64,000 nucleotides of DNA. Source: Spongilla lacustris. Taxonomy: Eukaryota; Porifera; Demospongiae; Spongillida; Spongillidae. Each line of letters begins with the position of its first letter. Position 1 is the stretch's first letter. The stretch covers positions 12,723,241 through 12,787,240 of the forward strand of contig OX442415.1 in NCBI GenBank assembly GCA_949361645.1, written 5' to 3'. Below are positions 1-64,000 of this stretch, piece after piece. The notes beneath the pieces are model-generated. The model was given only the letters and a program-made list of their open reading frames with translations. It made no database searches and was not told the origin of the DNA. Position numbers and translations under genes: made by a program.

Positions 1-484
1 CATTAGCTGCATGGAGGACGTGATTATAAATGTAAATTGTACATATTTTGGTAACCACAGCGTGTACCGGTGTCTCATGCAGTCACGTCTTGAGATGTTT
101 ACCTGCCCCGCCCCCGATATAGTTACAGGTATGAACAATCGAATATCAGCACGCACTGATTGGTTATCTCGTGAGAGATTTTGTTACTAACACAACATGG
201 TAATCCAGGTGCATGTCGAAAAGATTCTCACGTTTACTTGTGCGAAGCGCGCGTTTTTAAATTAGTGAACCGCCATTCCATTTCCAACTCAACGAGGATT
301 AAGTGACAGCCATACTGTTCGAAAGCAAATATTCACGTCATAAAAAATATATCATATGTACAAACTAAACGTCTATTAACTGGAGAAAATTGGCTGGGCA
401 GGAGGAGGAACGAAGGCAGAGTCTGAAAATTTCTTCTTGAACATTTATGCATTCATGGGAGGCAACAGGAACTGTGGAACACTG
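1..484. other. Unassigned flank left of the satellite
   Basis: No open frame, splice-bounded exon or repeat could be recognised here. It is ordinary AT-leaning sequence that runs into the first diverged satellite monomer at about 485. Confidence 0.4.
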
Positions 485-3400
485 TGACTCAAGTAACGGT
501 AACGCCTACTTCTGGTCACGCCATTCTCAGGGGGTAGTCACACCACATAGATCCGTCCAAATTGGTGTATCAAATATGAAGTGTACCTGAAATAGGTCAA
601 TATAAGTGGATTCTGTGTGGAAGAGTATGGCTCACGTGACGGTAACGCCCACTTCCGGTCACGCCATCCCCAGGGGGTAGTCACACCACATACACCTGTC
701 CAAATTGGTGTATCAAATATGAAGTGTACCTGAGATGGGTCAATATAAGTGGATTCTGTGTGGAAGAGTATGGCTCCCGTGACGGTAACGCCCACTTCCG
801 GTCACGCCATCCCCAGGGGGTAGTCACACCACATACATCTGTCAAAGTTGGTGTATTAAATATGAAGTGTACTTGAGATAGGTCAATATAAGTGGATTCT
901 GTGTGGTAGAGTATGGCTCACGTGACGGAAACGCCCACTTCCAGTCACGCCATCCTCAGGGGGTAGTCACATTACATACATCTGTCAAAGTTGGTGTATT
1001 AAATATGAAGTGTACCTGAAATAGGTCAATATAAGTGGATTCTGTGTGGAAGAGTATGGCTCACGTGACGGTAACGCCCACTTCCGGTCACGCCATCCCC
1101 AGGGGGTAGTCACACCACATACATCTGTCAAAGTTGGTGTATTAAATATGAAGTGTACCTGAAATAGGTTAATATAAGTGGATTCTGTGTGGAAGAGTAT
1201 GGCTCACGTGACGGTAACGCGCACTTCCGGTCACGCCATCCCCAGGGGGTAGTCACACCACATACATCTGTCAAAGTTGGTATATTAAAAATGAAGTGTA
1301 CCGGAAATAGGTCAATATAAGTGGATTCTGTGTGGTAGAGTATGGCTCACGTGACGGTAACGCCCACTTCCGGTCACGCTATCCCCAGGGGGTAGTCACA
1401 CCACATACATCTGTCAAAGTTGGTGTATTAAATATGAAGTGTACTTGAGATAGGTCAATATAAGTGGATTCTGTGTGGTAGAGTATGGCTCACGTGACGG
1501 TAACGCCCACTTCCGGTCACGCCATCCCCAGGGGGTAGTCACACCACATACATCTGTCCAAATTAGTGTATTAAATATGAAGTGTACCTGAAATAGGTCA
1601 ATATAAGTGGATTCTGTGTGGTAGAGTATGGCTCACGTGACGGTAACGCCCACTTCCGATCACGCCATCCCCAGGGGGTAGTCACACCACATACATCTGT
1701 CAAAGTTGGTGTATTAAATATGAAGTGTACCTGAAATAGGTCAATATAAGTGGATTCTGTGTGGAAGAGTATGGCTCACGTGACGGTAACGCCCACTTCC
1801 GGTCACGCCATCCCCTGGGGGTAGTCACACCACATACATCTGTCCAAATTGGTGTATCAAATATGAAGTGTACCTGAAATAGGTCAATATAAGTGGATTC
1901 TGTGTGGAAGAGTATGGCTCACGTGACGGTAACGCCCACTTCCGGTCACGCCATCCCCAGGGGGTAGTCACACCACATACATCTGTCAAAGTTGGTGTAT
2001 TAAGTATGAAGTGTACTTGAGATAGGTCAATATAAGTGGATTCTGTGTGGTAGAGTATGGCTCACGTGACGGTAACGCCCACTTCTGGTCACGCCATCCC
2101 CAGGGGGTAGTCACACCACATACATCTGTCAAAGTTGGTGTATTAAATATGAAGTGTACCTGAAATAGGTCAATATAAGTGGATTCTATGTGGAAGAGTA
2201 TGGCTCACGTGACGGTAACGCCCACTTCCGGTCACGCCATCCCCAGGGGGTAGTCACACCACATACATCCGTCAAAGTTGGTGTATTAAATATGAAGTGT
2301 ACTTGAGATACGTCAATATAAGTGGATTCTGTGTGGTAGAGTATGGCTCACGTGACGGTAACGCCCACTTCCGGTCACGCCATCCCCAGGGGGTAGTCAC
2401 ACCACATACATCTGTCAAAGTTGGTGTATTAAGTATGAAGTGTACTTGAGATAGGTCAATATAAGTGGATTCTGTGTGGTAGAGTATGGCTCACGTGACG
2501 GTAACGCCCACTTCCGGTCACGCCATCCCCAGGGGGTAGTCACACCACATACATCTGTCAAAGTTGGTGTATTAAATATGAAGTGTACCTGAAATCTGTC
2601 AATATAAGTGGATTCTATGTGGAAGAGTATGGCTCACGTGACGGTAACGCCCACTTCCGGTCACGCCATCCCCAGGGGGTAGTCACACCACACACATTGG
2701 TGTATTAAATATGAAGTGTACTTGAGATAGGTCAATATAAGTGGATTCTGTGTGGTAGAGTATGGCTCACGTGACGGTAACGCCCACTTCCGGTCACGCC
2801 ATCCCCAGGGGGTAGTCACACCACATACATCTGTCCAAATTGGTGCATTAAATATGAAGTGTACCTGAAATAGGTCAATATAAGTGGATTCTGTGTTGTA
2901 GAGTATGGCTCACGTGACGGTAACGCCCACTTCCGGTCACGCTATCCCCAGGGGGTAGTCACACCACATACATCTGTCAAAGTTGGTGTATTAAATATGA
3001 AGTGTACTTGAGATAGGTCAATATAAGTGGATTCTGTGTGGTAGAGTATGGCTCACGTGACGGTAACGCCCACTTCCGGTCACGCCATCCCCAGGGGGTA
3101 GTCACACCACATACATCTGTCCAAATTAGTGTATTAAATATGAAGTGTACCTGAAATAGGTCAATATAAGTGGATTCTGTGTGGTAGAGTATGGCTCACG
3201 TGACGGTAACGCCCACTTCCGATCACGCCATCCCCAGGGGGTAGTCACACCACATACATCTGTCAAAGTTGGTGTATTAAATATGAAGTGTACCTGAAAT
3301 AGGTCAATATAAGTGGATTCTGTGTGGAAGAGTATGGCTCACGTGACGGTAACGCCCACTTCCGGTCACGCCATCCCCTGGGGGTAGTCACACCACATAC

Positions 3401-6400
3401 ATCTGTCCAAATTGGTGTATCAAATATGAAGTGTACCTGAAATAGGTCAATATAAGTGGATTCTGTGTGGAAGAGTATGGCTCACGTGACGGTAACGCCC
3501 ACTTCCGGTCACGCCATCCCCAGGGGGTAGTCACACCACATACATCTGTCAAAGTTGGTGTATTAAGTATGAAGTGTACTTGAGATAGGTCAATATAAGT
3601 GGATTCTGTGTGGTAGAGTATGGCTCACGTGACGGTAACGCCCACTTCTGGTCACGCCATCCCCAGGGGGTAGTCACACCACATACATCTGTCAAAGTTG
3701 GTGTATTAAATATGAAGTGTACCTGAAATAGGTCAATATAAGTGGATTCTATGTGGAAGAGTATGGCTCACGTGACGGTAACGCCCACTTCCGGTCACGC
3801 CATCCCCAGGGGGTAGTCACACCACATACATCCGTCAAAGTTGGTGTATTAAATATGAAGTGTACTTGAGATACGTCAATATAAGTGGATTCTGTGTGGT
3901 AGAGTATGGCTCACGTGACGGTAACGCCCACTTCCGGTCACGCCATCCCCAGGGGGTAGTCACACCACATACATCTGTCAAAGTTGGTGTATTAAGTATG
4001 AAGTGTACTTGAGATAGGTCAATATAAGTGGATTCTGTGTGGTAGAGTATGGCTCACGTGACGGTAACGCCCACTTCTGGTCACGCCATCCCCAGGGGGT
4101 AGTCACACCACATACATCTGTCAAAGTTGGTGTATTAAATATGAAGTGTACCTGAAATAGGTCAATATAAGTGGATTCTATGTGGAAGAGTATGGCTCAC
4201 GTGACGGTAACGCCCACTTCCGGTCACGCCATCCCCAGGGGGTAGTCACACCACATACATCCGTCAAAGTTGGTGTATTAAATATGAAGTGTACTTGAGA
4301 TACGTCAATATAAGTGGATTCTGTGTGGTAGAGTATGGCTCACGTGACGGTAACGCCCACTTCCGGTCACGCCATCCCCAGGGGGTACATACATCTGTCA
4401 AAGTTGGTGTATTAAGTATGAAGTGTACTTGAGATAGGTCAATATAAGTGGATTCTGTGTGGTAGAGTATGGCTCACGTGACGGTAACGCCCACTTCCGG
4501 TCACGCCATCCCCAGGGGGTAGTCACACCACATACATCTGTCAAAGTTGGTGTATTAAATATGAAGTGTACCTGAAATCTGTCAATATAAGTGGATTCTA
4601 TGTGGAAGAGTATGGCTCACGTGACGGTAACGCCCACTTCCGGTCACGCCATCCCCAGGGGGTAGTCACACCACACACATTGGTGTATTAAATATGAAGT
4701 GTACTTGAGATAGGTCAATATAAGTGGATTCTGTGTGGTAGAGTATGGCTCACGTGACGGTAACGCCCACTTCCGGTCACGCCATCCCCAGGGGGTAGTC
4801 ACACCACATACATCTGTCCAAATTGGTGCATTAAATATGAAGTGTACCTGAAATAGGTCAATATAAGTGGATTCTGTGTTGTAGAGTATGGCTCACGTGA
4901 CGGTAACGCCCACTTCCGGTCACGCTATCCCCAGGGGGTAGTCACACCACATACATCTGTCAAAGTTGGTGTATTAAATATGAAGTGTACTTGAGATAGG
5001 TCAATATAAGTGGATTCTGTGTGGTAGAGTATGGCTCACGTGACGGTAACGCCCACTTCCGGTCACGCCATCTCCAGGGGGTAGTCACACCACATACATC
5101 TGTCCAAATTAGTGTATTAAATATGAAGTGTACCTGAAATAGGTCAATATAAGTGGATTCTGTGTGGTAGAGTATGGCTCACGTGACGGTAACGCCCACT
5201 TCCGATCACGCCATCCCCAGGGGGTAGTCACACCACATACATCTGTCAAAGTTGGTGTATTAAATATGAAGTGTACCTGAAATAGGTCAATATAAGTGGA
5301 TTCTGTGTGGAAGAGTATGGCTCACGTGACGGTAACGCCCACTTCCGGTCACGCCATCCCCTGGGGGTAGTCACACCACATACATCTGTCCAAATTGGTG
5401 TATCAAATATGAAGTGTACCTGAAATAGGTCAATATAAGTGGATTCTGTGTGGAAGAGTATGGCTCACGTGACGGTAACGCCCACTTCCGGTCACGCCAT
5501 CCCCAGGGGGTAGTCACACCACATACATCTGTCAAAGTTGGTGTATTAAGTATGAAGTGTACTTGAGATAGGTCAATATAAGTGGATTCTGTGTGGTAGA
5601 GTATGGCTCACGTGACGGTAACGCCCACTTCTGGTCACGCCATCCCCAGGGGGTAGTCACACCACATACATCTGTCAAAGTTGGTGTATTAAATATGAAG
5701 TGTACCTGAAATAGGTCAATATAAGTGGATTCTATGTGGAAGAGTATGGCTCACGTGACGGTAACGCCCACTTCCGGTCACGCCATCCCCAGGGGGTAGT
5801 CACACCACATACATCCGTCAAAGTTGGTGTATTAAATATGAAGTGTACTTGAGATACGTCAATATAAGTGGATTCTGTGTGGTAGAGTATGGCTCACGTG
5901 ACGGTAACGCCCACTTCCGGTCACGCCATCCCCAGGGGGTAGTCACACCACATACATCTGTCAAAGTTGGTGTATTAAGTATGAAGTGTACTTGAGATAG
6001 GTCAATATAAGTGGATTCTGTGTGGTAGAGTATGGCTCACGTGACGGTAACGCCCACTTCCGGTCACGCCATCCCCAGGGGGTAGTCACACCACATACAT
6101 CTGTCAAAGTTGGTGTATTAAATATGAAGTGTACCTGAAATCTGTCAATATAAGTGGATTCTATGTGGAAGAGTATGGCTCACGTGACGGTAACGCCCAC
6201 TTCCGGTCACGCCATCCCCAGGGGGTAGTCACACCACGTACATTGGTGTATTAAATATGAAGTGTACTTGAGATAGGTCAATATAAGTGGATTCTGTGTG
6301 GTAGAGTATGGCTCACGTGACGGTAACGCCCACTTCCGGTCACGCCATCCCCAGGGGGTAGTCACACCACATACATCTGTCCAAATTGGTGCATTAAATA

Positions 6401-6955
6401 TGAAGTGTACCTGAAATAGGTCAATATAAGTGGATTCTGTGTTGTAGAGTATGGCTCACGTGACGGTAACGCCCACTTCCGGTCACGCCATCCCTAAGGG
6501 GTAGTCACACCACATACATCTGTCCAAATTGGTGTATTAAATATGAAGTGTACCTGAAATAGGTCAATATAAGTGGATTCTGTGTGGTAGAGTATGGCTC
6601 ACGTGACGGTAACGCCCACTTCCGGTCACGCCATCTCCAGGGGGTAGTCACACCACATACATCTGTCAAAGTTGGTGTATTAAATATGAAGTGTACTTGA
6701 GATAGGTCAATATAAGTGGATTCTGTGTGGTAGAGTATGGCTCACGTGACGGTAACGCCCACTTCCGGTCACGCCATCCCCAGGGGGTAGTCACACCACA
6801 TACATCTGTCCAAATTGGTGTATCAAATATGAAGTGTACCTGAGATAGGTAATATAAGTGGATTCTGTGTGGAAGAGCATGGATCACATGACGGTAACAC
6901 CCACCTCCGGTCACGGTATTCTCAGGGGGTAGTCACTCCATATAGACCTGAAATA
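485..6955. repeat. 143-bp tandem satellite array, about 45 monomers
   Basis: The same unit recurs head to tail. The anchor ggctcacgtgac (ggctcccgtgac in one copy) falls at 629, 772, 915 and 1058, which gives a period of exactly 143 bp. The span predicts about 45 copies. Interior monomers are nearly identical, while the first and last are more diverged; both edge monomers carry attctcaggg where interior ones have atccccaggg. This is the usual result of unequal exchange inside an array. Each monomer carries the palindrome cacgtg. Short open frames on the minus strand at both ends are by-products of the repeat and I do not regard them as genes. Confidence 0.97.
1375..6483. repeat. Higher-order repeat within the satellite: 11-monomer blocks
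   Basis: Diagnostic variants recur at fixed long distances. The variant cacgctatcc occurs at 1375, 2938 and 4921, so the steps are 1563 and 1983 bp. The short monomer cacacattgg occurs at 2691 and 4674 (again 1983), with its diverged form at 6237 (1563 further). 1563 equals 11 x 143 minus the 10 bases missing from the short monomer. The middle block is 420 bp longer. That equals three extra monomers (429 bp) minus a 9-base deletion seen at about 4387. The extra trio is visible as acttctgg at 3644 and 4073, 429 bp apart. Confidence 0.9.
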
Positions 6956-7089
6956 TCAGATAGGTCAATACAACGAGAACAACTTTGTTTTCAAGACTAT
7001 GCAAGGGATTGTGGGTGGCCTCTGAACAACCTTATTCAGTATTTTTATTGTGAACTACTTGTTGCACTGCCTAATATGCTGTCTTTATG

Positions 7090-7290
7090 AAAACTCTGTT
7101 ATGTAGAGGTGGAGTGCCTAGGGATTGTGGGTGTGGACATGTGTGGAGTGCCATGGGATTTTCACTTGTGGGTGTGTACGTACATGTGTGGGTTGTGGGT
7201 GTGTGTACATGTGTGTAGTGCCGTAGGATGTGTGTGATTGTGGGTGTGTACATGTGTGTGATTGTGGGTGTGTACGTGAGTGGAGTGCCT
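7090..7290. repeat. TG-rich minisatellite
   Basis: Imperfect repeats of a roughly 20-bp unit built on gtgtgtacatgtgtg, interleaved with gagtgcc and ttgtggg. Overlapping minus-strand frames rich in His and Thr are repeat artefacts. The rest of 6956-7660 contains no exon I can support. Confidence 0.7.
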
Positions 7291-7671
7291 AGGCTTCCAC
7301 TGCAACCATCGAGCGGGTACGCTTACGCTCAGCTGTGCTAATTTAGAGTGCGTAATTATAAGATGACGACATACCTTCAAGTGCCGTTTAATACTTTGGT
7401 GAAATTTGCAAAGTAAGTAGACGTTTAGATAAATTCGGCGCAGTGTTGACAGAAGGCTGGCGTAGTTTTCCATTCATCGAGATTTGCAAATGCAAAGTGA
7501 GGACTCTTTCTGATATTACTTTCGTACCGATTATATGGAATTTTATTACACGTATATTGTACGGCTATCTCACGTACGTTGACTATACGCAATCATTTAC
7601 ATTACGGAACTTACGGATGCCCAAAACCACACGTTTCGTCTGTAACACGCTAGCAACATGAAATACAGGAT

Positions 7672-8142
7672 TTGCGACGATACGTATTCAGCCCACCGAA
7701 GCGCTGTGTAAGATCTCCAGCAAGAGCTGCAGTATGCTTTAAGTGCCAGAAGAAAGGGCATTTTGCCCGTCTGTGTCCATCAAAACAAGTGGAAAAGCTA
7801 CATACAAGCAGTGCAGAGAGGGAAATTGAAGATGAGCTATTTGTTGAAGCAATTGGTGATGAGGATGAAAACACAGCACGGTTTGCATCGGTACAGCTTA
7901 ATGGCAAGACAGTGCAATTTAAAATGGACACTGGTTCAGAAGTTACAGTTATTTCCTGCAACACATTTAAGACCCTTGGGTGTCAAGAGTTGAAGACTTC
8001 ATCCAAAATTCCGTATGGACCTGGTAAACAGCTATTACATGTTATGGGGCAGTTTGTGGCCAAAATCACATACAAGAATGCTCCCAATCTTTGTCGTGAG
8101 AGGACTGAACTCAAACTTACTTGGGTTACCCGCAGCACTTAG
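7672..8142 (+). pseudogene. gypsy zinc knuckle and aspartic protease fragment
   Basis: The frame contains a CCHC knuckle (CFKCQKKGHFARLC, about residues 23-36), an acidic linker, and a retropepsin active site with DTGSEVTVIS at about residues 86-95. In a living element the knuckle binds RNA and the protease cuts the polyprotein. The frame is lost soon after the protease body. The fragment could be slightly longer at its 5' end, since no natural start is visible. Confidence 0.88.
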
Positions 8143-8227
8143 AGCTCTGCAATTAGATACAAGAACTGATGCAATTAGTCAGTATGAGGTATAGATCTAT
8201 TAGAAATACCCACACTTATTCACTGGA

Positions 8228-8974
8228 TTGGGAACACTAGGACCGGAGTACACTATCAAGTTAAAGGCTAATACCAAGCCATTTGCACTGAGAAGTGCCC
8301 TGCTACCTTTGAGAGATAAAGTCAAGAAAAAACTTGATAGGATGGAAAGCATGGGTGTTATATCCAGAGTAGATGGTTCTTCTGAGTGGTGTGCTGGAAG
8401 GTTGTGGTACCTAAAAAGGGATCTGAATCTGTCCGTATATGTGTGGATTTGAGGCCTTTGAACGAGAGGGTGCTGAGGGAAAATTTCCCACTCCCCAAAG
8501 TTGATGAGAATCTAGCACAATTGAGTGGAGCCACTACATTTAGCTTCTGGCAAATTCCACTTGCTAAGCATGTTCAACTCAGTCCTCACAACGTTCATAA
8601 CACCTTTTGGTAGATTCTGTTTCACCAAGATTCCATTTGGTATTTCATGTGCTCTTATATCCTCCAGAATATAGAAGGAAAACTCTGCCAGATGGATAAT
8701 GTGCTGTTATTTGGCAGTGAAGTCAAGAGGAGCATGATGACCGACCAAAGCAGTATTAAAGAGAGTTGAGGAAGCAGCTATGACGTTAAACCTTGACAAA
8801 TGTGCCTTTTCAAGACACCATATAGTGGACCAGAGAGGAATTCAAGCAGATCCTGAGAAGACATCTGCCATCCTGAAAATGGCAACACCAGAGAATATTG
8901 CAGAGCTACAGCATTTGTTAGGCATAGTGAATCAATTTGTAACGTTTTCACCCCACATTGCTGAGATTACTTAA
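8228..8974 (+). pseudogene. gypsy reverse transcriptase fragment, frameshifted
   Basis: Three frames carry successive reverse-transcriptase blocks. The first (8228-8452) has the typical entry with KKKLDRMESMGVI. The next (8386-8613) has the VPKKG and ICVDLRPLNE motifs, then LSGATTFSFWQI where a working enzyme would continue into the palm. The third (8780-8974) carries the distal part with LNLDKCAF and LLGIVNQF. The catalytic YxDD block is not recognisable between them. The frame changes show this copy is dead. Confidence 0.85.
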
Positions 8975-9059
8975 CCTCTAAGGGAGCTTCTGAGTTCAAG
9001 AAACTGCTGGTTATGGGGCTCTAAACATGACGAGGCATTCTTGAGGTTAAAGATAGAGG

Positions 9060-9500
9060 TTACCAAACCATCAATTTTTGCTCACTTCAACTCTCAGTGT
9101 GAAGTAATTATAAAAAGTTCAGCAGATGCATCATCTTTTGGTCTGGGTGCAGCTCTATTGCAGAAGGAAAACAGTGAGTGGAGACCCGGATGACAGAGAC
9201 AGAGCAACGCTATGCGCAAATAGAGAAAGAGGTGCAAGCTTGCTATTGTTTGGGCACGTGATAAGTTCTCATGTTTTGTGATCGGTAATAGATTTGGAAT
9301 TGAGACAGCTCACAAACCATTAGTGCCACTGCTGACATCTAAATGCCTTGCTACTCTTGCCCCCCCCCCCCCCCCCCGAATTTTACGGTTTCGGCTTCAT
9401 TTAGGGAGATATGACTATAGTATTGAGCAGGTGGCTGGAAAATCATTGTTTACCGCTGATACACTTTCTCGAGCTCCTTGCTCATATTCTGTGTCAGAAG
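9060..9500 (+). pseudogene. gypsy RNase H fragment
   Basis: A broken frame leads into a clear distal RNase H piece at 9278-9500 with ETAHKPLVPLL and RFRLHLGRYDYSIEQVAGKS, followed by ADTLSRAP, which is the usual end of the gypsy RNase H domain. A C17 homopolymer at about 9361-9377 lies inside the domain and adds proline codons, probably by slippage after the element died. Confidence 0.8.
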
Positions 9501-9542
9501 GTGGAAGCAAGTTCACAGATCAGGAAGTAGTCATTTGCAGAT

Positions 9543-10622
9543 GTGATTACTGATGCAATTCCAATAGTCCAACCAATGCTCATTAAGTTTTGTACTGCTC
9601 AAATCAATGACTCTGTATGTACTCGCATAAGACAATACTGTCTTTATGTATGGCCTTCAAAGCAATATATTCCAGGTGAACTAAAACCTTACTGGTTACT
9701 TCGGGATGAACTCAGTGTGTGTAATGACTTACTCCTGTATGGTAAACGTATTGTAGTGCCAAGATCACTGCAGACATTCACTCTTCAAAAGATACACTCT
9801 GGTCACCTGGGAATGCAACGTTGTCGTCTTAGAGCAGGAAATACAATATGGTGGCCAGGTTTGGCCAAGCAAATTTTGTCAACGGTGCATTGTCACATTT
9901 GCAGTCAAAAGAATCCTTTGGTTGTTGAACCAATGATTTCTTTACAACTACCAGCATACCCTTGGCAAAGAGTGAGTTCTGATCTGTTTGAAATGAAAGG
10001 CAATATGTGTATCTTTTGGTTGTTGATTCGCTTTCAAGATATACAGTTACCTTCCACTACCACATCTACCAAGGTCATTTCTGTGTTGAATTCTGTGTTT
10101 GCTCAGCACGGTATACCAGAAGAATTTAATTTTATAAGTGACAATGGCCCCCAGTATTCCTCACAGGAAATGAAAGAGTTTGCCTTGCAGTATGGATTTA
10201 GACATACAACTAGTAATCCGCATTATCCAAGAGGTCATGGACAGGCAGAACGAGCTCTGAAAACACTGAAGTCCTTGCTACTGGACACAGTCCAGCAGAG
10301 CTTCTGTTTGGTAGACAAATTCGCACCACTCTACCCCAAGCTCTAAGCCAGCTAACACCAGACTGGGCCCACTTGAAACAATTTCGGATAAAAGAGCAGC
10401 AGTTTAAATGTCGTCAGAAAGCAGATTATGACCAGCAGCACAGAACTCGGTTATTATCTGATTTACAACCACTGAGAAGAAATGAACAAAAGGTCATGTT
10501 ATTTCAAAAGCAAATACCCCTAGATCCTATATTATGGAGACTCCAGATGGTTGTACACTGCGACGAAATCGTCATCACTTAATGGTAGTTCCACAGGGTG
10601 AAGTATTGCAAGATGAACAAGA
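9543..10622 (+). pseudogene. gypsy integrase fragment
   Basis: The longest piece is 9543-10346. It has an HHCC zinc-binding region (HSGHLGMQRC, later CHICSQKN), the catalytic core from VSSDLFEM onward, SDNGPQYSS around the second acidic residue, and GHGQAERALKTLKS with the third. After a frame change, the C-terminal part with DYDQQHRTRLL and a METPDG-type motif reaches about 10622. These are the standard parts of a gypsy integrase that would insert the DNA copy into the host genome. The open stretch is long but flanked by frame breaks. Confidence 0.88.
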
Positions 10623-11234
10623 CAGAAGGTTGTAACATAATGATAATGATGAGCAAGAAGAGGGAACTGCAAATGGACCAGACATCTACTTTCACAAATC
10701 CTGTATCCACCCCTGTCAAGTACCTACACTGAAACGCGCGCACACACACACACCTGATGCACACATAACAAACACAATAACACAGCTGGGTGGGGGGGGG
10801 GGGGGGCATAACTGAAACCTAAATCTGGTGGAGATGTGCACACACATCCCCAAGGAAAAAACCCTTGTGGCAAAACTCTTTAAAATAAGGGAAAATCCAA
10901 AATTTTAGGGGAAAATAACCTCTATCCTACATATATCCTATGTATAGCACCACCCAGCACAAACAGAAACATAGAACAAGTGTACATGTACGTAACATAA
11001 AAATCCGAACAACATCTTTCGGTCACTGCTGCTTGCCATCATCTAGTCCTGATGTTAAGGAATCATATATATTCTTTTTCACATGGGTCAATTCACTGTC
11101 AGAATGCTCATTTCAAAATCTAATTTCAAACAGGTTTTATAAACAAAACTTTACAAATGACATTCACTATTAATCAGAAAGGCTAATATAATCAAATCAA
11201 TTACTACAATACGATCCTGCATGACTCAATATAA
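10623..11234. other. Gap between retroelement and RING exon
   Basis: Contains a (CA)n stretch at about 10738-10755, a G tract at about 10793-10806 and AT-rich sequence. It probably includes the 3' untranslated region of the minus-strand RING gene just to its right. No coding signal was seen. Confidence 0.5.
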
Positions 11235-11393
11235 CTATGAAAAGTAAATTTTGTAAGACCGTTCTATTGTCTTCCTGCATAGAGGACAACTGATCACACG
11301 TTCAGCACATGAACTGCACGCACAGAGATGACCACAGGGAATAAACACCATCTCCACTGATCCCTCTAAGCATATTTTACAGTCGACTTTCAA
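11235..11393 (-). CDS. Exon 6 of zinc-ribbon/RING gene: C-terminal C3HC4 RING
   Basis: The exon is 159 bp, or 52 residues plus TAG. It starts in phase 0 after a pyrimidine tract and CAG, matching the donor of exon 5. The ligands are CKIC, then PCGHLCACSSC, then CPLC, with spacing Cx2C-x11-CxH-x3-Cx2C-x6-Cx2C. That is the spacing of the RING at the end of IAP proteins, and the stop comes a short distance after it, as in those proteins. A RING at this place would bind an E2 enzyme. It is too short to appear as a long open frame. Confidence 0.85.
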   Translation of the reverse strand: MKVDCKICLEGSVEMVFIPCGHLCACSSCAERVISCPLCRKTIERSYKIYFS

Positions 11394-14300
11394 CTGTACA
11401 GAAGGGAAAAAATGGGAGAGTTAAAAAATCAAAAGGTTAAAAACAAGAAATATTACTACAAGAATGCTGTTCTGCAAGTCAAATAATATTATCTCTTTAC
11501 AAATTAATGCTGCTAAGGACGTTGATATGCTTTTAAAGCACAAGTGTTCAAAATTAACAACACAGTCACAATATTAGTGCACAAAGACACTGGATTGTAC
11601 ACAGCTTCTACACAATACGAGATGAATTACTGGCAACATAAAACATGTAACAGAGATATACACCATGTATAAGTTGCTACTTAGCAGCTAAATATGTTAC
11701 TACATGTTGCTTGCTAAGAAGGAAGGATGACACCGCGTACGTACCAGCTCCAAGAAACCTTGATAGACAGGCATTAATGCCAACTAATGACTTGGTCTCA
11801 AAAGACTTAGCGGCAAATACATGTAAAGGCTCGTATTGGACCGACTTATTGTCACCAAAGAGGACAGTTTAAACAGGTAAAGTGAGATAGGTGTGTGCTC
11901 ACACAACAATATTGCATGAGTCGAAGTACATGTAGCAGCAAGTTGTGTAATGCAGCTAGGCAAAAGGCTGTTGTTAATATTAAAGTTAGATAGTAAGGCT
12001 GCTTCCTGCACTCATGGAGAACAGCAGCTGCTTGGCATGTTGTCGAAATGATATCCACTGAAAAGAGTGTGATGGATTTATCAAATGATTTCCACAACAT
12101 TACACGAATAATTCTAGAAAGCATAATGTGCATGCAGGTGGGGAGCATAGATTCCCAATAATTCTCAAATAGACTATATAAACTATACTGCATACACTTT
12201 ATCAACAAGTTCTGCCACCTACATGTACACGTACATAATTTGATGTAATTTGGCATAATGATAAAATGAACGGTATAAGGTTTGTTCTAAGGGAAAGTCG
12301 AATATTTATTTATAATTGACTTGATACATTATTAATCTTCCAGCTCATAAGTTTAGTACATATAATTAACTGTATGCTGCATGGTTAATTGTATTGCTCT
12401 GTTATAGAATACACGCCGGTGCACATGTACATATAAATACCTGATCAACTTGACTGTCAGTAGTTGCAAGTGATGATGTAGCCACTGCTTGTCTTCCTTC
12501 TGATAGTACAGGTACATTTGATACATCTGATGGTATTGGCATTGATGTGCTTTGTAATTTTTATACACCTGATATTGGTGCAATTGATGTGGGTGTACTT
12601 GATGCTAGACTTGGTGTTGGTGCACCTGGTGTTGGTAGACTTGGTGTTGGTAGACTTGGTGTTGGTAGACTTGGTGTTAATAGACTTGGTGTTGGTAGAC
12701 TTGGTGTTGGTAGACTTGGTGTTGGTAGACTTGGTGTTAATCGACTTGGTGTTAATAGACTTGGTGTTGGTAGATTTGGTGTTAATAGATTTGGTGTTGG
12801 TAGACTTGGTGTTAATAGATTTGGTGTTGGCAGACTTGATGTTAATAGAGTTGGTGTTGGTAGACTTGGTGTTAATAGATTTGGTGTTGGTAGACTTGGT
12901 GTTAATAGACTTGGTAGTGTAGTTAGACTTGGTGTTGGTGCACCTGGTATTGGTAGACATGGTGTTTGTATACATATACCTGCACTGTAAAAAAGGAGGA
13001 GAAGCTATTGTCAATCCAGCATTGGAATGTTAAATTGGATTACATAAAAATCCTAATTCTTGAATGTATCATACATGCGTATTTGAATCTAAATAAATAG
13101 GATTTTAATTGAAAAAAATACGGATCGATTTGAAAACCGTATGTGTATCCTAATGTACCAAGGGTATCCCCCTGCCCCCTCAGAAAACACACTTGCTCAC
13201 ATTTAAAGGAACACATGATTCATAGGGTGTGTAACCGATTTTCCGGTTTTTTAGGTTATTCGATTACTCACGATTACCTATTTGGCCAACTATGCATTTA
13301 GTAAAATAGCAGGTTATTTCTTTTAGTCAAAATAACCGATCCTGTTTTTCTTAGTTATGATTAGTCAATATTCATTTCCTTCATATGCAGAAATTGGTAG
13401 GAAATCGATTTACATGCTCTTCGCTTTTCCCGCCTATAAAAAGGGTTATTAACGGCTTAATGATTTAAGGGGTAACAAAAAAAAATACATTGTTGAAGTT
13501 TAGTCTGGGGACGCGGCTGAACGTAACAAGCGGTGCACGTGCAAGGCAATTTAACTCTTTGAACGCCAAGTGCATATATGTATACATTCTCACACAACCA
13601 TATAATCATCTGTGTGGTGCATGTCAGTGTTGTTTTATTACAAAGAATTGCCTCGAATAAGTGCAATATATGATAGGCATGGGGCACTGGGGGTGTAAAC
13701 ACATCTTGTGTTGTAACAATCCAATTATATATGAACTGGCAAAAGGCAGATGGAGAGAAGTGATCCGTCATTTATGTGGGCTACACATTCCTGTTCTTGG
13801 AGTATATAAATGGAGAGATGCAGTAGTGATGGATTAGTGAAGTCGTCTGAACAATAACATAATTACTAATTGTAGTTGTAGCTACTACAACTACAATGAG
13901 TAATTAGTTTTTTTCAGATGACTTCATTAATTCATTATTACTGCATCACTGCATTTATAAGGTTACATGTACAAGTGTAGCAACTTTTGCATCTTTAATT
14001 TCCACACTTTTATTTACACCATCATGGTAAAATCCATAATGGTTATGTGCATATGCATGAATGCATGTATGGCGTCCAAAGATTAAAACTACATTTGTTA
14101 TAGTTCCTGCTCACCTCGTGCTCTACGCATTAATCAAATGCGCTATACATGTACATACTCTTTAGCACCAGCTATGTGTGCTATTGGTTCCCAGGTTGCA
14201 CCAGGTGACAGTGTCCAAATACTTAAACAAACTCTTTTCCAGTCTTTCTGCCATGACATTTGCGGGGAGCGGTGTTCCACTGTGAGGTTTGGATTATAAC

Positions 14301-17300
14301 TATACGGCACGTGTTGTTTTCAATGTTTTAAGTTGGGTATAGACTTAAAAACCGTGATTTATTGTGCCAATCGGAAACACCTGGAAAAACCTGGAAAAAC
14401 CTGGAAAAATCTGGGTAATAGTTAGCAAATTAATCACCAAAATCAATTTAATGTTTCTAATAACTGATTTTCAAGTTGCTATAAACCTGAAAATCGACTT
14501 CTTATCTTTTTCGAAATAATCAATTTTGATATATAAAAAGGTTACACACTCTACACATAAACACTGTTGTCGAGGTACATGTGTACATAAAAAGTATTAA
14601 GCAACAAAACATCTATGTTCTAAGCATTTGCTTTCAGTGAAAATCACATGTACATGTACATGTCAATAAAAAACCTGAACAATATAGAGGATAGACTATA
14701 CAGTCTATCCTCGATATTATCCGTTCGTCTGTCTTTGCTTGATAATATTGAGTCTGGCTAATTTCAATATTATCTGGCTAGACAATGTAAATCATGATGC
14801 ATTTAGCACACGTGACTATTTTTAGCACTTCTGTTATACATGAGATCATGCAGCTCTCTACACAATGGAATACAACAGTTATGGGGCAGGGTTACACAGA
14901 AGGACTACATGTATCATAGGGCGTAAATAGCAACACCTAACCAATTTATCTTTGTTACTAAGTTCGGTGCAAGCTCGCTTTGATGTTGTCTATACACTTG
15001 CAGTAATGAAACACCTTCAAACAGTCAAGGCTGGAGCGGCTCAACATTAGTGAGTGTGCGATGGTACAGGCTATTATATTTGAACAACTATTGAGCTGCT
15101 CCAACCATCTCACCTGCACATGTACAATGTACATGTGCAGACAGTGCAGTGAGCATTTGATCATTTGAACAACAATTGAGCAGCTCGATTGTTTTAAAAG
15201 GGCTAGCCCTGCTCTAGCATAGTTATAAACTTAGTTAAATATGTAGGCAGTTGCACAGCCTTATACAGTAGTTGTCGAAAAAACCTCACCCTAAATATGT
15301 TACTATAATCGATTGCCATGACAACAGTGTTGTCCGAAAAGCCCCATTTTCTATAATAACAAATCCGGACAATATTGACTGACAAGGATAACACCAAGGC
15401 TAGACTCTACATGTAGCTATCACCTTCCAGTTGTTCGAAAATGTACAATTTCTAAGATCGTTACACAGACATGACTTCTTTTTTAGGTGTCTACAGTAAA
15501 TGCTATTCAAACTACAGGGTGTAATGTACAATGTAAAATACAGCTGATAATTAAAAAGAATCCAGCATGTAGAAATAAATACAGATAATAATACATGTAC
15601 TTATGTACTACCATAATTATCATAACAAATTAAACCTCTCCAAATCAAGTAAATTGTGTAAACTTTAAATGGCAATACCACATTTTGTTTATACTACATT
15701 TTGCACCACAAAAAGCAGATTATATGAAAGCTCTGATACTGCATTATTGTCGGTCAGTGTTATACATTGTATATTGTGTTTTATTAACGCTCATAGTAAA
15801 ATTTAACTGATTTATACTCTTGTAATCCTAGGGCGACAATCTTTCTATTGATATCTACATCCATTAAAATGATAGTGTGCAAACTAGATTTACACGTAGA
15901 ATTTTGAGTTTATATATGTACATGTAACTGACAATCATTAAAAAAATTTGGTGTTATTGAATACATTTTTCTAACTGTATCTACGAAAATGACAAAACAA
16001 CATTTTTCACATGTTTCAAATTGTTTTCTAATGCTGTGCAAATTTAAATTACATATCCCAAATGTGACTTTTCATCATGGAGTTACAAGGCAGCTAATTT
16101 CTTTATTGCATATATCATAGTTTATCATGTCTAATTTCATTTATTATATCGCCAATTTTACGAGTTTTGATTTTTTACATCATAATTCCCCCCCACCACA
16201 TTTTACAATTAATATGATGAAAGAAATTTGAATGGCCCAAGTGGTTCCATCTGCATGATGTGGCAGCACTCAACATGAATTACAATATGTATTAGTGGAA
16301 GAATATAGTACTTACGGTCTATTGTACGGCCATACATCTTGTCCGCAATCCCTGCATTTGACATAGCCAGCAACTCGATAGGATTTCCACTTGTTGTAAC
16401 AACGTGAACACCTGTAGCATGCAGCTTCATCGTCAGAGTCCTCAGATACTTCAGGAGATGATTTGTTGTGTGGCCACACTTCTTTATTGCAATCACTGCA
16501 TGTTGCCCAGCGATCAGAATATCCTGATTCCCACTTCTTTCCACAGCGCAAACATTCATACTCACTAGGCCTAGGGGAAGAAATCCATCAGAATTCATCA
16601 AATTTTTCAGGATCCAATTGTTGACATGGTCACACATTTGTCTAGCATTGTTTACATAATGGTTAGACATTTCAACCAAGGGATCTACGTAATGTAGAAT
16701 GCCTCTGAGGGGCCTGGGCTGTAGCATTCCGGGCATAGCAAAGTCGCTACTAAGAGCCCAAGGGTATTCTAATTTCTGTACATCCAGAGGGTGAAGTTTC
16801 TAACTATTATGTAAAGAATGCTAGAATCCTCATGAATTCAGTGACTCATGACCACCCTACCCATAAAAAAGTTTGAGTGAAATTTGAGTCAGACATACAG
16901 AAAACTCTATGAATGACCCAGATACCAGCTAAGTTTCACACGAGTTTTGATCAGTGATGGAAGGTACATGTACGCTGTAGAAAGGTACAGCACATGGCAT
17001 CTTCAAATGGTGTAAAGAACTTACTAATGTGAGATATAGTTCAAGTAAGATAAATCTATTCACCAATGCGACCATGACAGAGTGCTAAATGGAGATTGTG
17101 TGTGCAAATGCCATCAATTTTTAATCGCATTATTTCTCTAATACACATGTATACATGTATTTGAACTGAACTTTTGCCCCTTGCCTCCCCCTTTTGTTGA
17201 AACCCTGAATTGTATACAAAATACGACGGTTATTGGTCTCTATGCAGATATTAATATCTTGATAGCACTAATAATTAAATAATTTGAGTTAGCATTATTG

Positions 17301-20300
17301 AAACAAGTGAATTAATGAATTTTGAATTGTTAAATGTATTTCTTTTTCTTTCTCTCGCCATGAATAAAGCATTATTCTACCATACAGTTAATTTATATTT
17401 TGGTCATACATGTAAGTGCTCCCTTCTGCATTTAGCCACTTTACATGCATATATATGCATAACAATTAATAGATCACATCAAAGTGTACATACGGTCTAT
17501 TGTATGGCCATATATCTTGTCCGCAATCACTGCATTTGACACAGCCCTCAATATGATATGATTTCCACTTGTTGTAACAACGTGAACACCTGTAGCATGC
17601 AGCTTCATCGTCAGAGTCCTCAGAGACTTCAGGAGATGATTTGTTGTGTGGCCACACTTCTTTATTGCAATCACTGCACGTTGCCCAGCGATCATCATAT
17701 CCAGATTCCCACTTCTTGCCACAGCGCAAACACTCATACTCACTAGGCCTAGGGAAAGAATGCGTATAAATTTCAATGCAAGTGTTACTTCTCTATCTCT
17801 TGCAAACATTTACGTGGCCCTGGAAGTCGCGCGACCAAACGTTGTACAACACACGATTTTGCGATTGAACGATATAGTGACGGTCTGATTCCATGATCGT
17901 GCAATGCAGCAATGGTCCAATTCTGCCATTGATCATTGAGCCCAACCAAAAAACCATCCAATTCTGCTACATGTACCTTACAACACACAATTATGTGAAC
18001 TAGCATTGATCTATTTTTTGGATTAAACAGCGGACTGTTTCTCTGACTGATAAGCCAAAGGTACTATGTGATATACATTTAGGTGGTACCTTGCATAATG
18101 TCATGTGAATTAATGATGCACATGCAGTACGATAAGACAATCCTGGCCTGGTTATACTTGTGCATCTGCGGCTAATGCACCATGAGGTTGTTGAGTATAA
18201 AGTGTGGCGCAGTACCAGTAAACTACATGTAACAGCATCGCTATACCAGATCCACTATACCTTCAGGCTAAAGTGGCTCTGCACTGCATGGCACTAAAAC
18301 GGAACAACATCGTGGAAACACGTACATCATTAGTACATCAGACCGTTAAATTAAGGTCAGTACTTTGCTGAGCTACATGTACGTCAATACAGAGTGGTCT
18401 ACATTGGGGGCAGAGAACGAGCTGCAAACGTCCAACTGCTGCCTCAGGTACCGGGCAATGTGGCAATTATTCAAATGAAGTAAAGATACACCATTAAAAG
18501 GGTGCCCTGTATTTGGGCGAGGTACACATTGTCCTTGACAGACACTCTATTGTTACTCATCTAGATCCACTGTGATGATGCTACTTGCTGTAATGGATCC
18601 TGTTGGTTCACGGCTAATGACTGACAAGGAGAACCTACGCGAACAAGGCAGTGATTTGTTAGCATCACACAGCTACTTTAAGCTTTGTGTAGGGGTCCAA
18701 ACTGGTATTCGCACGTTGATGGGTTCATGAAACCTTACACTTAGAGAACTGTGACTATCCTCTTTTCATCGTCTCTGTTAAGGATGAAAATAGCTCCTCC
18801 CCACGCCCTGGAGAGGGCCATATATAATAAAGAACTTGGTATGTTGCCCCTCCAAGCCATTTGTTTCATCATCATCAGGCAAGGGGATCTGGAGGACCTG
18901 AACAGCAGGTGCATATCCCTACATGTACACTATACATGCAGTTGCCATGGAGAGTTTATTATTTTTGTCCCAAGAGGACAGATCATCCAATTCACTTTCA
19001 CTTCACTACATGTAGAACCATGGCTTAATGTTTAATCTCCAGGGAAAAATCCTTATTTAAGGATGTCATTATCCTTAAATAAGGATCGTCTTTTGCATTG
19101 CATACTTTTGCTAACCAAGCAAATTAGATAATATAAATGCTATTGGTCAATTGTATACTGATTAGCCTCCATAACAAACTGTAAATGATGTCAATATGAT
19201 CAATGTCCATATTTTAAAACAGGGATGAAGTGGCACATCTTTATTTAAGGATTGACACCATCCTTAAATAAGGATCAAAACAGTAGAGGTTATTGACCTC
19301 AAAAACCATAGTGGTTTTAAAACTCTTGATTTTCTCTGATAGTCAGTTAACCCAGCTATACTCACAATCTGATTCCTTGAAAAAAGAACTTGTGGTTAAT
19401 AAGTTATGAACATTTACATCATAACACTTCAAAATTAATATCAAGCGTTTGTATAATGACACGTACGTGTACATGTACTGATGTAGATGGTATCATGCTA
19501 TCTTCTGGTCAAACGCCAGCGTGGATGTATCCCTATAGCCTCGCTGAAACCAGTGCATGACCACGTGCACTACATGTGGTTCGCGCTCCATTGAACAGAC
19601 TGAGTGTGCTTTCTATTCATACATACAGTACCCGGGCAAGGGGGGGGGGGGGGGGTTTACGGGAGATGTAGGAAGCGTTGCCAATTCTTAGCCCCAATTA
19701 ATCAGACTCGAGGGGACCACGTCATTGCCTAGGCCTACTGTTGCTGCTGCCATAGATTATGGAATTACGGTCACCTAGCTACACATGTAAATATAGGCCT
19801 AGTGGCCCGCCTACACGATGTACGTCCCATCAATACTGAGGAATTACATCCGTCGTTTTCTGTGGCTCTCTCAGTAACTAAGCAGACACTTTTGAGTGTA
19901 TGCAATCAGTGCTGAGTACCTGTACACTGGCCACGCCTCGGGCCGCGCGGTACGTACGTACAATGTACGTGAGTCGTGAGCCAGCGTATCGCCGTGGATA
20001 TTGTTCCACAGACGGGTCCATCTGATCCTGACAGTCTACATTCTACTCCTTCGATTCAGCTTTCAGAAACCTGCCCTTCCTTCGATTTGAGTTAATTGGC
20101 TCACTACTATATCGCCAATGGCAAATGGCGGCTTCGCCATAACGAGACTGTAATACCGGTTTTTGAACAAGTCAAACCTGTTGTAATCGCGGCAGTAACG
20201 CTAATCTGCCTTATCTTGAATCTAGTTAATCACAAATCTAAAATAAAGCACCAAGTGTGCATCATTTTCTTAGAAAGTGGTCATCATCCTTATTTAAGGA

Positions 20301-23300
20301 TGGCCATCTTTAAATAAGGATTCCGGGAGATTAAACATTAAGATTGATGTAACAATGCATATGATACTTAGTGTTTCTGATCAAGCATCCCTGCAAACTA
20401 GTCATCATGCTCATTTCTTCAGTAAAGCCATTAATAAGACACATTTTTGTCCCACAATGGCTTCTTACAAGTGTAGTACATGTACATGTATCCTGAAGTA
20501 TGCAATCCAAAATTAAGGATATTATTGACGCACATAAACACACAATCACACAGTCATACACACATACACAGTCACATATAAAGTGGTCTTTGAAGATGTG
20601 ACCACAAAAGACAAACATCTCAGAGAGAGGGACATACGCTATCACACATAAAGACACACGTACGCAGCCACACAAACACACACCCCTGCACACAAGAAAG
20701 TTATCTCTGAAGGTGTGACCACAAAAGACAATCAAACACCTCAGTGGGGGAAGGATTAGTTGTTTTGGCACTTATTAATAGTAGGAATAGAACAACATAC
20801 ATGTAAGCACACACACAGTACATATCACACACAAACAGACAGCACGTATCACACACAGAAACAAAGCATATACATGTATAACACACCACTGTTTTAGTCC
20901 CATGCACCATGCAGTGCAGGGAGCCTTTTCAGTTGCAATTTAGTCTGAAGGTATTGCCGATCAATACGGTATAGCGATGCTGTTGGTATAATGGTACCGT
21001 GCCACACTTTAATACTCAACAACCACGTGGTGCATTAGCCGCAGATATGCGAGTATGACCAGGCCAGGACTGTCTTCTGCTGCCTCCAGTATCATCCTGC
21101 ATGTGCAACGTTACCTGATAGTGATATGCTAACTTACGGTGGACTACAGAATTGTCTCTGTGAAGCAGTATTAAGTTACGTGATGTCATGCAAGGTACCA
21201 TCTACATGTATATCCCATAATACAATGTACTTTTGGCTGGTCGGGCGGGGAAACAGTCCACTATTCGATCCCAAAAATAGACCATTGTCGATCCCAAAAA
21301 TTCAACTATAACAGTCGTAAATTTGAAAATAGGCTTCTTCATTTGGAAATTCAGACTTTTGGTTGTTCATGTAGGATACAGTGTACTCGATAGAGAAGTT
21401 TTAGATTTATTTGTAATATTGAAGCTAGTTAAATATAAGGAACGTTTGATAATCTTTTGCCCATTGAACAATCAATTTCATTGGTCAAAATTGCATTTAG
21501 CAACTCAAAATGCTATATATATTAATGCATCTTGAGTGGACGAATAGTGTACGTATGGTATATTATATGGCCATACATCTTGTCCGCAATCCCTGCATTT
21601 GACATAGTCAGCAACACCATAGAATTTCCACTTCCACTATATTTAACACATGCATGAACAATGTATTGTCCTACAATGTGTGCCGAGCTAAATACAGGAC
21701 TATTTCATTTTTTATCATTCATCCCTTGTTTCCCTGCTTTTTACACCATTATTGCCTTCAAATCCTATATACCACCAACTTTCTCATAGAGAATGTTTTT
21801 ATATACTTGTCACATCAGAGTGTACTTACGGTCTATTGTATGGCCATACGTCTTGTCCGCAATCCCTGCATTTGACACAGCCAGCAACTCGATAGGATTT
21901 CCACTTGTTGTAACAACGTGAACACCTGTAGCGTGCAGCTTCATCGTCAGAGTCCTCAGAGACTTCAGGAGATGATTTGTTGTGTGGCCACACTTCTTTA
22001 TTGCAACCACTGCATGTTGCCCAGCGATCATCATATCCAGATTCCCACTTCTTGCCACAGCGCAAACACTCATACTCACTAGGCCTAGCAGAAGAGAGCC
22101 ATTGGAAATCATATTGGAGACATCACATTATTATTCCTACAGGTAACCCAGCTACATGTACATGCACATATCAATACAGTATACATTTCAATCACATACA
22201 TGTATGGCAATTGCATCATGTCCAAGATGAGCAAAACTAGACCTTGCATTGAAATATGGGTGATCAGAATTTCATCCCTTAACCTTTAATCTATTTTCAT
22301 CCTTAATTCAGGATGGAAATCCTTAATTAAGGATGGAAATCCTTAATTAAGGATGGAAATCCTTAATTAAGGATGGAAATCCTTAATTAAGGATGGAAAT
22401 CCTTAATTAAGGATGGAAATTTTTAATTAAGGATGACTTTACGCCGCTCGTATCAACATCAATTCGAACGGTTTTTGTTGCTATTTAGCTTCAGTAGGCT
22501 TTCATCTAAACAGCGCTATCCATTTTAGTCGTTCAAATTTTTATTTCTTTTAGAAAAAACTATGTTTAGGCTTAGTTTCCTTTTTCATTCGCAAATAATG
22601 CCGCGGTTACCATCAAAGTCAGGTATAAAGTTGAGGAAAGAGCAGGAAGCTTACGCTCAAGATAGAAACTGTTACAAAGATCTATAAGAAGAGCCATATA
22701 AGCAAATTCAAGAATATGGGACACAGGAGGTACGAGCATCGAATTAACTCAAGGCGGACTAAGCGAAGCGAGTCAGAGCGGGTTGTACGATGGTTAGCCC
22801 CTGCAAAATAAAAATAAAAAAGCATTTCTTTCGTTGAGAGCGATGCAGAAATGCCTGGCATTGGTAAAAATGCTGTCACCAGTACTGTTGAGACATAAAA
22901 AGAAGGGGCAGATGCTTGGACAGTGATAATAAATTACACTTTTCTATTATTCTGCGTACAAGTTTGATACAAATACAACTTCTACCAAGAGTCTGGAGGT
23001 GCTACCACCAATAAGTAGTGAAAAGGAGTAAAATTGATATGTTCAATGCTCTTTGTAAGCATAAATTGTTAATCATTTAATTTATGTTAGCGAGAGCAAC
23101 GAAACGTACTTGTGCATCCTTGAAGTTTGGGCAGCTTTCTAAAGAACTCACTATCCTGAATTCAGGATTCTACCGATCCTGAATTCAGGATCGTTTCACG
23201 CAGATTAAAGATATATTCTTTTAAAGATCGACTTTCATAGTCCTAAAATTAAAAACCAGTGTTTGCGTGGTTCTAGAAGGAAATGGAGGAGAGTGATGGA

Positions 23301-25117
23301 CATTAATGATGGAGCTGGGCTCCCCAGTTAAATGGGACTAAATTGTGCAACCTGTTTTATGTTTTCTTTACACTTACATGTATTCTTGTATGTATTTTAT
23401 CTATTTAAATCATATTACTAAAAGGTTATTGCAGATGTCAGTTGATACATTTGGGACAGTTTATGCCAAAATTTACGCTCATAATAGCCATAAACATCCT
23501 ATTTTCAATATTTTATAGTACACCATTGCTCTATTGGATACTACATGTACAATTTGACACCTCGCTGACATTAATACATGTACAAGTTCCAACAACCCAT
23601 GGGGCTCAAAAGCCATACTTTTGGGTAGAAGTGTGTAGATAGAGAGATCATGTCGCTATTGATTTGTGCTGTTTGTTTAATTTTACTTTATCCATCACTG
23701 AGTTACATGTAGCTCAGTGACATTAAGGCACATTTCCCCTAGATTTGGGCAATTTCTATACACTCAATAATAATATTAAATAAATTCTTCATTCCACCCA
23801 TTTTCTGCCTTCAACTAAGCTAGAAGCCACTCACAACAGTTTTGCATTATGAGCGTATGTGAAAAAAAGACTTCTCACATCACCAAATGATTGTACCAAA
23901 TTATCGGATCCAATACGAGTGAATGGTTACGGTAATATAGCTTGTGCCATGTTTCACATGTACTTACTCATGTACTATGTAAGAATTTTACTTAAGTTCA
24001 CTGTCCACTAAGGAGATGTTTTCACTTGATATTTGTACATCTCTAGAAAACATTATCATGGATGTGAATTCATTAATAGTTGTGTATTGGTTGGATGGTT
24101 TTCATTTTTTTAACATTAACAGTATGCAGTATTGAAAATTTAACAACACAGTGTTGTTGACCAAACATTTGTAAACAAGTACCAGAAATCACATGACTAA
24201 CACATCTGTTCATTTCCGTTTTCAGTGTCCCAGTCCAATAAACGGATTTATAGCATATTTCTCAGCTCTGAGGCAGCAGATCAACACCAAATTTCAGTAG
24301 GTCGATTTTTTTACTGAGGGATGGTGGGTGATTGCATTATAGAAACCTACGTTTACAATGAAACAGTTAAATTCACCATCAAAATTTTGTTTGCAAATTA
24401 AAAAATACATCATTTTCGAGTGAAATTCATTAAAATTGTGACATTATTGTTACAATTTCATAATATTTATTAAAGTTGTGATATTATGGCTGAAGATGGA
24501 AATAGTTTTCTTTAGCCAAGTTTTACTGCAATGCAACACAATTTATGAAAGTTTATGTATGTGTGTGTAATGGTACGGGTACGAATTATCGATACGCTGC
24601 CTTAACACCAGTGAGTAAATCTGAAGTGATACAATAACACGTAAGGTAAAGTGGTATCACCATTGATCTCTGTTATGAGCCCGATGTTATTTTGAAAATA
24701 TATTCATAATCCTCTCTAAGCTCTACAATATTATCAACATTAGACAATGGGATTTATGAAGTTCTCCTTGGCCCCCCCTGGCCGTGCATAACTTTACCTA
24801 AGACTTGAGTACATGTAGATCACTTACAATCTATTGTATGGCCATACATTTTGTCCGCAATCTCTGCAATTGACATAGCCAGCCGCAACTCGATAAGATT
24901 TCCACTTGTTGTAACAACGTGAACACCTGTAGCGTGCAGCTTCATCATCAGAGTCCTCAGATACTTCAGGAGATGATTTGTTGGGTGGCCATACATCTTT
25001 ACCGCAGCCAATACATGTTGCCCAGCCATCAGAATATTCTGAATCCCACGCAAGGCCACAGCGATAACACTGGTAGTAGTGCGGACCGTATAAAGCGGAT
25101 TCGGTTCTGTTGGCCAT
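11235..25117 (-). CDS. Zinc-ribbon repeat / PTPSL / RING-finger gene, 6 exons (interrupted by one stop)
   Basis: Joined exons, 5' to 3' on the minus strand: 25117-24828, 22078-21830, 17742-17494, 16564-16316, 12984-12441, 11393-11235. The coding length is 1740 nt, or 580 codons including the stop. All junctions fit: introns 1-4 are phase 2 and intron 5 is phase 0. Each has GT at the donor and AG at the acceptor. The product would have paired Cx2C zinc ribbons repeated four times, a Pro/Thr/Ser/Leu repeat linker, and a C-terminal C3HC4 RING like that of IAP proteins. A RING of this kind normally recruits an E2 and makes the protein a ubiquitin ligase. An in-frame TAA at codon 487 (12561-12563) would cut off the RING, so the gene is either a recent pseudogene or carries a polymorphism or sequencing error. 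I do not recognise the full architecture as a named family. Confidence 0.75.
12441..12984 (-). CDS. Exon 5 of zinc-ribbon/RING gene: PTPSL repeat linker
   Basis: A pyrimidine-rich acceptor ends at 12985. The first base completes the phase-2 codon of exon 4, and the exon then reads AGICIQTPCLPIPGAPTPSL. About 20 copies of a 15-bp unit follow, giving variants of PTPSL and LTPNL. The tail is rich in Ser, Thr and Val and ends SQVDQ before a GTATTT donor in phase 0. The other frames across the repeat (LGVGR forward, TNTKS reverse) are also open, but only this frame joins both neighbours. An in-frame TAA lies at 12561-12563, 40 codons before the exon end, and the frame stays open after it. Confidence 0.72.
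12597..12970. repeat. 15-bp minisatellite inside exon 5
   Basis: Head-to-tail units of cttggtgttggtaga with a common variant gttaataga. The unit is a multiple of three, so copy-number change keeps the reading frame of exon 5. Confidence 0.9.
13223..14553. mobile_element. Possible 1.3-kb DNA element with short inverted ends, in intron 4
   Basis: The left edge tagggtgtgtaacc matches the complement of the right edge, tagagtgtgtaacc, with one mismatch, and TA lies at both borders. The interior is AT-rich with no coding frame. Internal agreement between the arms is weak, so a chance pair is possible. Confidence 0.4.
13807..13961. repeat. Hairpin-forming inverted repeat
   Basis: Two arms of about 70 bp pair around a centre at gtagctactac. 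The inner part is taattgtagttgtag facing ctacaactacaatgag. The outer parts pair gatgcagtagtgat with attactgcatc. It looks like a small MITE with a nearly palindromic body. Confidence 0.75.
14687..14712. repeat. Short perfect palindrome
   Basis: gaggatagact and agtctatcctc face each other across four bases. No larger structure was found around it. Confidence 0.7.
15108..15142. repeat. Palindrome of catgtac type
   Basis: ctgcacatgtaca is followed at once by its complement tgtacatgtgcag, with two bases between. Nearby, gatcatttgaacaac and similar strings are repeated on either side (15075-15175). Confidence 0.7.
16316..16564 (-). CDS. Exon 4 of zinc-ribbon/RING gene, 249 bp
   Basis: Third phase-symmetric 249-bp copy. 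The first ribbon reads ECLRCGKKWESGYSDRWATC and continues to CNKEVWPHNK. The second has CSRCYNKW and CRDCGQDVWPYNRP. The donor is GTAAG and leaves two bases that the next exon completes. Confidence 0.8.
17494..17742 (-). CDS. Exon 3 of zinc-ribbon/RING gene, 249 bp
   Basis: Same length, phases and motifs as exon 2, with few substitutions (CSDCNKEVWP in the first ribbon; SYHIEGCVKCSDCGQDIWP in the second). The donor is GTATGT. All eight ribbon cysteines are kept. Confidence 0.8.
19029..20337. mobile_element. TTAA-flanked non-autonomous DNA transposon, 1309 bp
   Basis: TTAA stands at 19025-19028 and again at 20338-20341. Directly inside them, both ends begin tgtttaatctcc in inverted orientation, followed by a few variable bases and then atccttatttaa. 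Together this makes an imperfect inverted repeat of about 34 bp. TTAA duplications are known for piggyBac and Kolobok elements. The inside has no transposase frame but has three subterminal pairs of 16-bp near-palindromes and a G tract at about 19641-19656, so this copy needs a partner enzyme to move. Confidence 0.75.
19051..19088. repeat. Paired 16-bp near-palindromes
   Basis: atccttatttaaggat, six bases, then its exact complement atccttaaataaggat. Each arm is itself almost self-complementary. Related pairs occur at 19241-19276, 20286-20322 and 23152-23191. Confidence 0.85.
20514..20890. repeat. CA-rich low-complexity stretch
   Basis: Interrupted cacaca runs with repeated phrases such as gtgaccacaaaagacaa, present twice (20599 and 20716). 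The Cys/Val-rich minus-strand frames are artefacts of composition. Confidence 0.7.
21557..21641 (-). pseudogene. Relic half-copy of the zinc-ribbon exon
   Basis: On the minus strand this encodes KWKFYGVADYVKCRDCGQDV and then WPYNIP, the second ribbon of the 249-bp exons. The first half is missing, and the donor GT has become AT. It lies just 3' of exon 2 and records a fourth duplication of that exon that decayed. Confidence 0.8.
21830..22078 (-). CDS. Exon 2 of zinc-ribbon/RING gene, 249 bp
   Basis: Bounded by an acceptor (complement of 22079-22080) and a GTAAGT donor. It is exactly 249 bp, phase 2 at both ends. It encodes EYECLRCGKKWES, then CSGCNKEVWPHNK, the acidic linker SPEVSEDSDDEAA, then YRCSRCYNKWKSYRVAG and CRDCGQDVWPYNRP. 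Each half has two Cx2C pairs and a conserved Trp, as in a zinc ribbon. Being phase-symmetric, the exon can be duplicated or skipped without changing frame. Confidence 0.8.
22301..22434. repeat. 20-bp tandem repeat of a palindrome, 7 copies
   Basis: Unit ccttaattaaggatggaaat, starting every 20 bases from 22301 to 22421. The first copy has ccttaattca and the last ttttaattaa. Each unit contains the perfect palindrome tccttaattaagga. Confidence 0.95.
23152..23191. repeat. Pair of perfect 16-bp palindromes
   Basis: atcctgaattcaggat occurs twice with seven bases between. It has the same layout as the ccttatttaagg pairs of the TTAA element, with a different core. Confidence 0.85.
24690..24790. mobile_element. 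Relic end of a fold-back element
   Basis: The string from attcataatcctctc through aagctctacaa to ccttggcccccc resembles, in order, the right arm of the fold-back element that ends at 50755 (attcgtaatcctctc, aagctctgcaaa, cttgcccccc). No matching left arm was found nearby. Confidence 0.5.
24828..25117 (-). CDS. Exon 1 of zinc-ribbon/RING gene (start codon, first zinc-ribbon pair)
   Basis: The ATG is the complement of 25115-25117 and opens with MANRTESALYG. Two zinc ribbons follow: CYRCGLAWDS with CIGCGKDVWP, then YRCSRCYNKW with CRDCGQNVWP. The linker KSSPEVSEDSDDEAA sits between them. The exon ends in a good donor (GTAAGTG) in phase 2, after 96 codons plus two bases. It is the most diverged of the four ribbon exons, and its first ribbon differs most from the others. 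A preceding codon also allows a non-ATG start three bases upstream, but ATG is the sensible choice. Confidence 0.8.
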
Positions 25118-25351
25118 CACAGCTCTTTGATATTTTTTGAGGGGTTAAAACAAGATCGATTATTCATAACTCCGAGGCCCCCAGCCATGAATAACGCGGA
25201 GGTCCCGTATGATGGTTTCCGCATGCCCAATCGTTATAAATCATGAAAGCGAATGATAGCTGCTGCAGATTTATCGGTGAATAAAGAAAATGTGGTTACT
25301 ATACTCGCGATTCTTTTTGGAGTCTGTGTCGTGTTGTCCACAGGGCCGTCG

Positions 25352-26581
25352 CAGGGGCGGATCCAGCGTTTTGGGAAAGGGGGAGTCCGATAAATATATT
25401 CACAACTGGGGGAAGGTACGGGAGGTGGCGTGCCCCCTCCCGTGACAACAAGGGGTCTGGGGGAGCGCTTATAGCTCCCCCAGTGGGGTCTGGGGCCATA
25501 TTAATCTATGCTGGGGCGAAGCCCCAGCCGTTTTTTGCTTTTGCGTTTATTTAGCATGAAATTCACAGTGATATCCAATGGACTGACGTCACAAGTTAAT
25601 TGGTTGTGTTTGACACAACATAAGTCCTTATAGGAACTTCACGAAGAAACACAGCAAGTACTAAATTAATGGTAAATGAATGCCTGACTATATTCCAAAA
25701 TGAAGTATCTTCGCCAGTTACGGTGCAAATGTTACAGCGCTCACAAGTTACTAAAAGTTGCCCCCCCAAAAATCGAAAAACGCGATTTCGCGTGGCTCAT
25801 TAGCAACTTCCGCAATGTTTCGCTGCATACAAATCCCTTACAGAGCTTCATCGTGAAATACAACTAAAATGAAACGTGTGGTAATCTACTTCTCAATAAA
25901 AAATTAAAAGGAAAAGCATGTAGGAGCTATGATGGTGAAGTTATACCATTTTTAAAGTTGCCCCCCCAAAATTCATGCGTGACGTCAAAGGCAAAAGGTC
26001 CATTCAAACATCATGCGATATCCGGATTACTAGAGCCTGCGCTTGCATGGATAGCGACGAGAAAACTCTTCATTTTTCACAATGCTATGGTTCCTACTGC
26101 TACTTCGTGACGCAAAGCTTTTGTGAATTTGTGACCGAAGCGTGCACGTCGCCATGCACCAGCTACATGTCGGTCTATAAACGACTCACGTATGTTTTAC
26201 TACATAGAAGTATAGTATAGTATTAGTACTTTTAGTTTGTTTAGCTCTATAGCTACGGTAATAACCTGTTTTCTGAGGAGAAGAATCTGAGATCCATCCC
26301 TTTCACGTCTTTTGATCGCTTACCTCAATTCCTGCTCACACGCACCATTCGATCGACGTCGCGCAATTAAATACTAATTAACCACACATGCTAAATTAAA
26401 TTTCGTTAAAAGGAAGGATTTATTGTATCGATATAGACCCCGCTTGGCTAGAACAATGTGCAAGCCTGTAAATATAAGGATGGTAACATGCAGAACGTTG
26501 CATAGATTACAGTATGCATTACGTCATTCTTGTGCATTACGTCATTCTTCATATAGGAAAGGGGGGGTCCGGACCCCCTGG

Positions 26582-26624
<43 letters not shown>

Positions 26625-26634
26625 TCCGCCCCTG
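25352..26634. mobile_element. hAT-like element with 5-bp target duplication, 1283 bp
   Basis: The ends are caggggcggatcca and, inverted, the complement of aatccgcccctg. The 5-bp direct repeat cgtcg lies at 25347-25351 and 26635-26639. Inside the left end is a conserved block with gggtctgggg and gcgaagccccagccg that recurs in the elements at 48772 and 53467. The right end has a C tract of about 38 bases (26583-26620). No transposase frame is recognisable, so it is non-autonomous. It sits about 235 bp upstream of the RING-gene start codon. Confidence 0.88.
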
Positions 26635-27642
26635 CGTCGAGAGCTGGCACGGGCCCCAGGGCTATATAGTCATTGGGATCATGGGTGCGGTAGATATAAA
26701 ACACCATGCAGGGTGAAAATATGTCACTTTCGTGTATCAGTTGGGTTATAAACTATTCATTTGTTGTTAGTTATTATTAGGGTCAACTATCGATAATTTT
26801 TTGAGCTAATCGGTAATTATCAGTAAGTAAACATCTATTATCGAAATTGCTCTACGCCTATCGATAAAAACTTACCGATAAGCTTTCTTACTGAACGGTA
26901 ATGATTACCGCTAAGGTATATATAGGCGTGTCCTAAGGGTATCTGTTGGCATCTTAGTATCATTTGGCATCCGTGATCCTGATTCCAGTAGGTTTTGGCC
27001 TTCCTTATTAGTTCCTTGCATGCATTCTTTCATAGCCTGCAAAGTTATTGATGGGTTCCGAAGTGTTGTGTGTGGACTATTAATGGTCCTTGGTCCAACC
27101 TAGCTACCCATTTAATATCGTACTTTGGTTGGCCTTCGATGGCCAATAATCTCCTTCGGAATAACCTGTTATTTTGCAAGGAAGCTGCAATGGCAACTTG
27201 ATTATATGGACCCTAGGTTTTTGTGATGACAAAGCGTTTTAGCCTGTGGTGTTTCTTATCTAGTAGCTTTATTTTTATAATCAAGCCTCTGTAATTGTAC
27301 ACCAGTACCGACCGCCTATATTGATTTATATCGGTTACGTTAGGTACTTCAATAAATTTTTGAAAATTTATATAACTTAAACTTTTATACATAGCCTAAC
27401 AGAGCAAATTAAATGCATCAAAAATATGCTTTTGCCACGGAAATCAGATTGCTACTTCAAAAGTTATAGCATTTCAAACATTGCGTCACTGGTAACTAAC
27501 AATGTATGCAATGTCAATGGACCGCGATATAAAAAACTGTGACCGCTTGACTTCTCCATGCAGTTCCCGTGAAAGTATTCAAGATATTGATGCCATAATT
27601 GCATAAAATAGAAGATATATACACTTTTCAAGGTTAATAAGG

Positions 27643-29889
27643 TTAAGTTAACATTACATCTAAATTTAGGTCTCCCATGATATAATCAGCTAATAGCCCG
27701 TATAATGTTAATGTAACATTATCTCCTTCTTCTTCGCATTCATCATTCTTCCAGTATGTAATAACTACTTTAGGAACTTGAGACTTCTTGGATTGCTTTA
27801 CACATATGATGTGTCCATTGTAAAGCACATTCTGGTTATCAACGTACCACAGCTGTTCAAAATACAAACCATTCAAAACAGACTCATTTGATAAAACGCT
27901 TAATATTACATTCTTTTTACACTCTGAAATATCTTGAAACTCATTTGATAAATCTAATTCCTTTTCTGCAACACATTGCAACTTCTTTTCTATCTTCCTC
28001 CTTAAACTGTTCTCCTTCTTTTGAATCTTAACTTTAATTCTCTGATCTTGTAATATAGAAACATTGTGTTCATGTTGTTTATTAACTAACTTCACTCTCT
28101 GACCTTGTCTGATGCAAAATTTGACTATATCTTCTTGCTTGTCCTGAGAATGTGCACACAGCCACTGCATTGTTCCATTAATTTTACATTTCACTTTTCC
28201 ATCAAGGAACCCTACTTTAATGTTAGAAGCTTTTCTATAAAGGTAGTCAGCCATGCCAAGGGTATGTTCAGCAAACATATTGTGGACTGGTGCTGATGAT
28301 GCTTGATGGACAATGGATGGTGATAGATTCGTTAACGTACCTTCTAGGTAGTCATGCAACTGTTTCTTTATTACACATATTACACCTTCAAGTAGCTGTA
28401 CTAGAATATCGTTTAATACCAACTTATCTTGCTCAGTTGTGGCAGAATTTTGAAGTTCATTTAACACAGCATCAGAACCTACATCCAAGGATACACCAAA
28501 CGTATCAGTGTTTGCCTGCAACATCATTAAAGGGTTTTCTTTTAATGCATTCAGGTTCTCTAAACACATTTTTATATAGTTTATGCTATCAAGGTTTGAA
28601 ATACCTGAATTAGTATATAGTTCATGCATCCATGGTCCTGTGACCATTTTCCCTATGATTCCAAGTGCACGCAATTGTAATAAAATGTTAATGTTTCTCA
28701 AGTCTTTCACCAGTGATGTTCGTAAAGTTATATTATTATTACAACTTTTTTCCAAATATATCACTATCGTTGTTCTTAGATAATACAAAACACCGGCAAG
28801 ATGAAACAGTACGTGAAAACGATTACCAACATACCGAATTATAATACTTTGTTTGATATTATTTTGTCGTAAAAATTGCTTAAAACCAGATGGGTCTCCC
28901 TTTCCTTGCTTAAATCTCATTTTGTTCATAGCAATAATAAAATTAACAGCACAGCAGTCCCTGCCAAATGTGTCGCTTGTAACATTATTTTGATTGTCAT
29001 ATACCTTTAAAATGTTCGTACACTTCTTTGCAATCCCATCAAGAGGATGAATATTGCACTTTAGTTCTAATAATTCTACTTCAAATGCCGATTCTAGCTG
29101 TTGCACTACACAGTGATTTACTGCAACTCTGTCACTGAGGGTGTTCTTCAAATGCTTAATAATCCTGGACTTGGCATGAAGATAGTCTACTCCATGATAT
29201 GCGGCATATGTAGTAATAATAGAGTTTATGGAATCACAAATATGAGACATGTAGTCTTCAGTTGTACCTCCGGCGAGGGATCTTAAGCTTAACACATATG
29301 ATTTTGGTGGTACTAAAGAAACACTTATATGTACTTCATTTATATGTTCTCCATTAATGGTTGTAGAGTCCCACGAAAGTGTTACATTATTACCATTATA
29401 CATTATTTCACCAACTTGCAAATCACTTAGTACTCCAAGTTCATATGCTAAATAACTTACCGTAGATGGTTCAGGGAGAGAAGTAACTTTCAAACCCGCC
29501 ATTTGATTTAAAATCACTTCAATAACGGGGCATATGCAGGTTACGGGTACATGATATTCCAGGCAGTAGTAAATGGCTTTGCGGCATGATGTACTATAGG
29601 ATTTCCCATCAGATTTAGTGTCTATGTATTTTGGCTCTGTTTGCATTAAAACGTCCGAATTGTACTCCGATTGAAGTATATCATTATCAGCTTTAAGATT
29701 GTGCACTTGATGTCTTAATACATTATTCTCTCTTTTCAATACTTGTACCAAATGTGTATGAGATATCTTAAACTTCCTGAACTTAGATCTTATAACAGCC
29801 AGCAATCTTCTCAGACTTCTTACTTCGGATTGACTGCTTCCATGTTTCAATACTACATTATCATTTTTTAACTTCCTAATGAGTGGCAT
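27643..29889 (-). CDS. Transposon ORF 2, probable transposase core (748 codons)
   Basis: The start MPLIRKLKNDN is followed by basic and heptad-like segments (about residues 25-75, e.g. VLKRENNVLRHQVHNL) that look like a coiled coil. A globular region follows with LSWDSTTINGEHINEVHISV near residue 170, a strand-like YVLSLRSLAGG, then TLSDRVAVNHCVVQQL and KCNIHPLDGIAKKC. These spaced acidic residues in strand-helix context suggest an RNase H-like transposase, but I could not match it to a named superfamily. The tail is charged (KIQKKENSLRRKIEKKL). It is open over its full length, so this copy is young or selected. It lies inside clear inverted ends. Confidence 0.65.
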   Translation of the reverse strand: MPLIRKLKNDNVVLKHGSSQSEVRSLRRLLAVIRSKFRKFKISHTHLVQVLKRENNVLRHQVHNLKADNDILQSEYNSDVLMQTEPKYIDTKSDGKSYSTSCRKAIYYCLEYHVPVTCICPVIEVILNQMAGLKVTSLPEPSTVSYLAYELGVLSDLQVGEIMYNGNNVTLSWDSTTINGEHINEVHISVSLVPPKSYVLSLRSLAGGTTEDYMSHICDSINSIITTYAAYHGVDYLHAKSRIIKHLKNTLSDRVAVNHCVVQQLESAFEVELLELKCNIHPLDGIAKKCTNILKVYDNQNNVTSDTFGRDCCAVNFIIAMNKMRFKQGKGDPSGFKQFLRQNNIKQSIIIRYVGNRFHVLFHLAGVLYYLRTTIVIYLEKSCNNNITLRTSLVKDLRNINILLQLRALGIIGKMVTGPWMHELYTNSGISNLDSINYIKMCLENLNALKENPLMMLQANTDTFGVSLDVGSDAVLNELQNSATTEQDKLVLNDILVQLLEGVICVIKKQLHDYLEGTLTNLSPSIVHQASSAPVHNMFAEHTLGMADYLYRKASNIKVGFLDGKVKCKINGTMQWLCAHSQDKQEDIVKFCIRQGQRVKLVNKQHEHNVSILQDQRIKVKIQKKENSLRRKIEKKLQCVAEKELDLSNEFQDISECKKNVILSVLSNESVLNGLYFEQLWYVDNQNVLYNGHIICVKQSKKSQVPKVVITYWKNDECEEEGDNVTLTLYGLLADYIMGDLNLDVMLT

Positions 29890-30496
29890 TTATCTCCTTC
29901 TTTGCAGCTGTTAATTTGGAACGAATCACAGCTTCAATTGCTTTCTTCCTACTTAAGGCTTGACTTAGTCGTTTATTATTAGTGCTATGCTTATTCAAAA
30001 GCTTCGCCTTAAGAGAAACCTTAGAAGCAAACATTCTTCTAAGAGCTATTCTTCTGTTAGCACATTTATGACAATCGGAAATTAAAGTGTTAGATACTGG
30101 ACATGAGGTGTGTCCACCTTCACCACTAGTATAGTGTGGCAATGACAATACATGCAAAGTACTTGATGAGTTCAAAGGCACTGTGAATTTCTGATTCAAA
30201 AATGATACTAAGTTATCCCAAGTTCTACTAAGACATTTCTTCATGTCCTTCACTGATGCTAATAAACGTGTAATGGACTGGGATAATGCCTTTAAGTTTG
30301 CATCATCATTTGGTACCAGCTTTGAAACCAACCTCACTGTTTCCTGCTTGTTAAGACTTGCCAGGTCAATATTAATGTATAGCACTAATCCATTCCTTAT
30401 TTCAGGAACAAGCAGTTTGTAATGCTCATCAATATCATTTTTGAACATTAAAAGATGGTTCCTCAGATCATTAGCAGTCCTCATTCTAAACAACAA
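29876..30496 (-). CDS. Transposon ORF 1, uncharacterised (206 codons)
   Basis: Starts MLFRMRTANDLRN and is rich in Leu, Lys and Ser. It has an internal CPVSNTLISDCHKCANRR segment that could hold a metal, then basic helices to the end. The bases just upstream on the coding strand form a pyrimidine tract and AG (complement of about 30486-30500), so the true first exon may lie further upstream and the ATG shown may be internal. It overlaps ORF 2 by 14 nt in another frame. I cannot name the family. It probably supplies the N-terminal or DNA-binding part of the transposase. Confidence 0.6.
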   Translation of the reverse strand: MLFRMRTANDLRNHLLMFKNDIDEHYKLLVPEIRNGLVLYINIDLASLNKQETVRLVSKLVPNDDANLKALSQSITRLLASVKDMKKCLSRTWDNLVSFLNQKFTVPLNSSSTLHVLSLPHYTSGEGGHTSCPVSNTLISDCHKCANRRIALRRMFASKVSLKAKLLNKHSTNNKRLSQALSRKKAIEAVIRSKLTAAKKEINATH

Positions 30497-31958
30497 TACA
30501 AATAGAATGCATTTCTCAATGTTAATGCATAGCTAGGATATACTAACATGAATATACTGTCTTGAAAAATACGCTGTGTGTGCACCATCACATATTGATA
30601 ATACAGCTGTTTTTAATTACATGAGGGTCCATGCTGTATAATATTTTCTATGTATAACGCGTGCCTTGACGGATTCGGTGTGTATTAAATAGAACATCAC
30701 AAACTTCTTTGCCACATAAACAGAAATAGATTGTCTGTGCATTGAAAATACAAAAGACAAGTCTAATTCTCAGGGCAATAACATATAAATACCAGTTTAA
30801 GCAACATTATGTAAAGCTATAGCAATCCAACAGTAAACGCCTGCGGCAATAAATGAATCCTTGTGCACCATCCAAAGCTCATGAAATTGTATCCTGATAT
30901 AGACTAGGACCTAGTAAACATGGAAAACGCTTTCTCAAGTTAGTGCCTTAACAAACTAGGGAATAACGAATCGCGATAGATCACCATAGAAATCAACGAG
31001 GCACACAAAATAACGCCGTATGCTAGCTAACATTTAGACACCATTAGTGTACTGTGCAACCCCTTTTCTTCTGAAATCTACTAATAAAGTGTTAAATACC
31101 TTCCAAACAACTTTTCAAAGCGCGCGTCTTCTTAAGCCACTCGTCGAGTAATCGAAATTACGGTCACAATTTTTGACGTATTATAGATCACCTGCTTCCG
31201 CCCACGCAAACGCAATTTATTGAAGTACCTAGTTACGTGTGTCCAGTTCGTTTCCTGACGTCACAGTGCTAGAAACAACGTCTATTCAAACATGTACTCA
31301 TGTTGTAGTGCGAAAATTCCCTCTAGTAATTATTCATAACACTAATTCGGTTAAATTTTGACCACATGTTGTCGTGAATAATTATTTGGAAGGGCAGTAC
31401 AAGACATATAAAAAATCAATAAGAAAGCCGAGTGTTACCGATAATATTCGGTTCTCTTACTGAACGGTAATGACAAGAAAAGTAAACTGTCTTACCGGTT
31501 GCTTAACGGTATCGGATAACCGGTAAGCGGTAAGGACAAAGCTTATCGATAGTTGACCCTAGTTATTGTGTAACATTTTTTACCTACAGGCATATCAATA
31601 TGTTACGCGCAAAGCATGGATTTGCGCAATCTACCCTGGATCCATGGTTTGTAGTACAACCCATGAATTGCCCGCGAAATTCTGGGATTGCTTGTGCACA
31701 AAGCATAAATCAGGACAATCCTGGGGGAACATGCGTTTGCAGTAATAAAAAAGCCCTATATGGTGTACAAATACTATTTTCTCTACTGATGAGACACCAA
31801 ACACAGGGAACTGCACCATGCATAGTTCAGAACTCTTGAAAATGAGGTAAGGTTCATCACGTCTTGATGAGCAGTCCTTCGAATCTCCCTTTCTACTGTT
31901 GCTTGGCGAGCCTCCAATAATGCCACAAAATATGAAATTCATTTCCCCTGAGAAATCA

Positions 31959-32310
31959 CTTTTTCCTCACCATCACCAGTTTCAGCAGAAATATATGGGG
32001 ACAAATTGTTACACCAAGATTTTCATTGACATTGAATCTACAAATTACTTACTTCCATTGAATTTCATGTATACATGTAGCCAATCAGCCCAAGACTAAT
32101 TTCCATTGACAAAAATGAAAAACTATCATTCTATGTCGGTTCACTTTTTCCTCACCATGCATCACCAGTTTCAGCAGAAATATATGGGGACAAATTGTTA
32201 CACCAAGATTTTCATTGGCCTTGCATCTACAAATTACTTACTTCCATTGAATTTCATGTATACATGTAGCCAATTGCAATCAGCCCAAGACTAATTTCCA
32301 TTGATAAAAA
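31959..32310. repeat. Tandem duplication, 185-bp offset
   Basis: About 150 bp from cactttttcctcacc to agactaatttccattga is present twice, at 31957-32115 and 32142-32305, with a few small insertions. Similar short frames on the plus strand (HHQFQQKYMGTNCYTKIFI) come from the duplication and I do not call them genes. Confidence 0.85.
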
Positions 32311-32949
32311 TGACAAACTATCATTGATTCATTCTATGTCGGTGAAGGTGTTCGTGACGAAGCCTAAACATTCCAAAGCTCTTTTAGTAGGGTCGCGGTT
32401 CTCTTCTCTTACAGCCCTTTCCTTTCTTTTCTGCCAACCGGACTTGTGCTTGTACATTTTAACTAATTAAAATTATAAACGGTATACATTCTATTCCGCA
32501 CGGAACGTATACAATTTATTGCGCCTGCGCAATGATCAAAACAAAACATCAATCACAAAACACACACAAAGAAAAAGACCAGCCGGGTGGCCCGGGCCCC
32601 AGGGTCAGCAGCCCCCCCGGCCCCCCCCTCTCGGCGGCCCTGGTTGTCCATGCAGTGGTCTGATATTGGATTACACTTCTGCTTCAAATATCGTGTGCAC
32701 GGAGGCTGGTACATGGACCTTACTGTATTTCAGTCTGTCCGTCCAGCCGGTTTCTTTATGGTTGGTCAGATAGCCCAGCCAAATTTTATGACCTAATGGC
32801 TCCGCAGCAGATGTTTGTAATCGTAAACCCTAGGCCTACGAAACCAGACGAAATTATTGCACCATCCGATTTCGACCTAATTTGGAATGATCAAGGAGTG
32901 AAATCCATTCATCTGTTTTTGCTGTCTGTAATGTGCATGTGCATGCACA
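32310..32949. other. Unassigned stretch left of the second retroelement
   Basis: Contains a GC-rich patch at about 32580-32645 (repeated cc and gg runs) and otherwise mixed sequence. No exon with both splice sites was seen. Confidence 0.35.
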
Positions 32950-34540
32950 TACATCACGTTCTGTCTCATGATCTTCCAGCTCATTTTGATGCTCCTCCTG
33001 ATCCTCCAGCTCATCTTGATGCTCCTCCTGATCCTCCAGCTCATCTTGATGCTCCTACTGATCCTCCTGCTCATCTTGATGCTCCTCCTGATCCTCCTGC
33101 TCATCGTGATGCTCCTCCTGATACTCCCACTCATCTTGATGCTCCTCCTCAACGATCACTTCACCCTCTTCTGTATCGATATCTAGAGAAGCCACCTCAC
33201 ACACTTCTTTGTCCGCTGTCTATGCGTTTTCCTGTTTGCCATCCTTCCATTTGCTTAGTTGCTCTGTCCCTTCTTGTGCCTCCCTGCCACAAATTCAGGT
33301 GGTTGAAATGTACAAGGCATTTCCGTGGAGGATCACGATGCTGAATACGGAACACAACATCACTATATATATTTTTTTTATTACAAAGGGACCCTTCCAT
33401 GGTCAATGCAGCTTGTGGGACTTCCCCCTTGCTACTGCTGGGCAGTACAGCCATACCAGGTCACCCGCTTTGTATGCCAACTCCAAGGTATTCCTCAGAT
33501 ACAAAGCATGCATACTGCTGCACTATGTTAGCTCTGCAGGAGGGTTGCCAAACATAACGTCCACAGGCAGACGTACCTCTAGACCAAACACAGGCATGAA
33601 TGGGGACATATGCATTGTTTTGTGCACAATGGTCCGGTAGGCCATCATCACTGCTGGTAGAATCCGCTCCCAGTTTCTCTCCTCTTCCAAGATCCCAGAT
33701 GAGAGCATGTCCAGAAGGGTGCGCAATTGAAATGCTCAATCATTCCGTCAGACTGGGGATGGTATGGGGTGGTTCTTGTTTTAACAATACCTTACAATTT
33801 GCACAAATCATGAGATATCAAGGTTGATTCAAAGTTCTTGCCTTGATCAGTGTGCAAAAATCTGGAGCTTCATATCTACAAATTAAGTCATACAAGCACA
33901 CAGCAACTGATGCAGCTTCCATATCCGTCATGGGTATGCCTCCACCCACTTAGTGAGTAGTCCCCAATGACTAATATGTATGCACTACCTTTATCCGTCT
34001 GTGGAAAAGGACCAACAATGTCCATTGCAATACGCTGAAAAGGTGCCCCACTGGCTGATGACTGCATAGGAGCAACACGACCAGGCTGCTCTGATGGTTT
34101 CCTTGCTGCACATGCCTAACAGTGACGACACCATGCAATCCTCCATATCCTGGCGCTGTCCCACCCAGTAGAAATGTCTTCGAATCTTATCAAGGGTCTT
34201 TTACACTTCCAAATGACCAGCAGTAGCAGAGTCATGCAGCTGCTTCAATACCTGTGAAACCAAGACATGAGGAAGCACAAGCTGCAAAAAAAGGTTGCCA
34301 CCCACTGCCTGTACAGCAGATTATTAGAAATCACCAGATGCTCCGTCTGTGCCCACAGGCTTTGCAGTGTGTGAGTACTAGTAGAAAGTGGCATAGTGGT
34401 ATAGTGGTTGGCCATGTGTGTTGTGTAGTCATTTCAGAAGCTCTGCTCAAATCAGGGTCCTGTTGCCGATACTTCAATAGCTCCTTTTCATTAATCCAGC
34501 AGGGTAACCAGCTTTGATGTCCAGAGTCCAAATTTTGCAG
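32950..34540 (-). mobile_element. Second Ty3/gypsy fragment: integrase and acidic tail, decayed
   Basis: Reading the minus strand from right to left gives a linker with LPCWINEKELLKYRQQDPDL, a broken HHCC region (LHDSATAGH, then KIRRHFYWVGQRQDMEDC), a core segment with QRIAMDIVGPFPQTDKG, the well-kept piece NWERILPAVMMAYRTIV with PVDVMFGNPP, a GDLVWLY motif, KCLVHFNHLNLWQG (GPY/F-like), and an acidic tail. Stops and frame changes occur throughout. It differs clearly from the element at 7672-10622, so two lineages are present. No long terminal repeats were found. Confidence 0.85.
32966..33160 (-). repeat. 30-bp repeat coding the acidic tail of the gypsy fragment
   Basis: About six copies of gctcatcttgatgctcctcc plus gatcctcc(a/t). 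Read on the minus strand in the frame of the retroelement tail (EVASLDIDTEEGEVIVEEE), they give EEHQDE(L/Q)EDQ, a ten-residue acidic repeat. The plus-strand proline-rich frame over the same bases is a shadow. Confidence 0.75.
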
Positions 34541-34572
34541 TAAAAGTTTACTGGAAATGCCATAGTACCCGC

Positions 34573-34601
<29 letters not shown>
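34573..34601. repeat. Poly-C tract
   Basis: About 29 uninterrupted C. One of more than a dozen long G or C tracts in the window. Confidence 0.9.
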
Positions 34602-34603
<2 letters not shown>

Positions 34604-36150
34604 GATCCTTTCCCTAATTGTATGTGGCTAATAACCAAAGGCCCAGTTTACGCCGGTTTATTTACCTTCCGCTGCCTAGATGTTACTAGAATGCAATGTA
34701 AATAATAACGTTATGAAGAAGACGTTAATATTGGAGTCGCTTCCTTATCAAAAAATCTCTAGGCCTGATACAGCACGATGAGCACTTCACTGAGGGGACA
34801 GAAGGCAGAACTACTATATCTGGTTAATGCAGAGGTTATAAAATATATTTTTAAAAATCTTTTTTGTAAGATGTAGACTATTTCAGTAGGTGGCCATAGA
34901 CCATGGCTCGACTAACATGCACAGGTAGTTTATAACCACAATGTAGCTACCTACGTTAATTTATCCTACAAAATAGTTTAATTGGCTCCTACTGAGAGAC
35001 GTGAAGAATTGTTAAGGCTGTTTAAGCATATAGATATACATATATAATTATTACAGTACACTAAGAGGTATCTCAGTATAGGGGAGGGGGGGGGGGGGGG
35101 GGGGTTACTACAGACATTGGTTGTGAGCATTTATCTCTGTACTGGTTTTGAACGGAACCTTCTAAATGTCTAAGTGAAGTTGCGATGTTGCTCAAACGTA
35201 AATTTCACCGAATGGATAAAGCCACATGCACGTGTACATGTACATGTATAATTTGCAGTGGTTAGCCTGTTATTATCTTATAACAGTAGGTCTGCGGTAG
35301 CGGTGGGCTAGGTATACATGTACATTGTATTGGACCATGTGAGGTCCAAAAAAGGGCCATGGTACATGAATGTTTAGCCAATGAGAATGCATTAGTAGTC
35401 AGCTATGCTGGTACATATATGATTATACATGTATATGATTTTCTACACAAACTATTACTACTTGAATTAGTTTTTCCCACATAAAAATGTGCACACCTAG
35501 CAGTATATAGCAGTTAATATAGTGTTTTACAGGAATGGGAAGAATTTTCTGCTTCTTTATAACCATTTATGTAGCACACTCCTGCTCACTCAACTCATTA
35601 CACTGATCTACAAGACCCAATACCATGATTAGTCTAGAGTACAGCATATATTATATGTAACTGGGTTGGGGGAAGATCAATGAATGTTTTCACATTTTAC
35701 CTTTACATATTAAAAGCTCGCAGTTGTATGACTTCATCCCAACCATGCTTGTGGAAAATTATTTGCTCTGATAAGATATAATAGTTATATGTCTCGTTGA
35801 GTATTCATTTTACTAGTATTAAAATTTTCAATTCTTAACATTATCTGGACATCCACCTCCTCAGACTCAAAGCTTATGAATTATTATTTTTTTGTATTGC
35901 ACATCTGTCAAGTATAAAAAACTACTAGAAGTATTTATACACACATGCTTGCAATATAATTTTGGTTCGTTCATACTTACTTCTTTCTGAGTAGCATGTA
36001 CACACCATCGAGCCCCAGGAAATCTGCACTTATAGAGCATCAGGCATCTATAAATGCGGCCTCTTTTATTACACCTCACGGGGTGAGCCTGGCCAATACC
36101 TGACCGACCTGGTCACTGTGCCACTAGTACATACCATTTTGTCTGATCCA
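34602..36150. other. Intergenic stretch between gypsy fragment and ankyrin family
   Basis: AT-rich, with a G tract at about 35085-35104 and several catgtacatgta strings (about 35231). Near 36073 begins a sequence (ggggtgagcctgg onward) shared with introns of the ankyrin genes. No exon was recognised before that. Confidence 0.45.
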
Positions 36151-36298
36151 CTCCAGCATGGTGTACTGGGTATCTTTCTCCCTTCATATACTTATTATCG
36201 TGGATCACCTGATCAACAAACATTTTCTGGATCTGGATACAGGCCAGTTGTCAAAATACACCATATTGACTGAGATACATGTATTGTACCCACTCCAG

Positions 36299-36406
36299 TG
36301 TGGTGTATTTGCTCCATTACACCTTGCTGCAAGTAAAGATCATATACATGTATATACCATTATTTTGAAATGTCTCGTATCCACTCCTGTTATTGATATG
36401 AATAAT
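36299..36406 (+). pseudogene. Decayed ankyrin exon, upstream copy
   Basis: The acceptor ccactccag leads into CGVFAPLHLAASKDHIH and then LVSTPVIDMNN, ending at gtgatg. It is an ankyrin repeat with three inserted codons and lost consensus residues. A still more worn trace of the same acceptor lies at about 36148-36153. With 37153 and 37791 it appears to be the end of a broken gene copy. Confidence 0.7.
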
Positions 36407-37152
36407 GTGATGATATCTCTCTACACTGGTGACATGGGTTTAATACAATTTGCACCATGTTTTGCTGGTCATTCCATTCTTCTCCTTCATCTGACACCAT
36501 ATTGCATGTAGGACCATCACCTTTTATTTTATGCTGGTACACATTAACAAGGTATTCATTTTGCTACCCTCATGCCTATTCTAACTAACGTAGTTATACT
36601 CATTTGGCACCACCACCCACACCAAGGTATGGATTTCCTTAACCATCTGTTTTAAGTAAAATATTCACACCTAAACTCTTTTGCAACAAATGATGATCAC
36701 CTATTGTGGATGCAATCTAGGGTATTAGCACATTGATGTGGGTGGAACAAGATTGATTTATAGATCACTGCAGTTTGATGAAGTGCCTCTGGGAACAGAT
36801 ACCAATATGTGTATTCTAGCAAAGGCATGTGGGAAGGCAGAGGCAGAGTTTTGTTTTTGTGAGAGTACAGCAGTTCAGAATATAATCAAATAGAACCCTC
36901 AACAATATAACTGTAAAACTGGTGCCAAATGCGGATGAGACATTTAGAGCAGACATACAGACATTGGACATGAGGGCCCCAAGCCTTTTTATTGTTTTAA
37001 CTGAAAGGTAGTTTGTATTTTATCATATCAAGCGTAATGCTTTACTGACACATTATTTTATGATGATGTAGCAAGTGGCAATATAATGGACTTAGTTCTA
37101 CCATGTGTAGATTTTACCTATCATGTTAACTGAACTACTGTACTCACTCTAG

Positions 37153-37266
37153 TACAATTATGGTTATACTTCATTACATTATGCTACAATGAATGGTCAC
37201 GCTGCTAAATGTGTGGATAATCTCCTTTCTACTCCTGGTATTGATCTCAACATAAAGGAAGATACA
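37153..37266 (+). CDS. Ankyrin repeat exon, upstream copy
   Basis: Open 114-bp exon between ctctag and gtgagt: YNYGYTSLHYATMNGHAAKC then VDNLLSTPGIDLNIKEDT. It has the TxLHxA and LLSTPGID signatures of the family. It is probably part of the decayed copy, since its neighbours are damaged. Confidence 0.65.
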
Positions 37267-37790
37267 GTGAGTTTGTCCAATTGTGCTGTATGAATAATGC
37301 AGATGAGTGTCTCTTATAGGAATAGATACATGTGCATGTATGTGCTAATGTAGGTGTATGTATGTGGAGGGGGTGTGCATGCCCTTTGAGGGTTGAGCAA
37401 GTACCAGAGAATTTTGTTTTGTGAGAGAATAGCAGGACAGAATGCAATGGCTTTACATGAGATAGTACACAATTGATAGCACAAATTCCAAAAGGTCTAA
37501 CATACATACACACAAAAATACACACAGAGACACGTACACGCCGAACATACATACATACACACCACACACACATACATGCACATGCGTCACTGGCAGTGGC
37601 TGTATAAAGAGGCTATTTATTTACAGCTGCATGAAGCCAAACATTTATGGGCATACAGATTGCCTCATGCAGTAAATAAAATTTATGTTAAGCATTAATG
37701 TGGTGATGTCATGAAGCATTTATATAGCCCTCTTTGCTCTGGGTGTAATTCTACATACATTTGTAAATTCGTACCTTCTATACTGACTAG

Positions 37791-37856
37791 TTGGATGGCA
37801 ATATTCCATTACACCTGGCTTTAAAGGGAGGTCATACTACTCGATCGTCTTGAGAA
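37791..37856 (+). pseudogene. Ankyrin exon with stop codon
   Basis: After gactag it reads LDGNIPLHLALKGGHTTRSS and then TGA, where the family continues with CVEHLLSTPG. The second half of the repeat is gone. Confidence 0.75.
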
Positions 37857-38457
37857 AGGTCCAGATTTAGACCTTTCTAGGCAGACTTAAGCTTCCCCAT
37901 ACACCCCTTCATGAATAATTGTATTACTTTTTTTGGTAATTGTTTTATATGATGTATGAATATGTGTCTTTGTTTTTTATTAGTAATGTTTTGTAATCGT
38001 ATCATTATAATATCAGTTTCTTTTTCGATGAAAAAAGAAATGCTTTTTGACCCAGAATGCATTCATGTCCTCAATTGATGACCATGCCATGTGAAATGTG
38101 CTCGAAACGTGTTAGTAAATATTGGATATGTGACACTATTTCCGCTACTAATAGTAAATAAGAACTTCACAGTTTACTATAACGGAAATAACACATTTAG
38201 AGCACATCTTAACACCATGCACATTCGACTAAAAGCGTTTTGAAAATCCTAAATTTTACCTTGTGTGCTATGCTTCTTTGGGAAGCCATACAATTTCTCC
38301 TGCCGGGCACACAATATATATGTATATATATATTACATAATTATTATAATTGACTGCCTTTCACAAAACTAAGATCATGTACATAGGTTGTGACTGACTG
38401 CACGTATAAACATGTAATGCTAACAATCAAGCAGTTCTAACTAATCTCAAGTATTAC

Positions 38458-38563
38458 ACGCAATTTATACAACAAGCCACACAGTCGTACCTATGTGACG
38501 GATGCCGTCACCAAGAACAATTTGATTTGAATACGCATGTGTGGCTTGTTGTATAAATTGCGT
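38458..38563. repeat. 26-bp perfect inverted repeat, hairpin MITE
   Basis: The 26 bases at 38458-38483 are exactly complementary to 38538-38563 (acgcaatttatac facing gtataaattgcgt, and so on), with a 54-bp loop. It lies about 660 bp upstream of the first exon of the intact ankyrin gene. Confidence 0.92.
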
Positions 38564-38939
38564 GGAAAAACATATGTAGTAATTGCATGCACTATAGACA
38601 CCTTCCATGTGACGTCAAACATCACGTGAAAAATACTTTACTGGAACTCATATGCATTTCAATGTTGTGCGCCATCTTGGTGTCAACTTACTATAGAGCG
38701 GCATGTGCAATTTACAGTTTTTGATTATTTATGCGCGGTCATGTGTACTTTTATAGAATGATGTCAGTGCCCACTATATAAAGTAATAAACAGGCTCACA
38801 ATCGCTTACGTTGAACGTACAGTAATAACCAAAACATTTGCATTGCGTTGCCATAACCAAAAGATTTGCGTTGCCCATGCTGTCCATGTCCTATAGCGAC
38901 TTGTGCAAATTTTAATTTCAATGGGTGCATAACGGTTTA

Positions 38940-39015
38940 CCTGCGGACGCCGCTTACAAGCGGCGGAATGATTGAGCACCGCGAACGGCGAACGCCGCCG
39001 CTTACAAGCGGCACT
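38940..39015. repeat. Two GC-rich palindromes
   Basis: gccgcttacaagcggc occurs twice, about 50 bases apart, separated by caccgcgaacggcgaacg. It lies 210 bp upstream of the ankyrin start codon, so it could be part of the promoter, but it may equally be a small repeat. Confidence 0.6.
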
Positions 39016-39225
39016 CGAACATGGGTCGGAAGCGACATTCGTTTACCGAAGCGTATGAACTTTGATGCCTGGTTCATAAATCACGTTACATTTCCCAAAC
39101 AATTACATCATTGATCGATCGTGTTCGATCAGCGCCATAATATACCGGGCAAGGGATATTCCCAATTATTTGTACAACGCGGCTGTGGAATGTGTTTACC
39201 TTTGTACTTTACTGCAGATTGCGAC

Positions 39226-39285
39226 ATGACCGCTCCACGAAGCCGAGAGGCGGCAGACCCTTTACCATATCTGTCTGGTGCACAG
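39226..39285 (+). CDS. Ankyrin gene A exon 1, leader
   Basis: ATG then MTAPRSREAADPLPYLSGAQ and a gttagt donor. The homologous exon of gene C begins MTAPRRREAVDL (57933), and that agreement supports this start. Upstream, ggctgtggaatgtg is also shared with gene C and may belong to the promoter or 5' leader. Confidence 0.75.
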
Positions 39286-42200
39286 GTTAGTGGAGTAAAA
39301 GTGTAGCATGCCTAGTTAGGCACGGGCCGTGGCTCGACTACCCATGGTATACAGTTGGTCCTAATTTAAAAATTGCTTTCCCGAACTAGTAATCGGTGGT
39401 GGGGGTATTCTGTTCCAGCCCCTCTCCTGCATGGCTCCTCCCTGGTATGGATGAGCGGAGACAGGCGCATGGCTGAGAGCAACGGACTGGAAATCAGCTA
39501 GTGATCACTCAGGACACGGTGTAGCTCTCGACATGGGCGTGGCAATAAAGCTCGTACAACAGCGCCAGGTATCAAAGCGAGCTGTGCCTCATCTGTCACA
39601 CGCCCCTCATTGGGGAAAGAGCGATCCCTATGCTTGTATTATACGTCTGGGTACGAGACTAGTGGTTTGGGTAAAATTAAACAGCCTCAGCATCTAAGCC
39701 ATCACGCTGATACTGTGACTGGCTCAACATGCAGGAGTGTGATAGATCAGAGAAGCTACATGTACTAGGTTGGACCAGTAGCTCTCTGACTATATTCCTA
39801 TGGTGGCAGGCACTTTATGGGTGGGAGGTGTTGCCATCAGTTAATAGCGATTACCGGTACCTGATACTCGGGGCTGACAGGGTACTGGAGAATATAGCAA
39901 AAGAGTGAGCCAATTGCCAATTATACAAGTGTATATATAAATTTGATTGATGAACTTGAATTTCTACCAGGATTTGAAGTGTCATGAACACGATTAGCAT
40001 GACATTATTGCCAATTAATGTATCCTAGATCTAGAATTAGCTGGACTTTGGCGAACGAGCCCTAAAATGTAGTCCAACTGCCGGCGCTTAGAAAACGGAG
40101 ATAAAGACCAGCCGGCTTCTACTTCCGATTCTGATAATTAAGATATAAGATTCGCTCGGTTAAGAGGTTTATTGCGTTGTATATGTGTATCATCGTCACG
40201 ATTGAGGCGTAATGTTAGCGGTTGTGATATGAAAGGACCTAGAGTAGACAACTTAAAAATTTTGGGTATGGTACTTTCACTTTCCGAGTTAGAGTTATGA
40301 AACAATTTTCAATCTTTAGCAAACTTAGTTATGCTAGGAAATGCCCTCAACAGATTTTATCAGCTTTGGTCGTGCGCATGCTGAGCTAGGAGATCAGTCT
40401 TGAATGGGGTCAAGATGGTGGCAAATAGGGGCAATGTGAGCTTGAGCTGCCGTTTGGGTGCAAATCGAAGCCTTGATAATGGTCCTTGCTCCATGTAGTG
40501 CAAGAAGTTGGGTTGCAAGTGGAGCTCTGGGGCACTTGCTTCCCTCCCGGTGCATGTCTACTACAAGTGCAACTACAAATAAATGAAATTTAGGTGATTA
40601 TAGGATATTATAAATCGTTGTGAATTTAATCTTCTGCCAATTTTTTTATCACTCTTTGGTTAAAAGTGATAGTTTTGGCTCCAAATTTAAAAGTCCATTA
40701 CATCCTATCAGTACAGTATTTCATACTTTACAATTAATATTTTTTTTCTTCCTATTGGTTTCTAAACAGAAGCTTCAAGATACTGCACGGAGAGGTGATA
40801 TTGGTGATGCTGCACAGAGAGGTGATACTAATGAAGTGAAGAGTTTGCTCAAAAGTGGAGTATCTATAAATGTAACTAATAAAGTGAGCCACATATAACA
40901 GACCCTTGATCTATCTTGATCATAATTAAAAGAGTGCTTGGGAATGAAGGATCTGTCGTAACGTGTGACCGGTTACCACGCGTTATATGATACCCTTGCT
41001 AGCGATGCCCCCGATGCCTACAAGGTAAGTCAATAGGAACACACACAACGTGGATTGCACCATAGATAATATCTATGATTGCACGAACGATATAATATGA
41101 ATATGAATGTCGAGTCACCGTCACGTGCCGTTACATAATAAGTGTAACCTACTACAGGATCTAAAAAAGCTGGTGTCTTCAGCCAACTACTATGTATTAA
41201 ATGCATGCCTGAAGCTCAGTCAGCTATGCTGTTATGTGTACGATCAATGCAGCATAATGTTAAACGTTTTTTGTTTTTGTTTTGGAAGCGAATTCCATCT
41301 TAAGATATTAATCCACAACACAAGCATTTAAAAATTTGACTGGCAAAAAAAAGTCATTAATCCTCCTTACCTTAAGTGTCCTTTCCTGCTACAAGCCTGC
41401 ATGTACATGTATGTACTACAACTGCATGCTGTTAAGTTGATTACAACCTAAACATATACCATGTGTCTGACAAAGCCCACTCACTATAAGCATTCCAATT
41501 ACACATAACTGGCATACCTGCAATTGGATTATTATATTAATGCTACATAAGCTAGCTCCTTGCCTTGGCAAATTCTGAACCCCTTTCCATGTAAGTGTGC
41601 ATTATTAATAGGCATTGCAAGTGTAGATAATGGGCATAAATAAAAATTAACAATAATACATGTTGCTCGGACGTTTTACACATGCTGTATAAATATTGCG
41701 AGAGCCTACCATTGAGTTCCAAGCAATCTGCAGGTTACTATGATGGGCAATACGTAGGCATTAATTAATGCACCCTCATTGGCTAATGGCGACTATGATT
41801 TTTACTCCCCACAGGGTGAGCCTGGGTGGGGCCTATACCTGTCCACCATGCCAATAGTACTCACCATGTTGGCTGAAATGTTTTGCCCACTCCAGGATGG
41901 TTATTCTCCATTACACCTTGCTGCAAAGGGAGGTCATACTAATTGTGTGGAATTTCTTCTGTCCACTCCTGGTATTGATGTCAACCTTAAGGATAAGGTT
42001 GGTTGATCCTTACATGTTAAGAGATGTTAGCATGCATGTCCCTTAGGAATAGATATAAAATTATGTATTATTATATGCATGTATGTGCTGATGATGGTAT
42101 ATGGTTCAAGGGCTACATATGGCTGCTGTTTGAAAGACCATGTTAATGACCGCACACACGTCCTGCCCACATTGTGCCCACCATGTTGGCTGAACTGTTG

Positions 42201-45200
42201 CGCCCACTCCCAGGATGGTAATTCTCCATTACACCTTGCTGCAGTGAAGGGCCGTACTACTTGTGTAGAACATCTCCTTTCCACTCCTGGTATTGATGTG
42301 AATAATAATCGTAAGGTGAGTTGGTCCATTGAATCTTCGCTGTTATGGGGCATAGTGCTGCAAAAGAGGATACAGGAGAAATCAGTCTACATTTAAAGGG
42401 GACCTTAATTACAAATAGACACCCCCAAATTAAAATAATGCACAACTGGTAGCAAACCCACCTCCGAATTTCTTACTAAACCCTCACAAATGGATATAGC
42501 ACCATCCCTCTGTCTCATTCACTATTCATATAAGCCCCCCTCTTAAATGTATATCCATCTTCCATCTGTTGAGAGCAAAACATCCAGACATCTTGCAACC
42601 TTCACAGGATGATGAGTTTCTAATAAAATCACTTTAAGTTATTATGGTAATCATCATGGATCAACGGCATGATCAGAACCATTTGGTTAATGATCTATCT
42701 ATGATCTTGAATCTGCACCAGTAATCCATACCTTTGCACCCACTGCAGGATGGTTATACTCCATTACACCTTTCTACAAGGAAAGGTCATACTACTTGTG
42801 TGGAACATCTCCTTTCCACCCCTGGTATTAAAGTAAATGTTCGGATTGCGGTGAGTACTTCCATTTATAGAAATGTATATACATTTTGGAAGATGTGTAG
42901 ACTGGCAGATAAATTCGATAATCTGAGCTTTTCTAATTGCTGCTACATGGTCAGTTGCTAGAATGGCCTTACATACCATGCACTGAAATGGGATTAATTA
43001 GAGCTAGAGGAAGAACCAAGGACACATTATATACTTATAGATACAATGTGAGTTGCCCACAAATTACATTCCTTAATTGGTCAATATCACACATAGGTAT
43101 TGTAAAGGAATTATTCTCCTCCTCCCACCAACCTCCCCCTTCCTCACATTTATGTGAAATACTTAACATGCCATTAAAATGGCTTCACGTTTGTAATGCC
43201 ATGTTGAGGACCATGTACTACATGTACTTTGTACGCAACATCTTGACTGAAAGATGTATATGATGATGTATTGCACCCACTCCAGCGTGGTGGTTTGGCT
43301 CCGTTACACTTGGCCGCAAGTGAAGGTCACACAACTTGTTTGGAATGTCTTCTTTCTGCTCCTGGTATTGATGTGAACATTAAAGGCACGGTGAGTTGGT
43401 CCATTGAATGCTAAGAGATATTGCTGCAGGAATACTACAAGCATTTTCATGCTAGCAGTATGAGTTCAATGCAATTTTACTGATTCAAACTGCATGAATC
43501 TCATTACATATTTGTACTTTGTGCACATGACTTAACTTCAAATTGAATTACAATCACAAGGAGGATCAGATGCAGCCCTAGTGTCGATTATAGCAACAGG
43601 TTTTGCTGGTCACTACATTCTTCTCCTTCATCTGACACCATATTAGGACCATCAACTAGCATTTAACAGTAGTACACATTATATAATGTATCCTTCTGTA
43701 CATCTCATTTTGCTGCTCCCAGCACCTGTTCTAATTAACATAACCATACTCATGACATGACTCCCTCAATCTGGCATTTGATATCTGCTGCCCCCTCATA
43801 CGTGCAAATGCAGTAAGGGTTACCTATACCCCAACAAGCCATCTTCTAAAATTGTCCACGCCCCTAAACCAATTCCAACCAATTCATTGTGACAAGTCAC
43901 CATGTGTTAAATAGGTATGGGGTCTGCCCAAAACCTTATTTAAAACAGGGGGGGGGGGGGGGGGGGGGAGGGTATCATTTTAAAGATATTTTAGATTTTA
44001 TCATGTCTAGAATAATGGGTTGTATGGACACACTGCAGAGAAGGCTATTCTTGTTAAGGATGATGTAATGGTGCACACTGGTAATAGGCATAGTCATATG
44101 CACATTGCACCAATCACGTTGAATGAACTATTTATTGTACGGATTTGTACCCACTCCAGTATGGTGATACTCCATTACACTATGCTGCAAAGGGAGGTCA
44201 TACTATGTGTGTGGAACGTCTCCTTTCCACTCCTGGTATTAACGTGAACATTAAGGATAAGGTGAGTTGGTCCATTAAATTTAGTAATTTTGCTGTATGA
44301 ATAATGATCACTTAGAAAAACATACATATGCTGCATGTGAGTACTAATAAAGGTATTTAGTGGGGGGGGGGGGGGGGGGGCATAGTGCCCTTTCAGGGAT
44401 GTAGACCTGTGAGTAAGTACATGTAGTACAATTATGTTTTGTGAGAGTACAGTAGCACAGAATGTAAGGTCATTACCTAAAATAAACAATCCACATAAAT
44501 TTGGATAGTATACATGCCTACTAAAGTCAGTGAGCAGGTATATACAACACTATGAAGTATAAAAAGTATTTTTTTTTGTACATGAAGATATTTTTAAACA
44601 GATACCTTGAAGTGGTTTGAATTTCATGCAAGGATTCAACATACACATATACACGGACATACTACCTCATTAAAGGAAATCTTACATGTTAACCAGTCTA
44701 TTGTGGTGATATCAAAATGCCGGACATATACATAGTGTATGCATTTTGCACATTCCATGTTGTCTGAACTATTGTACACAATACAGTGGGATGGTGATAC
44801 TCCATTACATGTGGCTGTACAAGGAGATCATATTACTTGTGCAGAACGTCTACTTTCCACTCCTGGTATTGATATTAACATTAAGAATAAGGTTAGTTGG
44901 TCTGTTCAAAGTCAGACATACATGCAGATGTGTGCACTTTTTTAAGAACTATCACAATTTGATTCACCAATTGTTGGCAGTATTACTACTTGTATATATA
45001 TGGTGGAGAACCTGCCCTCCATTCATAGATTGCTACATACACACATTAGTTAGACAGCAAAACTATTGTGGGACATTTATTAATGACTCTACAGCCCAGG
45101 GCCCTTGGGGATTCTATATCACATGGATCTATTTTTTTTTTCAGCGTCTACCTAGATCATGTTTGTGCTAATAAATGTCTGGACTTTATACTGTTCTGCA

Positions 45201-45548
45201 AGTAGTGATACAGCAACATTTCATGGACTAACTCACCTTATCCTCATTGTTCATCTCAATCCCAGGTGTGGTAATGAGAAGTATCCATGAAATATTGCTG
45301 CATGAACTTATAGTTGCAAGGCTATGTTTATAACATTGCAGGACCCAATACAAGTACATATTGACATGTGTGTACATGTGTGCATACATGTGCATACATG
45401 TATATGACTGTTGTGCAACTTGTACCCACTCCAGTTAGGTGATACCCCATTGGAATTTGCTGCAAGGAAAGGTCATACTACTTTTGTTGAACATCTCCTT
45501 TCCACTCCTGGTATTGATGTGGATACTGTATTCAATAAAATTTTCTAG
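39226..45548 (+). CDS. Ankyrin-repeat protein gene A, 9 exons, apparently intact (301 aa)
   Basis: Exons: 39226-39285, 40770-40883, 41896-41997, 42214-42315, 42749-42850, 43286-43390, 44160-44261, 44787-44891, 45435-45548. Every exon is a multiple of three and every intron is phase 0. The product is a 20-residue leader, an N-terminal helical cap, then seven ankyrin repeats of 34-35 residues, one per exon, with the signatures TPLHLAA and CVEHLLSTPGID. I see no signal peptide, membrane segment or other domain. Such a protein would act as a binding scaffold; the partner is unknown. AATAAA falls in the last exon near the stop. Two further copies lie downstream and a worn one upstream. Extra exons in the larger introns cannot be excluded. 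Confidence 0.8.
40770..40883 (+). CDS. Ankyrin gene A exon 2, N-terminal cap
   Basis: After ttggtttctaaacag: KLQDTARRGDIGDAAQRGDT then NEVKSLLKSGVSINVTNK and gtgagc. The same exon is found at 48027 and 58825 with its flanks, which confirms the gene family. Confidence 0.82.
41896..41997 (+). CDS. Ankyrin gene A exon 3
   Basis: DGYSPLHLAAKGGHTNCVEF then LLSTPGIDVNLKDK; 102 bp, acceptor ctccag, donor gttggt. Confidence 0.85.
42214..42315 (+). CDS. Ankyrin gene A exon 4
   Basis: DGNSPLHLAAVKGRTTCVEH then LLSTPGIDVNNNRK; 102 bp, acceptor ctcccag, donor gtgagt. Confidence 0.85.
42749..42850 (+). CDS. Ankyrin gene A exon 5
   Basis: DGYTPLHLSTRKGHTTCVEH then LLSTPGIKVNVRIA; 102 bp, acceptor ctgcag, donor gtgagt. 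Confidence 0.85.
43286..43390 (+). CDS. Ankyrin gene A exon 6
   Basis: RGGLAPLHLAASEGHTTCLE then CLLSAPGIDVNIKGT; 105 bp, acceptor ctccag, donor gtgagt. The exon at 56349 in the broken copy is its direct counterpart. Confidence 0.85.
44160..44261 (+). CDS. Ankyrin gene A exon 7
   Basis: YGDTPLHYAAKGGHTMCVER then LLSTPGINVNIKDK; 102 bp, acceptor ctccag, donor gtgagt. Confidence 0.85.
44787..44891 (+). CDS. Ankyrin gene A exon 8
   Basis: WDGDTPLHVAVQGDHITCAE then RLLSTPGIDINIKNK; 105 bp, acceptor atacag, donor gttagt. Confidence 0.82.
45435..45548 (+). CDS. Ankyrin gene A exon 9, terminal
   Basis: LGDTPLEFAARKGHTTFVEH then LLSTPGIDVDTVFNKIF and TAG. Its ending DVDTVF recurs in the terminal exon of gene C (61811), showing both genes share the same 3' end. 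Confidence 0.82.
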   Translation, partial: LGDTPLEFAARKGHTTFVEHLLSTPGIDVDTVFNKIF

Positions 45549-48026
45549 TTTGTTGAAAATTAATTTTGCTGTTCATTATCATTATTGATTATTGGCAACT
45601 CTTAACTTAATATGTCATATGGGGGGAGGGTCATCACTCACTGGAGATGGTGGGATTCCTCATGTCTGCCTTACACCAAATAAAGACATTACTCTTCTAC
45701 AACTTGCAATATACCTCATCATCCAACACCCAACGTATGAATGCTGTCAGCAATACCTTGGAGCAAAAGGTTCAGTCTTAGCCTTTATTATCTGAAAGCT
45801 TTCACCACAGTTTCACATGTGGCTAGCTCAACAAATTTGATGAGTACATTCAAGAGCTAAGTCCAGTGATATCATCTATCATCAACTGAGTATTTCAACT
45901 TCCTTTTTCAAACATTCTATTTCCTTCATGTAACAGTCCAGGTAATTAAACATGCTCAGCTATACCTACAGACAGTTGCTACAAAAGTTACGAAAAGCAA
46001 CATCAGCCCAATGATGTGTGGGGAAATGCCCCATTTAAAAACAAGTGGAATGGATTAATAAATATTGCATGCATAATAAGTACATACATGTGCGTGTAAT
46101 AGCAAGGAAATCCATATGAAGCAGCGTATTTGTGTATGTGCATGCATGTAGTACTTAATGCTGTTTCAACAATCCCTTGAATCCATATATCCCTAAAGGG
46201 GGAAAAAAACATGGTTATTATGTTCATTTGAGAGGCATCCTGAAGTGACATAGTAAGTAACTGATGATGGCTAGAGGAGGACCAGTTGTGAGTAATCTGT
46301 TGTGCCATTTCACCCACTAGGTCCGTGGCAAGATAACTAAACTGGAGTCGACATGGTTTAACAATCAACAGTATTGCAAGAGGTAAATTTTAGTGTTAGC
46401 TGTGAAATCATCACATTTTATTTTTACACACAAATCTTTGTCTTAAAAGTGACTGGCGCACATAATTGTATTGTAGTCATTCCCTAATTGAACATTATTA
46501 ATTAAATAAACTAAGGAGGCTGCCTTACTAAGCTGTGGAATTTATCCATCTGCAACCAACCTATTGGAAGATGTACTTGTGTGTACACCAGACACATGTA
46601 TTCATCTACAGTGTACCTGTTATGGAGATGGCAGTATAATTCAATTTCTGAACGGTCTATTTGCAAAGTTTATGGCCTCTGCACTATATGTGTATATGCG
46701 CATGTATATTACCTTTCGTCCTTATGAAAAGTTCTACTTGAACCTCTATGCTGAAATGTAGACCCGACAAAGATGCTAAATGTGGGATGCCGGTGCAGTT
46801 GTGGAAGGACATGTATTGAGGGGCAGGTGTGAAAGGGATATTACTTACTCAGGTATGTAATGCACTATTGTCGGTGCCCTCTGCTGCTACGGGAAAACAT
46901 CATAATTGCATAGCAACTTACATATAAAAGTGCTACCAACCGAAAAGCACTATCTTCACAAAGAAACTTATGGTAATAAAATCACATCAATATGTAAAAG
47001 TACAACTAAACTGTCTGTTTTTTTCAAGTCAAAGAAATTGATAAGGGTAAAGTCTGAATTTAAAATCACATCACATCAATGCACATGTCTGAGAAATAAA
47101 ATCTATACCTATGAAAGTCTGCTGAGACTATGATGTACAGAACGTCTGAAATGCTGACTTTTAATATTCACTGTTCAAATGTTATTCTGGTTGCAGTTAG
47201 AATATGTTAATATTTATTTATCTATTCTAATTCCAATCTTCTGTATATGCAATGTTACATTTGTCCACTTCAATGGGCTGTGACATAGCACAGCATTAGC
47301 AGGTGTTCACAAGCCTTCATTAGGAAACTCATAACAAGTTGCGCAATTGCTTGCCAACTGCCATAGCAGGAGATAGTAGTTAAAGTTATCATCCAAACGA
47401 ACAAGATTGAACACACATGTACACATGCCACACACATGTATGCACACACATGTATAGACATGCACATGTATACATGCCACACACATCTATGCACACACAT
47501 ATATACACATGCACATGTACACAAATGTACAGTACACACACATGTACACTTACATGCACACACGCAGGAACACAAACACACACACACCATGCACATGCAA
47601 GTACAATGTACACACACATGTATCTGTGAATGTCATTTATATTTGGAAAACAACAAAAACAAACTACTGTCACATAATATTGCATTTATATTGCCTACCA
47701 TGAAGTATATTTCCCCACACCCAACTACATGTAGTTTCTAAAAATGCCTGCATAATTATAATATGGCTTATATAAATTGTATACAAAAGTTTAAATAGTT
47801 CTCAGTTTACACTGCTAAACATTTATGATGGGGTCCGAGGAAACGGATCGCTCTTTCCCTCCTGTTGTTGTGTCCAGCCAAGAGCTTATATGTGCCTCGG
47901 TTTGACTGCACAGCCCAGCAGTCAGTGAAAGCACCATCTCGATCTCAGGTGCACTGTTCACATAAATAGATTCCAGACCAGTACGTGCTTATGTGGAGTA
48001 TTTTTCTCTCCATTGGTTTCTCACAG
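45549..48026. other. Intergenic stretch between ankyrin genes A and B
   Basis: No exon could be supported. It has a CA/CATGTA-rich microsatellite at about 47405-47625. A block near 47825-47900 contains the complement of ggaaagagcgatcc, which is found in intron 1 of gene A (about 39615); both may be worn copies of one short repeat. A first exon for gene B was not found here. Confidence 0.5.
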
Positions 48027-48134
48027 AAGCTCCATGATGCTGCACAGGGACTCGGTGATGCCACACAGAGAGGTGATATTAATGAAGTAGCGAGGTTGCT
48101 CAAAAGTGAATCATTGGTAAATGTAATCAATAAG
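48027..48134 (+). pseudogene. Ankyrin gene B, N-terminal cap exon
   Basis: The acceptor ttggtttctcacag is followed by KLHDAAQGLGDATQRGDINE then VARLLKSESLVNVINK and gtgagc. The exon itself is open and well kept, but the rest of this gene is dispersed. The intron sequence after it (caggttgaggctggg, about 48399) stops near 48455, where unrelated DNA begins. The next recognisable family exon is 7.7 kb away and damaged. Confidence 0.72.
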
Positions 48135-48771
48135 GTGAGCCACATAAAAATATGTATCATGACAATTTGCAGTAATGTATCAATAATACAGCTGCAGTGC
48201 ACATTTAGGTCGAAAGGGGGTCTATGATCAAGCGATTACATAATCATAGTCAACTGTCATGTGGTGCTTGCATTATTTAGATGATGATTGAGATGGCTTA
48301 TTGCCTTCTACCATTGTGCCCAAGCAATCTGAAGGTATCTATTGACGTGCCCTCAGTGGTGATGCAATGGCAACCCCAATCTTTTTATACTTATCCCACA
48401 GGTTGAGGCTGGGACCAATACCTGACCCATGCACTTGGCCACCATGCTACCAGTGAGGGGTGCATATGTTCTGTGCAGGTGGGGTGTCCGCTTTCGGCCA
48501 ATTCAACCACTGGGGTCGGTGCATGGGGTGCTGTCCGCTTAAAACTGTAGAAAATGCGCTGTAACATAGCATAATTGCGTATAGTTCAATGCAGATACAT
48601 GTACAATATTTAGTAAATGTGACATGAAATACTTGCTTCGATTCCAGACTTTCCTTTACCTGCATGGTTATTGAACGGCACAAACATATGGACTGCATGG
48701 GGGACATAAGCACAATTCTTATGATCCTATACGGGGGGGGGGGGGGGGGGGGGGGGCCAGAAAAACTGTAT

Positions 48772-50081
48772 CAGGGGCGGATCCAGGAATTCCGGAAGGG
48801 GGGGTCTAAGATTAAATTCATGAAGGGGGAGGGCACGGGAGGGGGCGCGCCCCCTCCCGTGGCGGGGTCTGGGGCGAAGCCCCAGCCGCTTTTTAAGTTT
48901 TCCATTTATTTAGCATGAAAATTAAAGCACTTTTCATAATGATACGGTACCAAAACAACTTAATTTGATAGCATCAAGTGCAACCTAATTTAAGCACACA
49001 ATATACGCTATATTCTGAAAAAGGATTAATTAATAAAAGTCTGCGTGGATGACGACGAGAAAACTCTTCAACCACCGCATCTGGATTCAGCTCTATATAT
49101 CTACGAATAAGCATCAATGCCAAACCGTTTAATCTTTCATTACCCATCGTGCTTCGAAGTGACGTCTTCATAAGTTTTAGCATGCTGATTGACCTCTCAC
49201 ACTCACAACTAGTTACTGGCAGAGTAGCCGTAATGACAAGGAGTATGTAAATGTAATCCTTGTCAACAAAAATAAGAGTCTTTGTAGTCGTATCTAGCTC
49301 TTTTGCTTTGATGGATTCACTTTTCCATTTCATTCGCCATAAATCCAGCTCAGTATGTAATGCCTTAGCTGATGGAAGGTCATCTTTATATAGCTCTAAA
49401 CCATCTTTGCTTTGAAATGACTTGGCTTAAGCTGAACAGAGGAGCTGACCAATTCAGAAGGCAGAATTTGTACTAATTCTACAATAATGCCTGCTGTCCT
49501 TCTTCAAAACGATTGTCCAGTCCAGTAATGAAATGGTCAAGCATTGGAATAGTTAATGTTCGTTGGTAATACTTGCTAGCATTAGCCGCAGGTGTATTTG
49601 ACCGATGGAGTTGGTAGCTTGCAATTCGAGGATAAGACTCTTCAATTCCAACACTGTGAGCCAGTGCAACTGCATCTGAATAAACAATTTCGTGAAACTT
49701 TTCACTACCACATCGAGCTTCCTTAAGTGCAGCCTTAACTATTGATAAATTGCGGTAGGCATGAACAACATCAATAGAAATGAAATACACATGCATATAT
49801 ATATATACAGTCGAGTGTTTAATATTATATACTTGTCAGACAGTACTTTAGTTTGCTTATATCTACCTGTTTCCTGAGAAAAAGGACCTGAGATCCATTG
49901 CATTGACACGCTTACATCCTGTAGCACAGCTCGCACCTTTCGATCGCTTCATTTCGCGGTAAGACTCAATTAACCACGCGTGCGTCACAATCTAATGACT
50001 TGGAGCCAAGGGGGGGGTCTTTAGACCCCAAAGACCCCCCCCCCCCCCCCCCACCCCCCCCCCCCCCTGAATCCGCCCCTG
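48772..50081 (-). mobile_element. hAT-like element with 5-bp target duplication, 1310 bp, inserted in the fold-back
   Basis: Ends caggggcggatccagg and the complement of gaatccgcccctg. tgtat is duplicated at 48767-48771 and 50082-50086. Removing it restores ctgtatggacccc, which matches the other arm of the fold-back element (attgtatggacccc). It shares the subterminal gggtctgggg/gcgaagccccagccg block with the copies at 25352 and 53467, and it still carries transposase remnants on the minus strand. Confidence 0.92.
48974..49936 (-). pseudogene. hAT transposase remnant
   Basis: Two minus-strand frames remain. The C-terminal one (49333-48974) has the hAT dimerisation signature with TSCECERSISMLKLMKTSLR followed by RLNGLALMLIRRYI. 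The upstream one (49796-49479) has a middle segment ending LDHFITGLDNRFEEGQQ. They are in different frames, and the N-terminal zinc finger and most of the catalytic domain are gone. Without a complete enzyme this copy cannot move itself, but it assigns the whole 5-bp-duplication family to hAT. Confidence 0.85.
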
Positions 50082-51231
50082 TGTATGGACCCCATCGTCC
50101 AACATTGTAGAGCTTAACGAGAGGATTACGAATCTGCTTTCAAAAAAAAAATCGGACGTAAAAGAAAAAAAGATACAAGGGGTCAAAAAAGGGGGGCGTA
50201 GGGGTACCACCCTACGCCCATTACATTTTCACGTGTTTTTGTTGTTTCGTTTCGGATTTACACGGGAGTAGCATTGATATATTCCTCCCAGCTAAAAAAC
50301 CTCACTGCGATCTCACACATAATCGCTAGACACTTGTAAAACGGGCAGTTACGTATTTAACATTTAACCCCCTAGTGGTTACTTCCTATTTGAGTTAGCA
50401 ATTGGAGATAACCACTAGGGGGTTAAACGTTAAATCTCTCACTGACGGTTTTACAAGTGTCTAGCGATTATGTGTGGGATCTCAGTGAAGTTCTTTAGCT
50501 GGGAGGAATGTATCAATGCTACTCTCGTGTAAATCCGAAACGAAACAAAAAAGATACAAAATCACGTGAAAATGTAATGGGCGTAGGGTGGTACTCCCTA
50601 CGCCCCCCCTTTTTTGATCCCTTGTATCTTTTTTCTTTTACGTCCGATTTTTATTTTTAAGGCAGATTCGTAATCCTCTCGTTAAGCTCTGCAAAGTTGG
50701 ATGATGGGGTCCATACAATTTTTCTTGCCCCCCCCCCCCCCCCCCCCCCCTCTTCGATCCTATAGGCTATAATGCTACTTCATTACATTCACGAATAATA
50801 TCATAAAAACATGTACATCTCATGAAACCTTTATACACATGTTGAAAGTATATGTAAAATGAATTCAAGGACGGATGAAGGATTTGAGTCAAATTCAAGC
50901 TTGGATGCAAATGGGTCTTAAGTCCACGTCCATATCATAATGAATATGGAGGAGAGCAAGGCTGGAAACAGGGCCGGCGTTAGATGTTTGGCGGCCCCAG
51001 GCAAAACGGTTCTTGGTGGCCCCTCCATCTTAGCTCGAGGGTGCATTCTCCAGTTTTGAACTTAACTCCTTCCGATATCATTCCACCACGCGTAGCTAGT
51101 TTGTTTCGAACACAGCGCGCACATGCGTGTAATCATTTATAATCTTTAATGAAGAATTACCTTAATCTTATGCATGAAAACTAGCGTTAACGGCTGAAAA
51201 CGAATCAACTGATAAATGTACTAGTATAGCA

Positions 51232-51385
51232 GGGGCGGATGCAGGATTTCGGGGCGAGGATGGGGGTGATGCGACAGGCAAGGATACCTGGATACGCCTT
51301 CTCACAGCAAGGATGTCCGGATATGGGCCGTTGGGGCCTAGGGCGGAGCCCCAGCCGCTTTGCAACTTTTGATTGAACATGAAGT
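51232..51385. mobile_element. Left-end relic of the 5-bp hAT family
   Basis: caggggcggatgcagg at about 51232, followed by ggcggagccccagccgc and ttgaacatgaag, matches the left-end block of the elements at 25352, 48772 and 53467. No right end or target duplication was found, so the copy is truncated. Confidence 0.65.
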
Positions 51386-51801
51386 TTAATGTTCAATCAC
51401 ACATGCAGTGATTTTACAGAGCTAGGATTAAAAAAAAAAATCCTTTATAAAATCAAAACTTGATTTTCCAAACTTTCCTGTAGTCTTGGCGGTGGTATAC
51501 TCCAGCCGCCCCGCTCCACCAGTCCAAGGATGCTGCACTTTCATGTTCAATCCAAATCAAAGCTAAATCTTCAAGCCTATCTTGTGAGTATCTTCCGTAA
51601 TTGATGGATGCAGAAAAGTCTTTACAAGCTATAAGCTCCGTTCTGCAGCTGGTGCAACTCAGCAACTGTAGTGGAAGCTGTCAATAAAATGCGCACCATA
51701 CATAGTTAATTCGGATATGAATAATTAAGTAGCAACAGTTTGGCGGCCCTTCTGACCGGCGGCCCTAGGCATTTACCTAGTCTGTCTAGCGCTAACGCCG
51801 G

Positions 51802-52800
51802 TGTGGGAGGGTGGATTGTCCCCCCGTGCAGAATGTCCCCCCGAACATTCTGCACTAGGGCAAGCTGTCCCCCCCCTAGGGTGAAATGTCCCCCCCCCCC
51901 CCCCCACACACACACACACACACACACACTAGGGCAAACTGTCCCCCCTAGAGTGAAATGTCCCCCCCCCCCCCCACACACACACACACACAGACACTAG
52001 GACACAATGTCCTACCTATAGGATAACAAAAGAAACAGCGATAAACGTCCAACAGGCTTGTTTTAACAAAACACCGTCCTTATATATAGCGTAAACACCA
52101 TCCTGCCCGGATTGTGTGTCCAAGATGGGAATACATATGGTTCTACCCTGGTTCTGTCGAACAAAAAACATGTCGAAGCAATAATTCAATTCATACGTCA
52201 ACATGGGTTTTGTTCGACAAAACCGGGGTAGAGTAATATCTATTCCCACCCTGGACGCTCAATTCCATTAAGGTTTTTACACTATTCCCACCCTCAACGC
52301 AGGATGCATGGTTTTTAAGCTATTTATAGGATGGGTTTTAGTCTGGGTACCCGGTTGTACTATCAACAAATTATGTTTGTGAGTATTGGTTTCAATGAGC
52401 ATTTCAAGCGGCGGAACGACATGCAGCTTTGGCGACGGATAGGAGCTACTGAGTAATGGCGTCAAAGCGATCCCGTGTACTGCCGTTGTGCGATACGGTA
52501 GCCGTGTACACTGCAAGTCCATATTAGGATTGCAATAAAAGTTTCCCAGCCTTGTCATAGATGAAATAAAATGTTATGAGGGGGGACATTTTACCCTGGA
52601 GGGGGACAGTTTGCCCTAGTGTAGATTGTCCGGGGGACATTGTACACTAGTGCAGAATGTCCGGGGGGACATTGCGGTACACTAGTGCAGAATGTCCGGG
52701 GGGACATTGTACACTAGTGCAGAATGTCCGGGGGACATTGTACACTAGTGCAAAACGTCCGGGGGGACAAATCTTAGGGGGGACATTGGGCACTAAGACA
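51802..52800. mobile_element. 999-bp element with CCGG duplication and gtcccccc arms
   Basis: CCGG at 51798-51801 and 52801-52804 flanks an insert that begins tgtgggag and ends ctaagaca. Its arms are inverted versions of a repeated phrase: attgtcccccc, gtgcagaatgtcc and cactagggcaa on the left; the complements on the right. The right arm repeats ggggacattgtacactagtg about four times (52636-52760). The centre has another inverted pair with ggttctaccctgg facing ccggggtagag. The left arm also holds (CA)n runs. No coding frame was seen. Confidence 0.75.
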
Positions 52801-52804
52801 CCGG

Positions 52805-53022
52805 CCCTGCTGGAGAGACGGTTCTTTCCCATCAAGGCTTTCATGGATCCGTTTCCAACTTTCTGCATGTATACTTTCAATTTTGATTCAACAAATCCTG
52901 TATGCTGGGTCAAGGACACATCCATTTTGCTGAACAAAATTGAGACCCTAGAGAGCTTCTATGGGGAGATCCTCTACGACCAATACATGTTGTACAAACG
53001 TTTCAGAGCCCAGCTTGATTGA
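52805..53022 (+). pseudogene. Unidentified coding-like fragment
   Basis: A frame running into the right side of the 999-bp element reads, beyond it, RRFFPIKAFMDPFPTFCMYT then FNFDSTNPVCWVKD and ends FRAQLD. The composition looks coding rather than random, but I do not recognise the family and no splice sites bound it. It may be a fragment of another mobile element. Confidence 0.35.
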
Positions 53023-53029
53023 CGCTGTT

Positions 53030-53461
53030 TTAGAACGTATAGGATGTTCAAATATTCTCCGGAAGCGCTGATCATTTGTTCTGGGCCATCCCACTTGTGT
53101 AGTTCCCCACCTGCAGCTTCATCCCACACATCCTTCCTCGCCACAGTAACATCAGCACTGCATGGTGTCCAATAAATAGCAAATGGGTCTGTTACCCCAC
53201 CACAGCGCAGGAGTTGATTTTAACACTTGGTATAGTGAGAATTAGTGGTGTATACTGCCTATTGTGTGTCCCTGCCCCCTTTGACACGGTAGCTTTGATT
53301 CTTATCCCTGGGCTTTACATTGTACATACAGACTGATACAGTTCCACCATAGATAATGGAATTACATTATCTATGGTAATTCCATTATCTATGGTTCCAC
53401 GCAATGTAATATGTGACCTCGCTAGCCACACCTAAAGCAATGTCTCTGCCTAAACCCGCGC
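53030..53461 (-). pseudogene. Possible coding fragment on the minus strand
   Basis: At about 53228-53035 the minus strand reads LLRCGGVTDPFAIYWTPCSA then DVTVARKDVWDEAAGGELHK. This is plausible protein sequence with no start, no splice sites and no recognised family. The rest of the interval is non-coding and includes a small palindrome around ataatggaatt at 53353-53394. Confidence 0.3.
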
Positions 53462-53466
53462 CTCTT

Positions 53467-54190
53467 CAGCGGCGGATCCAGGATTTCTGGAAGGGGGGGG
53501 TCTAATAACTATATTCACAAGCGGGGGCGGGTACTACTACTACAGCAAGGGGGTCTGGGGGAGCGCTGTAAGCTCCCCCAGTGGGGCCTGGGGCGAAGCC
53601 CCAGCCGCTTTTTCACTTTTGCGTTCATTTAGCATGAAAATAAGCATACTTTCAAAGTGTATTCAATATTGATAGCTAGCAAGCGCAATATTCGAATTGA
53701 TTAATTATTTAATACGAGAACGTGGATAAAGATAGCGAATAGAAAACTCTACGCAAAGCCATTGTGACCGTATTCTGGTCTAAACGACACACACGTACGT
53801 CAGTTTTACCTTTAATAGTATTATATACCTACTTGATTTAGCTCTACCTGTTTCCTGAGGTAAACTATCTTCTTGATCCCTTACTTCTTGCTCGCACCAT
53901 TCCATCGCGCAGAAGTAATACTAATTAAACACTGCACGCTTGGAGGGCCTTGGCTTTAGACCCCCCCCCACACACACACACACACACATACACTCACACA
54001 CACTTTGGGTCGAATGCTAACTCGCTAATCAGTTCACTTCACTCGCGTTCACTAAACGCTTCGTTTTTCAACTCGTCAATCATGTAATTAATTATTCATA
54101 CGTTAATTTATTCATAACTGGTCGGACCGAGGGGGGGGGGGGGGGGGGGGTCTTTAGACCCCTTAGACCCCCCCCCTGGATCCGCCACTA
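53467..54190. mobile_element. hAT-like element with 5-bp target duplication, 724 bp, non-autonomous
   Basis: ctctt is duplicated at 53462-53466 and 54191-54195. The ends are cagcggcggatccagg and the complement of cctggatccgccacta. The left block with gggtctgggg and gcgaagccccagccgc and the right block tctttagacccc are shared with the elements at 25352 and 48772. There is a G tract at about 54131-54150 and a (CA)n run at about 53970-54000. No transposase remains. Confidence 0.9.
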
Positions 54191-54691
54191 CTCTTCCTCC
54201 TTCTTCCTTCAAGGGATATCTTCTTGAATTCTGCTCTAGTGAGTGAAGACGTGCATGCCTCATGGTCATCAAGCTTTCCTCTGATAGCAAAAAGTTCTGT
54301 TCCTGGGATGTAATTCCAGTATACTAGAGAGGTTTCCTTTGTTCCTCCACTTCCTTCCGTGAGCTGTGCAATATGAAGGCCCTTGTGCGTGCATGGATTT
54401 TCGTACCGCCTTGTGAATGCACTGTAACCTTATCGCTTCTTGCACAGCATCCATCCAGTGTCTTTGCGGCAGCTATATGGCTATTTCTACGTCCTCTTCC
54501 AGAAGGATTAGGAAGCGGGACAGAGCAAATCCGTTAGCCAGATCCTCACAGTCCGGGTATGCGAGCAAAGAGAGGTCTTTCAAATCCTCAGCGACTGCAG
54601 CCCAGTCATCCTCCTTTTTGCATTGATATGCTAGGAGCCGCTCCTGATGCAAGGGTTGTTTAGAGTATAGAGATGGGGTCGAACGGCTCAC
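54191..54691 (-). pseudogene. Ty3/gypsy-like gag fragment
   Basis: Two minus-strand frames in sequence. The first (54691-54473) has RLLAYQCKKEDDWAAVAEDL then LSLLAYPDCEDLANGFALSRF and LLEEDVEIAI. The second (54454-54269) starts MDAVQEAIRLQ. This pattern of AYP-x-AL-x-RFL and LEEDVE is seen in the capsid region of gypsy elements. The hAT-like copy at 53467 ends exactly at its 3' edge, so the insertion may have split a longer relic. Confidence 0.5.
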
Positions 54692-54699
54692 TCAATGCT

Positions 54700-55857
54700 T
54701 CAAGTTTAGGCGGACATTTAGCTCTTTTTTTTTTCAAATTGATTTTTAAACACATGTATTAAGTACGATAAATCGGTCTGATTGTGAATCTGTAATTTAT
54801 AGATTTATATCATGAGCCATTCTTGTACTAAAATCAAGACAAAAACTAATTTCTACCGCACTATTATCTATGGTGGAACTACCGCACTAATTTATTCGTA
54901 AAGTAGACATGTTACGTAACATTTATTAACAATTATGTCATTTATCAATAATGTTTTTCTCACGAGACGCATACATAGCCGATGACATATTACTAATACT
55001 AAGTAAGTAAAAGTAATTGTAGCTCCCGTAAACACAGATTAAACGCGCACCGCAGATGACTTAAAGCCATAGGGATGATGTCGGCTTCGTCCAAAGTGGC
55101 CGGTCCGCAATTACTAGTAGGAGACCGAGTCCCAACATGTCAATCATATATGCTCCGCCATGCATATTTACCCATTCTTTCAATATTGATGCAGCGTCCG
55201 TTGTGCACGTCACGCCACCAGCACTTTTTATGCCAACTTTCTATGCGGCAATTCATTATTGCCATGAAGCGATCATCGCGCGGGCAACATATCGTAAAAG
55301 CAGAGATAATAAAAAGCGATACTTCTTATGATATATCCTATTACATTTATAGTTTCTCTTAGCCCCTTCCGTAGTCAATCATCGACTCAATATGATATGG
55401 GAGATGTAAACGATGAACGGACCGGCAGCGTGGGCGTTTCTCTAGAACCCGTATCTTAAACGTTTATTTCATGTCAAGATATCGAACTTCTTATAGGTTA
55501 ATACATTTACCGTAGTGATCAGGTCGACGGGTCATGCTGCCCTTCCCCATCACTGAGTTACGTTTACAAATTGACAATAACCACAAAGACCCTGCTGCTC
55601 TTCTTCCTCATCGGATGGCTATCACAGTTACAAGCAAGTCTAGTGTCATATGATGAGCACCAAACAATTCTAAACAGCATGGTGGACCCTTCTGTGATGT
55701 CTATAAACTATGTAATAATAACCTGTACTACTTGATGATAACACCTCAAGTCAAAAATGTATGTTTGTCACATCTGCATTCTTATGATTGTGTAACATAT
55801 ATACACATATGCGCCTACTACATGCACCACTTTGTTGGCCGAACTATTGTACTCTGG
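54700..55857. other. Unassigned stretch before the next ankyrin relic
   Basis: AT-rich up to about 55050, then mixed. No exon with both splice signals was seen. From about 55,740 the sequence resembles the intron that precedes ankyrin exons elsewhere (a phrase like ttgttggccgaactattgtac). Confidence 0.4.
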
Positions 55858-55941
55858 GATGGTTATACTCCATTACACCTTGCAGCAAGAGAAGGTCATA
55901 CTACTTGTGTGAAACTTCTCCTTTCTACTCCAGGTATTGAT
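55858..55941 (+). pseudogene. Ankyrin gene B relic exon, splice sites lost
   Basis: DGYTPLHLAAREGHTTCVKL then LLSTPGID is clear, but the acceptor reads actctgg in place of actccag, and the donor region gtgagttgg has become gatttgatttgg. The following intron (gcatgaaatattgctgtatc) is shared with gene C after 60685, so this exon and the one at 60596 are paralogues. Confidence 0.8.
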
Positions 55942-56348
55942 TTGATTTGGTGCATGAAATATTGCTGTATCACTGGCTATATGTAAAGTGACAAGTAGCC
56001 TCAGTATAGGATAAAACATCATTACTGAGAATGAGTGCTATGAAATGGCATGCTATTTCTTTGACCCCTCCCCTTCCCCCTCCAAACAGCATAATTATCT
56101 TAACTCCCTCATCCCTCTAAACTGTGTAAATAGGCTTCTGGGGTTACTATAATAAAAATGACTTTATTTTAAATTAAACAGGTGTGACCCTTACTCCAAA
56201 AAGAAAGTAATAACATAAGTACTACAGTAGAGACTTGACATAAAATGTAACCTATTAATAATGCGTTTCATAATAAAAACCTTTCTCTAATAGCATGACA
56301 CATGTAACCACCATGTTGACTGCGCTACACATATTGTACCCACTCCAG

Positions 56349-56459
56349 CATGGTGGTTTGGCTCCATTACATTTTGCTGCAAGAGAAGGTCATACAGCAT
56401 GACTGTGTGGAACATCTCCTTTCCACTCCTGGTAGTGATGTTAACATTTTGAAGGCACA
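56349..56459 (+). pseudogene. Ankyrin gene B relic exon, frame-broken
   Basis: HGGLAPLHFAAREGHTA is followed by TGA, because extra bases (gcatgac) interrupt the repeat before CVEHLLSTPG. The acceptor ctccag and a donor-like gtgagt remain. It is the counterpart of exon 6 of gene A. Confidence 0.8.
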
Positions 56460-57932
56460 GTGAGTTGTTCCAGTACACAAATGTTGAAATGTTGCTGAAT
56501 GAATAATGCAGGTGTGTATCACTTAGAAATGTATGTTCACAAGTTATAAAACACTCTCTCTGAGAAAGATAGTGGCATATAGGATTTCAAAACAATGGTG
56601 GTGTAAAAAGGAAGGGAACAAGGGAATAATTATTTCTTGGGAGTGGTAACGTTCTTTTTAGAACCAAAACCTACAGGAGACCACAAACGGGCGACAAATC
56701 AGATGTAGAAAAGCATCATCACCTATTTGGGCACCTCTGAAGAGGAAAAGAACCGTTGTCGACTCCATCACCACTCCCACGAAATACAATGACGTCAACT
56801 TTATAATGCAATTCATTGAATATGGCCATTTTTTTTTTTTTCATCTTCCGACTTTGAGAGCTTTCTAATACGACTGCAACTGCCTTGGATTCAACCATCA
56901 TTTTACTATCTACTAGCTGATCCTGGAACTTAATTCAGATCGCGCACGCAATGAAACGGCATACTAAACACAATTCCCTCTAAAATCTGTCCATAATTAA
57001 AGGATGCCAATACCGAAACTTTTTCCAGCATTCGATTTCGGACACGGCAGTTTTAGATAAGGGACCATGTTACATTAATACACCGAATTTCAACGCAATC
57101 CAGCTTGTAACGGTGGAGAAATCCACTAAAAACTACTTATTTAGGGTAGTTACTGAAAATGAAACGCTATGCAGTCAGGAAGTTACGTGAACAATTGTGG
57201 TTTTGTACTTTTAATGCCAGATGATGCATAAACAACATTCTGTAATTAGTGAATACCCCAAACCAGGTTGTTAAAAAGTCCTCTCATGATCAAATGTAAA
57301 TGTGATGAAAAAATTTTACCATCAACTAGCATGTTATGCACTGTATAGATAATAAATTCTAATAATGTAGTTTGATGGGCAAACTAGTTTTCTTAAAGAG
57401 TTAGAAATTGAAGCTTGTCACGTGATATATTACTTTCTATTCTGGGGAATTTGCGTTCCTCATTCAGCTAAAACATTTCTAGATTATTTCTCCCCCATTT
57501 GCAAACAGATCCGGTCGAACGTTGGCATATAATATAACTATACCTCGCATACAACCATACCACGTGACCGGGCCGAATAGGCATGAAACCATCGATTTTA
57601 GCTTGCTTATATTTTACGTAGTAAGCGGATATCACCAGCGTTCTCGATATGGCACCCTGGATAGCTGATTCCAATTAAATAAAAGCTCTATCAAACTAAA
57701 AAATATGCCTACTAATGAAATCCAGTGGTACGTCACATTACTTCTGTTCTATGGTCGCACCAACTTTCCTGTGCGATAGCAAATGGAAATAAAAAGTCTC
57801 AGACGTTAATTCATTCTACGCGTCTGGGAACGAGACTGGTTTTAGGGGAGGGGGTGTAAAATAATTGGAGACACCCCCTCATGTGTGGCTGTGGAATGTG
57901 CTTACTTTGCGAGCGACCACTAGTACTGCACG
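56460..57932. other. Intergenic stretch between ankyrin copies B and C
   Basis: No exon was recognised. Near 57888, ggctgtggaatgtgc matches the sequence upstream of gene A exon 1 and probably belongs to the shared promoter or leader. cgtctgggaacgagac at about 57821 recurs as cgtctgggtacgagac at 39645, so a short repeat lies in both genes. Confidence 0.45.
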
Positions 57933-58001
57933 ATGACAGCTCCACGACGTCGAGAGGCAGTAGACCTTCGATATATGGTCGCAGTCATGGCTGATGCACA
58001 G
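57933..58001 (+). CDS. Ankyrin gene C exon 1, leader
   Basis: MTAPRRREAVDLRYMVAVMA then DAQ and a gttagt donor. Homologous to 39226-39285 with three extra codons. Confidence 0.72.
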
Positions 58002-61000
58002 GTTAGTTTTCCTGGGGTAACCGGCCGGTTGCCTAGCTCACATACACAGGGTACACTGGCGGAGCCAGGATTTACATGTAACTGTGGGGGGGGGGGGGGG
58101 GCAACATGTAACATATACGTCTCCCACCAGCAAAGGGGTATGAGGAGCAGTGCCGGTGAGAGCCGTATAGTGAGGCCCGGGGTAACATATCATTTGGGGG
58201 CCCCGTAGGCACTGAAATTACGAGCGGGGGGGGGGGGAGGTCCCTATTATACCTTGGGGCCCGGGGTAGGTAACCCCGCTTACCCCCTCACCGACCCTGA
58301 TGAGGAGTGCTACTTTGGCACTTCAGTTATGAGTCCCTAAACATAGCATAATTGCGTAGTACCATATAATTGTAAAATACTACAAGAATCTGTCCCAGTC
58401 CATTTTATATCGTGTCGTGCAGATTGAAATAACGATAGTACTCTGTAATGAATCAATATTATTATCATGTAGGTCAGCCCAACGTCACTGATATTAACAC
58501 CTTCGTTACGCTACCTCGGGTGTTTTCAAATCCAAACTTGGGGAAAAAAAAAAACACGAAACCGACACCATGCAAGGCGTGATCTCTGGCAAATAGCTGT
58601 AACTAAGCTCCCACATCCAGGCCCGTAGCCGGCCGTAGGTAGTCTGGGTACATGTACAACCATAATTGGGAAAGCAATAAGGGCAGAGCTATATAAGTAG
58701 TGGGGGTGCGTGCATGTGCACGAGGGAGGTATGGGGGGGGGGGGGGGGGGGGGGGGCGGATGCGTAAGAGACGAGTTCAATCCAATGTACGTGGAATATT
58801 TTTCTCTCCATTGGTTTCTCACAGAAGCTTCGTGATGCTGCACAGGAACTCGGTGATGCCGCACAGAGAGGTGATATTAATGAAGTAGCGAGGTTGCTCA
58901 AAAATGGAGCATCTGTAAATTTAATCAATAAGGTGAGCCACATAGAAATATGTTTATTTGCAGTACGCGATGTATATAACACCGGTACGCATGCTATGAT
59001 CAAGCGATTGCATGTGATTTGGGTTCATTTAAAATAACTTCATTAATAAGGATAGCTTCTTGCATGGCACAGACCATTGGGCCCCTGAAGGTTACCTTGA
59101 TGGGCACTACTTCAGGCATTCAGTCTTTAATGTGCCGTCAGTGGCGACCCCATTTTTTAATACTTACCCCACAGGGTCAGCCTGGGACCTATACTTGACC
59201 ACACCACTACTATACTATGAGACGGTAATTGTACTCACCGTACACTATTGTATCCACTCCAGGACGGTTATACTGCATTGCACCTAGCTGCAAGGGGTGG
59301 TCACACTGATTGTGTGCAGTATCTCCTTTGCACTTCTCGTATTGATGTCAACCTTAAGGATATGGTAACTTTATTTCACTGTTGAATATTAAGAGGTGTT
59401 GCTGAAATGCAGATGCATGTCCTTTATATGTTTATACACATGTATGTGCTTAATAAAATTAAGGTGCATATCCCTTATAACAGGTATATGTTACACATGT
59501 ATGTACTAATAAAGGTATTTGGGAGGGGCTTTACTTGCCTTTTAGAACCGTAGACCTGTGAGCAAGAGAACTTGGTGATACTCATAGTTCATAGCTACTC
59601 AGTTGTATGATTGGAAATCACTACCTTTTAAAAGAAATTGCAAATTGTGTTCCATGCAAATACATGCACACACCCTCCCACTAAATGAACAAGCTAATGG
59701 TGAAGGAGGGGCTGAAGCTGTGCACAAGGTGAAAGGCTGGTAGTATCCCTTCCACATTACAATGAGCTCTAAACCCACAGTCTTACACATTTCCGTTTCT
59801 GTGTTGAGATTACATCACTCAGACCCTGTGCAAATTTGAGTTACTGATACGATAGGAAGGATAATTAAAAGAAAGACTCGGTTATTGTTTTTAAAATAAT
59901 ATTTCTAGACTTTATCATTTTTTATGAAGAATAATTCACAATAAATGGAATGTGCCTAATTACATGCACAGCATATAGACACTTTTGTACACACATATAA
60001 CTATGTGTACAGTTCAGATTAGAAGCAGACCAGGATTGATCGCTAGATCAGTAGATAGTTAGCTCTAATCTATGTCAAGCTAAGACGGCCATATAACTCT
60101 GCTACCAGGCCTTTGATTTGGGAGTGTTATCACGAATGGCTAAACAAGAAGCGAGAAGCCACCTGAGAAAAGGATCTGGTCTCCAGGCCCCATAGTTATC
60201 CCTGTGTATCCCGTACTTTACAATCATGTATTGATTTGTACTGCATTAACAATGTTAACTTGCCTATTGTTGTATCATAATAATAATTTGAAAATAGGAT
60301 TTTCCCTTACCATTCAATTTTCTTGCTTTTGCACCTATAAATTTTATACATGTATATACACCAGATTTATCACAAAAGCATGTTTTAAGCTGCACCTATG
60401 TAGCTACAAGTAATGTCAGCAGATAAATGTTTATTGGTGCAACTGAATTGCCAATTGGTTATTGCAAGGGTGTGTAGTTCATGATGATGTAATAATATCC
60501 TCACAATTTCTCTTTATCCTCACCCCCTCCACTTATCTGGAATGCCCTGCACATGTGTACCCACTTTGTTGGCTGAACTATTGTACCTACTCTAGAGTGG
60601 TTATACTCCATTAGAACTTGCAGCAAGGGGAGGTCATACTACTTGTGTGGAACTTCTCCTTTCTACTCCTGGTATTGCGGATAATGTGAGTTGGTGCATG
60701 AAATATTGCTGTATCACTACTTAATGCAACAAGTACATGTAGCCTATAGGATAAAATTTCATAGGAATGAGTGTTAATGAAAAGTCATGGCCCTCTAAAC
60801 TGTGTAAATAAGCTTCTGGGATTACTAAAAGGAATGACTTTTTTTTTTATGGGCATGATTCTGTGTGTATCCCTTACTTATAAATTGCAATAGAGACTTG
60901 ACATGAAATGTAACCTATTAATAATGCCTTCCATGTAACCTATTAATAATGCCTTCCATGTAACCTATTAATAATGCCTTCCATGTAACCTATTAATAAT

Positions 61001-61927
61001 GCCTTCCATGTAACCTATTAATAATGCCTTCCATGTAACCTATTAAAAATGCCTTCCATGTAACCTATTAATAATGCCTAACATTCTCTGTTGCATGTTG
61101 ATTCCATATAACACTCTTATTATGAAACATCTCCTTTCTACTCCTGGTATTGATGTGAACATTAAGGATAAGGTGAGTTGTCCAATGAATATTAACTCCT
61201 GTATGATGCATTTAAAGGTACGAAAAAGAACTTCTAGCTCTAGAGTGGGGCCTGTAAAGGGTGCATACAGTGTCGACCAGGGCGGAGGGAGGGGTGGGGG
61301 GGGGGGGGGGGTTGAACTTCTAAATGGATTCATACAGCATGTGCCAATTAAAATTTAACTGGATTTGGCCAGTCACCTGTGCATACTAATGACATGAGTA
61401 TGTGGCTGCTGTACAAACCATTCGGAGTTAGGCCATCAAAGAAGCAACATGTAACGCACAAGACTACAATGTCCCAATACATGTGTACAATACACACACA
61501 GACCGGCCAGCAGTGCCTTACTTACAAAAATGCTTTCATACTGACCACAAAGGGAAGAGCTTACTGCCTGTATCCCCCCCCCCCAGCTGTGTACTGCATG
61601 TTGATGGTGAACTTATAATGACCTAACATTCACTTAATTCAGTGAGTGGTTATGCAAATTATGAATCACCATTTTTTTTTCCTTTTTAGTGTGTGCATTT
61701 GTTCATGGAAGTCTAATAAATTGGATATAACGTTATGTATTATTTTTTTGGAGGTGTCTGTTTTGAGACCCTCATGTAGGAATGAACTGCAAATTGCACT
61801 CTACATGTAGGTTGGTTATACTCCATTACACCTTGCTGCAAAGGAAGTTAATACTACTTGTGTGGAACATCTCCTTTCCGCTCCTTGTATTGATGTTGAT
61901 ACTGTATTCCACAAAGTATTCTTCTAG
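57933..61927 (+). CDS. Ankyrin-repeat gene C, shortened copy (about 161 aa)
   Basis: Exons: 57933-58001, 58825-58932, 59263-59364, 60596-60685, 61811-61927, all phase 0. A damaged half exon at 61124-61172 would be skipped. The product is a 23-residue leader (MTAPRRREAVDL), a cap, and three ankyrin repeats, the last ending DTVFHKVFF before TAG. It is far shorter than gene A. Consensus residues have drifted (YLLCTSRID in exon 3; LLSAPCID in the last), so it may be losing function, but every frame and splice site needed is present. It lies just upstream of G6PD. Confidence 0.65.
58148..58299. mobile_element. hAT-type MITE, 152 bp, with 8-bp target duplication
   Basis: atgaggag is duplicated exactly at 58140-58147 and 58300-58307. 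The ends are cagtgccggtgag and the complement of ctcaccgaccctg, which pair with two mismatches. The body has gaggcccggggtaa facing its complement around 58255-58285. It sits in intron 1 of ankyrin gene C. Confidence 0.92.
58825..58932 (+). CDS. Ankyrin gene C exon 2, N-terminal cap
   Basis: KLRDAAQELGDAAQRGDINE then VARLLKNGASVNLINK; 108 bp. Nearly the same as the gene B exon at 48027, including the upstream tatttttctctccattgg. Confidence 0.82.
59263..59364 (+). CDS. Ankyrin gene C exon 3
   Basis: DGYTALHLAARGGHTDCVQY then LLCTSRIDVNLKDM; acceptor ctccag, donor gtaact. The counterpart of exon 3 of gene A. Confidence 0.78.
60596..60685 (+). CDS. Ankyrin gene C exon 4
   Basis: SGYTPLELAARGGHTTCVEL then LLSTPGIADN; 90 bp, acceptor actctag, donor gtgagt. 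Four codons shorter than the family norm after the PGI turn. Confidence 0.72.
60911..61080. repeat. 25-bp tandem repeat, 7 copies
   Basis: Unit taacctattaataatgcctt plus ccatg, starting every 25 bases from 60911 to 61061. The same unit is present once at about 56247 in the paralogous intron of copy B, so the array expanded after that duplication. Confidence 0.93.
61124..61172 (+). pseudogene. Half ankyrin exon in gene C
   Basis: Only the second half, KHLLSTPGIDVNIKDK with a good gtgagt donor, is left. The first half and the acceptor are missing immediately after the 25-bp array, which suggests the array expansion or a linked deletion removed them. Confidence 0.78.
61811..61927 (+). CDS. Ankyrin gene C terminal exon
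   Basis: The acceptor atgtag leads into VGYTPLHLAAKEVNTTCVEH then LLSAPCIDVDTVFHKVFF and TAG. Homologous to 45435-45548. Confidence 0.75.
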   Translation, partial: VGYTPLHLAAKEVNTTCVEHLLSAPCIDVDTVFHKVFF

Positions 61928-63389
61928 TACTCATACCAATTCAAGTTATTATTTGTTTTTTGTGATCAATTTTGACTGACACCTGCTGGTCATATCATGA
62001 TACTAATTATTGAGTATTGGTAACAGGCTGTCAATATCAAGGTAGCACACTCGACCAGGACCATCTGCAGAAGGTGCATGTCCACCTTGCACTCATGCAT
62101 GATACATCTCGACAGTACTCTTATTACAACAGTAATGGGGAGTAACTCAACAGCCTTGTTCCTTACAGTACTACCAGGTTGAGCTAAGCTTTTTCTCTCA
62201 GGCCCCTTGAATTGTCATGGATACATTGATCACGTGGGACTGCCCTTACTACCGGTACTACAGCTGGAAGCAAAAGGAACCAATATCGGGCGTGGTTTAG
62301 GTGCGGTTTATCGCTGTGACGTCGTGAGCAGGAATGGAATTTTTTTTTTTTCCCCTAGCGAAGCCGCGATATTTGAAGGTTTTTTTTTTTTTTTTTTTTA
62401 AATACAGTGAAGTGGCATGGCTTTTGCTTCAAATGCAGTTAGTGCTTCTACCGCTGCAAGTACATTGTATCTTGTTAATCAGAAGTATCTTTTAATTAGC
62501 CTACTCGCAGCGAATGCTTGTAAAGCCTGGTTCACACCCGCGATGCGACGCGATGGGTTGTCGCAGCAACAGGCCACGCTTGTTGGGCGTGGCCCGACCT
62601 TCGCTTTTGGTCGGACGGTGGATCGCAATATCGGGTTCACGTTGATTTGTTATGGAATGTTATGTAATATATTTGTGAATATCGGTATGTTATATTGCAT
62701 TAGCCAATAATTAGGTGAACATTGAGTGTGAGATTACGTGTGATAATGTGGTTTGCAACGTGTATAACCCACAGCTCGATAGAATAGCCCCTACATGTAG
62801 CAGGCATAGAACAAACTCTTTCCAAAGCCAGTTGGAACAATTGCAAAAACATATCTGCCTTCAACAAAAGCTATATAAAATTACATCCAGTTCATATTAA
62901 ACAGGGTCTTTAGCGCTAACTAAACTTGTCGGCTCCATAAGTGAGGGTTAGATAAATTGAACAGCAGCCTATAATTATCTCACATCAGCCGCTAATTGGC
63001 CTGGATGATAATGAACCCACTAGAACTAGAACGCGATTGTAGCAGAACAAATTCCGACCAAACGCGAAGGTCGAGCCACTCCCAACTAGGCCAGGATTAA
63101 GACCCAAACTCAGCGTACGTACGCATTCTGCAGCTGTATCTACATGTCCACCTAAAATTATTACCTTAACTAATTCTGAGGTCAACTGATTAATATAGGA
63201 CCGCAGGCAGCCCGCAAAACACTTCCTTCACGACGGACGCGGTGTCATGTTATCTAGGGCATGGGTTCCGCCTGTACATGTAGCGGGAGAACCCACTGCC
63301 AAAAGGAACCGGAAGCTTGTACGCTCACTTCCTTAAAAAGCGGAGGTGAACGTGCCAATCGCATTCATACGTCTGGGTTGGGATCTTCG
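61928..63389. other. Intergenic stretch between ankyrin gene C and G6PD
   Basis: Contains poly-T tracts at about 62340-62352 and 62380-62399 and an inverted-repeat element (see 62525-63110). The last few hundred bases before 63390 probably hold the G6PD promoter; I see no TATA box. No other exon was found. Confidence 0.5.
62525..63110. mobile_element. Inverted-repeat element, MITE-like
   Basis: cgaccttcgcttttggtcgg at 62598 is matched in inverse orientation by ccgaccaaacgcgaaggtcg at 63055, and gcctggttcacac at 62525 resembles the complement of sequences around 63005-63100 such as ggcctgg. The phrase gcctggttcacacccgcgat is reminiscent of widespread animal MITE ends. The exact borders and target duplication are not resolved. 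Confidence 0.55.
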
Positions 63390-63747
63390 ATGGCGGAGAA
63401 GAAGTCTTGCACGTCCTTTGTGGTCATGGGCGCCTCGGTAAGTGGCTTTTGACAAACAGTAATGGTCGGAGTAAATTGCGCGAAGCTCAGGGGATATTTA
63501 GCTTTAGTTAAGAACCAAAACAAAAAAAAAATGTACGCCACTTCTGTACAGACTAGGGCTGGTGGGTGTAAACACACTTCGGAGCACGAGGTGCACATTA
63601 GAGCGCGCTCATTTGAGGCCGGCGCGTTGCTACTGGGAACGTACATGTACCGCAGCCAGTCAGCTCCACCCAACCGATTGTTTATTTTATATTTTATTTT
63701 TCCTGGTAGGGCGACTTGGCTAAGAAAAAGATTTACCCAACGCTATG
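63390..63747 (+). CDS. G6PD: Glucose-6-phosphate 1-dehydrogenase, first two coding exons
   Basis: Exon 1 is 63390-63437 (MAEKKSCTSFVVMGAS, donor gtaagt, phase 0). Exon 2 is 63710-63747 (GDLAKKKIYPTL plus two bases of a Trp codon, donor gtgagt, phase 2). Joined, they give VVMGASGDLAKKKIYPTLW, the dinucleotide-binding start of G6PD with its GASGDLAKKK fingerprint. The enzyme oxidises glucose 6-phosphate with NADP+ in the cytosol and opens the pentose phosphate pathway. The gene continues beyond the window, after an intron that begins with the (CA)n tract region. The start is chosen because it is the only ATG in frame near a plausible leader. Confidence 0.92.
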
Positions 63748-63913
63748 GTGAGTGATACACGGCACGTTCTGTATAATGGGCGGCTCTGCACCCAGACCAT
63801 TGGAGATGAGTACTCACATAATACATGTAGTCCGACGTTATATAGGCCTAGCACACCCTCATACCCGAGGGTGTACTGTACCGTAGATTATTTAGACAAT
63901 ACTACTCGTACAG

Positions 63914-63914
63914 T

Positions 63915-63999
<85 letters not shown>
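63914..63999. repeat. (CA)n microsatellite at window end
   Basis: About 42 uninterrupted CA units inside intron 2 of G6PD, reaching the window edge. Confidence 0.97.

Positions 64000-64000
<1 letters not shown>

Follow-up and report, generated by a model that had tools for sequence, protein, structure and literature searches.

A row of zinc ribbons is joined to an IAP-type RING in a small family of four loci in Spongilla lacustris, a family that is apparently undescribed. The intact form, at the C17 locus, is probably a dimeric RING ubiquitin ligase with a zinc-ribbon reader, and the copy in the window (the whole 64,000-nucleotide stretch of contig OX442415.1 that was analysed) would be a member that is truncated by a stop, decaying or rescued by splicing. 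The window gene lies on the minus strand and has six exons, comprising four zinc-ribbon exons, a PTPSL-repeat linker and a RING exon (slashes mark exon boundaries):

24828..25117, minus strand: exon 1, with the ATG, a ribbon doublet, 96 whole codons and the phase-2 donor ATT/GTAAGT
21830..22084, minus strand: exon 2, ribbon doublet, 255 bp, phase 2-2
17494..17748, minus strand: exon 3, ribbon doublet, 255 bp, phase 2-2, with the weaker donor GTATGT
16316..16570, minus strand: exon 4, ribbon doublet, 255 bp, phase 2-2
12441..12984, minus strand: exon 5, linker of PTPSL repeats, entered in phase 2 and left in phase 0
11235..11393, minus strand: exon 6, C3HC4 IAP-type RING with the C-terminal tail SYKIYFS and the stop TAG

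These exons and their span (11235-25117) agree with the original prediction, the ends being the ATG (start context GTGATGG) and the stop TAG, as do the intron phases (phase 2 for introns 1-4, phase 0 for intron 5). Consensus splice sites had been claimed at every boundary; 10 of 10 intron ends read GT or AG, but the exon 3 donor is weak (-1.03, donor scores being computed with splice-site frequencies). Depending on whether the first or the second AG of CTAGGCCTAG is the acceptor, exons 2 to 4 measure 255 or 249 bp. Each ribbon exon encodes two CxxC...CxxC ribbons, giving eight in the gene, and the four cysteines are invariant in all 15 aligned ribbons, eight of which are those of the window.

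The predicted six-exon gene with a ribbon-linker-RING layout thus stands as a layout but not as an open frame. The exons had been said to join in one frame, and this fails in linker exon 5, which contains two features:

12561..12563, minus strand: in-frame TAA; the linker repeat of C17 has CCA (Pro) at the aligned position
12606..12970, minus strand: 15-bp minisatellite, 24.1 copies with 81% matches, coding for the five-residue linker repeat

In the frame set by exon 4, exon 5 runs for 140 codons, mostly PTPSL-type repeats, before reaching the TAA; its three frames contain 2, 1 and 10 stops, and none is open throughout. After the TAA, the frame continues with a tail like that of the C17 linker up to an identical donor (GATCAG/GTAT), the 3' tail EGRQAVATSSLATTDSQVDQ pairing with EQKQAVAESSLATSSESNSQADQ of C17, and the two linkers match at 71.5% over 513 columns. 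The linkers of the window and its paralogs keep a five-residue unit (PTPSL, SVPTS, QPIPS) despite different letters, and with a 15-bp unit the copy number can vary while the frame is kept. Because of the TAA, the modelled window frame stops short of the RING, and, unless the stop is spliced out, this copy on the reference haplotype probably encodes a ribbon protein lacking the RING or is a pseudogene at an early stage. A cryptic phase-0 donor just before the TAA (GGT/GTATAA) scores -6.67, versus +1.57 for the conserved exon 5 donor. The stop could instead be bypassed and the full ligase made, either through a sequencing error or through a 42-nt in-frame intron within exon 5 (TATCAG/GTGTAT ... 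CCATCAG/ATG, phase 1-1), whose donor CAG/GTGTAT scores 1.71, on a par with the conserved one. Removal of 42 nt preserves the frame, and the ribbons and the RING appear constrained; however, 42 nt would make an unusually short intron, the pyrimidine tract of the acceptor is poor and the C17 sequence aligned here is coding, so that we regard a bypass as possible but unlikely.

Ribbon matches number at least 12 in the 248.6-Mb assembly (15 candidates scored), and those found fall in four loci: besides the window locus, there is one on C17 and a pair (C6a and C6b) on C6. RING matches number at least 20 (24 candidates scored), and the three best after that of the window belong to C17 and both C6 loci, with E values of 2e-21 to 4e-21 compared to 1e-13 for the fifth match. 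At these three loci the RING follows the ribbon exon on the same strand at a distance of 8-11 kb, and Pro-rich linker frames with five-residue units sit between the two. Joined with phases 2 and 0, the three C17 exons (ribbon, linker and RING) give an uninterrupted frame of 415 aa. Ribbon exons, a Pro-rich linker, an IAP-type RING and phases 2 then 0 are therefore found both in the window and at C17, and the frame through the linker is open at C17 but not in the window. The C6 loci agree with the window in exon order and strand. They are near-identical to each other (Ks 0.02 in the ribbon doublet, identical RINGs) and, being recent duplicates, leave two independent confirmations of the layout, not three. 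The chance of finding a RING within 12 kb downstream was estimated at 5e-4 per locus, which assumes uniform placement and independent loci, and the C6 pair is not independent.

When the window was compared with its paralogs at the nucleotide level (one strand, with rows ending within the repeat of the linker, window 12450-13000, left out), its ribbon exons, its linker exon and its RING exon all matched C17 and the flanking introns mostly did not. A few more stretches matched outside the exons, among them one at 71% upstream of the gene (26500-26104) as well as the repeat and the intron 2 stretch described below. These sequence comparisons support the assignment of the window exons to one gene. 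If there were two adjacent genes instead, one carrying the ribbons and finishing with the PTPSL exon and the other a small gene for the RING, this would account for a ribbon frame that ends at the TAA, ahead of the RING. Against this, all four loci have ribbon, linker and RING in the same order, C17 reads as a single open frame, Ks is alike in ribbons and RING, and the open frame with the RING exon has no ATG ahead of the RING itself, all of which makes two genes very improbable.

The window also contains several repeats and element-like sequences. The repeat at 22398-22880 has an 85% identical counterpart in the C17 ribbon-linker intron (1474747-1475226), and 20-bp CCTTAATTAAGG units occur at 22299-22435. 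A stretch of intron 2 (21653-21810) matches a C6b intron (5241564-5241407) at 83% over 163 columns and may be a shared repeat or an old intron. A satellite of 143-bp units occupies 488-6944 (45.4 copies, 94% matches), followed on the plus strand by LTR-retrotransposon-like pieces with a CCHC knuckle and aspartyl protease (7672-8142) and with integrase H2C2 and rve domains (9543-10346). On the minus strand, two adjacent overlapping long frames of 748 and 206 aa (27643-29889 and 29876-30496) possibly encode a mobile-element protein; the longer had no match to a Pfam or NCBIfam model, and the shorter none to a Pfam model.

Synonymous divergence (Nei-Gojobori) between the window and C17 was 0.34, 0.44 and 0.43 in exons 2, 3 and 4, 0.59 in exon 1 and 0.36 in the RING. 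Since these Ks values are alike in exons 2 to 4 and the RING, they fit divergence of ribbons and RING together following duplication as a unit. Relative to C6a, Ks was 1.04-2.40 in the ribbons and 0.86 in the RING, and Ka/Ks between the window and its paralogs ranged from 0.09 to 0.65. Among exons 2, 3 and 4 themselves Ks was only 0.10-0.21, below their Ks to C17; the four doublets and eight ribbons of the window copy are the product of recent exon duplication. Two further ribbon remnants lie between the exons:

16598..16656, minus strand: fossil, in the intron immediately 5' of exon 4, of the single ribbon that comes first in C17 and C6 and is still coding there
21546..21633, minus strand: incomplete, broken ribbon exon in intron 2, with one TAG and a donor in which GT reads AT (by eye)

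The fossil matched C17 and C6a by blastn (E 1e-8 and 4e-8, respectively) and, because the ribbon it matches is still coding at C17 and C6, it is a once-coding ribbon that is now intronic. No clear counterpart was found upstream of exons 1, 2 or 3 (best E 0.04), leaving one of the four exon-upstream regions positive. The locus is a clear case of exon duplication accompanied by a once-coding ribbon now in an intron.

The broken exon and the fossil close by, together with a TAA that stands opposite a proline codon of C17, are what would be expected if the family is real and the window copy is a pseudogene or null allele, in which the linker repeat decayed and a nonsense change there cut off the RING. 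On the other hand, every cysteine of the eight ribbons and every RING ligand is kept and the splice sites are GT-AG. In a three-taxon split, the window RING had accumulated 5.25 amino-acid changes compared to 11.75 in the intact C17 RING, with similar silent change (4.25 and 4.75, respectively), although these counts are small. The lower number of amino-acid changes in the window RING suggests that the stop may have arisen recently, may be polymorphic or may be bypassed. We give loss of function in the window copy serious weight, somewhat short of an even chance.

The RING was predicted to be of the IAP type, and the Pfam model PF13920 bears this out (55.5 bits, cut-off 27). The best PDB sequences were those of BIRC3 and XIAP, in alignments that reach their last or next-to-last residue, and the MEX3C RING was also among the matches (E 1.5e-6). 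All eight zinc ligands of the C3HC4 pattern are kept, an arginine follows the last cysteine, and the 13-residue tail after that cysteine is common to the IAP gene on C7 and several other RINGs of the genome. Among 12 RINGs compared, the nearest outside the family was that of the three-BIR gene on C7 (54% identical), and the best matches of the C7 RING were in turn those of the ribbon-RING family. The C7 gene (8376473-8378108) is XIAP-like, with three BIR domains, a Pro-rich stretch and a RING. No BIR domain was found at the window locus, and at least four BIR matches were found genome-wide (7 candidates scored), three on C7 and one on C14. Membership among the IAPs takes at least one BIR, and the window gene, having none, falls outside them. 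These relationships suggest to us an IAP-like gene as the source of the family's RING.

The original prediction proposed a ubiquitin ligase whose substrate reader is the ribbon array. The architecture behind this proposal is supported by the intact C17 frame and by exon order and strand at C6, and the reading of substrates by the ribbons is a putative role. Tandem ribbons, a Pro-rich linker and a C-terminal IAP-type RING make a ubiquitin ligase with a ribbon reader the probable function. The C17 form has N-terminal tandem zinc ribbons, an elastic Pro/Ser/Thr linker of five-residue repeats that would hold the modules apart, and the RING at its C-terminus. Ubiquitin transfer and RING dimerization are suggested by the C-terminal tail and by the arginine after the last cysteine. 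The RING and its tail would dimerize and recruit E2~ubiquitin, by analogy to IAP and MEX3 ligases (see PMC12419896). The ribbon array would bind the substrate or its scaffold, of which RNA or an RNA-protein complex seems the most plausible. No family with this layout had been named in the prediction, and none turned up in Pfam or among the top literature matches listed for sponge or Amphimedon zinc ribbon, RING finger, Shiftless, ubiquitin ligase and apoptosis inhibitor, where the ribbon-RING layout was undescribed. The intact C17 paralog is ready for expression.

RNA is the first guess for a target because the zinc ribbon of Shiftless (SHFL) reportedly takes part in RNA binding (PMC9604422, PMC10433982). 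Foldseek searches with two predicted models of the ribbons placed human Shiftless as the top match (E 0.006-0.03), which points tentatively to a structural likeness. The Shiftless Pfam model PF15135 (UPF0515) stayed below its cut-off (best shown 21.9 of 29.8 bits). It covers both ribbons in P0002 and C6a, and in a genome search at E<=1 it gave at least one match among 6 candidates, with 18.1 bits in the ribbon exon of C6a. The match in window exon 4 falls in a different register and a sub-cut-off match also occurred in 1 of 14 control genomes, both of which lower the odds of a Shiftless-type reader and of an RNA target. By this analogy, an RNA or RNA-protein target is a tentative assignment to which we give less than an even chance. 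A more elaborate scenario, which we consider improbable, is that a Shiftless-type double ribbon outside vertebrates serves as reader in a ubiquitin ligase derived from an IAP, in which a ribbon array sensing stalled ribosome complexes or RNA took the place of the BIR repeats. In-phase 255-bp exons would then allow two to eight ribbons through exon inclusion, and the linker stop would yield a RING-less decoy competing with the intact paralog. If the likeness to Shiftless is true, an antiviral zinc module would be linked to ubiquitin in an animal lineage that lacks a clear member by the Pfam model.

Several known systems share parts of this architecture. Shiftless (SHFL, C19orf66, RyDEN) also has zinc ribbons in tandem, whereas the ribbon-RING family has an acidic spacer between ribbons, arrays of three to eight ribbons and a RING; to our knowledge, SHFL has no RING. 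The 3CxxC zinc domain (PF13695), which we take to be that of ZAR1/RTP, has a similar order of C-x2-C, Trp and a second C-x2-C. Its model remained below the cut-off (best shown 16.4 of 23 bits; best E 0.0034, bits not given), and we know of no RING in the ZAR1/RTP families. MEX3 RNA-binding ubiquitin ligases similarly combine reader domains with a C-terminal RING, but read RNA by KH domains, not zinc ribbons. IAP proteins (XIAP, BIRC2/3 and the C7 gene) have in common with the window family tandem zinc-binding modules, a Pro-rich linker and an extreme C-terminal C3HC4 RING with an aromatic tail. The window family differs from them in having CxxC...CxxC zinc ribbons instead of BIR domains, which would add a zinc-ribbon array to the readers coupled with IAP-type RINGs, as a new reader array on a RING ligase.
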